64,000 bases of DNA, taken from NCBI GenBank assembly GCA_024220505.1, contig JAKZZE010000034.1:1-64000 (forward strand), written 5' to 3'. A program made the translations under genes and the position numbers. This DNA comes from Rhizopus arrhizus (Eukaryota; Mucoromycota; Mucoromycetes; Mucorales; Rhizopodaceae). Position 1 is the first letter of the stretch; every line of letters starts with the position of its first letter. Below are positions 1 through 64,000 of this stretch, piece by piece. Under the pieces are notes generated by a model. It ran no database searches. It was not told where the DNA came from and saw nothing but the letters and a program-made list of their open reading frames with translations.

Positions 1-705
1 TTAGTCATAGGCCAAATTTTAGCTATAAGCCTAGCCATAGGCACAAACATAGTGGGGTATGTGTAAAAATCACTTTATCTCGTTTCTATGCCCAATGGGG
101 TGCGCCTAGTGTTGGTTATCACTCCGAAAAGTAACCGGCCAGCACTGAATTTCATATTTTTGCTATAGCCGTGACTCTAACTTTAGTTATCGTCGTGAAA
201 AGTGCCCTAACCACAAGTCTGAAATTAAGCGGGCAACCACAGGATTTTAGGGTACAACCATAATTGTGTTTCGTTTCTTTTTTTTTTTTTTTTTCTTCTT
301 CTTCTCCTTCTTCTTCTTCTTCTTCCCAACCATGACCACAAAACAAAATTGTCTGTAAGAAAAATCGCTTTATCTCGTTTATATACCCAATGGGGTGCGC
401 CTAGTGTTGGTTATCACTCCGAAAAGTAACCGGACAACACTGGATTTTACTTTTTCGATATAGCCGTGACTCTAACTTTAGTTACCGTCATAAAAAGTGC
501 CTAAACCACAACTATGAAATTAAGCTGGCAACCATAGGATTTTGGATTTTAACCGTAAACACAATTTTCTTTTTTTGCGTTTTTGTGGTCCATTGGTTCT
601 GTTTCTGCGTTGAAAACCACAACCACAATTTTATAAGCGTTTTGTGCTGGTATCCATAACTCTTTTGGGGTTTAACCACCGTCTGTGTCGTTATCTGTTG
701 CTTCA
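1..705. repeat. Satellite-family block, left edge of window
   Basis: The block carries the same sentences of sequence as the array at 6733-9745: the AGC(C/T)ATA(A/G)GCC motif, the phrase 'AATGGGGTGCGCCTAGTG', and the core AAATTAAGCGGGCAACCACA. It also holds a polypyrimidine run (about 270-330, T-rich then CTT repeats). Copies are diverged and not in clean tandem here. Short open frames across it are by-products of the repeat. The left boundary lies outside the window. Confidence 0.8.
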
Positions 706-789
706 TCAAGTAGCCCTGTTATTATTGTTGATTCTGATGATGAAGTAGAAAAAACACATTTATAAACTGAACAAAATTCAAACTTGGAT

Positions 790-1858
790 GAAGCATTTAT
801 TTCTATCAATAACGACGATATTGAAGAATGACTGGAAAAAGAAGATTTTGAAGTTGATGAAGAGTTACATCACAGTACCATTTTGCCACATAATTGGAGC
901 AGAGAGCAAAATGTTCCCATTATGTCCACAAAATGGTGCTGAAGGAAGTATTATGTACTTGGAACAAGCGAGAAGTAATCCATGTTGGAGATGTAATGAC
1001 ATAACTATAAACCAGGAAACCGGCGAAAAATATTGTAATGGACGTCAAATAGCTGTACGAAACGCTTCCTTTTTTCCTCATCGAAACTTACCAAACTATG
1101 ACACTCTATCCATTCTTTACTTTTGGCGTTTGAAAATACGCCGCATAGCAATTTCTACCATGGTTGGATGCTCTCCTAATACAGTACGCAAAACGTTAAG
1201 ATTGGTACCAAGTCTTACAAGAAGATTTGCAGCAAAATGATTGTAAAATTGGAGACTATGATGCGGATCGAAATCCAATCGTGGTAGAAATTGATGAATC
1301 AAAGTTTGGAAAAAGAAAGTGTCATCGTGGACACCATGTGGAGGGTGTTTGGATGCTTGGTGGTGTGGAAAAGACACCTGAACGAAAGTACTTCCTTGTT
1401 GTGGTGAATAACAGAAACACGGAAACGATAAATACAATTATCCAAAATTATGTTGCAGATGCATCCATAGTACATACAGACTGTTGGCGAGCATATGAAA
1501 GTATGGTAAACCTTGGAATGAACTTAATACATCGAACTGTCAGCCATAGTATAACATTTCGTGATGGCGATGTTCATACCAATACAATTGAGGGTAAGAA
1601 CAAGGTTACTATATACAAAGGTTTATAGCTCAAAATCATTCTAAAATTTCTTTAGGAACTTGGAATGGAATAAAAATGAATGCAACTCCTGCCCTCAGAA
1701 CAAAGAAAATGATACCTTGGTTGCTTATTGAATTTATTTGGCGAAGAAAGCACCATAACAATACCTTTAACGGTATAATAAATTGCCTTAAGAATGTTAG
1801 CTTTGATCGAGTTCAACATAATCCAGCCTGGTTTGCAGAACTTGCTGCAGAAAAATAA
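790..1858 (+). pseudogene. Merlin/ISXO2-like (IS1595-type) DDE transposase, frameshifted, with intron
   Basis: The protein resembles the ISXO2-like transposase domain of the Merlin superfamily. In order it shows an N-terminal Cys-rich part (WRCND), an HTH-like stretch, VEIDESKFGKRK with the first catalytic D, VHTDCWRAYE with the second D, and NTIEGTWNG with the third acidic residue. The C-terminus is LLIEFIWRRKH. A GT-AG intron at 1594-1655 (62 bp) sits inside the IEG codon; removing it joins IEG to TWNG in frame. One extra base near 1195-1203 (an A in TTAAGATTGG) breaks the frame between RKTL and DWYQVL. Upstream of about 950 the frame is uncertain and stops appear. I infer a decayed element. 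TIRs and the 8-9 bp target duplication of Merlin were not found. Confidence 0.75.
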
Positions 1859-1861
1859 CAT

Positions 1862-2672
1862 TAATAATACGAAATAAAAATATAAACGTTTGTTGAAACG
1901 TTGTTATTAATATCATTTGCAGCAAGTACTATAGATACTTTATGTAAAAAAATAGCCAAAGTGTTAAGATAACCAATTAAACAAAAGATATTGCGATAAC
2001 ATTCGTTTTTGTGTGTCCACAATATTAAATACATTCATTTTAAAGAGATTAGATGCTGAACCAATAGTCTTAACAAGCTTGATTCCAAAAAAATAATACA
2101 GTATTCAGCACAATTTCGCATTTAAACTGTAATGACCAGATTCTGTTGTGTAAATCAAGCTTATTACAGAAGAGTAATAAAAATATCAAAACAAAAAAGG
2201 GAATACAATCAAGTATGTGCTTCAAAGGACTTGTTCCTGAGAAGAAAACAAGCATTCGATTCAAAAAAATTATTTTACAGAAAAAAAGTGAAGAAAATTG
2301 TATGTTTTCATACCAGAAAAAAAAAAGAAAAGATGGCTGTTTATACATAATTTGTTTTGTAGGGCTTTTGTCTTCCGAGTTGCTTTTGATTGTTTTTGGG
2401 TTAATGTCTTCAATTCGCTTTGTTAAGTTGAATCGAGTTGGTTAATACAAAATAAAAAGGTTTTCTTTAAAGTAATTAGCAACTTAAAATTAAACTATGT
2501 TTGCGTCCTCATCATTTTTTGATTATCAATGGCATCGTCACAATATGAATATAAAATAAAACGATACATAAAAGCATTAATTTTTGAAAAGAAGAACCAC
2601 AGCCATAAAATTGCATTTGCAACTTCCTAAAAAAGCATGGTCGACAAATTTTAAACAAGTGACCCCTTGGTT
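1862..2672. other. AT-rich stretch without recognisable gene
   Basis: I see only AT-rich sequence with short open frames that lack coding character, located between the dead transposase and an LTR. It probably contains worn transposon sequence, but nothing specific can be supported. Confidence 0.5.
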
Positions 2673-3000
2673 TGTGTCGTATTTACATTATTAAATACTT
2701 ATTATTCGTATGAGATTACTCAGATCTTATATAAGAAATAACAAGTACTGAAGACATAATATTACTTATTACATATTCCTTAAAGCTCATATACAATGTT
2801 TATATTGTTCAAGCTCAATACTAAAATTGACCTTGAACTCACTTTGGTCCCTGAATAATTTCATTTCCTATATAAAGGCGTAGTTTGATTAAATGGGTTC
2901 TGTCTCTCGTCTTGAAATCTAATAACAAGGTTACATAGAGACTCATTCACTAGTTTTCAAGTACTATTTCCTTTCTTTTTTCTCACTTTTATCTGCAAAT
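2673..3000 (+). repeat. LTR-1 family 5' LTR of a Ty3-like element
   Basis: The LTR begins at TGTGTCGTATTTAC or two bases later at TGTCGTATTTAC. It matches, in reverse, sequence at 44312-44590 and the start of LTR-1 at 47941-47989, and more distantly the solo LTR at 35374-35672. It holds a TATA-like box (TATATAAAG, 2869-2877) and, downstream, the conserved CTCTCGTCTTGAAATC region. It ends roughly 15-40 bp before the gag start. The exact 3' boundary and primer-binding site were not resolved. Confidence 0.75.
2869..2877 (+). promoter_or_regulatory. TATA-like box in LTR-1
   Basis: TATATAAAG lies about 140 bp upstream of the gag ATG and inside the LTR, where the Pol II promoter of an LTR retrotransposon is expected. 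The same motif is kept in the inverted partial LTR-1 near 44430. Confidence 0.5.
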
Positions 3001-3015
3001 ATCTCATTTTTTTGA

Positions 3016-6000
3016 ATGAATTCTTCTATTAATCAATCCCCTGCCAAAAACGTTGAAAAGGATTCAGCTGATGAAGTACAGTAGCGGACAAAACTGGTGC
3101 ACAAAAATTAAAATCAACATTGTATCTCCGCCATATGTCTGCGACTTTTGTGGCATATACCATCTGAAAGACAGTCCAAAATATACATTATGTTATGTAA
3201 ACCGGAACTGTGCCGGACATCCCCCAGGCATAAGGTCATTTTTAGTGATTTTTTGCATATTTCAATTTTCGCCAAAAATGTAGTGCTTGTCTAGCCTTCT
3301 TTCAATTTTCCCCATATCTCTCCCGTTTGCTTTCAGATTTCACAGCATATTAGTAAATTTTAGTAGCTCTTAAAAAATATATAAAACTGTACGTATTTTG
3401 TATTTCCCATTGAGTCCCCCCTTTTGTTTTTACCCTATTCACTATAACAAAGTACTAGCCTTATATGTTTAAGAAAATAAGCAACTGTAAAAACGAAACT
3501 CTGAGATCTCGAACACGCCTAGTTCGTACGACAGCAGATATTTCTAGAGTAACAAGGATCTCTAAATGGACAATCAACAGGAGAAAGAGGGAAGAAAGAA
3601 ACTTAATGTCTTGTGATCATGAAGGTATTCCGCTATTAGCCTGAAAAGTTATTAGTTCAGTCATCAACCTAGAGCTTGGACAAGGTCCGCTACACACAGT
3701 TCCTGATGCTCAGCACATTTTGAGGACCTTAAGATACAGTGTTAGCAGACTGTCAGTCTAAAGGCACAGTAGGAAGCTAGATTTTGAGTCCGGAAGTAAG
3801 GAATCGAAGAATTTCATCAGCTGTATAAGTCGGAAAAAGCGATGAATGTGGTATCACAACAAGCCATTGTATACTATAGAGGGCTGGAAGTCTGCTATCT
3901 TTAGCAATGAAACAAATATGAACATTATGGATGCAGATAGTATACACTAATATTGAAAGCAAGTCGAGCAACCTGAGCGATTTTTTCACGGTGATCAAAC
4001 AATGAAGCATGCTGGCTGCTCTGTTATGTTTTAAGGCTGTATTAGATATTGAGGACCAGAATATGTGTGTCAGGTATACGATGGTATAATGAACTCATAA
4101 ATATACACATATATTTCGCTTACTTCATACCACAAAAGCCTAGCGTATAGTGGTCTAAAACGTCGTAATCTCTCGTTTCAGTATGACAATGACACAAGGC
4201 ACAAGTCAACGCATGTCACAAACTCAATATTTGATAACAGCGCTTCTGTGCTACAAGTTTAGCCGCCACTAATCCCGGCCTAAGTCCGCTTAAGCATACC
4301 AGGTGGCAATTGATGGCAAAGGTATGATGATACGACACTAGATCAAAAAGGGTCGATGATCTTTGGAAAAGAATAGTTAAAGAGCCGGGTTCTTTTACTG
4401 AAAATGATATACACGCATATTATTAGCATATGCAAAGAAGAACATCCGATAATATCAAGAGATGAGATGATTATATAAAGTCTAAGATTTTAGCCACTTT
4501 TGCGGTTTTTAGAAAATATAAGATTTTATAAATTCAAAGCACGCTTATCGCTCAGTTTTAACAATGTCATGCTTAGAACATACATAGATTACAATGACTA
4601 GTATATCCTCCTTCTAGTACAGTTTCATGACTATTGCAATTACCATGAGCAGGTAATGGTAGTTAAAAGCTAAAAAAAAGTTTTGTGCACCAGTTTTGTC
4701 CGCTACTGTAGCTAAGTCCTTGGATAGAATGGATCTTGAAACCCTCGAAAGTAGAGCGTCAAACTCATCCATCCATCCTCGTGATGATGCATCCATTGAA
4801 ACTGATGCTGAGATGGATGAAGTTACTGACTCTTCTCCTGCTGTTCCTTCTTCGGACCCTTCCAATTATATGGAGAGGTTGATGGCTCAAAAATCCTTGT
4901 TCTTTGATTTAATTGAAAAATTAAATAATAATAAAGCGAGTTTTATTTTAGAAAATAAGCTAACTTCACTTGAAGAAAACGAAAAGCAATTGAGCTATGC
5001 TGTATCAGCTTTAAATGATGTTAATGCTCTTATTACTTCCCAGTTAGAATTGCGTAATCATGAGTTGAAGGGCAATGAATCTAGAAATTCATCATCCAAT
5101 GATAGACTTATCCCAAGCCGTGAAATCCCAAAATTCAACGTCAACCCTACCGCTAGTGCTCTGTATCAGCTCACTCTTCGCGAAGGTGATAAAAACGTCA
5201 GACCAAGTAATGAACCATCTTTGGATATGTTTATTAGAGATTTCCAAAGAAAATTCTTGGATTATGATGTATCTGTAGAGGATCATTGGTTGCACTACCT
5301 GGAAGTTTCTTTTGAAAAGTCTGACAGTGATACCGACCATGACTGGTTCGAAAGATTCATCAAAAGACGTTGTATGGATAAGAAAACCGCTTTGAATTGG
5401 GATCAGGCAAAAGAAGTCTTGAAACAACGCTTCGATCTTGCTTCACAAACTACACCAGAGATGTGGTTTAAAAATCTTATCAACTTCAGGCAAGAACGTT
5501 ACGAAACTTTGACCCAAGCAATGGATCGATATCGTCTTTTCCCTGTTGGTGCAAAGGTTAACATGCATGATAACACTTTCTGGATTGGACATTTCATTTC
5601 GAGGGTTCACACTGTCAAGTTTCAGGAAATGGTCCAAGCTACTGTCAAAAAAAATCTTCCCTCGCTTGTCTCTACTAGCTCCAATATCACTGGAGAAAGT
5701 ATTTATTCAACACGCAACTTGCCTATTCCTCTGCCTAAGGAATGGAATGTTCTGGAGTCAATTCTAATTAAAGAAATGGCTAACTTGGAATCTGCTTTGT
5801 TGAACATCCTTAAGGATAAGAAAAAGGAAGACAATACCAAAAAACTCGTTGAACAGGACGATAACACCAATACTAAAAAAAGAAAAATGGTACATCAAAG
5901 TGAACATAAGAACCAAAAAGTTTCAAAAACATCTGCTGAATTTCAGCAAGAAATTGCGGATTTAAAGAAACAAGGTATATGCACATTTTGCAAAACTGCC

Positions 6001-6777
6001 AAGTACTCTCCTGGTCATTATTCATCTTGTTCTGTAAGACTTGAACATATCAAAAGAAAACATGGCAAACAAATTGTAAGTAATTCTTCTAAAGGGAATG
6101 ACAAAACTGTTAGCAATTTAGAGTTGTCCAACTCGATCACTAGCATTAGTCAGATAAATAAATCTCCTAAAAACAGAGTTACTGATTTATCTTTATCTCC
6201 TAGTAAAAATGAATCTACCTCGCACTCATATGAACAATGTGAATCATCTGATGACGAATTTGAATTTCTTTATAAGCATTATGACAGAAATATAATCTGT
6301 CCAAATAAAAATATAAATACTAGTTTTGATGAAGAGTATAACAAAAATGTCTTTGCCATTCGTAACAATAAAGTTGGAGAAGATGATAGTTTATTCGAAT
6401 CGGATAATGTGGCTTATTCCCCCGTTACTCCAATCACGCTTAATAATGTGAACGCTTATGGTATCATAGATACTGGTGCACGTGTCTCTGTCATAAATAA
6501 AAAATTTGCAATAGACAATAATATTAAATTTCATTCAGTTCCTGGTAACCTAATTTTAGCAAATGGCGACCAAATTCCCAGAATGAGATCTATTGACTAT
6601 GTGAATGTCGAATACGACAACATTGACCACATTATTAAATATAAGTTTGATCTTATTGACGATCATGCTTCCTCTCACAATTGTAAAATTCTTATTGGAA
6701 CAGATTTGCTTCCTAAACTTTCCATTCATTTCACAACTCTGAAATTAAGCGGGCAACCACAGGATTTTGGGGTTTAA
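3016..6777 (+). pseudogene. LTR retrotransposon Gag-protease, interrupted by Tc1 and truncated by satellite
   Basis: Gag starts at 3016, runs 21 codons to the TA at 3077-3078, and resumes in frame at 4711 after the inserted element at 3079-4708; the duplicated TA explains the join. The rest encodes a gag-type helical region (about residues 170-300 of the joined frame, with RDFQRKFLDY and WDQAKEVLKQRF). It is followed by a basic linker, a zinc-knuckle variant (CTFCKTAKYSPGHYSSC) and a retropepsin with the DTGA active site (IIDTGARVSVI) ending at ILIGTDLLPKL. From about 6732 the last residues come from satellite sequence, so reverse transcriptase, RNase H and integrase are missing. Relationship to Ty3-like elements is inferred from the DTGA protease and the 5-bp duplication of a related solo LTR. 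Confidence 0.85.
3079..4708. mobile_element. Tc1-type element B, dead copy inserted in gag
   Basis: It is bounded by 28-bp inverted repeats starting CAGTAGCGGACAAAACTGG and flanked by TA on both sides (3077-3078 and 4709-4710), the Tc1/mariner target. About 1630 bp long. The transposase is worn out: on the + strand, fragments at roughly 3500-4450 still read like a Tc1 protein. Examples are a degraded 'FSNETNMNIMDADS' for the first catalytic block, 'CQVYDGIMNS', and 'FQYDNDTRHKST' for the second Asp block. All are broken by stops and frame changes. A partial end of the same family is at 44188-44310. Confidence 0.85.
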
Positions 6778-7190
6778 CCATGCAAATAATCAGAGATCCA
6801 ACCTTAACTTTAGTCATAGGCCAAATTATAGCTATAAGCATAGCCATAGGCACAAAAATAGTGGGCTATGTGTAAAAATTGCTTTATCCCATTTATAGAG
6901 CAAATAGGGTGCACTTAGTGTTGGTTATCACTCCGCTTAACTTTAGCCATAAGCCAAATTTTAGCTATAAGCCTAGCCATAGGCACTAAAATAGTGGATT
7001 ATGTGTAAAAATCACTTTATCTCGTTTATATACCCAATGGGGTGCACCTAGTGTTCGTTATTACTCCGAAACGTAACCGGCCAACACTGAATTTCATATT
7101 TTTGCTATAGCCGTGATTCTAACTTTAGTTATCGTCATGAAAAGTGCTCCAACCACAACTCTGAAATTAAGCGGGCAACCACAGGATTTT

Positions 7191-8937
7191 GGGGTTTAAC
7201 CATAGCGATAGAAATAATCAGAGATCCAAGCTTAACTTTAGTCATAGGCCAAATTTTAGCTATAAGCATAGCCATAGGCACAAAAATAGTGAGCTATGTG
7301 TAAAAATAGCTTTGTGTAATTTATAGAGCAAATGGGGTGCACTTAGTATTGGTTATCACTCCGCTTAACTTTAGCCATAAGCCAAATTTTAGCTATAAGC
7401 CTAGCCATAGGCACAAAAATAGTGGACTATGTGTAAAAATCTCTTTGTATGATTTGCATACCAAATGGGGTGTGTCTAGTGTTGGTTATTACTCCGCTTA
7501 ACTTTAGCCATAAGCCAAATTTTAACTATAAGCCTATCCATAGGCGTAAACATAGAAGGCTATGTGTAAAAATCGCTCTATTTCGTTTCTATGCCCAATG
7601 GGGTGCGGCTAGTGTTTCTACCACAACTCTGAAATTAAGCGGGCAACCACAGGATTTTGGGGTTTAACCATAGCGATAGAAATAATCAGAGATCCAAGCT
7701 TAACTTTAGTCATAGGCCAAATTTTAGCTATAAGCCTATCCATAGGCATAAACATAGTGAGCTATGTGTGAAAATGGCTTTGTGTGATTTATAGAGCAAA
7801 TGGGGTGCACTTAGTGTTGGTTATCACTCCGCTTAACTTTAGTCATAAGCCAAATCTTAGCTATAAGCCTAGCCATAGGCACAAAAATAGTGGACTATGT
7901 GTAAAAATCTCTTTGTATGATTTGCATACCAAATGGGGTGTGTCTAGTGTTGGTTATTACTCCGCTTAACTTTAGCCATAAGCCAAATTTTAACTATAAG
8001 CCTATCCATAGGCGTAAACATAGAAGGCTATGTGTAAAAATCGCTCTATTTCGTTTCTATGCCCAATGGGGTGCGGCTAGTGTTTCTACCACAACTCTGA
8101 AATTAAGCGGGCAACCACAGGATTTTGGGGTTTAACCATAGCGATAGAAATAATCAGAGATCCAAGCTTAACTTTAGTCATAGGCCAAATTTTAGCTATA
8201 AGCCTATCCATAGGCATAAACATAGTGAGCTATGTGTGAAAATGGCTTTGTGTGATTTATAGAGCAAATGGGGTGCACTTAGTGTTGGTTATCACTCCGC
8301 TTAACTTTAGTCATAAGCCAAATTTTAGCTATAAGCCTAGCGATAGGCACAAAAATAGTGGGCTATGTGTAAAAATCTCTTTGTATGATTTGCATACCAA
8401 ATGGGGTGTGTCTAGTGCTGGTTATCACTCCGCTTAACTTTAGCCATAAGCCAAATTTTAACTATAAGCCTATCCATAAGCGTAAACATAGTGAGCTATG
8501 TGTAAAAATCGCCCTATCTCGTTTATATGCCCAATGGGGTGCGGCTAGTGTTTCTACCACAATTCTGAAATTAAGCGGGCAACCACAGGATTTTGGGGTT
8601 TAACCATAGCGATAGAAATAATCAGAGATCCAAGCTTAACTTTAGTCATAGGCCAAATTTTAGCTATAAGCCTAGCCATAGGCACAAAAATAGTGGACTA
8701 TGTGTAAAAATCTCTTTGTATGATTTGCATACCAAATGGGGTGTGTCTAGTGTTGGTTATTACTCCGCTTAACTTTAGCCATAAGCCAAATTTTAACTAT
8801 AAGCCTATCCATAGGCGTAAACATAGAAGGCTATGTGTAAAAATCGCTCTATTTCGTTTCTATGCCCAATGGGGTGCGGCTAGTGTTTCTACCACAACTC
8901 TGAAATTAAGCGGGCAACCACAGGATTTTGGGGTTTA
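7191..8937. repeat. 468-bp higher-order satellite units
   Basis: The phrase GGGGTTTAACCATAGCGAT recurs with start points 7191, 7659, 8127 and 8595, a spacing of exactly 468 bp. Each unit is 133 + 133 + about 202 bp. The fourth unit is about 335 bp, which equals one unit minus a 133-bp monomer. Because 468 is divisible by 3, identical 72-codon open frames recur at the same spacing; they are artefacts of periodicity. Confidence 0.85.
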
Positions 8938-9016
8938 ACCACAACCACAACCACAACCATGATCACAGTCACTGGGCACGGTCACTGGGCACGGTCACTG
9001 GGCACGGTCACAACCG
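8936..9016. repeat. Short tandem repeats inside the satellite
   Basis: There are about four copies of a 6-bp ACCACA motif, followed by three copies of a 13-bp CACTGGGCACGGT motif. A similar 6-bp CAACCA run sits at 9714-9745, exactly where the satellite meets the CACTA transposase. Confidence 0.8.
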
Positions 9017-9745
9017 TAATTGTGTTTGTTTTGTTTTATTTTTTTTTCTTCTTCTTTTTCTTCTTCCCAACCATAACCACAAAATAAACTTGCCTGTAAA
9101 AAAAGCCGCTTTATCTCGCTTATATACTCAATGGGGTGCGCCTAGTGTTGGTTATTACTCCGAAAAGTAACCGGCCAGCACTGAATTTCATATTTTTGCT
9201 ATAGCCGTGATTCTAACTTTAGTTATCGTCGTGAAAAGTGCTCCAACCACAACTCCAAATTAAGCGGGCAACCACAGGATTTTGGGGTTTAACCATGCAA
9301 ATAATCAGAGATCCAACCTTAACTTTAGCTATAGGCCAAATTTTAGCTATAAGCCTTGTCATAGGCACAAAAATAGTGAGCTATGTGTAAAAATGGCTTT
9401 GTGCGATTTATAGAGCAAATGGGGTGCACTTAGTGTTGGTTATCACTCCGCTTAACATTAGAGATAGGCCAAATTTTAGCTATAAGCCTAGCCATAGGCA
9501 CAAACATAGTGGGGTATGTGTAAAAATCGCTTTATCTCGTTTATATGCCCAATGGGGTGCGCCTAGTGTTGGTTATCACTCCGAAAAGTAACCGGCCAGC
9601 ACTGAATTTCATATTTTTGCTATAGCCGTGACTCTAACTTTAGTTATCGTCGTGAAAAGTGCCCTAACCACAACTCTGAAATTAAGCGGGCAACCACAGG
9701 ATTTTAGGGTACAACCATAACCATAACCACAACCACAACCACATT

Positions 9746-10696
9746 CGACGACACCATCAACAACCTTTCTTTGTTGACAAATGGCTGAGCATTTGAGTCG
9801 GCAAGCTGACTCCAAACTCTACCATAATAGATGTCGTAAAGAACATCCTCTTCCACCGATCTACTTCTCCACTGCTCAATTTGGAACTCGAAGGCAGGAC
9901 GAGCAAAAAACTTCTTTAACGTTTCCAAAATTGAGTTGTAAGGGTACTCAAGAGCAGGCTTGACGGTGCTTCCAACAAAAAGAGGATTACCACATGGTTG
10001 TTCTTGGCGGTGAGGGTTGTTTGCAAACCTGACATAAGAGCATTGTCGGGCATGCAAACTTCCCGTGGTGTAAACGCTTCTGCAAAGGGAACAGACAAGA
10101 AAACGAGAAACACCACTGCTGGCAGACGAGTAGTTGACCATGACACGAGCCGTGGAGATCTTTGTTGGTATCTCCATGTCATGACCAAGAGCACGAACAA
10201 AGAAAGAGAGAAAGGCCAACAATTCTTCACCAGCTTGTACAGAGAGGTACTTTGCTTGAAAAAGAACCACGTAGAGCACCAAAAGATGCTTGAGCTGTTC
10301 TTCGTGGCTCAATTCCTCCTCTCCATCAACATTCATGTGGTCTAACAAATTGTAAAATACAGTTCAATAAATAAATCCTTTCTAATCTAAAATACTTTGT
10401 CGACTGAAAATATACCTTCAAAGGTGGTATGCTCACTTTCGTTTTCAGGGACGGCTGTTGGTTGTTGCATGACTTCGGCTACTTGTCTTCTGGACTCTAT
10501 TTTTTTTTTTTTTTTTTTTTTTACATTAACACGAGTGCGTTTATACGAAAAAATAAAAACTATAACCTCTTCCTCTGAATCTGTCCAGACGCTTATGAGT
10601 AAGAACAGTTCTCTTTGCAAGTCTTCTAAATCCACCGGGATGCATGCTGCATTCGGTACAAGTGCAAGCGATTTTAATGTTGTTGATGTTGTTCAT
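9746..10696 (-). pseudogene. TNP2-like CACTA transposase, truncated copy
   Basis: The exons parallel the complete gene at 17287-20197. Exon 1 is 10696-10567 (130 nt, encoding a Cys-containing CTCTECSMHPGGFRRLAKRT segment). Exon 2 is 10496-10416. Exon 3 starts at 10341 and is cut off about 9747, where the frame runs into CAACCA repeats and gives a run of valines. Splice phases match the complete copy. The catalytic-side half is absent, so this copy cannot make a working transposase. Confidence 0.85.
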
Positions 10697-11192
10697 TTTG
10701 AAGAATTTAGTATTTTGTAAAGAAATAAAGAAGGAAAAAAAAATGCGCCTGATAAAAAACGAGTAGTAAATTTGCAAAAACAGTCGGTGCTTAAACAATG
10801 AAATAAGGCAGTAAAACAACTTCTTTTTTTTTTCCCTTGTTTTGTTTCATGGAATACTCTAGATGCCAAAGGCACAAAACAAAAAAAAGGAAAGCTCAAG
10901 CACTGGTCAAATGTAAGCTTATAAAAAGTAATAACAACCAAGTCTAATGTCGGTTTCTTTTTTTTTTTTTTTACATTAGGAATTCCTAATGGGTCACATT
11001 CGGATGACGAACATGAGCCACATGAGCAAAGTTGTTCGTTTTAACACGATAAAACTATAAGAACATCAAACTTATATTACTGCTTGTTGTTGAAAAGCCC
11101 TTTTTGGTAAAGGAAGTTGGCAATGTTAACATCTCTAATGGCCAATGGCTAATGGCTAATTGCAAATTACACCCATGTGCAAACATAAAGTA

Positions 11193-12841
11193 CACTAGGT
11201 GAAAAAATAGGGACAACCTTTTCGAAAATTTCATTTCATGCAGCATATAGCATTAAGAGAAGGTCGCCTCATGACGCTAGCAATACGTTAAACCGAGGTT
11301 AATGTATGAAGTATTTCATCAAAATATGATGAGCCAACTATGGAAAATGAGGGAGTAATGCATATATAATTGGCCGAATTTTAGATACTCCACAGCTCAG
11401 TTTTAGACCATATTTCGTACTCTTCTAGTTTGACCTGGAATATCAGCTACAATTAAAATGCAAACCGATTCTAATATTAGCTATGCACGTTCCTATAATT
11501 AATAATATAAAATGAATGCTGTTTTCTTTCATTCATATATTCTTTTTTTTTCGTTATATTCTTCTTACTTCCTGCGAAATTTCTCTTACTTATGCTTCGC
11601 GCTTTACCTCAAGACACGCAAGACAGCATCAAGTCTGCACTTATGAGCAATAGAAGCCCAAAGGATATTGTTGGTAAATTTGGTATCCATCCCAAGACAG
11701 TTAGGAGATATAGAAACAAGTTATTTGGGCCAATGGTACCCGCAACACGTGGTAGACATACACTTGTGTCATCTGCTACGAAGGAATATATCATGGTATT
11801 ACTGATTAAAGGAGCCCTAAAGACAGCCAAGGACGTACATCGGATGCTCATACAACTTGGGTATTCTATGACTTACCGTTCAGTAATAAACGTCCTTGTA
11901 TCAATGGATTTTTATTCTAGGCGTAAAAAGAAGCAGCCTCTTTTACCTAATAACCACCGCAAGCAGAGGTTAGCATGGGCAAAGAAGTATCAAAACTGGT
12001 CTATACAACAGTGGCATCAAGTAGTGTTCTCCGATGTAACGAAGATCAACATTTGGGGATCTGATGGCTGCAGATACTATTGGACCCAGCCTGGTGATGT
12101 TCTTCGTCCACACCACATAGATCTTTCAATGAAGCATGGTGGCGGCAAATTGATCATGTGGGGATGTATAACCAGTGAGGGATCAGGATATGCGTGCCAG
12201 GTATACGATGGTACCATGGACTCCTTGGTGTACCAGCATATTCTTGGAACAACTTACATGAAAACGCTGAAGTACTATGGTATGAACAAGCGCACCATTT
12301 ACCTTCAACAAGATAACGACCCAAAGCACAAGTCCAAATCAACAATGTCATGGCTCCAACAAAACAAGGTCCAGTACATTAACGATTGGCCACCTAACTG
12401 TCCGGATCTGAATCCTATAGAGCATATGTGGCATTTGCTGAAACTTAGGTTAAGCCTTTATGAACGAAAGGCCAGAAACATCGACGGGCTATGGGAACGA
12501 GTTGACTTTGAATGGAACAAGCTAGATAAAGATGTTTGTAGAAGTTACACTGACAGCATGCCTGATCGCATAGCAGCGGTAATCAAATCAAAAGGGAGAT
12601 TTACTCGTTATTAAATAAATACTACTCATTTTATAATATAACGATTATAAAATTATTGCGACTATTTCCTCTTTTCTTCCGCCATATGTTATCCTGATCA
12701 GTTTTATATGTGGGAAACGTAATACTCACTACCTAAGGCTACGCTCTATAGGCATGGCTTGGATGTCGTACGGAGTGGAGGAGAAAAAAAAAAAGTTAAA
12801 AATTATTTTAGGGTAGGTTGTCCCTATTTTTTCACCTAGTG
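11193..12841 (+). mobile_element. Tc1-type element A, structurally complete
   Basis: About 1649 bp, bounded by 27-bp inverted repeats beginning CACTAGGTGAAAAAATAGGG and flanked by TA at 11191-11192 and 12842-12843. The paralogous CACTA-II sequence at 20675-20695 has a single TA and no insert, which confirms the boundaries. It contains one uninterrupted transposase frame. Confidence 0.93.
11592..12614 (+). CDS. Tc1-like transposase, element A
   Basis: This 340-residue protein has the usual Tc1 length and order. It has N-terminal paired-type HTH motifs (DSIKSALMSNRSPKDIVGKF, then KTVRRYRNKL), then the DDE domain. FSDVTKIN holds the first Asp, LQQDNDPKH the second, and PDLNPIEHMW the Glu. Between the second Asp and the Glu I count 35 residues, one more than classical Tc1 (DD34E). 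The residue after the first Asp is Val instead of the common Glu (SDE). It should bind its terminal repeats and cut and paste the element at TA sites. The frame is intact; whether it is active is unknown. Confidence 0.93.
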   Translation: MLRALPQDTQDSIKSALMSNRSPKDIVGKFGIHPKTVRRYRNKLFGPMVPATRGRHTLVSSATKEYIMVLLIKGALKTAKDVHRMLIQLGYSMTYRSVINVLVSMDFYSRRKKKQPLLPNNHRKQRLAWAKKYQNWSIQQWHQVVFSDVTKINIWGSDGCRYYWTQPGDVLRPHHIDLSMKHGGGKLIMWGCITSEGSGYACQVYDGTMDSLVYQHILGTTYMKTLKYYGMNKRTIYLQQDNDPKHKSKSTMSWLQQNKVQYINDWPPNCPDLNPIEHMWHLLKLRLSLYERKARNIDGLWERVDFEWNKLDKDVCRSYTDSMPDRIAAVIKSKGRFTRY

Positions 12842-13669
12842 TAAGTAATGAACTAATATAAGCTTAAAAACATATATTCTTTTATATTATTTGTCATAAA
12901 AAAATAATAAAGCAATCTATTTACTTGAAAAACAAAAAAATTGTGCTTGTATCTATTAATTATAATTGCCTTGTAACAAGATGTTAACAAAGCTTCTTTT
13001 TTTTTTATTCTTTTTAGAATATACACGTATTTTTTTGTCATAATGTAAAAGCATTTGTATTTTTATAAAACATGTTTACTGTTAGGTTATTGTTTTCATT
13101 TGAATAAGTAACCTTTTATTGCTATGCTCTTTTTTTTTTTTTTTTTTTTTTTTTCACTAGGTCTTTTTTTTTAACTTTGTCTTTTTTTTTTTTTTTACTT
13201 CTAATTTTCCAGCTTCTTTTTTTTTTCCCAAACGCAACTATTTTGTTACGTTCTGTTACACGCTTCAAATGAACTAAGCTAAAGATCACAGACTGCCTTC
13301 CTAATATGTATTCTTCTGATCAAAATAATCGCATGGTGCTTTTGATTTCCGCATTTTGCCCTCAAAAATAAAAAAAAGATATCGGTCTTTCAACGATAGA
13401 GGAGAACAAGCTTTCCAAAAAAGATCATCTGTAAAAAAAAAGACATTTTTTTAAAACGTGAATAACTTTATGAATATTTACCCTACAATGAAAAAAATAA
13501 CATTACTTAATTTCTTTATTTTTTTCGCATCTAAATCTTTTTTCATATTTCGAAAATGACCAATACAGCAAGATATAATGTTTTTTTAAAAAAAACTTTA
13601 AAATCTGTGGACCTATGACTGTCACCGATATCAGAATTCTACGTCAAAGGCGCAACATTATTTGCAGTG

Positions 13670-13742
13670 GGAGTTATCGGCTTTTTTGAAAAATAAATAA
13701 GTTTACCTTTTTAACCAAAAGCGAAAGGGCTTCTTGGTTTAG
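13670..13742 (-). repeat. LINE 5'UTR remnant (LINE-0)
   Basis: The stretch from TATCGGCTTTT to the run GTTTACCTTTTTAACCAAAA matches the 5' leader of LINE-1 (26521-26586) and LINE-2 (31555-31613). It stands directly before the 3' end of SINE-A, the place where a further LINE of the stack should be. CACTA-I ends against it at 13669. I infer a third, older LINE whose body was lost. Confidence 0.7.
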
Positions 13743-14561
13743 ACGAAAGTTTTTATTTTTATTGGTCAAATATGCAGGCGACATATGTGTCATTAATTGC
13801 TTGACCACTGAACGAACTGGGAAAGCATACAAACTGTTAAGGGGGGAAGGGAAGGGAGGGTAAGCAGGGCAATTATTTGGCTGAAGCGACAGACGAAGAC
13901 TTGGAACAGAGAGAGAGAGACATGCTTCATTAAGCCCGAGGTGGGCATCCTTGCAACGCTGATAATGCTGCTCACCAAACAGCACACAACGCAGACCGAC
14001 CAGAACAGCAGCGGCGTCAAAACCCAGGGAGGAAAGAGAGAACAGAAAGGAATACCGACGGGGACACCGAAAGGGAGGGAAGGTGGACCAGATACCCAGC
14101 TGGCACGCAACGCAACACACAGGCGGGACACACCGAAAGCCAGAGACGACGCACGTTAAGGAAGTCATGTGACCGTGCGTGGAAGAGACGGTGCGAGGAA
14201 GGCAGGATTCGAACCTGCATGTCCAATCACTGCAAATAATGGTGTAAATTGGGTAACCAATTGTTTACCAATCTTGCGAAAAAATTGACATTCGTGTACA
14301 ATCAGGTAAGAGATTTATCCACGCACAGCCTCCTGTCTCTGCCACAAATTGTGTAAGTTATTGTCCGCCCTTTGGTTATGTGATGGTGCAAGATTTGTGG
14401 CCAACACAGGAGACTGTTGGGAGACTTTTTCGTTAACTGATCTTGCAAGATGAATCTTTCATCAGTTACGTCGTGGCTCTTGTTTATTATCAATTTGATA
14501 TCTAATGGTGCTTGGCAACCAATCACGCTTTGTAAAACACTACTTTATTTGTCTTTTTGCT

Positions 14562-14700
14562 CTTTTATAAACCACTCATATTGCCTTATATACTTCTTTA
14601 TTGACCACTCATATTGCCTTATATACTTCTTTATGAACCACTTATATTGCTTTATATACTTCTTTATTGACCATTCATATTGCAATAAATATTGCTTTAT
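14562..14700. repeat. 33-bp minisatellite in CACTA-II
   Basis: About four copies of a ~33-bp unit containing ACCACTCATATTGCCTTATA are followed by a partial copy. They lie ~340 bp inside the left end of the element, where CACTA subterminal transposase-binding repeats are usually found. That function is inference. Confidence 0.7.
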
Positions 14701-15014
14701 ATACACAAAAAATAGGGATTTGGTTTATAAAAAATAGCTTTTTTTTTATTTGAATAAAATAATAATAACAATACATAGTATTTCTTTGCTTATAGCGTTT
14801 TAACAGTGCATTTGACTTACCTAATGTCACCAGAATAGCAGCATCTAATCTAAAAATACATCGATTAATCTCGTGGAACTCAAAAAGTTCTCAAAAGAAA
14901 AAAAAAAAAAAAGCCAAGCTCAAGGATTAAAGAAATTGGGCACTTAAAGCAAAAGAAAAAAGATATCAGTACTTCAGAACCAAAGCAAAGACAGAAAAGA
15001 GATAGAAGAGGCCA

Positions 15015-15380
15015 AAGCAAAGCAGCATTCATCTATAATAGATGTTAGATATCGTGTATATATAATACAAGCAATAGTACCTTTCATTACGTAGACCATG
15101 GGAAAAAAAAACTAGCTAAGCGTATACAAACGACTAAAAAAGCAGCAGACATCTATAATAATTATTAGCTATTGAGTATATGTAGCAAAAGTAATAGTAC
15201 CTTTCTTTAGATGGGCTAAGAGAAAAAAACTAGCTAAGCTTATACGAACAAGTAAAAAAAAAAAGGAAGCAGAACGCATCTATAATAAATATTAGTTATG
15301 GAGTATATAGTAAAAGTAATAGTACCTTGCTTTAGACGAACCACGAGATAAAAGAAGAAAAAAAGACACCAGCCAAGCTT
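15015..15380. repeat. ~115-bp tandem repeats in CACTA-II
   Basis: Three diverged copies share ATCTATAATA, GTATAT, AATAGTACCTT and CTAGCTAAGC(T/G)TATAC in the same order. They lie about 500-870 bp upstream of the + strand gene. They may be promoter or subterminal binding repeats; no function is proven. Confidence 0.65.
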
Positions 15381-15885
15381 ATACCAACAAGCAAAAGAAG
15401 AAGCAACTATAATCTTGGGAAAAAGACTTTATAAAGACAATTTAAACTATAAAGAAAGCAACCAACACAAATTTACTAAAGTACAAGTACCATTAGAGCA
15501 ATAATAGAATATATATAATATTAAGAACTTACCTTTTAGAAAGAATGTTTTTTTTTAAAAAAAGAAAAAAAAAAAAAAAAGGAAAAAAAAGTACTTTTTT
15601 TATAGCCTCATTTTACCAGTGTTACAGTTACCCACTATCGATTAAAAATAAGTCTTCTTTAATACTGTTTAACTATTGAAGCATTCACAGAGGCTATTCA
15701 TAAACAGTTTAAACTTTCTCTTCCTTTTTTTTTTTTATTTAAATGTAATATCTTTAACTCCAAAGGCTTTTTTTTTTCTTTGCTTTTTTTTAAAATAAAT
15801 GAAAGTATCACCTTGTTTTGTATTCATCTTCAATTTATTTTGTACTCTTGTTTTTTTTTCTTTCTTATATAATTTGTTTTAAAAA

Positions 15886-17126
15886 ATGTCTCGTCGTGCT
15901 GCCACCCCCATCAACGTTCCCAGCAATGCTCCCAAGAGAGCAAGAATTTCCATGAGCATTGCTGGATCATCATCCACTGTTGTTCCTGTTTCTGCTGCTG
16001 CTGCTCCTGCTCCTGCTCCGGCTCCTGCTCCTGCTCCTGTTCCTGTTGCAAGCTTCAGTAGCTTTACAGCTCCTCGCTTGGAGAGCCCTGTTGGTACTGA
16101 AGCCATCAGAGCAGCCTCTGGTCTCGCACCAGAGATAATAGCTGCTCAGATACAGCAACTACAACAATTGCTGCAGCAACAGCAACAGCAGCAGGAACAG
16201 CAACAGCAGCAGCATCAGCGAGCTTCAGAAGCTGAGGTCGACGCGGCCAAAAAAGAATGCAGTGTAAGTTTAGGACATATTTATTAAATTAGTAATTGTA
16301 ATTTAATAACTATATTTTATACCTTTCTGTGTTATATAGAGTTATTTAGCAGAATACTACCGTGATTACGTTGTTGGTCGCAGAAGCGAATTTGACTTGG
16401 ACGTTACCTTCGCCCACAAAAACAACAGAAAGGTCAAGGCGTTGTTGTATGAGCAAGCCAGAAAGCACCATCGTTTTGATTTGCTCACCACCTCACAAAT
16501 AAATGCTATAATTAGGAGCAAGTATTCCTACATGATGAGCAAGGCCAAGGGGAAGACAGTTGTTTCACCAAAAACTACCTGTCGTAGCCGTATAAATACG
16601 GTGAGTATTTAATATTTTGAAGATTATACTATAAAATATAGGAAATACTTACATTGATACCTTACAATAGAAACTCTCTAACAGGAGATCTGTTTATATG
16701 GCTAACCCTTCCGCGTTCGACGCCCGTTTCCCGTTCGCTGGTAAAATTCTGACTGTTGACTGGACGTCAGATGAAGAAGATGGGCCAGAGGACGAGAACG
16801 GCCGTACGTTCGTGGTCAAAAGGCCATCATTTAGAAGCAACGAAGTAAGCAAAATGTTGTTGACAAGTTTCATCTTCTAATATACCTTAATTAATCTATA
16901 GGTGGTGCAATTCCACGAAGAGTTGCAAAAACGATACAAGGAGTCGATGAAGAAAAAGGGGGCTCCACCAACTATTAGAAGAATAATAGAAAACGTTGAG
17001 GTGGAGTTCCCCGACAAACTTGATGATGCCGATTTTCCTTCCTGGGCTTTTTCTTCTTCTGCTCTTGGCTTTCCAACCTCTGTTTCTGCTTCTTCCTCTT
17101 TTGCGACTTCCAGTTCAATGCAGTAG
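15886..17126 (+). CDS. CACTA accessory protein, Ala-Pro and poly-Gln rich
   Basis: Exons 15886-16263, 16340-16600, 16671-16844 and 16902-17126, all with GT-AG introns of 57-76 bp, give 345 residues. The N-terminus is low complexity with an (Ala-Pro) run at about residues 45-55 and a poly-Gln run at about 95-112 that may form a coiled coil. The middle (YLAEYYRDYVVGRRSEFDLD to YSYMMSKAKGK) is basic and helical. The C-terminus has an acidic patch (TSDEEDGPEDENG). I do not recognise a named family. Its position tail-to-tail with the TNP2 gene inside one CACTA element suggests the counterpart of the DNA-binding TNPA-type helper, but that is inference from context only. Confidence 0.8.
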
Positions 17127-17286
17127 GCATTCTTCCCCTTTTTTTTTTCTTGGTTTGTTGTTTCTTCACAAATTGAATAAAATTTTTTAAAAAAAGTCTA
17201 TTGAATGATTCTTTAGTAAAATATATAATAAAACAATAATAATAATAATAATAATAAATGAATGAATGAACGCTTCGACATAGTTT

Positions 17287-20197
17287 TTACATATAGATCC
17301 GTCTTGGGAGAGAAAGTGTAAGAATATGATTATCTAAATATGACTTCACTGCTACTGGATTGTGAATTTTGTGAACAGGAAGTATATTTTGTTGTGAGAC
17401 TGGGTCAAATTGGTTTTTCCACACTTGAATGCCAGTATCATCAAAGGAGGGAAAGTGATGGGTCGCATGGCTGTACCAATTGACAAATGCAAAGTAATGA
17501 GTGTAGTTGTTAAATGAATGTGTAAAGAGATAACAAATTTGACCAATGCGTATTTCGTTGTTGATAATAGCTTGGATAATGCAGGAGGATGAAGAAGTTG
17601 AATTATTATTTGATGACGTATATTTTTGTCCAAGCAAGTTTATATTTTTAAATGAATGAATAATATTGCTGATAAACGTGCCAGGGATGAGTGCATAGGT
17701 GTAGGTGTAGTAATTAATCAATTGTTCATAGTGTTCTGGGCATATAAGTTGGGTTCGATTGTCGAAATTTAAAGGAAAGGATGTGGGTGGCAGAGGCTCA
17801 CTACCAGTTATTGTTGAATTGAATAAGCTAGGTCCGTCTATGAAACGAGAGTAATCAAATGGCGTTAAACCACTCTCGTCATTCGTAACCTCACCTATCT
17901 CTTCTATAAATTTAATTAGTAGGAGTATGTCTTCGTTTGTTGAATTGATAAAGGAATGTAAAGAATATACTAGATCTTGTGTGTGAACATTTTGAATGAA
18001 CATAGTAGCATAAGTTGTTTCAAATCCAGTCTTAAAATTGATGTTGATATGTTTCATATCGCCATTAAGACGTTCAAAGCCATAAAGCCAAAAAGAGTAT
18101 GATGGACCAAAGTCCAGGAAGCTTTCTTTCAAATGAAGATGCATATGCATATTTGGGGTGGGCATAGATTCACCATACAGCTCGACACAGGTCTTGCCAA
18201 AGTTTTTCATCAATAGATGTGCGGTATCTATGTCTTCTACTGTGATGGAAGGGCCAGTGACCAATTTTACAGCATCGACATACCGCAACCAGTTCGTAAA
18301 ATGTTCACCTGCCAGTTTTTGTTTGAGCAGGAAAGGTGACAGCACAACAACCCAAGTCCTCCACTCATCTGATTTCATATTGGCAAAAGCACCAGAGATT
18401 TTTCCTATTTTTTTTTTAAAAAAAAGAAAAAAAAATAAGTATTTTGCTCCACCATGAAATAAAGCTTTATTCCATGTATATATAAACACGATCAAGCAGA
18501 ACTACATACCTTCAGATAGCTTAGCGTATTGTTGAGGAATGCTGATAGTAGTCGACTCTGTTGCCATTGCTGAAAAATCAGTAGAAACAAGCAAGCCAAA
18601 ATCCTGCCAGACTTCAATCATTTTTTTAGGAGTTCCAAGAAACAAGTTATGCATTGGATCGACAGTTACATATCTCACCACATCAAAGTAAGGAAGTCGG
18701 TGTACTTCACTCCACTTTGTACCAGAACTTGCTTGCTTTTCTTCTTGTTGTGCCTTGTGCGTAGCAGTCAACCAGTCGTACGCATCAAATCTCTGCTGCT
18801 CCCATGTTCTTTGCACCCAGTTTTCATCGTTGAAATCAGAAAAGTTTGGCTTTGAAGACCTGGTACCAGTTGATAGACGGCCAAAAGCAGTTGAGCACTT
18901 GTTACATGCTTTAGTAGCCATGGCGCCCATGTATCCAGCTACTTTTCTTGCTGCAGGCATATCACAGTTGATGGACATTAATGCCACACGAACTAGTTCT
19001 CCGTTAGGATTTTCGTAAGTGGGCATTATAACACCATTGTATAGTACAAGTAATTCATCTACTAATGGCTTCAAGAAATTTTGAATTTGATCATCGTTGG
19101 GCTCATGTGGTCCAGGAATAACACCTGCCAAAACGATGTTGGAAAACTTCATACGTGTATTTCTTGGCAGATTGTTGATTGCAAGGTAAATGGCACCACT
19201 AGAATGCTTCATATTGTCACTTGGCTGGAACCAATCCACATTCAAGGATACCATCAATGATCTTGGTTGGCTGGTAAAAATTTGCCCGTTTGAATCCACA
19301 AGCTGATTCCAAACTCTGCCATCATATATGTCGAACATGACATCTTCATCAACTGATCTTCTTCTCCATTGCTCAATTTGTTGTTCAAAACTGGGTCGCA
19401 TAAAGAACTTTTTTAAAGTCTCAGTAATTGAGTTGTAGGGATACTCAAGCACTGGCTTTAAACTGCTGCCTACAAAAAGAGCATTTCCACATGGTTGTGC
19501 TTGTCGATAAGGGTTGTTAGGGAAGCGTACATAACCACAGGAGCGAGAATGCAAGCTTCCAGGAGTGTAAACGCTTCGACAAGCAGAGCAAACAAGAAAA
19601 CGGGACAAACCATTGCTGGCAGAGGAATAATTGACCATAGTACGGGCAGTAGAGATCTTTGTAGGAATCTCCATACCATGGCCAAGAGAACGGACAAAGA
19701 AGGAAAGAAAGGCCAACAAGTCTTCACCGGCTTTCACCGAGAGGTGCTTTGCTTGAAAAAGCACAATGAACAACAGCAAGAGGTGACGAAGCTGTTCTTC
19801 ATTGCTCATTCCTTCCTCTTCGTCAACATTCATTCCGTCTAACAAGTTGCAAAATACATTTCAATAAATAAAACCTTTCTTATATTAAACACTTTGTTGA
19901 TTAAAAATATACCTTCAGTTGCTGATTCAGGAATGGCTGATGAGTATTCGACAGTTTCCTCCCCGTTGTCGTTAGCTTCAGATACTCTTCTCGATTCTAT
20001 TTTGTTTTTTTTTTTTTTTTAATTAGTACGTTTGGATTTCTATTGAAAAATAAAATAAAAAAAAAACCTCTATTTCTAACTCTGTCGATAAGTTCATGGC
20101 CTCTTACAGTTCTCTTTGCAAGCATTCTAAATCCATTGGGATGGTTGCTGCATTCAGAACAGGTGCAAATAATTTTGGTGGCGTTGAAGTTGTTCAT
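17287..20197 (-). CDS. TNP2-type CACTA transposase
   Basis: Exons on the minus strand are 20197-20068, 19996-19913, 19838-18510 and 18404-17287, with GT-AG introns of 71, 74 and 105 bp. They total 2661 nt, 886 residues, with no stop. The N-terminus has a small Cys motif (CTCSECSNHPNGF) as in other transposases of this group. A second Cys pair follows (ACNKCSTAFGR). The TNP2 signature VDPMHNLFLGTPKKM sits at about residue 430-445. After the last intron comes the conserved HLHLKESFLDFGPSYSFWLY..FERLNG block. The truncated copy at 9746-10696 supports the exon structure. The C-terminal ~250 residues are Asn/Thr rich and without a recognised domain. This is the likely enzyme for the whole CACTA-II element. 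Confidence 0.88.
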
Positions 20198-20446
20198 GTT
20201 TATATTTTTTAAATTTGGAAATAGCAAAGAAAATAGGTAGAAAGAGAAAATATGCCTGATAAAAAAAAACATGTTAAATTTAAGAACAAAGTCGGTGCTT
20301 AAAGTAACCTTTTTTTTTTTCCCTTGTTTTGTTTCATGGAATACACTAGATGACAAAGGTACAAAAGATAAAAAAGAATGCTCAAGTATTGATCATATGT
20401 AAGTTTATAAAAAAAAATAATAACAACCAAGTCTAATGTCGGCTTC

Positions 20447-20477
<31 letters not shown>

Positions 20478-21566
20478 TTAGGAATTCCTAATGGGTCACA
20501 TTCGGATGACGAACATGAGCCACATGAGCAAAGTTGTTCGTTTTAACACGATAAAACTATAAGAATATCAAACTTATATTGTTGCTTGTTACTGAAAAGT
20601 TCTTTTTGATAAAGGAAGTTGGCAATGTTAACATCTCTAATGGCTAATGGCTAATTGCAAATTACACCCATGTGCAAACATAAAGTAAGTAATGAACTAG
20701 TATAAGCTTAAAACATATATTCTATTATGTTATCTGTCATAAAAATAATAAAGCACTTTATTTACTTGAAAAACAAAAAAAAACTGTGCTTGTATCTATT
20801 AATTATAATTGCCTTCTAACAAGATGTTAACAAAGCTTCTTTTTTTTTATTCTTTTTAAAATATACACGTATTCTTTTGTTATAATGTACAAGCATTTGT
20901 ATTTTTATAAAACATGTTTACTGTTAGGTTATTGTTTTCATTTGAATAAGGAACCTTTTATTGCTATGCTCTTTTTTTTTTTTTTTTTTTTTTCACTAGG
21001 TCTTTTTTTTTAACTTTGTCTCTTTTTTTTTTTACTTTTAATTTTCCAGCTTCTTTTTTTTTCCCAAACGCAACTATTTTGTTACATTCTGTTACACGTT
21101 TCTAATGAGCTAAGCTAAAAAGCACAGACTGCCTTCCTAATATGTATTCTCCTGATCAAAATAATCGCATGGTGCTTTTGATTTCCGCATTTTGCCCTCA
21201 AAAATAAAAAAAAGAAAATATCGGTCTTTAAACAATGGAGAGAAATACGCTTTCCAAAAAAAGATCATTTGTAAAAAAAGACATTTTTTTAAAAATGTGA
21301 ATAACTCCATGAATATTTACCCTACAAAAAAAATAATAACATCGTTAAATTTCTTTATTTTTTTCGTATCTAAATCTTTTTTCAAAATTCGAAAATGATC
21401 AATACAGCAAGATTTAATTTTTTTCACGAAAAAAAGTAACAATTTGTTACCCAAACGAAGAGCAATCTTGCGCAATCCGGTACCTAATTGGAACGATTAT
21501 TTGCAGTGAATGGACACTCAACCCATACGGTAGCGCCTTAACCACTACGACAAACACCCACACCTG

Positions 21567-21581
21567 GGGAAATGGTGTAGA
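21567..21581 (+). repeat. Target-site copy 1 (first 15 nt of tRNA-Ala)
   Basis: GGGGAAATGGTGTAG is identical to 32172-32186 and lies between the SINE-A head and the LINE-1 3' end. It is a target-site duplication left by insertion into the tRNA-Ala gene. Confidence 0.9.
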
Positions 21582-21845
21582 CGAAAATTTTTTTATTAAT
21601 ATATATTAGGAGTATATTGACAAGCGATAAATATCATGATAGTCATACTCAAGAAACAAAAAGAAGAGACAAGAAGCAAAAAACACTCGCAGAGCACACA
21701 AGAGCGAAAAAAAGGAAAGAGAAAAGGCCAATGGAAGCGCTAACTACTAAGCAACTCGTCAACACCATGGTCTCCTCCGCATCGTGCACTCAAATGGTTT
21801 GGCAGTGGGAGGTAGAAGCCAGAGGGTGGATCAGAGCGCTTGTCA

Positions 21846-24800
21846 TTATGGAACAGCAGCAGCAGAGGACTTGTCAATCCAGACTTGACCTGGAGCAGAA
21901 GACGAGTTGTACTCGATGTCAGGATGACAGATCTTGTCAAAGTGACAGAGGATCTGACAAAGAGCGGACCAGAAAGGCGGACACCGAGCAGAAGCAGAGA
22001 CAGGAAGCAAGTTCAAGACATAGTCTATGTGGTGACCCACATAGTCAGCCGGTGGAACAGGCAGGCAGCACCAGAGAGCAGAAGGAACCAAGTTACAGAC
22101 CATGAGGTGAGAACGAGAAGTATCGCCAAGACCACAGGAACAGGGAGCAGGCTTGCCTGGGATCCAACCCATGCGCCATCTGATGAGACGAGACCGGTCA
22201 GCACGGGAGGCAGGCAAGTAGAGGATGGGATCCACCCGAAGAACAGGACGACAAGCGCGGATCAGAACCTGGGGGGTGGACTGTAAGAAGCTATGAAACT
22301 GGTCTTGACGATACCTTCGCAACCAAGAAGCAAGACGAGAAGATGAAGAGACATCCGAAGGGCAATCGAGGACGATACGCCGCTTACGGAGTCGAGACAG
22401 AAGAGACACTGGCACAGACTGAGAGAGCAAAGACAAGAGACAATAGTCAGGTAGACCCTCAGAGCGACGACAGAACTTGAGCACCAGGGTGTCAGCACGA
22501 AAAGACATTGACGGTAGATTGGCAATGTGCCGAAGTACTACAGTTGAGGCGGTCCTATGACCACCGACAAGCATCCTTAGACATCGGTCTTGAGCACGAT
22601 TGAGTTCGTCATAGTCCTTTCTTAAAAGCTGAGCAATGGCAAGACCATACTCAAGCTTAGGACGTATGAACGCAGCGAACAGACGAGAAGAGAGAAGCAG
22701 AGTAAATCCTTGACGGTTGAGCCCCATCGAGTGTAGCTGAGCCATGGCAGCAAGAGTACTAGACGCGCGATGCTTGATCATAGCAGGGACAGAAATACCC
22801 TTACCATCAAAAGGTACACCAAGGTAAGTGAACTCCTCAACAGAGGGAAGGTCTTGATCATATAATGACATTTGAACATATCAACTTGATGTAGTAGTGG
22901 GTGCATTTAAGACAGCACACTTTGGTGGACTCCACTTGTAACCAAGAGTCAGAGAATGGGTCTGCGCTAGGTCCAGCATATGCCGAACTTCGCTAGCAGA
23001 CCCAACCAGCGCCACATCATCCGCATACAACAGACTGTTGATGGGTGTGGGCGACAGAGACGAGGAAGACAAAGCAGCAGTACCAACCAAAGGACCAAAG
23101 GGAAGACCATCAGCGACCAGAGCACCAGGACCAGGAGGACCAGAAGGAGACACCGATAACACCGAGGTGGTTGTTGCAGAAGCAGCAGAACGAAGCAGAG
23201 CTGGCAATGTGTTGACATAGATAGAGTACAGGTGAGGACTCAAGACAGAGCCCTGAAGGACACCTGTACTCGGCACAAACGGATCAGAGACATTGTTCTG
23301 CAACAACACAGACACCGAGACATCATCAAACATGTTGGCCAACAAGGACACCAAGGACAGAGGAGCAGAAGAGGCGAGCATCGATTGCCATATGATACGA
23401 CGATCGACTGTATCATAGGCTGACTTGATGTCCAGAAAAGCGACCACAGGATAATGATTGTGTCGGCGTCGGTAAGAGTGCATTAGATCATGAAGACAGA
23501 GGGCTTGATCCAATGCACTACGCTGGTGACGAAAACCACCTTGAACTACATCGAGCGGAGGAGAGACATCTTCAACAGAGGGAAAGAGACACATCTCAAA
23601 GAGCTTGCGGACGATGGAGGTCAAGGAGATTGGACGATAGTTCCCTGGCGAGGTAGGATCACCCTTTTTGTGGATGGGGACCACCTGTGCTTGACGCCAG
23701 AGAGAAGGGGTATACGACCACTGGTAGCAGATACTGAAGAGCAAAGAGAGCAGTGGGGCCAGGACAGACTTGATGGGGAGGAGCATCTCCGTACGCAAGT
23801 GGTCAGGACCAGGAGCCTTACGCAGAGGGAGACGTCGCATCAGTGAACCCACACTGTCAGCAGTGAACGAGGGCATACCAGGGTCTTGACTATCGAGGTC
23901 AAAAGGCACCATACCAGAGACAGAGGGCAGAGGGTCAGGACGCCTTGACGGAAGACCGTCACCAGAGTAGACCGAGGCAAGGTGTTGACGCATCGCGTTC
24001 GCACCTGCAGCAGGGCCGTCAGGATGGGTAAATCCAACCTGTTGACGTCGTCGGTTCCGAATCACCTTCACCTTCGACATCGCACGAGCAAGTTCGCCAC
24101 GGGCCAGGGAGTCACAGAAAGCACGCCAAGAGAGACGTTTAGCAGACTTGAGAGCACTACGGAAACGGGCTTGAGCAACCTGATGTCGATCCCACCACAA
24201 GGCCTTGTCGATGCCAGTGGCACGACGCCACTTGCGATAGTGGTGTTCACGAACATCGGCGAGTTCTTGCAAGTGCGCATTCCAGAATGGCTTCCATTGG
24301 GAAGGTCGAGAAGAGCGAGAGCCAACCGACTTGTCGAGTGCACTATAGATCGCCTCGTTCAGAGTGTCGTTGAGAGCGTCTATAGGCGGAGCAGCAGAAG
24401 GAGGACTTGACTTCAGAGACTTGAGCTGATCAACCAATGGAGAGACCAAGGACTGGAATGTGGCCACGTACAGACTACAGACATCAGGTTCCTTCAACCG
24501 AGAGAGGTTCCATAGCCGACGGGCAGAAGAAGAAGAGAGAACGGGCTGCGATGGATAACCATCAGGGACTGCATAGTCAAAGGACAAGGACAACAGTTTG
24601 TGGTCAGAGCCAAGAGAGAGATCACTGTAGACTTGCATCCGAGGGGACCGAAGAGCAGAGGTCGTGTTGGTCAAGAAGTAGTCGATCATACTTTGCTTGA
24701 CTTGACCACCACGAAAGGACAAGAAGGTAGGCACCCCAGGAGCGAGAGTCGAGTTCAGAACAGAGAGAGCATGTTCTTCACACCAGCGAAGCAGCACCGA

Positions 24801-25394
24801 ACCTCGAGCATTGGCAACGGAATCACCCGTTAGTGCACCAAGACGCGCGTTCAGATCACCACAGATGATCGTGTCGTCTGTCAAGGGCAACGAAACCAAC
24901 ACAGAAGAGACCTCGTCGTTGGACAAGGAAGGGGTCAAATACAGGCAGATGAGACGCAAGGAGCGACCCAACCGCAGACCTAGAGCATACTTGGTATGAA
25001 CCGGAAACTGTACCACAGCCATCGGACACCGAGGAGACACCAGAGCAGAGACACCTTGAGAGCCACGATAGCTGTTGATCACAGGAGAGCCATACAGATT
25101 GAACTGGGTCCAAGAGGTACGGATCCTGTGAGGCGGAAGCAACCAGGTTTCGGTGATGAACACCAGAGAGAACGACTGGCAGTGACGAAGTAGATCCTCG
25201 GCTGTGGATTCTTGAAGCCCATTGGCATTCCACAAGCCGATTGTGAGCGGGATAGAAGATGATGAGAATGAAGGAGAGGATGGACCATGGGAGCCATGAG
25301 AACCAGAGGAAACCAAAGGAGAGGAAGGGACTGGGACCATACCAGTAGTAGAGACCGAGGATGCATTATAACGACAAGTATTACTACTCATCAT
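21846..25394 (-). pseudogene. LINE-1 ORF2 (endonuclease-reverse transcriptase), one nonsense codon
   Basis: About 1183 codons. The order is APE-type endonuclease (WNANG, ITETW, GDLNAR, SMIDYF, GSDHKLL), reverse transcriptase (KAPGPDHLRTEM, YRPISLTS, FLDIKSAYDTVDR, STGVLQGSVLSP, LLYADDVALVG), a thumb region, and a C-terminal CxC..H..C knuckle (CSCGLGDTSRSHLMVC). A TGA at about 22881 stands where LINE-2 has CGA (Arg) in the same context, so a single C-to-T change breaks an otherwise open frame. This copy should make only the endonuclease-RT part. Confidence 0.88.
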
Positions 25395-26401
25395 TATAAT
25401 GATCCAAAGCTTGAACGAGAGGCAGGACGGTGATGCTCATAGTCATCAAGAGCCATGTCTTCATCCATATCATCGTAATGGCGGACAGTCTTGGGTCGAT
25501 CTTGTTTGGTAGACAGAACTTCGGATACTGTCTCATCTGAGACCAAGGCTTGTGCTAATAGGTAGCGAGAGACGGAGACAGCAACAGGATAGCGCAAGCG
25601 CTCTAAAGCCTTGCGAGAGCGGTCATCGTTGATCAGCGAGATAGCATGACTACGCTCTTCAGCAGAAACAGAGTCAAACTTGGGATCAGCAAGGTTTGCA
25701 GGGTCAAGAGGATCAAAGGTATCCAAGGTGGGAATCTTGGCCTTTTCCAACAAGGACAGAAGAGCGGGCTTGTACTGAAGGTGTACAAGAAGACCGACAA
25801 CAGAGTGAGCAGGATAGCACACATCTAAGATGCGCCAGCTATCCACACCAAGGCGAGAGAGACGACGACGAGCTTCAGTGTAGGTCATCCTACGAGAGCG
25901 AGGTATGTAAACATACTCGAAGCCTTGTTCACCAGACACAGGCTGGAATCCACGAGCAGCGGCAGCACGGCGACGGAGTTTGTTCTTGGCAGAACGAGAG
26001 ACAACGGTAGCCCAAGACGAGGCAGCAGTACCCAAGGAGGGCGAAGGAACGGACTCTTTAGCACCATTAAAAGGAGCAGCAGAAGAAAGAGCGGCATTTG
26101 AACTTGGGGTGCTTGTAGGGACCCCGGCAGATTGTGCGGCTAATTGAGCACGCAGAGAAGCAACCTCATTGGATAGAGATTCATTGGTTTCGGCAAGGCG
26201 AGCATTCTCACCTCGTAAGGTTTCAAGCTCTAGCTTAAGCTGTTCTAGAGCAGAGAGACGAGCAGTAACGGCTTCTAGTGCGTGACTTAGATTCTGAACA
26301 GTGACTTCGAGGTCGGACGAATTGGGTCCGGCGGCGGCATTCAGGATTTTAGATCCTCTAGTATTTCTTGTTGTTGACATTTGGATGCAAACTTTCAGCA
26401 A
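25394..26401 (-). CDS. LINE-1 ORF1 protein
   Basis: 335 residues. Residues about 20-85 form a leucine-rich heptad coiled coil (LSHALEAVTARLSALEQLKL). A Ser/Ala linker and a basic patch (KNKLRRRAAAARG) follow. The C-terminal globular region around YVYIPRSRRMTYTEARRRLS resembles the RRM-like fold of LINE ORF1 proteins; this is inference from pattern. Expected role: RNA binding in the retrotransposition particle. The first in-frame ATG at 26401 is followed after 6 codons by another (MSTTRNTRGS). The TAA stop overlaps the ORF2 ATG as TAATG. Confidence 0.85.
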   Translation of the reverse strand: MLKVCIQMSTTRNTRGSKILNAAAGPNSSDLEVTVQNLSHALEAVTARLSALEQLKLELETLRGENARLAETNESLSNEVASLRAQLAAQSAGVPTSTPSSNAALSSAAPFNGAKESVPSPSLGTAASSWATVVSRSAKNKLRRRAAAARGFQPVSGEQGFEYVYIPRSRRMTYTEARRRLSRLGVDSWRILDVCYPAHSVVGLLVHLQYKPALLSLLEKAKIPTLDTFDPLDPANLADPKFDSVSAEERSHAISLINDDRSRKALERLRYPVAVSVSRYLLAQALVSDETVSEVLSTKQDRPKTVRHYDDMDEDMALDDYEHHRPASRSSFGSL

Positions 26402-26586
26402 CGATTAAACAACAAGTAGCAAAGATATCAGAATAAGAGTTGAACCAAATAAAAGTATAGATCAAAAGGAGTCGGTTGATGTAAAAATTGTTGACGGATG
26501 GATAGATTTGACAGAGATATCGGCTTTCCAAAAAAGAGTCGAATTTACCTTTTTAACCAAAAGCGAAAGAAAAGTGGGGGAAAATG

Positions 26587-26601
26587 GGGGAAATGGTGTA
26601 G
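26587..26601 (+). repeat. Target-site copy 2 (first 15 nt of tRNA-Ala)
   Basis: The same 15 bases lie between the LINE-1 5' end and the LINE-2 3' end. An extra partial copy (GGGGAAAAT) precedes it, possibly from template switching at the 5' junction. Confidence 0.9.
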
Positions 26602-26864
26602 ACGAAGATTTTTATTAATATATATTAGGAGTATATTGACAAGCGATAAATATCATGATAGTCATACTCAAGTACAAAAAGAAAAGACAAGAAACAAAAA
26701 ACACTCGCAGAGCACACAAGAGCGAAAAAAAAGGAAAGAGAAAAGGCCAATGGAGACGCTAACTACTGAGCAACTCGTCAACACCATGGTCTCCTCCGCA
26801 TCGTGCACTAAAATGGTTTGGCAGTGGGAGGTAGAAGCCAGAGGGTGGATCAGAGCGCTTGTCA

Positions 26865-29800
26865 TTAGGGAGTAGTAGCAGCAGAGGACTTGTCAATCCA
26901 GACTTGACCTGGCAGAGAAGACGAGTTGTACTCGATGTCAGGATGACAGATCTTGTCAAAGTGACAGAGGATCTGACAAAGAGCGGACCAAAATGGCGGA
27001 CAACGAGCAGAAGCAGAGACAGGAAGCAAGTTCAAGACATAGTCTATGTGGTGACCCACATAACCAGTCGGCGGTACAGGTAGACAGCACCAAAGAGCAA
27101 AAGGAACCAAGGTACAGACCATGAGGTGAGAACGAGAAGTATCGCCAAGACCACAGGAACAGGGAGCAGGCTTGCCTGGGATCCAACCCATGCGCCATCT
27201 AACAAGACGAGACCGGTCAGCACGGGAGGCAGGCAAGTACAGGATGGGATCCACCCGGAGAACAGGACGACAAGCGCGAATCAGAACCTGAGGGGTGGAC
27301 TGTAAGAAGCTTTGAAATTGATCTTGACGATACCTTCGCAACCAAGAAGCAAGACGAGAAGACGAAAGAGGAGCATCCGAAGGGTAGTCGAGTACGATTT
27401 GCCGCTTACGGAGCTGTGTCAGCAATGACGACGGAACAGAAGAGGATAGCAGAGACAAGAGACAGTCATCAGGAAGGCCATTGAATCGAAGGCAGAACTT
27501 CAGAACCAAGGTATCTGCTCGAAATGTCATTGACGGCAGATTGGTGATATGGCGGAGGACGACAGTCGAGGCAGTTCGGTGACCACCGACAAGCATTCGT
27601 AGACACCGGTCTTGAGCACGGTTGAGCTCTTCACCGTCCTTTCTTGTAAGTCGAGCAATAGCAAGGCCATACTCGAGCTTAGGACGGATGAAGGCAGCAA
27701 AGAGACGAGAAGAGAGAAGCAGAGTAAAGCCTTGACGGTTAAGACCCATAGAGTGAAGTTGAGCCATCGCCGCCAAGGTACTTGAAGAGCGATGTTTTAT
27801 TATGGCAGAGACAGAGATACCTTTACCATCGAAAGGGACACCAAGATAGGTAAACTCTTCAGCAGTAGGAAGGTCTTGACCATATAGAGACATTTGAACA
27901 TATCGACTTGAACTTGAAGAAGGTGCATTGAGGACGGCACACTTTGGTGGACTCCACTTGTAACCAAGAGTCAGAGAATGGATCTGTGCTAGGTCCAGCA
28001 TATGCCGAACTTCGCTAGCAGACCCAACCAGTGCCACATCATCCGCATACAACAGACTGTTGATGGGTGTGGGCGTAGGAGACGAGGAAGACAAAGCAGC
28101 AGTACCAACCAAAGGACCAAAGGGAAGACCATCAGCGACCAGAGCACCAGGACCAGGAGGACCAGAAGGAGACACCGATAACACCGAGGTTGTTGTTGCA
28201 GAAGCAGCAGAACGAAGCAGAGCTGGCAATGTGTTGACGTAGATAGAGTACAGGTGAGGACTCAAGACAGAGCCCTGAAGGACACCTGTACTCGGCACAA
28301 ACGGATCAGAGACATTATTCTGCAACAACACAGACACCGAGACATCATCAAACATGTTGGCCAACAAGGACACCAAGGACAGAGGAGCAGAAGAGGCGAG
28401 CATCGATTGCCATATGATACGACGATCGACTGTATCATAGGCTGACTTGATGTCCAGGAAAGCGACCACAGGATAATGATTGTGTCGGCGTCGGTAAGAG
28501 TGCATCAGATCATGGAGACAGAGAGCTTGATCCAATGCACTACGCTGGTGACGGAAACCACCTTGAACTACATCGAGCGGAGGAGAGACATCTTCAACAG
28601 AGGGAGAGAGACACATCTCAAAGAGCTTGCGGACGATGGAGGTCAAGGAGATTGGACGATAGTTCCCTGGCGAGGTAGGATCACCCTTTTTGTGGATGGG
28701 GACCACCTGTGCTTGACGCCAGAGAGAAGGGGTATACGACCACTGGTAGCAGATACTGAAAAGCAAGGAGAGCAGTGGGGCCAGAACAGACTTGATGGGG
28801 AGGAGCATCTCCGTACGCAAGTGGTCAGGACCAGGAGCCTTACGCAGAGGGAGACGTCGCATCAGTGAACCCACACTGTCAGCAGAGAACGAAGGCATAC
28901 CAGGGTCTTGACTATCGAGGTTAAAAGGCACCATACCAGAGACAGAGGGCAGAGGGTCAGGACGCCTTGACGGAAGACCGTCACCAGAGTAGACCGAGGC
29001 AAGGTGTTGACGCATCGCGTTCGCACCTGCAGCAGGGCCGTCAGGATGAGTAAACCCAACCTGTTGACGTCGTCGGTTCCGAATCACCTTCACCTTCGAC
29101 ATCGCACGAGCAAGTTCGCCACGGGCCAGAGAGTCACAGAAAGCACGCCAAGAGAGACGTTTGGCAGACTTGAGAGCAGAGCGGAACCGGGCTTGAGCAA
29201 CCTGATGTCGATCCCACCACAGGGCCTTGTCGATGCCAATGGCACGACGCCACTTGCGGTAATGGTGTTCACGAACATCGGCGAGTTCTTGCAAGTGCGC
29301 ATTCCAGAATGGCTTCCATTGGGAAGGTCGAGAAGAGCGAGAGCCAACCGACTTGTCGAGTGCACTATAGATCGCCTCATTCAGAGTGTCATTGAGAGCG
29401 TCTATAGGCGGAGCAGCAGAAGGAGGACTTGACTTCAGAGCTTTGAGCTGATCAACCAATGGAGAGACCAAGGACTGGAATGTGGCCACGTACAGACTAC
29501 AGACATCAGGTTCCTTCAACCGAGAGAGGTTCCATAGCCGACGGGCAGAAGAAGAAGAGAGAACGGGCTGCGATGGATAACCATCAGGGACTGCATAGTC
29601 AAAGGACAAGGACAACAGTTTGTGGTCAGAGCCAAGAGAGAGATCACTGTAGACTTGCATCCGAGGGGACCGAAGGACAGAGGTCGTGTTGGTCAAGAAG
29701 TAGTCGATCATACTTTGCTTGACTTGACCACTACGAAAGGACAAGAAGGTAGGCACCCCAGGAGCGAGAGTCGAGTTCAGAACAGAGAGACCATGTTCTT

Positions 29801-30431
29801 CACACCAGCGAAGCAGCACCGAACCTCGAGCATTGGCAACGGAATCACCCGTTAGTGCACCAAGACGCGCGTTCAGATCACCACAGATGATCGTGTCGTC
29901 TGTCAAGGGCAACGAAACCAACACAGAAGAGACCTCGTCGTTGGACAAGGAAGGGGGCAAATACAGGCAGATGAGACGCAAGGAGCGACCCAACCGCAGA
30001 CCCAGAGCATACTTGGTATGAACCGGGAACTGTACCACAGCCATCGGACACCGAGGAGACACCAGAGCAGAGACACCTTGAGAGCCACGATAGCTGTTGA
30101 TCACAGGAGAGCCATACAGGTTGAACTGGGTCCAAGAGGTACGGATCCTGTGAGGCGGAAGCAACCAGGTTTCGGTGATGAAGACCAAGGAAAACGACTG
30201 GCAGTGACGGAGGAGATCCTCGGCTGTGGATTCTTGAAGCCCATTGGCATTCCACAAGCCGATAGTGAGCGGTATAGAAGAAGTTGATGAGGATGATGAA
30301 GAAGAGGATGGACCATGGGAGCCATGAGAACCAGAGGAAACCAAAGGAGAGGAAGGAGTTGACTGATCTGGGACCATACCAGATGTAGAGACCAAGGATG
30401 CATTATAATGACAAGTATTACTACTCATCAT
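26865..30431 (-). CDS. LINE-2 ORF2: APE endonuclease and reverse transcriptase
   Basis: 1188 residues, uninterrupted. Endonuclease motifs run from WNANG (residues 60-64) through SDHKLL. RT motifs include GPDHLRTEM, YRPISLTS, FLDIKSAYDTVDRR and YADD at about residue 800. A CxC..H..C zinc-knuckle (CSCGLGDTSRSHLMVC) lies at about residue 1090. No RNase H domain is visible. The enzyme should nick the target and prime reverse transcription there; from the junctions, the first nick is after GTGTAG in the tRNA-Ala gene. The frame starts at the ATG overlapping the ORF1 stop; a second Met follows at once. Confidence 0.92.
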   Translation of the reverse strand: MMSSNTCHYNASLVSTSGMVPDQSTPSSPLVSSGSHGSHGPSSSSSSSSTSSIPLTIGLWNANGLQESTAEDLLRHCQSFSLVFITETWLLPPHRIRTSWTQFNLYGSPVINSYRGSQGVSALVSPRCPMAVVQFPVHTKYALGLRLGRSLRLICLYLPPSLSNDEVSSVLVSLPLTDDTIICGDLNARLGALTGDSVANARGSVLLRWCEEHGLSVLNSTLAPGVPTFLSFRSGQVKQSMIDYFLTNTTSVLRSPRMQVYSDLSLGSDHKLLSLSFDYAVPDGYPSQPVLSSSSARRLWNLSRLKEPDVCSLYVATFQSLVSPLVDQLKALKSSPPSAAPPIDALNDTLNEAIYSALDKSVGSRSSRPSQWKPFWNAHLQELADVREHHYRKWRRAIGIDKALWWDRHQVAQARFRSALKSAKRLSWRAFCDSLARGELARAMSKVKVIRNRRRQQVGFTHPDGPAAGANAMRQHLASVYSGDGLPSRRPDPLPSVSGMVPFNLDSQDPGMPSFSADSVGSLMRRLPLRKAPGPDHLRTEMLLPIKSVLAPLLSLLFSICYQWSYTPSLWRQAQVVPIHKKGDPTSPGNYRPISLTSIVRKLFEMCLSPSVEDVSPPLDVVQGGFRHQRSALDQALCLHDLMHSYRRRHNHYPVVAFLDIKSAYDTVDRRIIWQSMLASSAPLSLVSLLANMFDDVSVSVLLQNNVSDPFVPSTGVLQGSVLSPHLYSIYVNTLPALLRSAASATTTSVLSVSPSGPPGPGALVADGLPFGPLVGTAALSSSSPTPTPINSLLYADDVALVGSASEVRHMLDLAQIHSLTLGYKWSPPKCAVLNAPSSSSSRYVQMSLYGQDLPTAEEFTYLGVPFDGKGISVSAIIKHRSSSTLAAMAQLHSMGLNRQGFTLLLSSRLFAAFIRPKLEYGLAIARLTRKDGEELNRAQDRCLRMLVGGHRTASTVVLRHITNLPSMTFRADTLVLKFCLRFNGLPDDCLLSLLSSSVPSSLLTQLRKRQIVLDYPSDAPLSSSRLASWLRRYRQDQFQSFLQSTPQVLIRACRPVLRVDPILYLPASRADRSRLVRWRMGWIPGKPAPCSCGLGDTSRSHLMVCTLVPFALWCCLPVPPTGYVGHHIDYVLNLLPVSASARCPPFWSALCQILCHFDKICHPDIEYNSSSLPGQVWIDKSSAATTP

Positions 30432-31438
30432 TATAATGATCCAAAGCTTGAACGAGAGGCAGGACGGTGATGCTCATAGTCATCAAGAGCCATGTCTTCA
30501 GCCATGTCATCGTAATGGCGGGTTGTCTTTGGACGGTCTTCTTTAGCAGACAGCACTTCAGAGACTGTCTCATCAGAGACAAGGGCTTGCGCCAACAAGT
30601 AACGAGAGACAGAGACAGCAACAGGATAGCGCAAGCGCTCTAAAGCCTTGCGAGAGCGGTCATCGTTGATGAGCGAGATGGCATGACTACGCTCCTCGAC
30701 AGAAACAGAGTCAAACTTGGGATCAGCCAGGTTGGCAGGATCAAGTGGATCAAAGGTATCCAAGGTAGGGATCTTGGCCTTTTCCAACAAGGACAGAAGA
30801 GCAGGCTTGTACTGCAGATGTACAAGAAGACCGACGACAGAGTGGGCAGGATAGCAAACATCCAGGATACGCCAGCTATCCACACCAAGACGAGAGAGAC
30901 GACGACGAGCTTCGGTGTAGGTCATCCTACGAGAGCGAGGTATGTAAACATACTCGAAGCCTTGTTCACCAGACACAGGCTGGAAACCACGAGCAGCAGC
31001 GGCACGACGACGGAGTTTGTTCTTTGCAGAACGAGAAACAACAGTAGCCCAAGACGAGGCAGCAGTACCCAAGGAGGGCGAAGAAACGGTCTCTTTAGCA
31101 CCATTTATGGCAGCAGGAGAAGAAGCAGCGGCATTTGAAATAGGGGTGCTTGTAGGGACCCCGGCAGTTTGTGCGGCCAGTTGGGCCCGCAAGGAAGCAA
31201 TCTCATTGGCTTGAGACTGGTTAGCTTCGGCAAGGCGAGCGTTCTCACCTCGTAGGGTTTCAAGCTCCAGCTTGAGCTGCTCTAAGGCAGAGAGACGAGC
31301 AGTGACAGCTTCTAGTGCGTGACTGAGACTTTGAACTGTGACTTCGTGGTCGGACGAATTGGGTCCGGCGGCGGCATTCAGGATTTTGGATCCTCTAGTA
31401 TTTCTTGTTGAAGACATTTGGATGCAAACTTTGATCAA
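30431..31438 (-). CDS. LINE-2 ORF1 protein
   Basis: 335 residues, same design as LINE-1 ORF1: heptad coiled coil (about residues 25-85), basic patch, RRM-like C-terminal region. The amino-acid sequence is strongly conserved between the two copies in the globular part and looser in the Ala/Ser linker, as expected under past selection on the fold. The stop overlaps the ORF2 start (TAATG), suggesting coupled termination-reinitiation. Confidence 0.88.
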   Translation of the reverse strand: MIKVCIQMSSTRNTRGSKILNAAAGPNSSDHEVTVQSLSHALEAVTARLSALEQLKLELETLRGENARLAEANQSQANEIASLRAQLAAQTAGVPTSTPISNAAASSPAAINGAKETVSSPSLGTAASSWATVVSRSAKNKLRRRAAAARGFQPVSGEQGFEYVYIPRSRRMTYTEARRRLSRLGVDSWRILDVCYPAHSVVGLLVHLQYKPALLSLLEKAKIPTLDTFDPLDPANLADPKFDSVSVEERSHAISLINDDRSRKALERLRYPVAVSVSRYLLAQALVSDETVSEVLSAKEDRPKTTRHYDDMAEDMALDDYEHHRPASRSSFGSL

Positions 31439-31613
31439 CGATTAAGCAACAAGTAATGTAGATATCAGAATAAGAGTTGGACCAAATAAAAGTATAGGTC
31501 AAAAGGCGTCGATTGATGTAAAAATTGTTGATGGATGGATAGATTTGACAGAGATATCGGCTTTCCAAAAAAGAGTGAAGTTTACCTTTTGAACCAAAAG
31601 CGAAAGAAAAGTG

Positions 31614-31628
31614 GGGGAAATGGTGTAG
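31614..31628 (+). repeat. Target-site copy 3 (first 15 nt of tRNA-Ala)
   Basis: The same 15 bases lie between the LINE-2 5' end and the SINE-B 3' end. Confidence 0.9.
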
Positions 31629-32170
31629 ACGAAACTTTTTATTTTTTATTGGTCAAATATGCAGGCGACATATGTGTCATTAATTGCTTGACCACAGAAC
31701 GAACTGGGAAAGCATACAAACTGTTAAGGGGGAAGGGAAGGGAGGGTAAGCAGGGCAATTATTTTGGCTGAAGCGACAGACGAAGACTTGGAACAGAGAG
31801 AGAGACATGCTTCATTAAGCCCGGGGTGGGCATCCTTGCAACGCTGATAATGCTGCTCACCAAACAGCACACAACGCAGACCGACCAGAACAGCAGCGGC
31901 GTCAAAACCCAGGGAGGAAAGAGAGAACAGAAAGGAATACCAACGGGGACACCGAAAGGGAGGGAAGGTGGACCAGATACCCAGCTGGCACGCAACGCAA
32001 CACACAGGCGGGACACACCGAAAGCCAGAAACGACGCACGTTAAGGAAGTCATGTGACCGTGCGTGGAAGAGACGGTGCGAGGAAGGCAGGATTCGAACC
32101 TGCATGTCCAGAGGACACTCAACCCATACGGTAGCGCCTTAACCACTACGACAAACACCCACACCTGGGG
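31629..32170 (-). mobile_element. SINE-B, tRNA-headed, next to tRNA-Ala
   Basis: About 542 bp. The head (right end, minus strand) has box-A-like TAGTGGTTAAGG and an exact box B GGTTCGAATCC (32090-32100), with a long variable-arm-like piece between them, like a class II tRNA. The body is GC-richer than the neighbourhood. The 3' end (ACGAAAC, then T-rich on the + strand) resembles the LINE tails. It is inserted at the same base as the LINEs, directly before the functional tRNA. It does not fold as a proper tRNA: the acceptor strands do not pair. Confidence 0.85.
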
Positions 32171-32171
32171 G

Positions 32172-32244
32172 GGGGAAATGGTGTAGTGGCTATCACATCC
32201 GCTTTGCATGCGGAAGGCCCCGGGTTCAAACCCCGGTTTCTCCA
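32172..32244 (+). tRNA. tRNA-Ala (UGC)
   Basis: 73 nt fold completely. The acceptor GGGGAAA pairs with TTTCTCC and includes the G3:U70 wobble that identifies tRNA-Ala. The D stem is GTG/CAC, the anticodon stem TCCGC/GCGGA with loop TTTGCAT (anticodon TGC at 32205-32207), the T arm CCGGG-TTCAAAC-CCCGG, the discriminator A. There is no intron, and CCA is not encoded beyond the A, as usual in eukaryotes. It is the intact remaining copy of the target used by the LINE/SINE stack on its 5' side. Its 5' flank is therefore transposon sequence. Confidence 0.96.
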
Positions 32245-32293
32245 AGTTGTGACGAGGCACGACTTTCCTTCATTGGATGTGGTGCCTTGTTTC

Positions 32294-32302
32294 TTTTTTT
32301 TT
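32294..32302 (+). terminator. Pol III T-run downstream of tRNA-Ala
   Basis: A run of nine T about 50 nt after the tRNA 3' end could end Pol III transcription. The distance is longer than typical, so this is tentative. Confidence 0.45.
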
Positions 32303-33557
32303 GGACTTTGTTGAAAGTGTCGTATTGTAACGAGAATGATGAAGACATCTATAAAATTTTGGACAGTACTGTAACGAAAATGGTAATAAGGATACACAGA
32401 GATTAGCCGAGTCAAGTCAGAAAGATAAAAAAAATTAAAAATATAAAAAATGTTGTAACAAAGATTACAACATTAACACCAGCAATGGCTGCGGTTTGTG
32501 ATTTTTTAATTTTGAACCTTATTCTTTTTTGAACTTTATATCAAAATCAAACCTTATATCGAAATGAAACTTTATTTTTCTTTGTCTATAAAATAGACAA
32601 GTTTTTACTTTTTATTTTACTTCACTTATCTTGACTTACTTCTCTTGACTTATATATATTTTAACTTTACTTATCTTAAATATATTTTATCCAATAAATC
32701 AAGTATCTTTATCCCTGAATCTTTTGGTATAACACTCTTAAAACACAAGCAAGACAAGTCCCTTGAAGTCAATTATCTTCATTGTAAACATTCTTAAAAC
32801 TATTATCAAGTTACTTTATTACAAACAAGTTTGATCTACTTAACAAGATCTGGTGGTCACTTACAAGCGAACCTAATATCAATACTCTACCCAACTCTTA
32901 TTTTTTTTTATCTATTTTCATCAACTTTACTCTATTTCAAAACCGTTAATTCTTACAAGCCATTGAAGCAACAAAAAATTACACTACAGTTGTCATCCGC
33001 AGTATAGTCGCAGCAATGTCGCAGTACTTTCAATATTAACATTATAACAATATATAACAACATCACCTCCGCAGCAAATGTAAAATAATATAAATAGACA
33101 TTATCTTTATTAAATAAAATCAATCAATCTTTTACTACTTAATAGTTTATCGGTACCTTTGTTAATTACTATAAAAAGAATATTCGTGATCAAACACGAC
33201 AGTAGTAAAACGCACCCAATATGAAATATCAAAAAATTGTACTGTAACACAAGAACCAACTTTTTGAACGAACAAAAGGAACGATCTTTTGGTACGATCT
33301 TTTCAAACGATCCAAAAGTTAATATTGCCAATCAAATCTCACCAAAAATTAACCCACCAAACAGTATAAATACTGAGGATTTATTCCTCAAGATATAAAA
33401 ACTTCACTTCGATCTTTGCACTTTAAAACTTTTACTTACAAAATCTACAACTTTATTTACTTTGTTTTTCTTTGAATAAATTTATCAATTATCCTTTTAA
33501 AAAGCTCTTTTGATATTCTATTATAATTACAAAGTCAAGTCTTTTGAAGCTAACTAT
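32303..33557 (+). other. LTR-retroelement relic, no gene
   Basis: AT-rich sequence with a TGTTGTAACA start at about 32452, a TATA-like TCTATAAAATAG at about 32585 and a leader containing AGATCTGGTGGTCAC (about 32846-32860). The same leader motif occurs at 42821-42835 after another LTR, so I read this as the LTR and primer-site region of a related element. TGGTGGTCAC may be the primer-binding site. No coding sequence is seen. Confidence 0.5.
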
Positions 33558-33606
33558 TGTTGTAGAACAGCGTCTGATCATAACGGACATTGAATAATCA
33601 CAACTA
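33558..33606 (+). repeat. LTR-2b, 5' tip (first of three pieces)
   Basis: It begins TGTTGTAGAACAG and continues to the TA at 33605-33606, where element D is inserted. The matching undisturbed sequence is on the minus strand at about 45447-45480. The other pieces are 37907-37968 (inverted) and 42260-42820. Confidence 0.75.
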
Positions 33607-34645
33607 CAGTAGGTGAAAAAATACGAGCAACCTTTTGGCAAAATCGACTTTTTTCGCTATATTAAAAGGTACATGCCAACTACCGGCTTGAGACTCCTAT
33701 GGTATATTTTCGGGGTCACGTGTCTTAAAACAGTAAAGGTCTCATGTAGCAGTACTGGAAATTGAGAGAGGAATGAAAATCCGAATTTAAAAATTTGACT
33801 TCCGACCAGATTAAATTATGTACGGTAATCATACGTTTACATTTAAGTCAACAAAGAACATATCGGAAGACCATATAGCGTACTTGTATGGAACTGTGAG
33901 TGTTCCTTATTGTATTCATATAAAAGCAAGTGCGACTTCAAGAGCCCTTGGTTTCTTTTTTTTTACTCAACTTCTCTCACTACTTCTCATCATCATGCCT
34001 AAATCTATACCAATGGAAAAGCAATCCAGAAATAAAAGATATATCACTAAATAGTATGAAGCTAGAGGATATCGCAGATAAATATTACGTTCATTCTCGC
34101 ACAGTTAAAAGGTATACTAGGAAGCTTTTTCCATGAAATTCACACCTGTCGGCTGGAAGACATACTATTGTCTCTTATGCCATGAAGCACTATATCAAGC
34201 TGTGTATTATTACTGGTCATCGAACAGTAGCGAAAGAGCTATTCAGGGAGTTGGGTAAGTTTGGTTACTTGTTGATGTATCGTTCAGGAGTAAACGGGCT
34301 GAGATCCATAAACTGCCACCGAGAGCTAAAAAAAAGAAGGCATTTTTAAAAAAGGATCATTGAAAAAAGCAGATGGCCTGACCAAAAAGGCATCGCAACT
34401 GGTCAAGTCAAGAGTGACGACCAGTAGCGTTCTCAGCTGAAGCAAAGATTAGCATCTAGTGATCAGATGGAGTAAAATACTATGGGGTAGTATCAAATGA
34501 CATTTTGCTCCCTCATCACATCGACATTACAGTAAAGCACAGCAGCCGTAGGACCAACATATGCGGTCACATAGCTACTCCGGGACCAGCTTAGGCATGT
34601 CAGCTTTATGGTGGTAACATAAACTCAACGGCTTGTCTGCATATA
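33607..34645 (+). pseudogene. Tc1-type element D, first half, dead transposase
   Basis: It starts with a tip like CAGTAGGTGAAAAAATACG after TA. A worn transposase reads across 33990-34645: an HTH part (DIADKYYVHSRTVKRYTRKL), AGRHTIVSYAMKHYIKLCIITG, FGYLLMYRSGVNGL, and remnants of the catalytic core with several stops and frameshifts. The frame is cut at 34645 by element C1. Its continuation is not to the right but on the minus strand at 40215-39855, because of an inversion. Confidence 0.75.
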
Positions 34646-35045
34646 CAGTAGGTGGAAAAATGGTCCGGATGTTTTTAAATTATTCACAAATATCGCTATA
34701 GATTTACCAAATCTCAATCAAATTGAACAAAGCAAGCATTATTTTGAAAAGAAAATATTACTTTATTTTTAGTAAAAGTTTGATATGTCACACAAAAGTT
34801 CAAAGGGAGCTACAAAAGATCAAATCTTTCAGCAACATCCGGACCATTTTTCAGGGTGCCCTATAGAATTTTAATTACCCAGATTGTTCAATGCTGCTGA
34901 CTCAGAAGCCGTCACTTTTGTTTCAGATGATTAATAATACATTAGATTCATATTAATAATCAAAAAAGAATATAAATATCTACTTTTTTTTGCTGATTTA
35001 GCATGCTTTCTTCTTCTTTCGTTATTATTGCTGTTTTATACAAAT

Positions 35046-36381
35046 ATGGTTCGCTCTTTGCCTTTGGATGTACAAGATAGCATCAAGTCCTTACTCAAAT
35101 CTGGTCATTCTTACTCATCCATCATAAAACGAGTGCCTGGAGTCAAGAAAAGTACCATCAGCGACTATAAGCGAAGATGGTTTCCTAACATGGGGCCCAT
35201 TAAATCAGGCCGCAGGTCCGAAATTACTGCTACAACCAAGTCCTACATCAGACGGTCAGTCATAACAGGTAAATTAAAGACGGGGAAGGATGTACAACGA
35301 TATCTATGTGACCTTGGATGCGCAATTGGCTACTCTGCTTGCTTAAAACTTTTAAAATCGATGGGATTCCAGGTGTGGAATAGGCGTGTTGTTTCTCTCG
35401 ATTAATAAAATTAAGAATAAATCAAATAATCGATGAGTCTCTTGAACCTCTTTATTGAGTAAGGACGAGAGAGAGAGCCCATTCAATACAAACTACGTCT
35501 TAGAATATAACAATATGATTTAGGGTCCGAGGTAGTACGGTATAAATTGTGTGGGCTGTTTATCGTACATAGCACGAAGTGCTATATATGATATACAGTC
35601 AAATTATTAATTTTAAGAATCTTTTGAGTGATCTCACACGACATTAAGGAAATTATTAGAGTAAATACGACACCAGGCCCGTATTAAGAAGCGCAAGCCG
35701 TTTTTAAAGGCTATTCATATGAAAAAGCGACTTGCATGGGCCAACGCCCACAAGGATTGGACAAAAGATGATTGGCGTCGTATGGTATTCTCTGACGAGA
35801 CTAAGGTAAACGTTTGGGGATCAGACGGTGTGAAGTACTACTGGAAGAGAGTAGATGATAAGCTTCGATTCCACCATCTTGACTTAACAGTAAAAGGAGG
35901 TGGAGGCAGCGTTATGATGTGGGGCTGTATTACATACGATGGTCCTGGGTATGCTTGTCGTATCTATGATGGAACAATGAAGAAAGAGGATTATGTACAT
36001 GTATTGGACACAACTCTAATGGACACCCTAAATTACTACAATTATGACCCTAAAAGCATCTACTTCCAGCAGGATAACGATCCGAAACATACGTCGAAGG
36101 TCGCAAAAGCTTGGTTTGAAGAAAACAACTTCGACAGCAAGTCTATTTACAGTTGGCCTGCTCAGAGTCCTGACCTAAACCCGATTGAACACATTTGGCA
36201 TCACCTGAAGCTAAGGTTAAGTGCGTATGAAACCAGAGCTAAAGGAGTACATGAACTATTGGATCGAATTGAAGAACAATGGGCGAGCTTTACAAAAGAT
36301 GATTGTAGAAAGTATATAGACAGTATGCCAGATAGAATCAAAGCTGTTATTCAAGCAAAAGGGGGATATACGGACTACTAA
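35046..36381 (+). pseudogene. Tc1-like transposase of element C copy 1, split by solo LTR
   Basis: It is nearly identical to the 343-residue protein at 40615-41646. The frame runs from MVRSLPLDVQDSIKS to SMGFQ, is broken by the LTR at 35374-35672, and resumes at ARIKK. The catalytic blocks are intact: FSDETKVNVWGSDG, FQQDNDPKHTS, PDLNPIEHIW. It keeps VMMWGCITYDG where copy 2 has Cys for Trp. Without the LTR this would be an open frame. Confidence 0.9.
35374..35672 (-). repeat. Solo LTR (LTR-1-related), 299 bp, TSD CCAGG
   Basis: It starts TG and ends CA and is flanked by 5-bp CCAGG at 35369-35373 and 35673-35677. Copy 2 of element C has the single, unoccupied site (attCCAGGcccg near 40935). 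Read on the minus strand it begins TGTCGTATTTAC and shares the TCTCTCTCGTC and GAGACTCAT segments with LTR-1, so it is a diverged member of that family. Confidence 0.93.
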
Positions 36382-36608
36382 CAGATATTATGGAACACCC
36401 TGAAAAATGGTCCGGATGTTGCTGAAAGATTTGATCTTTTGTAGCTCCCTTTGAACTTTTGTGTGACATATCAAACTTTTACTAAAAATAAAGTAATATT
36501 TTCTTTTCAAAATAATGCTTGCTTTGTTCAATTTGATTGAGATTTGGTAAATCTATAGCGATATTTGTGAATAATTTAAAAACATCCGGACCATTTTTCC
36601 ACCTACTG

Positions 36609-37906
36609 TACAACCATATCCCCGTCTGTTAATCTTTTTTTCAATGTCAGCGTTCTTGTGAATAGGCGCGTTATCCATTACTATGTAGCAATCTTTGAAC
36701 TCCTCGTGCTTGTCTAAAATATCCATTGTGTCGCATATGAAATTGAAATAGTGGCCTGTAACAGTACCACCTCTACTTTGAGTGTTGATTACTGCTTTAC
36801 CGCCTCCTGATTTTCTCTTCTTATTTTGCTTAACGGCTCTTGGCTTTCTCACTTTCAGATTGATAACTCCATATGGAGAAATTGCCCCAAGTATGGTCGT
36901 AGTCTTTGCTCTTGTCTTGGGTATAACTACTTCGGCACGACTACCTATCTTAGACCAAGCTACAGTTCTCTTCATATTGATATGAAAAGCAGCTTCATCG
37001 ATAAATATACAATTACTGAGATAGTCCATATCAGTCTCCATCCATTTTTTAATCCATTTGTATCTTCTTTCGATGTTCTCAGATGAGTTTCTTTCCGCTG
37101 AATGGAAGTGTGCCTTCTTCAAGCTGATTCTACATTTTTCTTTCATGAAATTGTATACAGCAGTTTTAGAGATGTTCAGGTCCATAAATTGAGCTGATAA
37201 ACCGTCCATTATTTCATCTAATGTTAACTATGGCTTCTTATCAATGTAATCAACTAAAAATACCCTGTGTTCCTCGCCTAAAGATGGTGGTCTTCCAACA
37301 GGATTCTTAGCAGCTTTTCGCTGAATAATATCTTGTGGATCTTTTTGGTCTCTATCGTACCAGCCCTGGGCAGTCCGCGTAGGCATACCTAGCTTCCTTG
37401 CGGCTTCGGCTACTTTCAAACCCTTTTCATAAACTAGCTCAAAGAAATACTCTTTATCCTCGTCTGAGTACTTTCTGTAAGCACGTCTTCCTTTTCCTGT
37501 TGAATGAGCCTCGACTAGTACTCCACCAGCGCTCTCAATCTTTTCTTTTTTTATAACTTGCTTCTCAGGAGGCTTCAAGTCGATGTACTGATCATAGTTT
37601 GTAACGCTGTCTAGTGGATAAGTTTCATCGTCAACCTCCATTTCAGTAATTATTGCTTCTTCTCCATTCTCTCCCACAAAATTTCCAAGGCCGTCTTCAT
37701 ATACAAAAGTACTCATAACTAGGGATTAATCAAAGTAAAAAGAAACAGTAAAGAAAGTGTACTACGAAATGGCTAATTTATATGCTGAATTTGGCTAAAA
37801 GGATTTTTATTTTTTGGCTAAGATTGCCTCAGGAAAATAGCTAATTGTATTTTTTAAATTCAGCTAATTTTTTCAAAAGTTTGGCGAATAATTTCTGAAA
37901 ATAGTG
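36609..37906 (-). pseudogene. Element M, N-terminal part of an IS630/mariner-type transposase
   Basis: The frame starts at 37716 and runs toward 36611. It has an acidic N-terminus, an HTH region (KVAEAARKLGMPTRTAQGWY), VGRPPSLGEEHRVFLVDYIDKKP, an in-frame TAG at 37228-37230, then the DDE region with FIDEAAFHINM and VMDNAPIHKNAD. It is cut at 36611 by element C1. The missing C-terminus (YLPPYSPELNPIEQFW) is on the plus strand at 41876-42088. The outer TIR (37771-37906, 136 bp) ends next to TA at 37907-37908. With the join I count 34 residues between the second Asp and the Glu. Confidence 0.85.
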
Positions 37907-37968
37907 TATATTTTACTTAATAAAGATTTAAATTATTATCTTTTATCAATTTTAATATACTTCTTTTA
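37907..37968 (-). repeat. LTR-2b, middle piece, inverted
   Basis: This 62-bp segment between the outer ends of elements M and D matches 45387-45446. In an undisturbed LTR-2b it links the 5' tip (33558-33606) to the body (42262 onward), so its orientation here shows the inversion. Confidence 0.8.
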
Positions 37969-38206
37969 CAGTAGGTGAAAAATACCAGCAACCTCTGTTC
38001 GATTTGTCCTCATATCTTTTTTTTTTCGTGTGTACATTCGCCAGAGCTTTGATATCTCACAAACTAACTAAGGCAACAAAGATACATATAACGCACTAAA
38101 GAGATTGACTGTACTTGATGTAGAAGCTTTTTAAAAAGGGAAAGACAGCCATAAAAAAGCCAATGATGATTTTTCAAAATTCGCTATGTTAATTTAATAT
38201 TTTCTA

Positions 38207-39852
38207 CAGTTGCCGTCAAAACTGGTCGCATGTTTTCATATTTTGCCTATACACGTTGCGGTCTACTTCATTTCTTAGTTTATAGCAATGTAGTATACAC
38301 TATTCGAAAGAGCAAACTCTGGGTAACGCAGTGGTAGTACAAGTATTGCAGTAGATCCAGTGTATCGGTAATAACTGGCCCTCAAAGTCCGACGGTACAT
38401 GCGACCAGTTTTGACGGCGTTTATAAGTAAACGTTTTGATATACTTTATTTGAAAAAATCAATACTTAGTCCAACGACCTTTTGCTTTAATAACTGCAGC
38501 ACACCTTTTCGGCATACTTTCGATGTATTTTTGGCATTCCTCTTTAGAAATGGCATACCAGGTCTTACCTATACGCTCCCATAGCTCATGCATACTACTT
38601 GGTGGTGCCTCATAGCTATGAAATAGCTCTCTCTTTAAATGTGCCCACATATGCTCTATAGGATTTAGGTCTGGGGACTGAGGAGGTCATTCCAATACCT
38701 CGAATGGCTGCTGGTCAATCCATTCTTTCACTACCTTCGATGTATGCTTGGGATCATTATCCTGCTGAAACACTATTTTGGAAGAATCCAAGCCATAACT
38801 CTCCATTGTCTTCAGTAAGTCATCTTTTAAGACCTCAAGATAGGCCTCGCTATTCATACGATGACCTACATCAACTATCCACCCAACGCCTTCCCATGTA
38901 ATGCAGCTCCAGACCATAATATTGCCACCCCCATGCTTGACGGTTTGCTGTACATGTCGCGAGTTCAACTCCTCATGGGGTAGTTTCCATGTATAAGCCT
39001 TTCCGTCGGATGCAAAACGATTTATTCTGGTCTCATCTGAGAATATGACCCGTTTCCAGTCGTCCACAATCCAATGTTGGTGCGATTTAGCCCATTGAAG
39101 GCGTTTAATGATGTTTTGCGTTCGCAGCAATGGTTTTTGAGGCTTGACAAATGCTATAAAGCCAGCTTTTTTAAGGACGCGGCGTACGGTACTGTCACTT
39201 ACAGACATTCCAAATTCTTCTTTTAGAGCTTTTTGGATCTCTACAGCATTATTTTTTCTTCCCAAGGTGACTAATCTCCGGATGTAGTTTACCATGCGTT
39301 GACTAATTAGAGATGGACGACCACCTTCATCAACATTTCCACTCATCTTCAGAGATGAGCGGTACTTCTGAACAGTAGTACGACTAACACCAACTTGTTT
39401 TGCTATTTTGCTGTTTGACTTCTTGGATCTTAGCAATGAGGAAATGCTGTTTACTTTGTCGGTTGAAATTGCGCGCATGTCGAATCTGCAATGGTGCAAT
39501 TTCTTAATGGGGTGTCGCAATGTAGCAAAAAAACACTTACATGTAAACAATATTATTATAATAGAAGAAAGAGAAGAAAAAGATATAAAAAATTTACAAT
39601 TAAGTCACATTTTTGTGACTATATTATGTCACTTATAAACGCCGTCAAAACTGGTCGCATGTACCGTCGGACTTTGAGGGCCAGTTATTACCGATACACT
39701 GGATCTACTGCAATACTTGTACTACCACTGCGTTACCCAGAGTTTGCTCTTTCGAATGGTGTATACTACATTGCTATAAACTAAGAAATGAAGTAGACCG
39801 CAACGTGTATAGGCAAAATATGAAAACATGCGACCAGTTTTGACGGCAACTG
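38207..39852 (-). mobile_element. Tc1-type element E, 222-bp TIRs
   Basis: 1646 bp flanked by TA (38205-38206, 39853-39854). The TIRs at 38207-38428 and 39631-39852 are almost identical; I see one difference. Inside each TIR the outer motif GCCGTCAAAACTGGTCGCAT is repeated as a perfect inverted copy at the inner edge (about 38397-38418). The near-identity of the TIRs suggests recent insertion, despite a stop in the transposase. Confidence 0.93.
38459..39478 (-). pseudogene. Tc1-like transposase of element E, one nonsense codon
   Basis: It starts at MRAISTDKVNS (39478); a longer frame upstream exists but Tc1 proteins are about 340 residues, which this start gives (339). It has an HTH pair, GRPSLI, FSDETRINRFASDG, the block around HGGGNIMVWSCITWEG, FQQDNDPKHTSK and PDLNPIEHMW. 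The spacing between the second Asp and the Glu is 34. Codon 264 is TGA (38687-38689) where the family has Trp before PPQSPDLNP; the frame is otherwise open to SMPKRCAAVIKAKGRW. Confidence 0.92.
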
Positions 39853-40215
39853 TATATCTTCCCTTTGCTTTAATAACTGCTTCTACTTTGGCTGATATAC
39901 TATTGATGTTCCTCTTGCAAGCATTTGCATTGAGTTTATTTCGCTCTACATCCACAAATTGCTAAAGCTTTCTCACACCTCTTTCTTCGACTTCATGTGG
40001 TGTCAGATTAAGTTTGTGCTGATGCCAAACATGCTTTATATGATTTAAATCCAGACTTTGAGCATACCAATAATTTATATACCTTACACTGATACCGCGT
40101 ACCTATGGAATTATGAATTTTAATTTATACTTTACGCCGCTATCACTCTGAAGGTATACATCGGACGTCTTCAAATAATAGTACCCTAACGTATACATGT
40201 AAATAATGCTAAGTA

Positions 40216-41873
40216 CAGTAGGTGGAAAAATGGTCCGGATGTTTTTAAATTATTCACAAATATCGCTATAGATTTACCAAATCTCAGTCAAATTGAACAA
40301 AGCAAGCATTATTTTGAAAAGAAAATATTACTTTATTTTTAGTAAAAGTTTGATATGTCACACAAAAGTTCAAAGGGAGCTACAAAAGATCAAATCTTTC
40401 AGCAACATCCGGACCATTTTTCAGGGTGCCCTATAGAATTTTAATTACCCAGATTGTTCAATGCTGCTGACTCAGAAGCCGTCACTTTTGTTTCAGATGA
40501 TTAATAATACATTAGATTCATATTAATAATCAAAAAAAAATATAAATATCTACTTTTTTTGCTGATTTAGCATGCTTTCTTCTTCTTTCGTTATTATTGC
40601 TGTTTTATACAAATATGGTTCGCTCTTTGCCTTTGGATGTACAAGATAGCATCAAGTCCTTACTCAAATCTGGTCATTCTTACTCATCCATCATAAAACG
40701 AGTGCCTGGAGTCAAGAAAAGTACCATCAGCGACTATAAGCGAAGATGGTTTCCTAACATGGGGCCCATTAAATCAGGCCGCAGGTCCGAAATTACTGCT
40801 ACAACCAAGTCCTACATCAGACGGTCAGTCATAACAGGTAAATTAAAGACGGGGAAGGATGTACAACGATATCTATGTGACCTTGGATGCGCAATTGGCT
40901 ACTCTGCTTGCTTAAAACTTTTAAAATCGATGGGATTCCAGGCCCGTATTAAGAAGCACAAGCCGTTTTTAAAGGCTATACATATGAAAAAGCGACTTGC
41001 ATGGGCCAACGCCCACAAGGATTGGACAAAAGATGATTGGCATCGTATGGTATTCTCTGACGAGACTAAGGTAAACGTTTGGGGATCAGACGGTGTGAAG
41101 TACTACTGGAAGAGAGTAGATGACAAGCTTCGATTCCACCATCTTGACTTAACAGTAAAAGGAGGCGGAGGCAGCGTTATGATGTGCGGCTGTATCACAT
41201 ACGATGGTCCTGGGTATGCTTGTCGTATCTATGATGGAACAATGAAGAAAGAGGATTATGTACATGTATTGGACACAACTCTAATGGACACCCTAAATTA
41301 CTACAATTATGACCCTAAAAGCATCTACTTCCAGCAGGATAACGATCCGAAACATACGTCGAAGGTCGCAAAAGCTTGGTTTGAAGAAAACAACTTCGAC
41401 AGCAAGTCTATTTACAGTTGGCCTGCTCAGAGTCCTGACCTAAACCCGATTGAACACATTTGGCATCACCTGAAGCTAAGGTTAAGTGCGTATGAAACCA
41501 GAGCTAAAGGAGTACATGAACTATTGGATCGAATTGAAGAACAATGGGCGAGCTTTACAAAAGATGATTGTAGAAAGTATATAGACAGTATGCCAGATAG
41601 AATCAAAGTTGTTATTCAAGCAAAAGGGGGATATACGGACTACTAACAGATATTATGGAACACCCTGAAAAATGGTCCGGATGTTGCTGAAAGATTTGAT
41701 CTTTTGTAGCTCCCTTTGAACTTTTGTGTGACATATCAATTTTTTACTAAACATAAAGTAATATTTTCTTTTCAAAATAATGCTTGCTTTGTTCAATTTG
41801 ATTGAGATTTGGTAAATCTATAGCGATATTTGTGAATTATTTAAAAACATCCGGACCATTTTTCGACCTACTG
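40216..41873 (+). mobile_element. Tc1-type element C, copy 2
   Basis: 1658 bp, TA on both sides (40214-40215, 41874-41875), with 213-bp TIRs as in copy 1. The right tip has CGACCTACTG against CCACCTACTG in copy 1. The left flank is the second half of element D and the right flank the C-terminal part of element M, the mirror image of the flanks of copy 1. Confidence 0.93.
40615..41646 (+). CDS. Tc1-like transposase of element C
   Basis: 343 residues from MVRSLPLDV, chosen by alignment with MLRALPQD of element A; six more codons are open upstream. It has HTH motifs (DSIKSLLKSGHSYSSIIKRV and KSTISDYKRRWF), then the catalytic blocks FSDETKVNVWGSDG, FQQDNDPKHTS and PDLNPIEHIW. Between the second Asp and the Glu I count 37 residues. 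VMMCGCITYDG carries Cys where copy 1 and most relatives have Trp, which may weaken the enzyme. The frame is intact. Confidence 0.92.
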   Translation: MVRSLPLDVQDSIKSLLKSGHSYSSIIKRVPGVKKSTISDYKRRWFPNMGPIKSGRRSEITATTKSYIRRSVITGKLKTGKDVQRYLCDLGCAIGYSACLKLLKSMGFQARIKKHKPFLKAIHMKKRLAWANAHKDWTKDDWHRMVFSDETKVNVWGSDGVKYYWKRVDDKLRFHHLDLTVKGGGGSVMMCGCITYDGPGYACRIYDGTMKKEDYVHVLDTTLMDTLNYYNYDPKSIYFQQDNDPKHTSKVAKAWFEENNFDSKSIYSWPAQSPDLNPIEHIWHHLKLRLSAYETRAKGVHELLDRIEEQWASFTKDDCRKYIDSMPDRIKVVIQAKGGYTDY

Positions 41874-42259
41874 TATATATCTTCCTCCATATTCCCCTGA
41901 GCTAAATCCTATTGAGCAGTTTTGGTCTGTTTGTAAGAGCAAAATGAAAAGAGAAGAACTCTTGCAAGAAGAAACATTATCCTCAAGAATACGTGATGCA
42001 TGCAATAGTATTCTTTTGAGTGATCTTAAAGGATTTTGTAGATATTCTATGACAAGGTTTGAAGATTGCTTAAATAGAAAACATATTTAATAAAGAAAGA
42101 ATTACACTTAATTAGCATAATTTGGCTAATTTATATGCTGAATTTGGCTAAAAGGATTTTTATTTTTTGGCTAAGATTGCCTCAGGAAAATGGCTAATTG
42201 TATTTTTTAAATTCAGCTAATTTTTTCAAAAGTTTGGCGAATAATTTCTGAAAATAGTG
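41874..42259 (+). pseudogene. Element M, C-terminal part and right TIR
   Basis: The frame YLPPYSPELNPIEQFW to DCLNRKHI (41876-42091) has no N-terminus here and holds the catalytic Glu. Its upstream half is on the minus strand at 37716-36611. The 136-bp TIR at 42124-42259 mirrors 37771-37906 and ends beside TA at 42260-42261. Confidence 0.88.
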
Positions 42260-43006
42260 TATTCTTCTTCTTTTTTATATAAAACTATCACAATTAGATT
42301 CATTCTATAAAGTAAACATGAACAATAAATAAGCCATGATCTTTACTATTCATCATTTCTGTAAATGAATAATAATGGATCAGGTACCTAGTCAACTTTG
42401 ATCTGACTGGAGGCATTTCATATAAATATATCTTTCCTCTCAATGAAGACGGGACATTTCTCCCAGATCAGTTAAAGAACAATAAGATCTATAAAAACAA
42501 CGAATTAAAAATTTTCATAATCGATTTAGTGATCATTCTTCAATCAAACATGTCAATTATTGGATCTACGCTCATAACTACTCATTTACCCGCCAACTGA
42601 TAGAAGAATATAAATAGTAGACTTTGTAATGATTTCTTTTTTTAACAATTAAGATTGTCTTAGATAAAGTTCAGTCTCAAAAAGTATTCTTTGGTTTTTA
42701 TCGCTACCTTTAAATTACTTTACCAGAACATAACAACTATCTTCATTGTATCCCTTTTTATTTTATTTTTACTTTAAACAAACCTTTTTACGAATCAAAA
42801 CAAGATTGATCTACTTTACAAGATCTGGTGGTCACTATATCAATCGAATCAAGCCAAATCAAACTCACAAAAAGTCAACTCTTATATCAATTATAACTCA
42901 AATCTCTGCTTATTTAAACCTTAACCCAATAAACCCAAACAATATTACAGTACCACAAGAATTGAATGAATACAGACAGTTGTTTGAATTCAGATGGCTA
43001 TGTAGA
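42260..43006 (+). repeat. LTR-2b body and element leader
   Basis: 42262-42745 matches the inverse of 44920-45385. The sequence goes on to AGATCTGGTGGTCAC (42821-42835), a leader motif shared with 32846-32860 and a possible primer-binding site. Downstream, an open stretch to 43006 may be the very start of gag (LNEYRQLFEFRW) but is cut by LTR-2 at 43007. So this was the 5' end of an LTR retrotransposon. Confidence 0.65.
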
Positions 43007-43574
43007 TGTTGTATAATGGTAAAGGTAATAAAATAAATGTGGGAACGAAAATAAAGAAACAGTTTGGGTACTTTTTGAGACTGATCTTTATTTCAGTTTT
43101 AAGTTAAAGTAAAAATTATTCTAATTGAAGACAGGTATTTATATCTTATTGAGTGCGTGGCTTGATATCTTCTATTGTAAGCGTTCTTCTAATATTCAGG
43201 TACTTTAGCAAGTGTCATCTATAATTATGATTATAAAAACTTTTCATTTGTTCTTTTGTATGTCTGTCATGGATTATCTTTTATTTTGGGAATTCCTCAC
43301 TGGTTTGAATAAGACTACTTTACGCGTTATTTCAATTATATGAAAGATTAGCAATATTCCTGATATTGGATTGGATCTTGTTATTTTAGTTGATACTTCT
43401 TCTTATCAAAGAATTCTCATTAATACAAAACATATTCTAAAAGAACATGTTTAATTGGAATTGATTGTATGACCTTATTTAAATAAACTTATATTTTTAT
43501 TTTATTTAATTATGATCTTGTATTAAGACTTATGTTTATCGATGTCAATTACAATCAGTTGCTGTTCTACAACA
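43007..43574 (-). repeat. LTR-2, full length, reverse
   Basis: 568 bp with TGTTGTATAATGG at its left end and ending CTACAACA, similar throughout to the solo LTR at 45526-46094 in the opposite orientation. The flanking 5-mers differ (GTAGA, CTACA), so it is not a clean solo insertion; it may be one side of an element or a rearrangement. Confidence 0.8.
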
Positions 43575-43604
43575 CTACAAAGATGGTCTGGGTGGGTGTA
43601 GACG

Positions 43605-44187
43605 GAAGGAGAGATCAACCGTTCCATTTTTGAAGGTTGTGATACCACCAGGTCAATTCCTGTATGCTGGCTGAATCCAGGAGTGAGGGAAGGTCCCAGT
43701 CTTTTTCCGACTTGACAGTTTGGTTCTTGTAGTAGAGAAGGTGCGGTTTATACAGCCGGGCTGGGAACATGGCAAAAGTTGCCGCCTGTATTCGCATTGT
43801 GAGGCTGTGCACTACGCGAGGAGATTGTCTGTGAGGGTGATCCAGCACTTGTTTGATGGAACGACGAATATCGCGGAGTTTTTTCATTGGAAGTGATGCC
43901 GTCATTGTGCGGGTATTCAATACAAAGCCTAGGTGTCCCAATTGTTGAGTAGGAGTCAAAACTGATTTCTTGAAGTTGACTATCCATCCCTATTGTTGAA
44001 GAAGAGCCACTACTGCTTGAACTTGTTGAATAGCCAATTGCTTGGTGCTTGCAACTAGAATCCAGTCGTCCAGGTACGCAAAGATCCTGAAGCCTTGAGA
44101 GCGGAAGTGCTCTAATATGGGCCTGCATACTTTGGTGAAGACAAATGGACTTGAGGCCAAACCAAAAGGAGTGGCACAATATCGGTA
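43605..44187 (-). pseudogene. DIRS/Ngaro-like reverse transcriptase-RNase H fragment
   Basis: The reading is YRYCATPFGLASSPFVFTKV, then FAYLDDWILVAS (the YxDD-type catalytic box, YLDD), an in-frame TAG at about 43990, then QQLGHLGFVLNT and SLTMRIQAATFAMFPARLY. YLDDWI and the 'LGFxLN' block are typical of tyrosine-recombinase (DIRS-type) retroelements. Both ends are missing: LTR-2 side on the left, a Tc1-B end on the right at 44188. No recombinase is present. Confidence 0.8.
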
Positions 44188-44310
44188 CAGTAGCGGACAA
44201 AACTGGTGCACAAAACTTTTTTTCGGCTTTTAACTACCAGTAATTGCTCATGTTAGTTGCGATAGCTATGAAACTATACCAGATAGAAGACATACAAAAT
44301 GAGATATTTG
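44188..44310. repeat. Tc1-type element B, terminal fragment
   Basis: It begins CAGTAGCGGACAAAACTGG after TA, and about 110 bp match the inverted right end of the element at 3079-4708. It is joined to LTR-1 sequence, so the rest was lost. Confidence 0.75.
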
Positions 44311-44311
44311 C

Positions 44312-44590
44312 AGATAATAAAGTGAGAAAAAAGAAAGGAAAATAGTACTTGAAAACTAGTGAATGAGTCTCTATGTAACCTCTTTATTAGATTTCAAGAC
44401 GAGAGAGAGAACCCATTTAATCAAACTACGCCTTTATATAGGAAATGAAATTATTCAGGGACCGAAGTGAGTTCAAGGTCAATTTTAGTATTGAGCTTGA
44501 AGAATATAAACATTGTATATGAGCTTTAAGGAATATGTAATAAGTAATATTATGTATTCAGTACTTGTTACTTCTTATATAAGATCCGAG
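44312..44590 (-). repeat. LTR-1, 3' part, reverse
   Basis: It matches 2723-3010 in reverse orientation and ends at CCGAG (44586-44590; CTCGG on the minus strand). The first ~50 bp of the same LTR lie on the plus strand at 47941-47989, ending in CTCGG. Confidence 0.82.
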
Positions 44591-44912
44591 TGTGATATTT
44601 ACGGTTTATAATATAAAAAAAGTACTAAGTCAATCAACAAATATAAAAATAAGTGAGACTCAAAGTAGATTGTCCTTTATTCAAGTTAAAAATATGAGGG
44701 TATTTATACTTTTCTATCCACGGCTAAATAATAGTATTCACAGTATATGATTATTGATTATTAATCGATATTAGACGATGCGTTAATTATAGGATTGGTA
44801 TTGTTTAACATCGTTTTATCAAGAAGTAATTATTAATCCTGATCCAGGAACTTGTTAGAATATTCTGGAGTGGATTGGGATATAATTTTATTTGACGTGG
44901 CATAATACAATT
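44591..44912 (-). repeat. LTR-3, 5'-truncated copy, reverse
   Basis: It is the inverse of 48068-48387, with high identity. It begins TGTGATATTTACGG on the plus strand. The other side is fused to LTR-2b at about 44912, inside the shared letters ATTGTATTATG. Confidence 0.82.
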
Positions 44913-45480
44913 ATTATGTTCTGGTAAAGTAATTAAGGAATAACAATAAAACCAAAAGAATACTTTTTGAGACTGAACTTTATCTAAGACAATCTTAATT
45001 GTTAAAAAAAGAAATCATTACAAAGTCTACTATTTATATTCTTCTATCAGTTGGCGGGTAAATGAGTAGTTATGAGCGTAGATCCAATAATTGACATGTT
45101 TGATTGAAGAATGATCACTAAATCGATTATGAAAATTTTTAATTCGTTGTTTTTATAGATCTTATTGTTCTTTAACTGATCTGGGAGAAATGTCCCGTCT
45201 TCATTGAGAGGAAAGATATATTTATATGAAATGCCTCCAGTCAGATCAAAGTTGACTAGGTACCTGATCCATTATTATTCATTTACAGAAATGATGAATA
45301 GTAAAGATCATGGCTTATTTATTGTTCATGTTTACTTTATAGAATGAATCTAATTGTGATAGTTTTATATAAAAAGAAGAAGAATATATTTTACTTAATA
45401 AAGATTTAAATTATTATCTTTTATCAATTTTAATATACTTCTTTTAGTTGTGATTATTCAATGTCCGTTATGATCAGACT
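44913..45480 (-). repeat. LTR-2b, undisturbed reference copy
   Basis: It contains in one piece the three parts that are separated at 33558-33606, 37907-37968 and 42260-42745. The TA pairs at about 45385-45388 and 45445-45446 are empty sites for elements M and D. It is truncated at its 3' side by LTR-3. Confidence 0.82.
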
Positions 45481-45525
45481 GTTAAGGATACATAAGATTG
45501 TAGTCACTTTATTTTAGTAAAAGGA

Positions 45526-46094
45526 TGTTGTAGAACAGTAACTGATCGTAGTAGACATTGATAAATATAAGTCTTAATACAAGATCATAATTAAATTAAA
45601 TAAAAATATAAGTTTATTTAAATAAGATCATACAATCAATTCCAATTAAACATGTTCTTTTAGAATATGTTTTGTATTAATAAGAGTTCTTTGATAAGAA
45701 GAAGTATCAACTAAAATAACAAGATCCAATCCAATATCAGGAATATTGCTAATCTTTCACATAATTGAAATAACGCGTAAAATAACGTTATTCAAATCAG
45801 TGAGGAATTCCCAGAATAAAAGATAATCTATGACAGACATACAAAAGAACAAATGAAAAGTTTTTATAATCATAATTATAGATGACACTTGCTAAAGTAC
45901 CTGAATATTAGAAGAACGCTTACAATAGAAGATATCAAGCCACTCACTCAATAAGATATAAATACCTGTCTTCAATTAGAATAATTTTTACTTTAAACTT
46001 AAACTGAAATAAAGATCAGTCTCAAAAAGTACTTACACTGTTTCTTGATCTTTGTTTCTACCTTTTTTTCAATAAATTTTACCATTATACAACA
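45526..46094 (+). repeat. Solo LTR-2, TSD AAGGA
   Basis: 569 bp from TGTTGTAGAACAG to TATACAACA, flanked by AAGGA at 45521-45525 and 46095-46099. It includes a TATA-like TATAAATACC at about 45956 and AATAAAG near the 3' end. The 5-bp duplication fits a Ty3 or similar integrase. No internal genes remain. Confidence 0.92.
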
Positions 46095-46099
46095 AAGGA

Positions 46100-47767
46100 A
46101 TCATATATGATCCTGAATAATATGTTGACAAAACTTGGAATCATTTATAACATTATTCCCAACATAGATCAATAAAATACTTTGTGTTATAGGTAGACAT
46201 AATAAAATAATAAATTATGCTATAAACCAAACATCTCCAACACTAGCATAGTTAAACCATAAAGATCTGACGATGAATTATATCATAAAGAGTAATAAAT
46301 GTCTTGCATGTATAATACCAACCTGTTATAGTATTAAGTCTTTGCATAATCTCTTTTATGATCCAATGTATTTAGTTGCATTGAGACTATGTGTGTCAGA
46401 ATAGAATATTGTTTTTCTTGCATAGTAACTTTATCGATCTAAACGAATGATTGAGAAATATTCTTATCAATAATCCGATTGGTGCCTTAATGACTCCTGT
46501 TGTCTCCATTATTAGGTTTCAGTCTTTCTGTACTAATTTAGTAACCAAGTTTACTCAAACCCAATAATCATTCAGGAACAAAATACAAGTGCCGTCTTAA
46601 ACAACAATTCCATGGATGCCTATTTATAAATGCAACACTAGTAGCTTAGAACAACGATTTATAATATAATTATACAAGATAAGATTCCATGGAACAAGAT
46701 ATGATGGCAATGCCCCAATCCAGAATGAAACATCAAGAAAGAACCAATTGATTTAACTCAATCATCCCCATGAATTATTCTTCAAAAGAATATAAATATC
46801 CCATCTAAATCCTCATTGAAAAAAGGATAACTTTAACTTGGATATAATCAAGAATAAAAAGTATCTCAAAGTAATTATCGTTTTGGTGCTTTTTTATTTC
46901 TTTTTATCTTCGTTTATTACACTTTGATTAGATTTTTATATTAAGCTTTATTCATATTAACTTCACATAGTCAAATAAGATGACATGGTTGTAATATAGT
47001 TTATTGATAATATGAGCATGTTGAATAAGGAATGACGATTACTTACCGGATCATCATTAGTCATGAAAGCATTTATCCTGACTGAGATATTATTGTTAGC
47101 AATGATATCCAATCACGGAACTAAAAGTATTTATAGTCATCCGTACCGTCTCCTTAAATAGTTATATCTGAAACCATCCCAATAGCATAATTGACAATAC
47201 AGGCTAGGAACAGGCTAAACTAATAATTAGAAATAGTAATCATCTATTCTGTCCTAATTCTTTATCCGTATCATGTCTATAAATACTCTCACTTTTTACA
47301 TGTAGAATTTATTTTGGATCGAAAATAGTTATCTTAACTTAATAAAGAGATACCAAGTTCTAACAGAATTTCTTTATCTTTGATTGCTATATTATATTTA
47401 CCTAAAACTCCCCTTTCCTAAACAGTCATCCTAGAGAGTCTAATCAATTGTCAACCCCAAAAGTAATTAGATCAAATTTAATTGACTGGTTATTATTTCT
47501 ATTGTTCAATTTCAGATGCATATATTAGAACATCGACAAGCTTTAGCTTAATCATTGGTTCTTCAGCACGACATCGTGACCGAGTCTATATCTTTTATAT
47601 CTACGCTCACAAAGAATATAAATAGATGCCAACTTTTTATCTATAAAGCGAGGCCTTTTCGCAATATAAAGAAATCTGCAATAAAGAAGGATTTTAATTT
47701 TATATTGCTGCTATTGTTTTTTTGTTTAATTTTTTATTTAATCTTGCGATTAAAACAACGAAAGCAT
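46100..47767. other. AT-rich LTR relics, no gene
   Basis: Several TATAAATA plus AATAAAG combinations (about 46792-46865 and 47278-47345) resemble the promoter and end regions of the LTRs nearby, but I could not set borders or find partners. No coding sequence is supported. Confidence 0.4.
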
Positions 47768-47822
47768 GCCAAAACGAATTGCTGCTGTAATCAAACGACG
47801 AGGCAATTATACGAATTTTTAG
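47768..47822 (+). pseudogene. C-terminal scrap of a Tc1 transposase
   Basis: MPKRIAAVIKRRGNYTNF followed by a stop matches the invariable C-terminus of the Tc1 proteins in this window (SMPDRIKAVIQAKGGYTDY and similar). The sequence upstream is unrecognisable. Confidence 0.6.
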
Positions 47823-47940
47823 GTTCTAACCATTTTTAAGGTTTTTTTTAAAAATATGTATTCTTATAAATAAAAACACATCTTTCTCCATCGTTTTTAG
47901 CAATACAATGATTGAACTTCGCGTAAGTTGCAAGGTTTTG

Positions 47941-47989
47941 TGTCGTATTTACCTCATTAAATACTTATTATTCGTATGAGATTACTCGG
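47941..47989 (+). repeat. LTR-1, first 49 bp
   Basis: TGTCGTATTTACC up to GATTACTCGG matches 2675-2725. It is interrupted at CTCGG (47985-47989) by LTR-3; the rest of the same LTR is on the minus strand at 44312-44590. Confidence 0.82.
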
Positions 47990-48387
47990 TGTGGTATTTA
48001 CACATATAATAAAGTAATACTGTAAATTACTACGAACAATGATCATCCAAATTAGGAATATCGGACATTGTATTATGCCACGTCAAATAAAATTATATCC
48101 CAATCCACTCCAGAATATTCTAACAAGTTCCTGGATCAGGATTAATAATTACTTCTTGATAAAACGATGTTAAACAATACCAATCCTATAATTAACGCAT
48201 CGTCTAATATCGATTAATAATCAATAATCATATACTGTGAATACTATTATTTAGCCGTGGATAGAAAAGTATAAATACCCTCATATTTTTAACTTGAATA
48301 AAGGACAATCTACTTTGAGTCTCACTTATTTTTATATTTGTTGATTGACTTAGTACTTTTTTTATATTATAAACCGTAAATATCACA
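47990..48387 (+). repeat. LTR-3, full length
   Basis: 398 bp from TGTGGTATTTACAC to AATATCACA, with TATAAATACC (about 48271) and a poly(A)-signal-like AATAAAGG. The 5' flank is CTCGG; the 3' flank here is GTATG, but the partner copy at 44591 has CTCGG on that side. Confidence 0.82.
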
Positions 48388-48520
48388 GTATGCTTACTTG
48401 GAATTGATTGTATGATTTTACTTAAACTTGAGTTTTATTTTATTTTAACTATAATCTTGTATTAAGGCTTGTATTTGTTAATGCCAATTACAATCAGTTA
48501 CTCTTCTACATCTACACTAT
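48388..48520 (-). repeat. LTR-2 fragment, reverse
   Basis: The last ~115 bp match, in reverse, the first part of LTR-2 (compare 45526-45650): TGTAGAAGAGTAACTGATTG on the minus strand. It joins LTR-3 at 48388. Confidence 0.65.
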
Positions 48521-49005
48521 TTCTTTATTTGTGTTTTATCTTTTTCTCAGTAATCATTGCCATTATACAGCAATCATAACCTTCAATTTTTCAAATATTG
48601 CATTCCAGCCTCTATTGATGTCTTGTCTTACAAATATCATTCAATATGTTGTCGTCGTAAGAATGTAAAGTAGAATAGGCTATCAACATGTATTTTATCT
48701 TCTATTTCTAGCTTTTTTATGAAACCACGTCATGTAGCTTTTTTCTATTTTGCCTCTTTTACACCAAATTATCTTATATCTCACACCAAGACAATATATG
48801 TGATATTCAATTCAACTAGATTTAACTTAATGATGGAATCAAACAGTCTACACTGCATGAATATAATCCACGTGAATCAATGGCAATAATGGAAAAATAA
48901 AAATTGTCTAGATCTATACTTAAAAGTACTTATTGGTACACTTCTGTAAACAGTCTGTCAGCTTTTAGAAATTAACACCATTTCATTTTGTACATAATTA
49001 TATGT
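48521..49005. other. No gene seen; 3' flank of RAB3GAP2-like gene
   Basis: AT-rich DNA without recognisable element or coding frame. It contains the 3' flank of the minus-strand gene ending at 49006. Confidence 0.5.
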
Positions 49006-50960
49006 TTATTGATCACCAGCTTCCCTAGATTTTGACTTCATAGTAATCTCGATCTTTCGGACGTCTCCATCAGGACTGATCAGCAAGCAACTTGATAATA
49101 GTCCGTATTCGCTTTTTTCTAACTCCTTGGCTTTTTTTCTCCTATCCAAGCTAACCATACTGCTCCCAAGAGGCTCTCTTGCACAAGGAACTAATTTCCA
49201 TCCTGGACCTATATGAAATGCACCTACTTGCTTACCATGTCTCATCTGAAATATCCTAAGACTACCTAGCTTTGACGAATGGATAACTAAGAACTGAAGC
49301 ACCTTTGGCGGTCCTGCTGGAGCTTGTTGTTGATAGAGCTCATGTTCAAACGCCTCAACCCATCCGCATGCTGCATCTCGAACGCCTTTCCACATTCTGA
49401 TCATCTCGCCTTCCACAACATCCCAAAGTATCACTCGGCCGAGTGCATCACTCGTAGCTGCTAGCGTGTGCCTCTGCGCACTGGTTGAAGGTGGACAGAT
49501 ATAGATGTGATTGATTTGACGATATGGATCATCAGCTGACAAAATAGCTGGAATAGGTGTAGCTGGCTCAACATTGGTCGGTGGCTGTGGCATGTCAGGA
49601 ACATACGGCGTGCCTGCATGCTTTTGATTAGCAGAATTATTAGCTGTTGTTCCCCACCAAGATTTAGCAAATGAAAACACAGGTGATGCAACTCGTGATA
49701 CCACATATGTCGCCATGGAAGCTGCTGAAAGTGTTCGTGTTGACTCAGCAGTAGCATAATAAGTTAACATCGGGTAGACACCAACACCAATATATCTTGC
49801 ACTTGCATTACTTGATATGCGTGTGGATGTAGCATTTGGATAATGAAAATCTGGCACCTGAGAATGCATTGAAGAGGGGCCTAGTTAAGTAAGCTCATTT
49901 TGTTTAATAAATGCATAATAAATTTGTAAGAAATGTTTCCATTACCTAGACTGACAACATCTTTTACTTGATCTTGATGTTGAAGCTCCCACTTCTTGTA
50001 TTGAAAGGCTGTGTGCATACGAGATGCGTCGATACCACTTTCCCGCTGTCCATCACATATCCTCAATACTAACCATAAACTTTGACCGTCAATGCTCACT
50101 ACTTTTTTCCCTTCAAATAGTATAGTAATATCTTCGTCCTCTTTAGGCTGTGACAAGGAAGATACTTTGAATACAGGCGGTGGTGTTCTCATCTTTATAG
50201 AAAGCACAGGTGTTGTTTCTAACCGCTGCTCTGTTAAAAGAACTCCCGACTTGACAAAAAAAAAATCAGTGTTTGATTTTTTTTTTTTTTTGTTTTCATT
50301 TACTTACTTCTGAAAAGACTCGAATCCAGCCAGATTTGTATCCACACATAATGTAGTTTTGACTAAGAGAAGAAATATAAGCACTACTTTTGAGGTATAC
50401 AATTCTTACGTTGATCGTGTTGAAGGCACAAAGAGCGGTAAGCATAGCAACGAAGTAATAATTTCACTTTTGTTAAGAAAAATTAGCATAGCAATGATTT
50501 GTTGATAAAAAAGAAAATTACTTTTCAAGTTTAGTGTTCTGTCCAATAGCTGAATACTCACCGTCAGCATTAACTTTAACAGTTATAAATTTGGTTTTAT
50601 ATGCTAAGACAAGTGTACGTCCACTGGCAGAAGACGATATTAAATATGCTTCTTTTGATTGTACATTTGGAGAAGGGGATCGTGTTGTAAAGTCAGTTCG
50701 ATTTGATACAGCATCTTCATCTGCTCCCCATGCCCATTCTTTATCAGATCCATCTGATAAACTACCCATGAGTTATATGGTGTTCAATTATTCAGGAAGA
50801 ATATACCTGTTTCTTCTTTTTGATCATCTAACGTTTCTTCGATTACTTCTTTAATAGAACTTGATACTTGAGGTAAATTACCCACAAGAATTTCAAGAAT
50901 AGGAATTGGTATTTTATAATGTCGTTGCAATTTACACTTTATTTCATTCGTAGTTGGCAT
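49006..50960 (-). CDS. Rab3-GAP regulatory subunit N-terminal domain protein
   Basis: Exons 50960-50807, 50753-50522, 50466-50410, 50362-50308, 50249-49946 and 49880-49006 total 1677 nt, 558 residues, all GT-AG with consistent phases. The protein matches the Rab3GAP2 N-terminal domain: MCGYKSGWIRVFSE, then DALGRVILWDVVEGEMIRMWKG with the family's RMWKG(V/Y)RDA signature, then LQFLVIHSSKLGSLRIFQMRHG and FHIGPGWKLV. In animals the non-catalytic subunit pairs with RAB3GAP1 as an exchange factor or GAP in Rab3/Rab18 and autophagy control. This protein stops soon after the N-terminal domain; the long C-terminal part of animal RAB3GAP2 (~1400 residues) is absent. The gene lies 107 bp downstream of the SART3-like gene on the same strand. 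Confidence 0.88.
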
Positions 50961-51067
50961 CTGGCTTAATGTTCACTATTTTCATATAAAATAAAAAATA
51001 AAAAAGGAAACAAAAACAAAAAGCGATGTCCTTAAAAGTCAATTATTTTATTTATGCAGGATTGAAT

Positions 51068-53650
51068 TTACTTCTTTCCTAAAAGCATTGCCCTAAAGTC
51101 ATCGTTGCTTTTATTTTCATTCTTGATGTTGCTTGATGATTTACTAACTTGAGTTTCACTTTTATCCTGTGATATCCTTGAAGTACCTAAGGCGATCGCT
51201 TTTCCTCTTTTTGGGGGCCTTGGAGCTCTGAAATGTCTATCTCGACGGACTTCATGATCCTCCTTTCTTGGCTTTTTAATACCTTGTTCAATATTTTCTG
51301 AGGTTGCCTTTCGTTTAAGAACATTCAAGGTTTCTTTTTCAATAGGCTCAGTTTCACCTGCGCCGAGCTCTTCTTTTCCTTCTTCTTGCACAGCAGCAAC
51401 TTGCTTTTCTTTCTGCTTTTGTTTCTGTTGCATACGATGTAAACCCTTCTTTCTCTATATATTCACTTTTTACGTACAGTTCTATCTGGAATGTGTTTAC
51501 GTTAGGACATACCTTGATTTCTAATTCCTTGCTTATCTTTCTTTGTTCTTTTTCTTCTTGTTCAACGAGTTGTGCATGCCACTCGTTCGTTAACATTTTG
51601 GTTTTACTATTGATACGAACAAGAGCATCTTCATATGATTCCAAGCTCCCCATTTCATATTCTATAGAATTCCACACTTCAATGAGCCTTGTTGGATCAT
51701 CTATACGTTTGATTATAGATTTCTTAAACAATGTTTGACATTTGACGTAGTTTCCTAAGTCACTTCATGCCAAATTTATATTAGCAATGAACTATAAATT
51801 GGCAATTTTCAAATTTTACCGTTCAAAATAGATATACTGAATCCAAGCTTCTGCACTGCGACCATTCTTACGAACAATATGTTCCCATAATTCTCTTGCT
51901 TTATCAATGTCACCAAGTCTAGTTGAAATGCGAGCATAGAATTTTTCAACTCTGCAATATGGATCTCCTGATTCAGGAAAAGCTAAAACAGAAAGATGAG
52001 ATTGCTTTACAAAACAGAGTAGCACTTTCTTTACCTTCATGAAGGTACACTAAGCTTTCTTCAAATGCAACGCGCAGGTTCATCACATCTTCTTCTGCAG
52101 CTATAGTCGCTTAAGTATTATAGTCTATTCCTTCCAATATGAAATTTAACTTACGGTCTTCCCAGTCAATCTTTCTTCTATAGTAATTGCATTTAGCTAA
52201 AAGGACTGCAACCAAATCTTCTATACTCGCTAAAAGCTGTTGAGAAGATAGAGCTTTATCGAAAGTGTCTAAAAAAAATTTAAGTGTAAATTTTAAATAA
52301 GTCTAGATATACTTGCCATTTATTTGATCTGGCTCATATCCTCCTGATTCCATGAGTCTAGTCAAATGTGCCCAAAGTATGCCAGACCAAGGACAGTTCC
52401 GAATAGATCGTTGGCAAATACTCTCAAGGAAGGATTGTACCCTGGCCTTTTCAACCTTCAAAGAACATGAGTCTGCCTGAGGTTTTTGTAACTTTGTTTA
52501 ACTTACCAAAAATAAAATATAATCATTCCATAAGTTAGGATCTGTACAGTAAATAAGGATGGCTCGTTCGTACAAACAACGAACGTTATTTAAAGAAAAT
52601 TTGTTTTTTGCAATCTTTTCATTTTCAATATATTCATAAAACGCGTCTATCGAATACTGAGCTGCAATCAGCTTTTGTTCAAAAATATCTCTTTCATCTG
52701 CTGCTCTTTTAGTATCTGCATATGTTTTGTTAGCCTGAATCATATTGTCCTCGTAGTTGTTATTATCCCAAGCTGTAATGTAAGTTGAATAGCCATTAAA
52801 TGTTTCTTCACAGTCAATATGTAATACATTCAATCGATCCAAGTATACTTTTTTTACCCTTTCTACTTGATCAGGATTTTTGAATTTATTCATTACATCT
52901 ATCTCAAACTGAACATAAAGCCTCCATATTTCTTGACTACGTTTAACATGATATACTGTCGCTCTAACTGCTTTTAACAGATCTTCGCGTGTTGAATCAA
53001 TTAAATCATTTTCTTGATCCATTTCTTCAAATGTTTTATAAAACTTTTCAAGTATAAACTCAGTATAAGACTTCCATATATCAATTGCTAAAGCCAAATA
53101 TGTAAGCAAGTATCCAAAATAAGCAATGTGTTCACAATTTCTTACAAAAATAGTCCTTTTCAGCTTCATCGTAAAGATGAAGTAACCTTCTTTCTCCTTC
53201 TTCACTTGTAGCTTCCTTCTTGGCATCGTCAATCCAATCAAGCCATAGATCTATTGTCTTTGGTCAGACTTTGCATCTCATAAACATTGCTCAACTTTTA
53301 CTTTCTGACAGTGGATAAATATCATGCATAGCTAATCTCGCATCCTCCAACTGTTCCGGTAAATCAGTTTGTTTTAACAAATCAATCAGTTGAACATGAA
53401 GATCATATTGTGTATTATCTTTTCCTAGCTATAATCAAGTATTAACAAGAGCCATTCGCGACGAGTTCGTCATTTTTTGTACTTTTTCAATAATGTCTGG
53501 TATCTGGTCTAATGCCTCCAGCGTCATTTGAGATACTTCCTCATTTTCAGCCTCATTCATGATAGCTTCGTTTTCTACTATATTTTCTTCGGACAAGTTA
53601 TTTTGTGAGGTATTTGGAACCTCGTTCGATATTTCCATTGGCGATGACAT
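51068..53650 (-). CDS. SART3/Prp24-like HAT-repeat splicing factor
   Basis: Ten exons: 53650-53483, 53428-53302, 53250-53146, 53087-52507, 52455-52317, 52268-52155, 52100-52035, 51982-51820, 51762-51513, 51424-51068; 2070 nt, 689 residues. Introns are 48-88 bp; the one at 52269-52316 uses GC-AG. The protein has an acidic N-terminus, then HAT repeats (LWLDWIDDAKKEA, IWRLYVQFEIDVM, LWNDYILFL, AWIQYIYFERDLGNYVKCQ), a charged Lys/Glu linker with a nuclear-signal-like KKPRK, and a C-terminal LSm-interaction motif (SNDDFRAMLLGKK). SART3/Prp24 recycles U4/U6 snRNPs. No RRM is visible between linker and LSm motif, unlike SART3 and Prp24. The first intron (53429-53482, GTACAA donor) removes two stops. 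Confidence 0.88.
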
Positions 53651-54054
53651 GGTAAACAAACTTTATTAAAAAAAATGCGTACACTGGCTGTGGCTTTAGG
53701 ATGCCTAGTTTTTTAAACACAGTAAATATTTGGGGTGACTAGATATATCGCATGCCTTAAGTCTCTCTACGCCTTTGCAAACACACAAGCTATTAGAACC
53801 ACTATACGATCATATATTGCAAAAGAAAATAATATAGTTTGATGACATCATTTAACCCTCATATATCATATCTGTAACTTCCATTTTACTTTGTGATTTA
53901 TTCATTTTATATACTACCTTTTCTTTTGCGACTTCCTCTTGAACATTAGTTTTTTTATGGAGACATGGAGTTTTCTAGTATATAAAATTTGCAGTAGTTG
54001 ATCTTTTAAACTGAGTATACCTTTTATACGAAGAAGGACAAGGAATTATTATCT

Positions 54055-54387
54055 ATGAGATTGATATCCGAGCTCATAAAACTCTATTGTCGATCAGGAG
54101 CAATATGCACCGGGAGCGATTGGTTATTATACCCCAAATTTTTGAAAACAATGCCTACAGAGGAATCTTCTCGAGCTACTGCAATACAGATAGATACACC
54201 TAAAGATGAAGACCTTTATATAAGAGAAATGAATGGAGAATGTGCTTATATGTCTTATATTTCTCAAGGCAAAGCTAAATCCTTCAAGCTAAAAATTGCA
54301 AAGTGCTTAAGTACTTCTGCTTCAGTGAAACAATTGGAAGTTCATATTCACACAGCACAAATATGTGGTCCAAGTGAGTACGTATAA
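54055..54387 (+). CDS. Hypothetical short gene or first exon
   Basis: 110 codons, unrecognised. The stretch after MPTEESSRATAIQID is balanced in composition, unlike its surroundings. A strong donor-like GTGAGT lies at 54374-54379 inside the last codons, so this may be the first exon of a spliced gene whose other exons I cannot see. It could also be chance or a relic. No function is proposed. Confidence 0.2.
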   Translation: MRLISELIKLYCRSGAICTGSDWLLYPKFLKTMPTEESSRATAIQIDTPKDEDLYIREMNGECAYMSYISQGKAKSFKLKIAKCLSTSASVKQLEVHIHTAQICGPSEYV

Positions 54388-56950
54388 ATAAAGTGTCCGT
54401 CCGAATCAGATCGATTTGTCGGATGAAAAGACAAAGAAAAAGTCTCTTATAAGAACAAGGGTAAAAAAAATCAAAAGAGAAACAATGTGCTAAAAAGCCA
54501 CCTAATATCAGAGAAATGGACTAAACCATTCAACTAATATCTGCCCAAAAGGACCCTGAGTAGACAGAGGAACATAGTGAAGTAATTGATCTAGTTCATG
54601 TAATGTAGAGCAAATGATCCGCCACAAATATACCCAGAAGATTGCTGTGTTTGAGGAGGCAAAGGAGCGTAGTAAAAGCATGTATAAAAAGAATGAGAAA
54701 ATATACATTATTGTTTCTGGAATGCAGAAACACCGATGCATATCCAAACAGTAAATAGCATGTTGTTTGGAAAGGGTATGAATAGGGCTTCGCATGCAAA
54801 ACTTGGAACGATCGTCCTAGGAGTTATCGTATACATTGGTTCCTTTTCTGACGGATTACAGACGGTCATAAAATTGAGTCAAGAGACTTTCTGACGGCAA
54901 CTAGATAGTAGCTTAGAGTTCTTGTCTTGAATTCATTTATCCAGGGACATTCATTATTCTATACTTACAACATTTTTTTGGAAACACTGTGGTTAAGATG
55001 ATTTAGTAAAAAACTTCTTAAAAGTAAATGTTCTATATGAGTCACACATTTAGAGAAACACATCATATGTGGCTTAACTTTCTCATAAAGAAGTAGAGAT
55101 ACACTCCTTTATTGCAAGGTTTATGCAAAGAGATGCATAAATAAAAAAGCTTCCTTTTATAAGAAAGAATGATCCATGTGCACTGTAGAATTTGTTTAAA
55201 AAGCTTTACATATGAAAATAGGTAAGTGAGTTTTGGTTATCCGTTGATGTAGCCAGAACATAATTTTTAGAGTATCATTTTATGTAGAGTGTAAGAAAAT
55301 GTTTCTTCATACTTTCCTATAATATTAAACAAGTTGGTCTTTCTATAAACGTTAAAACAATCAAATAATAATAGTTCTTGTTTTTTATCTAGTTTTATTT
55401 GACTTTTTCTTCTGACATTCTTAAATATATAAAGCACAAACGTAATATTGTAAAGATTCTCTAGCAAGAGAAGATTGACAAAAGAGAATGCAAATACAAA
55501 CAAAAATGAACATCAGACAATTGTGGAGGAGAAGCAAAAAAATTATTAAATAGAAACGCATGAATATAGTGACATATCTTATGTAGGAACTTCTCCACTT
55601 TTTGTCTTCTTCATGGGATCGAGTATACTATGATTCAATAGTATAACAACAAATAAGGATAATTTAAAGATGCTTTAGAAAAAGTGTTGATACATAATTA
55701 CGAAATAATGATTGCTTTACCTTCTTAATAGTAGATTTTGTGTTTTGAGTACGTGTTTATTTTGTGTCACTTTGGGATTATAACATGGGATTGGCAAACG
55801 GGCTTGATCGGCAACGACAGACCCGTTTTGTAGCACGCTTGTAATTGAAAAACAGTGTTTGAAGGCGCCTCTTAATTTTTATTTGATATGTAGTTATAGA
55901 AGAATATGCAATTACTTTTGTGGAATTATCAAATGTAAAGCTTGCCTCACATGTGAAAACTGTTCATAAAAATTTTCTAAAACGATATATTGTGAATTGA
56001 AGTATATGTATTATTAAAGCTTTGAATGCTACAACAATACTCATTGCTTTCTGTTTACTGTAGATTAATATCAAAAACTCTAAAGCGAGCCTTGTATTTA
56101 TTTATTTTTTTCGTTTTTTTTTTGGTAAGGGTACTCCGAGTAAAGAAAATAGAAAGAGTCTATAGAATATAATTAAAAAAAATATAATCATAATTATACA
56201 ATTTAAAATATTTGGATGGTTGTAGAAATTACAGACGCTTTTTATTTAATGACTTTTGTACAAAATTCATATTATGAGCTTATTGTTTCTCTTATTTAAT
56301 CAATTTATTTATTAGATGAACTGCTGTATAACCTAACTTCTTTTCTCCTTTTTCTTTCGTATACACAACCTACAATCAATAATACATGGAAAATAATGAG
56401 ATTCCAATTATATTTCAAAAACTAAATTGCACCCTATTTCTTGTCATTCGTCAAATAAAGACAATCGTTTTATGAGTGTAACAATGCGGTCATCATACTT
56501 TCAATTTTAATCGGACAATTGTTCCTTATTATTTACTTTGGTATTCTTTAATAAATGCTTGTTATATGCTTGCTTTTATATACGAATATATAAAAATGCA
56601 TACTTCTATTGGCTTAATTATTTACTTTTTCTTTCTTTCTTTTTTTTTATAAAAAAGCGGGATACAGGGATTTGTCTATAACCATAAAAGTCAATAATAT
56701 GTTTCCGCACGGTCTTGAGTACAAAGAAGCTTGTCGAATAGTTGTCCAAATCTAGTACAAACATTTTGTGCCCTATGTTTTTAAACGGCCATTCTGATCG
56801 AGATTCTATACGAAATCAACTGATAAAAATTGGTGATAGTTTCGCTGTATGCTCTTATGAAGGAGGAACAAGAGAAAGTGGGGGAGGGGACGAGTCACTC
56901 CTTTCCGCCCCCCTTTTTTAATTTAGTCATTGACAAAAATACAATTTCCT

Positions 56951-56958
56951 TATAAAAG
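56951..56958 (+). promoter_or_regulatory. TATA box of the methyltransferase gene
   Basis: TATAAAAG lies 58 bp before the ATG at 57016, followed by a T-run leader. About 60-80 bp further up are a GGGGAGGGG-type tract (56879-56890) and a CCGCCCCCC tract (56904-56913), possible zinc-finger (STRE-like) sites. Function is inferred from position. Confidence 0.45.
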
Positions 56959-57015
56959 ACTCAACATTATTTTGATGCCACTAACTCAACAAATTTTTTT
57001 TTTTCTTAATTCCTA

Positions 57016-58722
57016 ATGCTTGTTATCGAAAGCTCTTTACACGAAAATCCAACATTTATTCAAAAGATAATGAAGAAAAGATCTTCATATAAATACAATG
57101 TTTGTCCATTATACACTGCTAATATAATCTCAGGGCCTTTACCATGGAAAGGAAATCATCCGCTCCATAATGCCACCAAGATTGCAACAAGTCATTCATA
57201 TACTAATGAACTACCAAAGAAAACAAAAACTTACAATAATCCTTTAATGCATCACAGCAAGTCCCAATCAAATATGAGTTGTTATAACAACATCTTACCT
57301 TCTCTACCTTCTTTATCCTCTTCTTCATCTACTGCTTCTTCGACAGCTTCAAGTACGGTGCCAATCCTGCCAAAATCAAATCCTTCCATAAAGCAGCACA
57401 AGAAGAGATTACACAGCTCAGAATTCGTTTTGAGATTTATGGACCAATGCCTTTTACAAAAGCAGCATCAACAGCGACAACTGGATGCTTCTTTTGCTAA
57501 TCCAAACAGTTCAGTTTCTATGTCAATGAACATGGTTTTACGATCGCAGCAACAGCAACTTTTTGATAGCGCATTATTGAATCCAAATGCAAGACGCGGA
57601 AGTACTCGGCAAGCTCGAGAACACGCGATCAAGAAATCTCCCAAAAACGCCTTACCCAAGCTTAGCAGCAGTCAGCAACAGATAGCATTGATCACCGAAT
57701 GGCCTTACGTACTTACTCAAGACAATGAAGAGCAAGATCGTATGGTTGCACAGCATTATTTATTACGTACCGCTTTTGGTTCCGACTTTTGCTCCCCTAT
57801 CAGTTCTCAACTTCAAAAGGGTATTATTGTCTTGGACGTTGGCTGTGGACCAGGCACTTGGACGATGGAAATGGGCACTGCGTTTCCCAAATCAACGTTT
57901 ATTGGTATCGATCAAAGTGCATTTTTCCCAAAGGATATCAAGCCAAAGAATTGCCATTTTCGTACATGTGGTCACTTGGTACAACAGCAACTGCCACTCC
58001 CATTTCCAGATAATAGCATTGATTATATCTATCAAAGGGACATGAACTGGGGCTTAACGGGCCAAACTTGGCAAGCGCTACTCAAGGAATACCTTCGTAT
58101 CTTGAAACCTGGAGGATGGATAGAGGTTGTCGAGCAGGTAATTTTTTTTTTTTACTGTATGAATTTATCACCGAGATTGTTTTTTTTTTTTCCCTCAGGA
58201 TTTCGAAACTCAGAATAGCCCTGAAAATGAATGTTACATGAATGATAAATGTACGTAAAAAATCATGCTATTAGATCGCTTTTTCTAATTATATCTAATT
58301 TTATAGTAATTGCAAACTTATGCTTGCGCATGCAAGACCCTTACGCTGTCCACAGATTACCTACAATGCTTTTATTCAATGGATTTAATAGTATCGAAAC
58401 CATCTCAAAGTCTTGTCCTCTTGGTTGGGGAACAGATACAGTTACTGATTGCTCGAGTGAGTCAGGATCGGCTACAGTTGCAGAGAGCTCTTCTACTGTT
58501 GAACAGCAAGGAGAAGCTCCCAAGTGCTCCGAGTTTTCACGAGCTATGGCTAGCCAGTACACGTCTCTGTTGAAATCGTTACGTCCTTGGCTCTCTACAG
58601 TCATGAATCTTGATTATGAAAAATACGACGACTATATCGCAGGTTTACCAGCAGAATGGCGTCGTGCCAAGACATGTATTAACTGGCATTGTTTTATTTC
58701 CCAAAAACCGCATTATACATAA
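57016..58722 (+). CDS. Class I SAM-dependent methyltransferase
   Basis: Exons 57016-58137, 58199-58250 and 58307-58722 total 1590 nt, 529 residues. The first ~240 residues are low complexity (Ser- and Gln-rich, basic), likely disordered. The catalytic domain follows: motif I VLDVGCGPGTWTMEMG at about residue 275, FIGIDQSAFFP as motif II, LPFPDNSIDYIYQRDM as motif IV, and EYLRILKPGGWIEVVEQ as post-motif. The tail ends NLDYEKYDDYIAGLPAEW. The domain matches the general fungal methyltransferase type that includes LaeA-like proteins; the substrate cannot be read from the sequence. It converges with GAA1, only 79 bp between stops. Confidence 0.85.
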
Positions 58723-58801
58723 ATTTTGTAAATAAATACCCTCCCTTTTTTGTCCACATTGTTATTTATTGTTAAATGTCAAATAACCTTTGTGGTCGTG
58801 T

Positions 58802-61309
58802 TCAGGACAGTGTTTGAGCGAACACCAAAGCAATCATGGCCATATTGATTGGCCAGTATACAATGCAAGTGTAAGTTAAAAACCAGGAGCCAAATGTCTG
58901 ATAATCAAACAAGAGTGTAGATAAAATGCGGATTAAAGAAGTTTCGGTGAAAGCACCAAATAAAGTAGCTAGCCCGGAAGGAGATAATGCCACTAAAATT
59001 AAAGTTTGTATGCACTTCCAAAACAGCCTGGTGGATGGCCTAGTCAAACTGTAGGGGATTAAAATAAGGAGAGCAGTTGCTATACCCAGTGTGAAATTTA
59101 GGAGTGACACAGAGGCAATTACAAGCGCGCTTTCTGCAAGGCAAAAAGATTTAAGTATGGTTCCATCATGTTCAGGAGATTTGCTTTTAGAAATCCAAAT
59201 AATCAAGAGTAAAATTGTAGCACAAAATATACCAAGAGATGCTCCAAACTGAATACTGATCGCCTATAAAGTAAGAGGATTAGCAAAGACTGATTGGTAT
59301 TCATGATTGTTGATTTCTCTATTACTGTTTCCCCAGGAAATCGGGCAAGATATTCTCGTGCAAATGATGGTTGTATAATGTTAAAAATAATCACACCTGC
59401 AGCATGAGTAATGATTAGTATAGTTAATGCAAACAAATGATGATGCTTTTTTGCAGGTAACGTAGCCAATATTGTTTTCTCTTTCTCTGATAGATTAGTG
59501 ATGATTGGAATAGTTCCTAAATAATAAAGAACTAAAGAGTAAATGTATAGGTTAAGGATAATATCTGCTATGCATTTCGTCTAATAAATTAGTCTGTAAT
59601 ATAAAAAGGATATTTGAATTATAAGAGCACATGCAAATAGAATGACAGGCGGCATATATTGACTAATTGATACATAATGATACGGTGAAGGTAACATGTA
59701 AAAAAGAAAGACTGGTGAAAATGCTCCAATAAATTATTCAAACTACGAAATGTAGATTCTACCAATCTAACAAAACTCATGTCAATAATTGCAATCTTCT
59801 CCATCTCCTTACTTTGCGTACCTTCCAATACGACTAAATCCAAAAAGGTTGTTTAGATTTGTTGTTCCTAGAATACCATGTATGGTGACTGCATCTATCC
59901 TATATCTACGATCAAAAGGTTACTTGAAGTTATATGTTAAGAAGCATATCAGAAAGCCAACCAACCTCAAGTATAATCCAGCATCGCTAGAAGGATGTCC
60001 AAGAACTAAGAACCTCATACTGTTTAACATGTTAAATAACGAGCGAAGATATTCGTTGTCTTTGATATCTGAAAAGGGATGTTTTGTAGTGTCGTGCAGT
60101 GTGATTGCTATTGGCAAATTTGATCTTTCAACAACAGCTACAATCGTATTTATTAAATCCAAATTTGGTAGCTGTCCATTCACACCCTCTAAAAGCTCAA
60201 TTAGATATATTATTTTTACAATTTTGCATTTTTAAAATACCAAAGAAGATCCCAAGTGTCTCATAATCTTGGGTTCCTGGAAAATCAAGGTTAACAGCAC
60301 CCTGTATTGTGCCGGATCTGGGCATTACGATTGCTGAAAATTCATCTTCATAAAGCAAGTATGGTTTAATTTCTTGTTTGTAAATGCCATAAAGACTATG
60401 CTCAAACTCACCTCCATCTTCCATACCGTGATATGCATCTAACCAAGCCTGTGTTCCCGTTTTTCCTTGATCTGTCACTAACAAAATAATGTCTTTTGCC
60501 CAATAAACATTGCGTTTAAACAATTTTGCAAGAGATAAAAGCAGAGCAATTCCGTTGGTATTGTCTAAAAAGTCTTTTTAATAATTTTAATTCATAATCA
60601 CTTTGATCAATAAACTTACATTCGCCTGTTCTAGATACCCAAGGGGCACTGAGGATCAAAGCTTCCTTACCATCACTTCTAGGTGCTTTATGAATCGCAA
60701 AGGCATTGGTTCCTTTCTTTTTATCTTATATAAAAACCAACTCTCACACTATCTTTCTTTTCTTTTTACCGTATTGTATCCATTATTATCAAAAGTGAAG
60801 TGCTGCACAGCTGAAACAAATCCGGATAACCTGAACTCTTTTTGTATAAATTGCGCTCGTCTATTTCTTGTATTAATATTGTGATTTCCGCTTCAATTTT
60901 AAAAGCTTACGTCTCACTATCTTTATCTTGGACTCGAGATAGCTTGTGTATGTAATCTTCTGCAGTTTTGATATCGTTGTATCCATATTCAACATTAGCC
61001 TAGTAGTAGTGTTATTTTATTATGAGTTACATCTTTTTAAAATTTATTAGAACAGCAGCTTTTACCTGTCCTGGAAGAAGTGCGTTTTCTGATATATAAG
61101 TTCCTTTGTTGTATCCATCATACGGTAAGATAAGTATCCAAACAATTCCAATAAAGAATAATACAAAGCTATACTTTCAATGTTATACTGTATATAGGTA
61201 AATTTGTTTTTTGTGCAAATTACCTCAAGACAGGTGCAAATCTTTGCAGTAAGCGAAGCAATCGCGCTCGTTTTTCAAGATCTACTAGACTGTCTGTGCT
61301 CTTTGACAT
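58802..61309 (-). CDS. GAA1: GPI transamidase component GAA1
   Basis: The start is at 61309 (MSKSTDSLVDLEKRARLL). Exons worked out: 61309-61224, 61168-61066, 60999-60911, 60860-60770, 60716-60620, 60564-60241, 60188-59966, 59899-59822, then one from about 59765, and terminal exons through 59469-59270 and 59206-58802. Conserved Gaa1 blocks: ILPYDGYNKGTYISEN, GTNAFAIHKAPRSDG, NVYWAKDIILLVTD, RSGTIQGAVNLDF, EGVNGQLPNLDL, RIDAVTIHGI, STFRSLNNLLEHFHQSFFF and a multi-spanning C-terminus. It has an N-terminal membrane segment, a luminal M28-peptidase-like domain and several C-terminal helices. It belongs to the ER complex that attaches GPI anchors. Near 59700 a T6 run is one base short of the frame expected from the family (FFFYMLPSP), and splicing at 59480-59620 is unresolved. 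Confidence 0.85.
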
Positions 61310-61568
61310 CCATCTTTCTTTTAATTTTGCAAGAAGCATAAAGGATCAATAGCAGAATAAAGTCTTGCACTTTTTTTTATGTGCGCGATTCCCCTTCTTT
61401 TAGAATTAAAATGCCGCTTCCTTACTAACCATTTTGTATAACTGAAAGTATTGTTGCAAAACATTCATAATTTTATACTCATTCAATGAATTTATGTTCA
61501 TTATAATATTTTTCATAAGATCTCAATAGAAGATGAGGATGCAAGGCATATTACTTCATGAAAGTGAA
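61310..61568. other. GAA1 upstream region
   Basis: AT-rich 5' flank of GAA1. An out-of-frame ATG (ATGGATGTC) sits four bases before the chosen start and would give a short peptide. No clear TATA box is seen. Confidence 0.45.
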
Positions 61569-61638
61569 TTTAAATTGATATACGATTAAACAGATTTTTA
61601 TTTATAAATAATTAAACCTCTATTGGGTGCACAATTGT
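61569..61638 (-). repeat. ORF1-only LINE unit U1, severely 5'-truncated
   Basis: Only the 3' tail is left, reading GTGCACCCAATAGAGG then T/A-rich to TTTAATC on the minus strand. It is bounded by copies of TTAAATTGATATAC. The tail resembles those of U2 and U3. Confidence 0.65.
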
Positions 61639-62647
61639 ATTAAATTGATATACGATTAAAGATTATTTTTTTTATTTATAAAAATTAAAAACCCCATGTG
61701 AGCACATAATCACTTTTAGGATTGCATTGCCCGGGCTAGATCAAAAAGAGGATTAAATGAACGAAAAACCTTTTTGATAGTCAAAAAGGGAAAAAGGAAA
61801 GGGAAGGGAAGAGGTAGAAAAGAGCTCTAGATCTTGTCTAGGAGAGGGTTGTGATAGTTGTGAGGGGGAGCGAGATCAAAAGACTCCAAGAAATTGAGGT
61901 CTATGAGTCCAGATTGGAGAAAGCAGTTAGTGACAGCGTTGTAAAGAGGAGCCTTGAGACGGCGGAAAGCAGAACCAAGTCGTTGGAGGAATACATGACG
62001 AGCAAGTTTAGTTTTTCTTTCAATGGATTCATTGAGAAGTGTAGGATCACGAATGATGGAGGGGCTCAGAGGGTCAAAGTCGCCACGAATAGTGATTTTG
62101 TGTTTGTATAGCTGAGAACGGAGCTCAGGTTCGAAACCGGTATGGATAAGGAAGCTGACCACATTTCGATCTGAATATTGAATATCCAGAATGCGGCGTG
62201 TGTTAATGTGCAACTCACGAAGGTTAGCACGGAGTTGATGGATGGGGAGGCGACGGTGAATGGGAACGTGAATAAACGTGAAGCTGGAAGGAGCAGTAGG
62301 AGAGGAAAATTGTCGAGCAATGGCAGCTAAACTGTGTTTGGGTTTGGGATTCGGAAGCTTAGATACCTTGGTTGTGGGAGGAGCAGCATCATTGCTGGGG
62401 GGAGCGTGGACGTTTGGAGGAGGGGGGAGTAGATTCAGAAGGAGGACTGGAGTTTGCAGTTGGTGTGGGTTCAGAGGATACTTGCTTCCGCAAAGAAGCG
62501 TTTTCCTGTTGCAACTGGTGTATCTTGGCATTAGTGATTGCGAGTTCATTTTGTAATCGTTGAATGGTTTGAAGGTGGGTGGACATGATGGGTTATTTCC
62601 TTAAAAGGAAAAAATTATCAAAAGTGTTGGGGAAGCGAAAGAGATCA
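61639..62647 (-). mobile_element. ORF1-only LINE-like unit U2
   Basis: About 1.0 kb between target copies TTAAATTGATATAC at about 61639 and 62648. It holds an ORF1-type gene and a 3' UTR with CCCGGGCAATGC and an A/T-rich end, but no ORF2. The design is like that of half-LINEs that keep only ORF1. Confidence 0.72.
61827..62586 (-). pseudogene. LINE ORF1-like protein of U2, frameshifted
   Basis: It starts at 62586 with a coiled coil (RLQNELAITNAKIHQLQQEN). A one-base shift occurs at a C-rich stretch (about 62395-62430, SESTPPSSKRPRSPQQ in one frame, VHAPPSNDAAPP in the other). It then continues with the RRM-like part IHVPIHRRLPIHQLRANLRE and ILDIQYSDRNVVSFLI, similar in pattern to LINE-1/2 ORF1 (YIPRSRRMTYTEARRRL, ILDVCYPAHSVVGLLVH). 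A homopolymer sequencing error is a possible alternative to true decay. Confidence 0.72.
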
Positions 62648-63711
62648 TTAAATTGATATACGATTAAATAAGTTTTATTTATTTATTAAACCCAAGTGGG
62701 CACGCAGTATTTTTATACTAATTTTGCCCGGGTCAGTTCAAAGAGTGAAAGAAGTATCTAAAAACCCCTCTGGGATTGAGGGTAAAAAAGTTATAGTTTG
62801 AAGAAAGGGGACAGAGAAATGTATCTCAGAAAGAGAGGCTACTGAGAAAACAGTAAGTAGAGCTCATGTGTTTTTGACGGGAAAGAGCTCAGGAAAGTCG
62901 CCACGATCCAAATATCCTTTGTTAGCGAAGAAACTGGCTACAGCCCGCTTGATAGGGCCTCTAAGGTGATCGAGAGCACGAAGGATACGACACAGAAACA
63001 GGCCACGTGCGGCGCACGTCCTGTCCGCTTCGTCATAGTCGTCGTATTTAGGATCACGAAGGTTCGAGGGGTCTAAAGGATCATAATCATCTTGAACGGG
63101 GATCTCAAATTTCTTTAATAGCGAACGGAGCTCAGTTTCGTAATCATTATGAATTAGGAGGGCAACAAGGTCGCGGTCGGGGTAATGAATGTTGAGGATA
63201 CGCCTGGTGTTAATATTCAGTTGTCGCAGACGAGAGCGTATTTGACCTATAGGAAGGCGGCGGCGTATAGGCAGGTATAGGAACTTGTAGCCATGGTTGG
63301 TCGAGCGAACACTGAAGGTGCCAGCAGCAGCCATTTGACTAGGAAGGGGCGTGGAAGCTTTAAGCTTGGCAGCTTTCTGAGGAGGAGAAGAACCTAAATT
63401 GGAAGGCGGAGGACGTTTCTGAGGAGACTTGGGTTGCGATGAGGTTTCGGATGCTAATGAGGGAGACGTAAGTGGAGGAGATACCGGTGGAGAGGAGACC
63501 AAAGTGGGAGCGGGTTTCTTAGAAGCAAAAGCGTTGGATGCATGAGCTAATCGCTCAAGGAGAGAAGCGTTTTGTTGCTTGAGTCGGGTGATTTCAGCCT
63601 TAGCTGCAGCGAGTTCTGCTTGTAGCTGCTTTACAGTTGGCATGGATCAAGTCTGTTGTTGTGGATAGCTTTTCAAATAAGGCAAGAATCTATGGAAAGT
63701 TATGGAAAGCG
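62648..63711 (-). mobile_element. ORF1-only LINE-like unit U3
   Basis: 1.06 kb between target copies at about 62648 and 63712, same layout as U2 but with a strongly diverged ORF1, so not a tandem duplication of U2. Its 3' end reads GCCCACTTGGG then A/T-rich. No endonuclease or reverse transcriptase is present, so it must use another element's enzyme. Confidence 0.75.
62864..63643 (-). CDS. LINE ORF1-like protein of U3
   Basis: 259 residues, intact. The N-terminal coiled coil is QLQAELAAAKAEITRLKQQN, followed by a Pro/Ser-rich basic linker with PQKAAKLKAS. Then comes the RRM-like region YLPIRRRLPIGQIRSRLRQL, ILNIHYPDRDLVALLIHND and DDYDPLDPSNLRDPKYDD. The FDPLDPANLADPKFD block of LINE-1/2 ORF1 is recognisable, so all four proteins belong to one ORF1 superfamily. 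Probable role: RNA-binding chaperone. Starts at the ATG giving MPTVKQLQAEL. Confidence 0.8.
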   Translation of the reverse strand: MPTVKQLQAELAAAKAEITRLKQQNASLLERLAHASNAFASKKPAPTLVSSPPVSPPLTSPSLASETSSQPKSPQKRPPPSNLGSSPPQKAAKLKASTPLPSQMAAAGTFSVRSTNHGYKFLYLPIRRRLPIGQIRSRLRQLNINTRRILNIHYPDRDLVALLIHNDYETELRSLLKKFEIPVQDDYDPLDPSNLRDPKYDDYDEADRTCAARGLFLCRILRALDHLRGPIKRAVASFFANKGYLDRGDFPELFPVKNT

Positions 63712-63726
63712 GTTAAATTGATATAC

Positions 63727-64000
63727 ACTATTTTCACAAATTATTCATACATCTTCAGAAAAAAATTCGTATCGTTCAAACATAAAAATTGATTCAATGT
63801 GTGATTTGTACCACTGATGTCGATTCTTTTAAACATTTCCTATTTGACTGTCCTCCTAAAGCAGCTGTCTGGCAAACTATTATTCGAGAATTCTTGTGGC
63901 CAATGGTGGATATCAAAGACATATACTTCGCTTTCAAAACATTAGACTTCTACTCAGTTTCTTACTGCCAAAATACAGCAATCTCATCACAGCTGGTCTT
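63727..64000 (+). pseudogene. C-terminal part of another LINE ORF2, runs off the window
   Basis: On the plus strand LIQCVICTTDVDSFKHFLFDCPPKAAVWQTII shows the Cx2C..H..C knuckle found at the end of LINE ORF2 proteins. A TAA lies in frame about 25 bases upstream of the first Cys, so the copy is broken. The minus-strand ORF1-only units stand just to its left. Confidence 0.65.

Follow-up and report, generated by a model that had tools for sequence, protein, structure and literature searches.

LINE and SINE elements stacked at one base of a tRNA-Ala(UGC) gene in Rhizopus arrhizus, and their targets across the genome

Why does the beginning of a single tRNA gene occur four times in one stretch of DNA, three times directly in front of the end of a retroelement? 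In the window (the whole 64,000-nt stretch analysed), the 15-mer GGGGAAATGGTGTAG starts at 21566, 26587, 31614 and 32172; the chance expectation with up to two mismatches is 0.09, and four copies occurred in 0 of 100 shuffles. The initial annotation had listed the same four copies, with the first placed one base further on, at 21567. The last copy opens a complete tRNA-Ala(TGC) gene (32172-32244, plus strand), as had been stated, and ACGAA with a T-tract directly follows the other three, in agreement with the antisense-element 3' end that had been described after each copy. A scan of the window with eight tRNA heads (14 nt, at most one mismatch) gave five matches over 127,972 positions on both strands, namely the tRNA gene start and four 3' junctions. 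In the whole genome, GGGGAAATGGTGTAG has 14 sites in three stacks, and an identical intact tRNA-Ala(UGC) gene closes each of them.

Organization of the stack in the window

Moving leftward from the intact tRNA-Ala(UGC) gene, which represents the rebuilt target, the first element is SINE-B of the SINE1 family (31628-32171, minus strand), composed of a tRNA-Leu-like head, a body and a 3' end in common with the LINE-A family. The five G at 32167-32171, where it adjoins the gene, are possibly a short tag, and its 3' junction is a copy of tRNA-Ala(UGC) nt 1-14 on the plus strand (31614-31627). LINE-2 (26601-31613, minus strand), a full-length LINE-A copy, contains ORF1 (30431-31417, minus strand; 328 aa from ATG), for which no match was found in Pfam, and ORF2 (26865-30431, minus strand; 1188 aa), recognised by Pfam matches and motifs. 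Over 641 nt of its 3' part it does not differ from three other copies, one at Gly(UCC) and two at Pro, and its 3' junction is again tRNA-Ala(UGC) nt 1-14 (26587-26600, plus strand). LINE-1, also of the LINE-A family (21580-26575, minus strand), is 93% alike to LINE-2 across 5006 nt; its ORF2 is interrupted, with open pieces at 22881-25394 and 21846-22871 and a longest open frame of 851 codons. Between its 5' end and the next target copy lies the 5' tag GGGGGAAAATG (26576-26586, plus strand), which is similar to tRNA-Ala(UGC) nt 1-9, and at its 3' junction stands the third copy of tRNA-Ala(UGC) nt 1-14 (21566-21579, plus strand).

Further to the left, SINE-A (SINE1 family) is split by a CACTA-type transposon (14228-21508), which carries a Tnp2 (PF02992) ORF at 18502-19845 and has a 3-nt duplication, AAT, within TGTCC-AAT-GGACA. 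The 5' part of SINE-A, with the tRNA-derived head, occupies 21512-21565 on the minus strand (21512-21569 is a 100% match to SINE-B positions 485-542), and its 3' part (13742-14227, minus strand) has 98% identity to SINE-B over 485 nt. LINE-0, a 57-nt remnant of the 5' end of a LINE-A copy (13671-13727, minus strand; 82% identity to LINE-2 positions 4950-5005), lies next to 13657-13669, where a CACTA-type DNA transposon ends (minus strand, CACTGCAAATAAT). SINE-A and the LINE-0 leader had been read as continuing the tRNA-Ala series; both are present, but the left copy at SINE-A is tRNA-Pro(AGG) nt 1-14 (GGCTTCTTGGTTTA, then GACGAA; 13728-13741, plus strand).

Genomic targets, break point and coding capacity

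The genome-wide survey set consisted of 91 LINE/SINE 3' ends (54 LINE, 37 SINE) located by pattern. Of these, 83 stand directly after a tRNA head (nt 1-14), and eight heads occur: Pro(AGG), Asp, Gly(UCC), Ala(UGC), His, Val, Gly(GCC) and one unconfirmed type (GGTCCCGTGGCGTA, a single end without a confirmed gene); ARAGORN found an intact gene for each of the other seven heads. The other eight ends comprise two at unrelated sites, five with a replaced 3' end and one with a shortened tRNA-Asp head. The worry that most copies might lie at unrelated targets is thus removed, while the original proposal of tRNA-Ala as the target was too narrow, since only 11 of the 83 tRNA-associated ends lie at tRNA-Ala(UGC) and at least seven confirmed tRNA types are used. 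Among the tRNA genes found here, an element end lies directly before 7/7 Pro, 3/3 Ala(UGC), 8/12 Asp, 3/5 Gly(UCC) and 3/5 His genes, and at least 7 of these 32 genes lack a recognised element end at nt 1; a tRNA family search scored 63 of 2878 candidates, and the gene counts are accordingly those of the genes found. The full occupancy of the tRNA-Pro(AGG) and tRNA-Ala(UGC) genes found suggests that the host tolerates the insertions. Over a LINE tree of 29 of the 54 copies, tRNA type is spread as by chance (16 changes against a shuffled mean of 14.8), and separate LINE lineages for each tRNA type are unsupported. Truncated LINE 5' ends adjoin Gly, Asp and His heads, as matched by eye.

The exact break point can be read from genes that differ at nt 15. 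Gly(UCC) genes have A15, and the junctions there read G in 12 of 12 cases; the single Ala(AGC) gene read also has A15, and its eight junctions have G. The break is therefore placed between A14 and R15, one base before the position after nt 15 given by the initial annotation. At an off-target SINE (C1:2386005), the target base is C and the junction is G. Judged from these letters, the junction G is part of the element and not of the tRNA. The target duplication is tRNA nt 1-14; at a Gly(GCC) locus (C18), the bases upstream of nt 1 are unlike on the two sides, and the duplication therefore starts at nt 1. The copies of nt 1-14 beside an intact gene bear out the earlier view that insertion duplicates the 5' part of the tRNA and rebuilds the gene, and the junction fixed in 83 of 91 ends agrees with the insertion, at one base of box A, of LINE and SINE elements whose 3' ends are the same. 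As in NeSL-type tRNA elements, insertion is within the tRNA gene; LINE-A sits after nt 14 and not away from the gene as TRE elements do.

The LINE-2 ORF2 has Pfam matches above cut-off to PF03372, PF14529 and PF00078, corresponding to an APE endonuclease and a reverse transcriptase (RT), together with the motifs SDH at 268 (APE) and YADD at 795 (RT) and the conserved C-terminal columns C1091/H1102/C1106; ORF2 is open in four of the six LINE copies read. With these two domains LINE-A is an APE-type non-LTR retrotransposon, and its fixed 3' end, duplication of nt 1-14 and 5' truncation are hallmarks of target-primed insertion. Elements of the NeSL clade have a restriction-like endonuclease, whereas the LINE-A ORF2 has an APE domain instead. 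Its Pfam matches are to APE and RT families only, with no DDE transposase of the Dada kind, and zf-RVT (PF13966) was not detected in the ORF2 in the window or in six scanned homologues. Relatives of ORF2 are present in several Mucoromycota genera, Mucor, Phycomyces and Umbelopsis among them, which makes a cross-species comparison possible; screening viral contigs with the ORF2 alignment gave no relative.

With regard to the SINE partners, SINE1 and SINE2 both have a tRNA-derived Pol III head, that of SINE2 being judged by eye, and a tRNA-Leu-like gene was called inside a sister SINE1 copy (on C39). The 3' end common to SINE and LINE is short, made up of an A-rich stretch and, at the very end, TCGTC or TTTAACC. 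A second set with the tail GGTTAAAG, formed by SINE2 and the LINE-like LINE-B (known here from 3' ends alone), occupies the same tRNA coordinate, for the most part in tRNAs other than those of the first set and mainly at heads ending in CTCA. Predicted 3' hairpins have energy z-scores of -0.55 (LINE-A), -1.70 (SINE1), -1.99 (LINE-B) and -1.40 (SINE2), and an equally long helix arose in 543, 83, 1181 and 631 of 5000 shuffles, respectively; a similar predicted 3' hairpin in the four elements is modestly supported.

Proposed mechanism and alternatives

The observations comprise a fixed junction with a duplication, the use of many tRNA types, genes that are rebuilt, 3' ends in common and donor-like tags, and we consider it highly probable that the APE-type LINE-A (~5 kb) and SINE1 (~0.54 kb) move by box-A-specific, target-primed retrotransposition that rebuilds the gene. 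The insertion point would lie between A14 and R15 in the Pol III box A, and the element would run antisense to the tRNA. After A14, the non-template strand of the tRNA gene would be nicked by the ORF2 endonuclease, and the nicked end would prime cDNA synthesis on an RNA ending in ...UUCGUC; with this RNA end as the template, the junction would read tRNA nt 1-14 followed at once by GACGAA. Nicking with target-primed synthesis had already been suggested; the junctions fit priming from the non-template strand, although at nt 14 rather than 15. The second strand would then be cut at tRNA nt 1, and repair would duplicate nt 1-14. Because the right-hand copy is still joined to the remainder of the tRNA, the gene and its internal promoter would be rebuilt and could be hit again, which would produce stacks with the newest copy presumably nearest the gene. 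Each jump would pick a tRNA type afresh among genes with the box A TRGYNNA^R, and the SINE would use the LINE machinery.

An alternative of some weight, although we regard it as rather unlikely, is that Pol III factors (TFIIIC/TFIIIB) direct the targeting, as for TRE and Ty elements, and that the endonuclease's own reading of sequence plays a secondary part. The insertion site is in box A, which is bound by TFIIIC (PMC5911963), and nearly all insertion sites are tRNA heads; however, insertion is exact to one base, and box A letters are not alike in the two tail sets: CTCA/TCCA heads account for 22 of 29 B-tail rows and for none of the 86 A-tail rows. The other seven B-tail rows lie at Pro, Asp and Gly(GCC) heads, so that the two sets are not strictly split by head. 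Targeting could still be aided by factor binding. It is far less probable that a single inserted unit gave rise to the stacks through tandem duplication or unequal crossing-over, without repeated insertion. Two SINEs have unlike heads on their two sides (Pro/Ala at SINE-A in the window, Asp/Ala on C34), which suggests that recombination also shapes the stacks; nevertheless, stack neighbours are unlike (LINE-1 and LINE-2 are 93% alike, LINEs alternate with SINEs, and T-tract lengths vary), and near-identical copies sit in different stacks. Finally, the 15-mer precedes three 3' ends within the window, but the idea that it is the element's own 3' end (a counter-reading in the initial annotation), with the tRNA nearby by coincidence, is ruled out: eight different heads stand before one 3' end, and seven of these heads are the starts of tRNA genes found in this genome.

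In the window, the LINE nearer the gene has an open ORF2 and the farther one an interrupted ORF2; on C34 both are open, and on C20 it is the near LINE that is interrupted while the far one is open, which counts against a simple age order. From structure alone, insertion into an internal head copy of a stack may occur. At six LINE 5' ends stand 6-11 nt similar to the start of a tRNA, which in three cases is clearly a tRNA of another type, and these tRNA-like letters are likely donor-site tags, by which the source and target of single jumps would become readable from the genome. It is possible, but doubtful, that LINE RNA starts antisense opposite tRNA nt ~6-9 of the rebuilt gene, that the tRNA gene is part of the LINE promoter and that a new copy can thereby carry donor-tRNA letters. 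If so, a copy would owe its transcription to a live tRNA gene in head-to-head position, and stacks would be records with readable donor addresses.

Relation to known elements

For DNA writing at safe harbours, site-specific LINEs are a natural model. One APE-type family here appears to address a degenerate motif (box A) with base precision in many tRNA genes and to leave each gene whole, and the target site is common to SINEs that carry just a short common tail. Like LINE-A, NeSL-1_TV (tRNA-Pro), LIN15_SM (tRNA-Arg) and LIN25_SM (tRNA-Glu) are tRNA-gene-specific non-LTR retrotransposons; they are related to the NeSL clade and are each described for one tRNA, whereas LINE-A has an APE domain, many tRNA types and the partner SINE1, and no SINE partner is mentioned in the relevant passages on the three elements (PMC4640811). 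Dewa, a zebrafish non-LTR element of the Tx1 clade, is likewise tied to tRNA genes, but its target is the tRNA-Leu spacer and not the inside of the gene (PMC3706591). The dictyostelid non-LTR elements TRE5/TRE3 and NLTR-A/B resemble LINE-A in using many tRNA genes, and the TREs also carry APE and RT; however, TRE5 inserts 40-54 bp upstream and TRE3 40-150 bp downstream, in contrast to the single in-gene base of LINE-A (PMC5911963, PMC5006619). Dada elements share exact in-gene tRNA sites with LINE-A, tRNA-Ala included, and in Perkinsus each family is confined to its own tRNA; they had been cited at first as tRNA-targeting LINEs, but they are DNA transposons with a DDE transposase and short target duplications, unlike LINE-A (PMC3706591).

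Among mucoralean elements, Grem-LINE1 of Mucor is a LINE with ORF1 and ORF2, as is LINE-A; it is described as L1-like and pericentric with zf-RVT (PF13966), a domain not found in LINE-A, and the term tRNA is absent from the text of that paper (PMC7377519). Among LINE/SINE pairs in which both partners end alike at the 3' side, the fungal examples are Mg-SINE and SINE2-1_BG, for which the pertinent passages mention no shared tRNA-gene target; the shared 3' stretch is short in SINE1 and LINE-A, and in both cases, a tRNA-headed SINE shares the 3' end of a LINE (PMC3747384).

Target sites of the 3′ ends

A search of the genome (50.26 Mb, 41 contigs) with an internal stretch of the LINE and of the SINE 3′ end, at up to 3 mismatches, gave 54 LINE (LINE-A) and 37 SINE (SINE1) ends, and the outer flanks of all 91 were tabulated; copy counts are lower bounds, since older copies are missed at this tolerance. 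Nucleotides 1-14 of a tRNA gene (the head) precede 83 of the 91 ends, when a single mismatch is allowed both in the head and in the GACGAA that follows it. The heads are those of tRNA-Pro(AGG) (35), Asp (17), Gly(UCC) (12), Ala(UGC) (11), His (4), Val (2) and Gly(GCC) (1), plus GGTCCCGTGGCGTA (1), and ARAGORN found intact genes for seven of these eight types, the GGTCCCGTGGCGTA head being the one without a confirmed gene. Matching the eight heads against the window as a control gave hits at 5 of 127,972 positions, namely the four junctions and the tRNA gene itself. Of the remaining eight, two lie at unrelated sites (C18:416236 and C1:2386005), one follows a tRNA-Asp head that is shortened (C23:2431226), and in five other sequence has taken the place of the 3′ end. 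The initial annotation had placed the target inside a tRNA gene, which this flank table supports; its restriction to tRNA-Ala does not hold, as Ala(UGC) accounts for only 11 of 83 ends. Four LINE 3′ ends (G000:C1:2928883, C4:194318, C34:1196202 and C38:1048426) are replaced by sequence ending ...CTGTA directly before the LINE, mariner-like by eye.

Genes were located by whole-gene search or plain pattern and their upstream letters read; with diverged genes of the same type able to escape, an element end lies directly before 7/7 Pro(AGG), 3/3 Ala(UGC), 8/12 Asp(GUC), 3/5 Gly(UCC) and 3/5 His(GUG) genes. One more His gene, on C12, has SINE1-like terminal letters and an unmatched upstream part. 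Common sequence ends, ttccgggtactgt... and gaccaaaatccgactt.gtcaa..., occur shortly upstream of several heads (rows L151 and L153, C35:270724, C40:1987394, C26:294672, C38:1512032). These are perhaps LTR ends, to be set beside the LTR elements that, in excerpts of the Rhizopus oryzae genome paper, co-localise with tRNA genes; LINEs there make up 3.78% of the assembly (PMC2699053).

On a LINE tree of 29 of the 54 copies (641 nt each), tRNA type changes 16 times against a shuffled mean of 14.8, and counts as low arose in 182 of 200 shuffles, so that clustering is at chance level. Four rows, including window LINE-2, are identical, although one lies at Ala(UGC), one at Gly(UCC) and two at Pro. No tRNA-specific lineages were seen on this tree, whose inner branches are mostly weak (5 of 23 starred).

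Break point, duplication and stacking

The initial annotation put insertion after tRNA nucleotide 15. In most tRNAs nucleotide 15 is G, which leaves the junction ambiguous; the informative cases place the break after A14. Gly(UCC) genes read ...TTTA-A-TGG (5/5) and their junctions ...TTTA-G-ACGAA (12/12); the single Ala(AGC) gene read has CTCA-A-ATGG, with CTCA-G in 8/8 junctions at that head; and at an off-target SINE the target continues with C where the junction has G. Because the target base is A or C and the junction base G, the first cDNA strand appears to be primed from A14, the G being the element's own. The target duplication is likewise read from sequence as nucleotides 1-14, since element 5′ ends adjoin nucleotide 1, often with 0-2 extra letters, and the letters upstream of it differ on the two sides of the C18 site. 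Four positions numbered along the gene, T8, G10, A14 and G18, do not vary among the eight confirmed target types, in agreement with the box A consensus of Pol III promoters, TRGYNNARNNG. Nicking, priming and transcription, like the order of insertion within stacks, are inferred.

In the window, the 15-mer GGGGAAATGGTGTAG was confirmed at 21566, 26587, 31614 and 32172, the last being the first base of the intact tRNA-Ala(UGC) gene. Genome-wide it has 14 exact places, confined to contigs C20, C28 (the window) and C34, and the gene itself has three identical places, one closing each stack. The window stack consists, head to tail and antisense to the tRNA, of two LINEs (93% alike), a LINE remnant and two SINEs. 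SINE-A (13728-21579 with its flanking heads), split by a CACTA-type transposon (14228-21508), bears unlike heads on its two sides (Pro/Ala), as does a C34 SINE (G000:C34:18591-19163; Asp/Ala). This suggests that stacks also recombine, possibly ectopically with one another.

CACTA-type ends, CACTGCAAATAAT / CACTGCACATAAT, which lead into several different interiors, lie in or a few bases from the palindrome TGTCC-NNN-GGACA of the tRNA-Leu-like head of SINE1. Among 37 SINE1 copies, about 15 have such an end at the palindrome (12 by script, 3 by eye), 21 are intact and one is otherwise altered; in the window the ends lie at 14225-14240 and 21496-21511, and the palindrome is intact once, in SINE-B (32105). 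The pattern suggests a DNA transposon that prefers one site within a SINE. The same ends also interrupt several LINE-A copies in the 5′ UTR at one place, GATATC or GATATCG preceding CACTG (C14:1015731, C34:10857, C32:22726, C23:2431226). Four Tc1/mariner-type transposase ORFs with DDE_3 and/or HTH_Tnp_Tc3_2 (11592-12614, 35719-36381, 38687-39550, 40597-41646) flank the stack on both sides.

Likely donor tags, signs of recent activity and ORF2

About 54 LINE-A 5′ ends were read beside tRNA heads (60 rows, minus 7 LINE-B-like by eye, plus 1), and six bear 6-11 extra letters resembling a tRNA 5′ end. One Pro gene has GCGTTCTT, corresponding to Gly-UCC nucleotides 1-8; GGCTTC, corresponding to Pro nucleotides 1-6, occurs once within an Ala stack and once beside the shortened Asp head; a Gly gene has GGCTTGC, an imperfect Pro-like form; and Ala stacks contain the Ala-like GGGGGAAATG and GGGGGAAAATG. 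On the simplest reading these would be donor-site letters: the RNA template would have started on the antisense strand of the tRNA copy at the donor site, a few bases in. Read thus, three tags record jumps from one tRNA type to another; slippage could also account for the two Ala-at-Ala tags.

A reading frame of 1197 codons or more is open in four of six LINE copies (window LINE-2, C34 19165, C34 24193, C20 737120), window LINE-1 being broken and C20 742149 carrying an insertion. Together with a C34 SINE identical to SINE-B across 542 nt, these open ORF2 frames point to recent activity. The 1188-aa product of LINE-2 ORF2 combines APE and RT domains with SDH and YADD motifs and conserved C-terminal C/H residues; Pfam found no RNase H or zf-RVT in it. 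In a search scoring the 7977 candidates with most words in common, the top match was Rhizopus delemar RO3G_05927 (87%; 94% over aligned columns). The best 83 of 95 matches have E < 1e-100, and those with a named organism come from Rhizopus, Mucor, Umbelopsis, Cokeromyces, Phycomyces or Dichotomocladium. Across 74% of its length, a methyltransferase ORF of the host is 97% identical to a protein of Rhizopus arrhizus, which makes a Rhizopus close to that species the probable host.

A second tail family and known systems

A second tail, GGTTAAAG/GGTGAAAG, has 27 places by genome pattern search, all with their flanks covered. Among all sequence stretches examined, it follows a tRNA head in 29 rows: GGTCGCTTAGCTCA (12), Ala(AGC) (8), Pro (5), TCCTCAATGGTCCA (2), Asp (1) and Gly(GCC) (1), where GGTCGCTTAGCTCA and TCCTCAATGGTCCA are known by head letters alone; in a further row, L164, the head is cut by another insertion. 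CTCA or TCCA heads occur in 0 of 86 rows with the first tail. The SINE with the second tail, SINE2 (whole copy on C40), is about 73% like SINE1 and has a different tRNA-like head. Three 3′ ends with this tail and other inner sequence (L189, L196 and L190, whose stretch starts inside the head) are assigned to a LINE-like element, LINE-B, known here from 3′ ends.

No title among the literature matches listed, a scope outside which Repbase reports and most subscription papers and preprints fall, names a LINE or SINE of fungi with its target within tRNA genes. In the excerpts available of the respective papers, non-LTR elements specific for the Pro, Arg or Glu gene use one tRNA gene each (PMC4640811), whereas LINE-A uses one coordinate across tRNA types; Dewa targets a tRNA-Leu spacer (PMC3706591) and TRE elements integrate close to tRNA genes (PMC5911963, PMC5006619), whereas LINE-A inserts inside them. 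The present system combines a site-specific LINE, one coordinate across tRNA types, SINE partners and rebuilding of the target.
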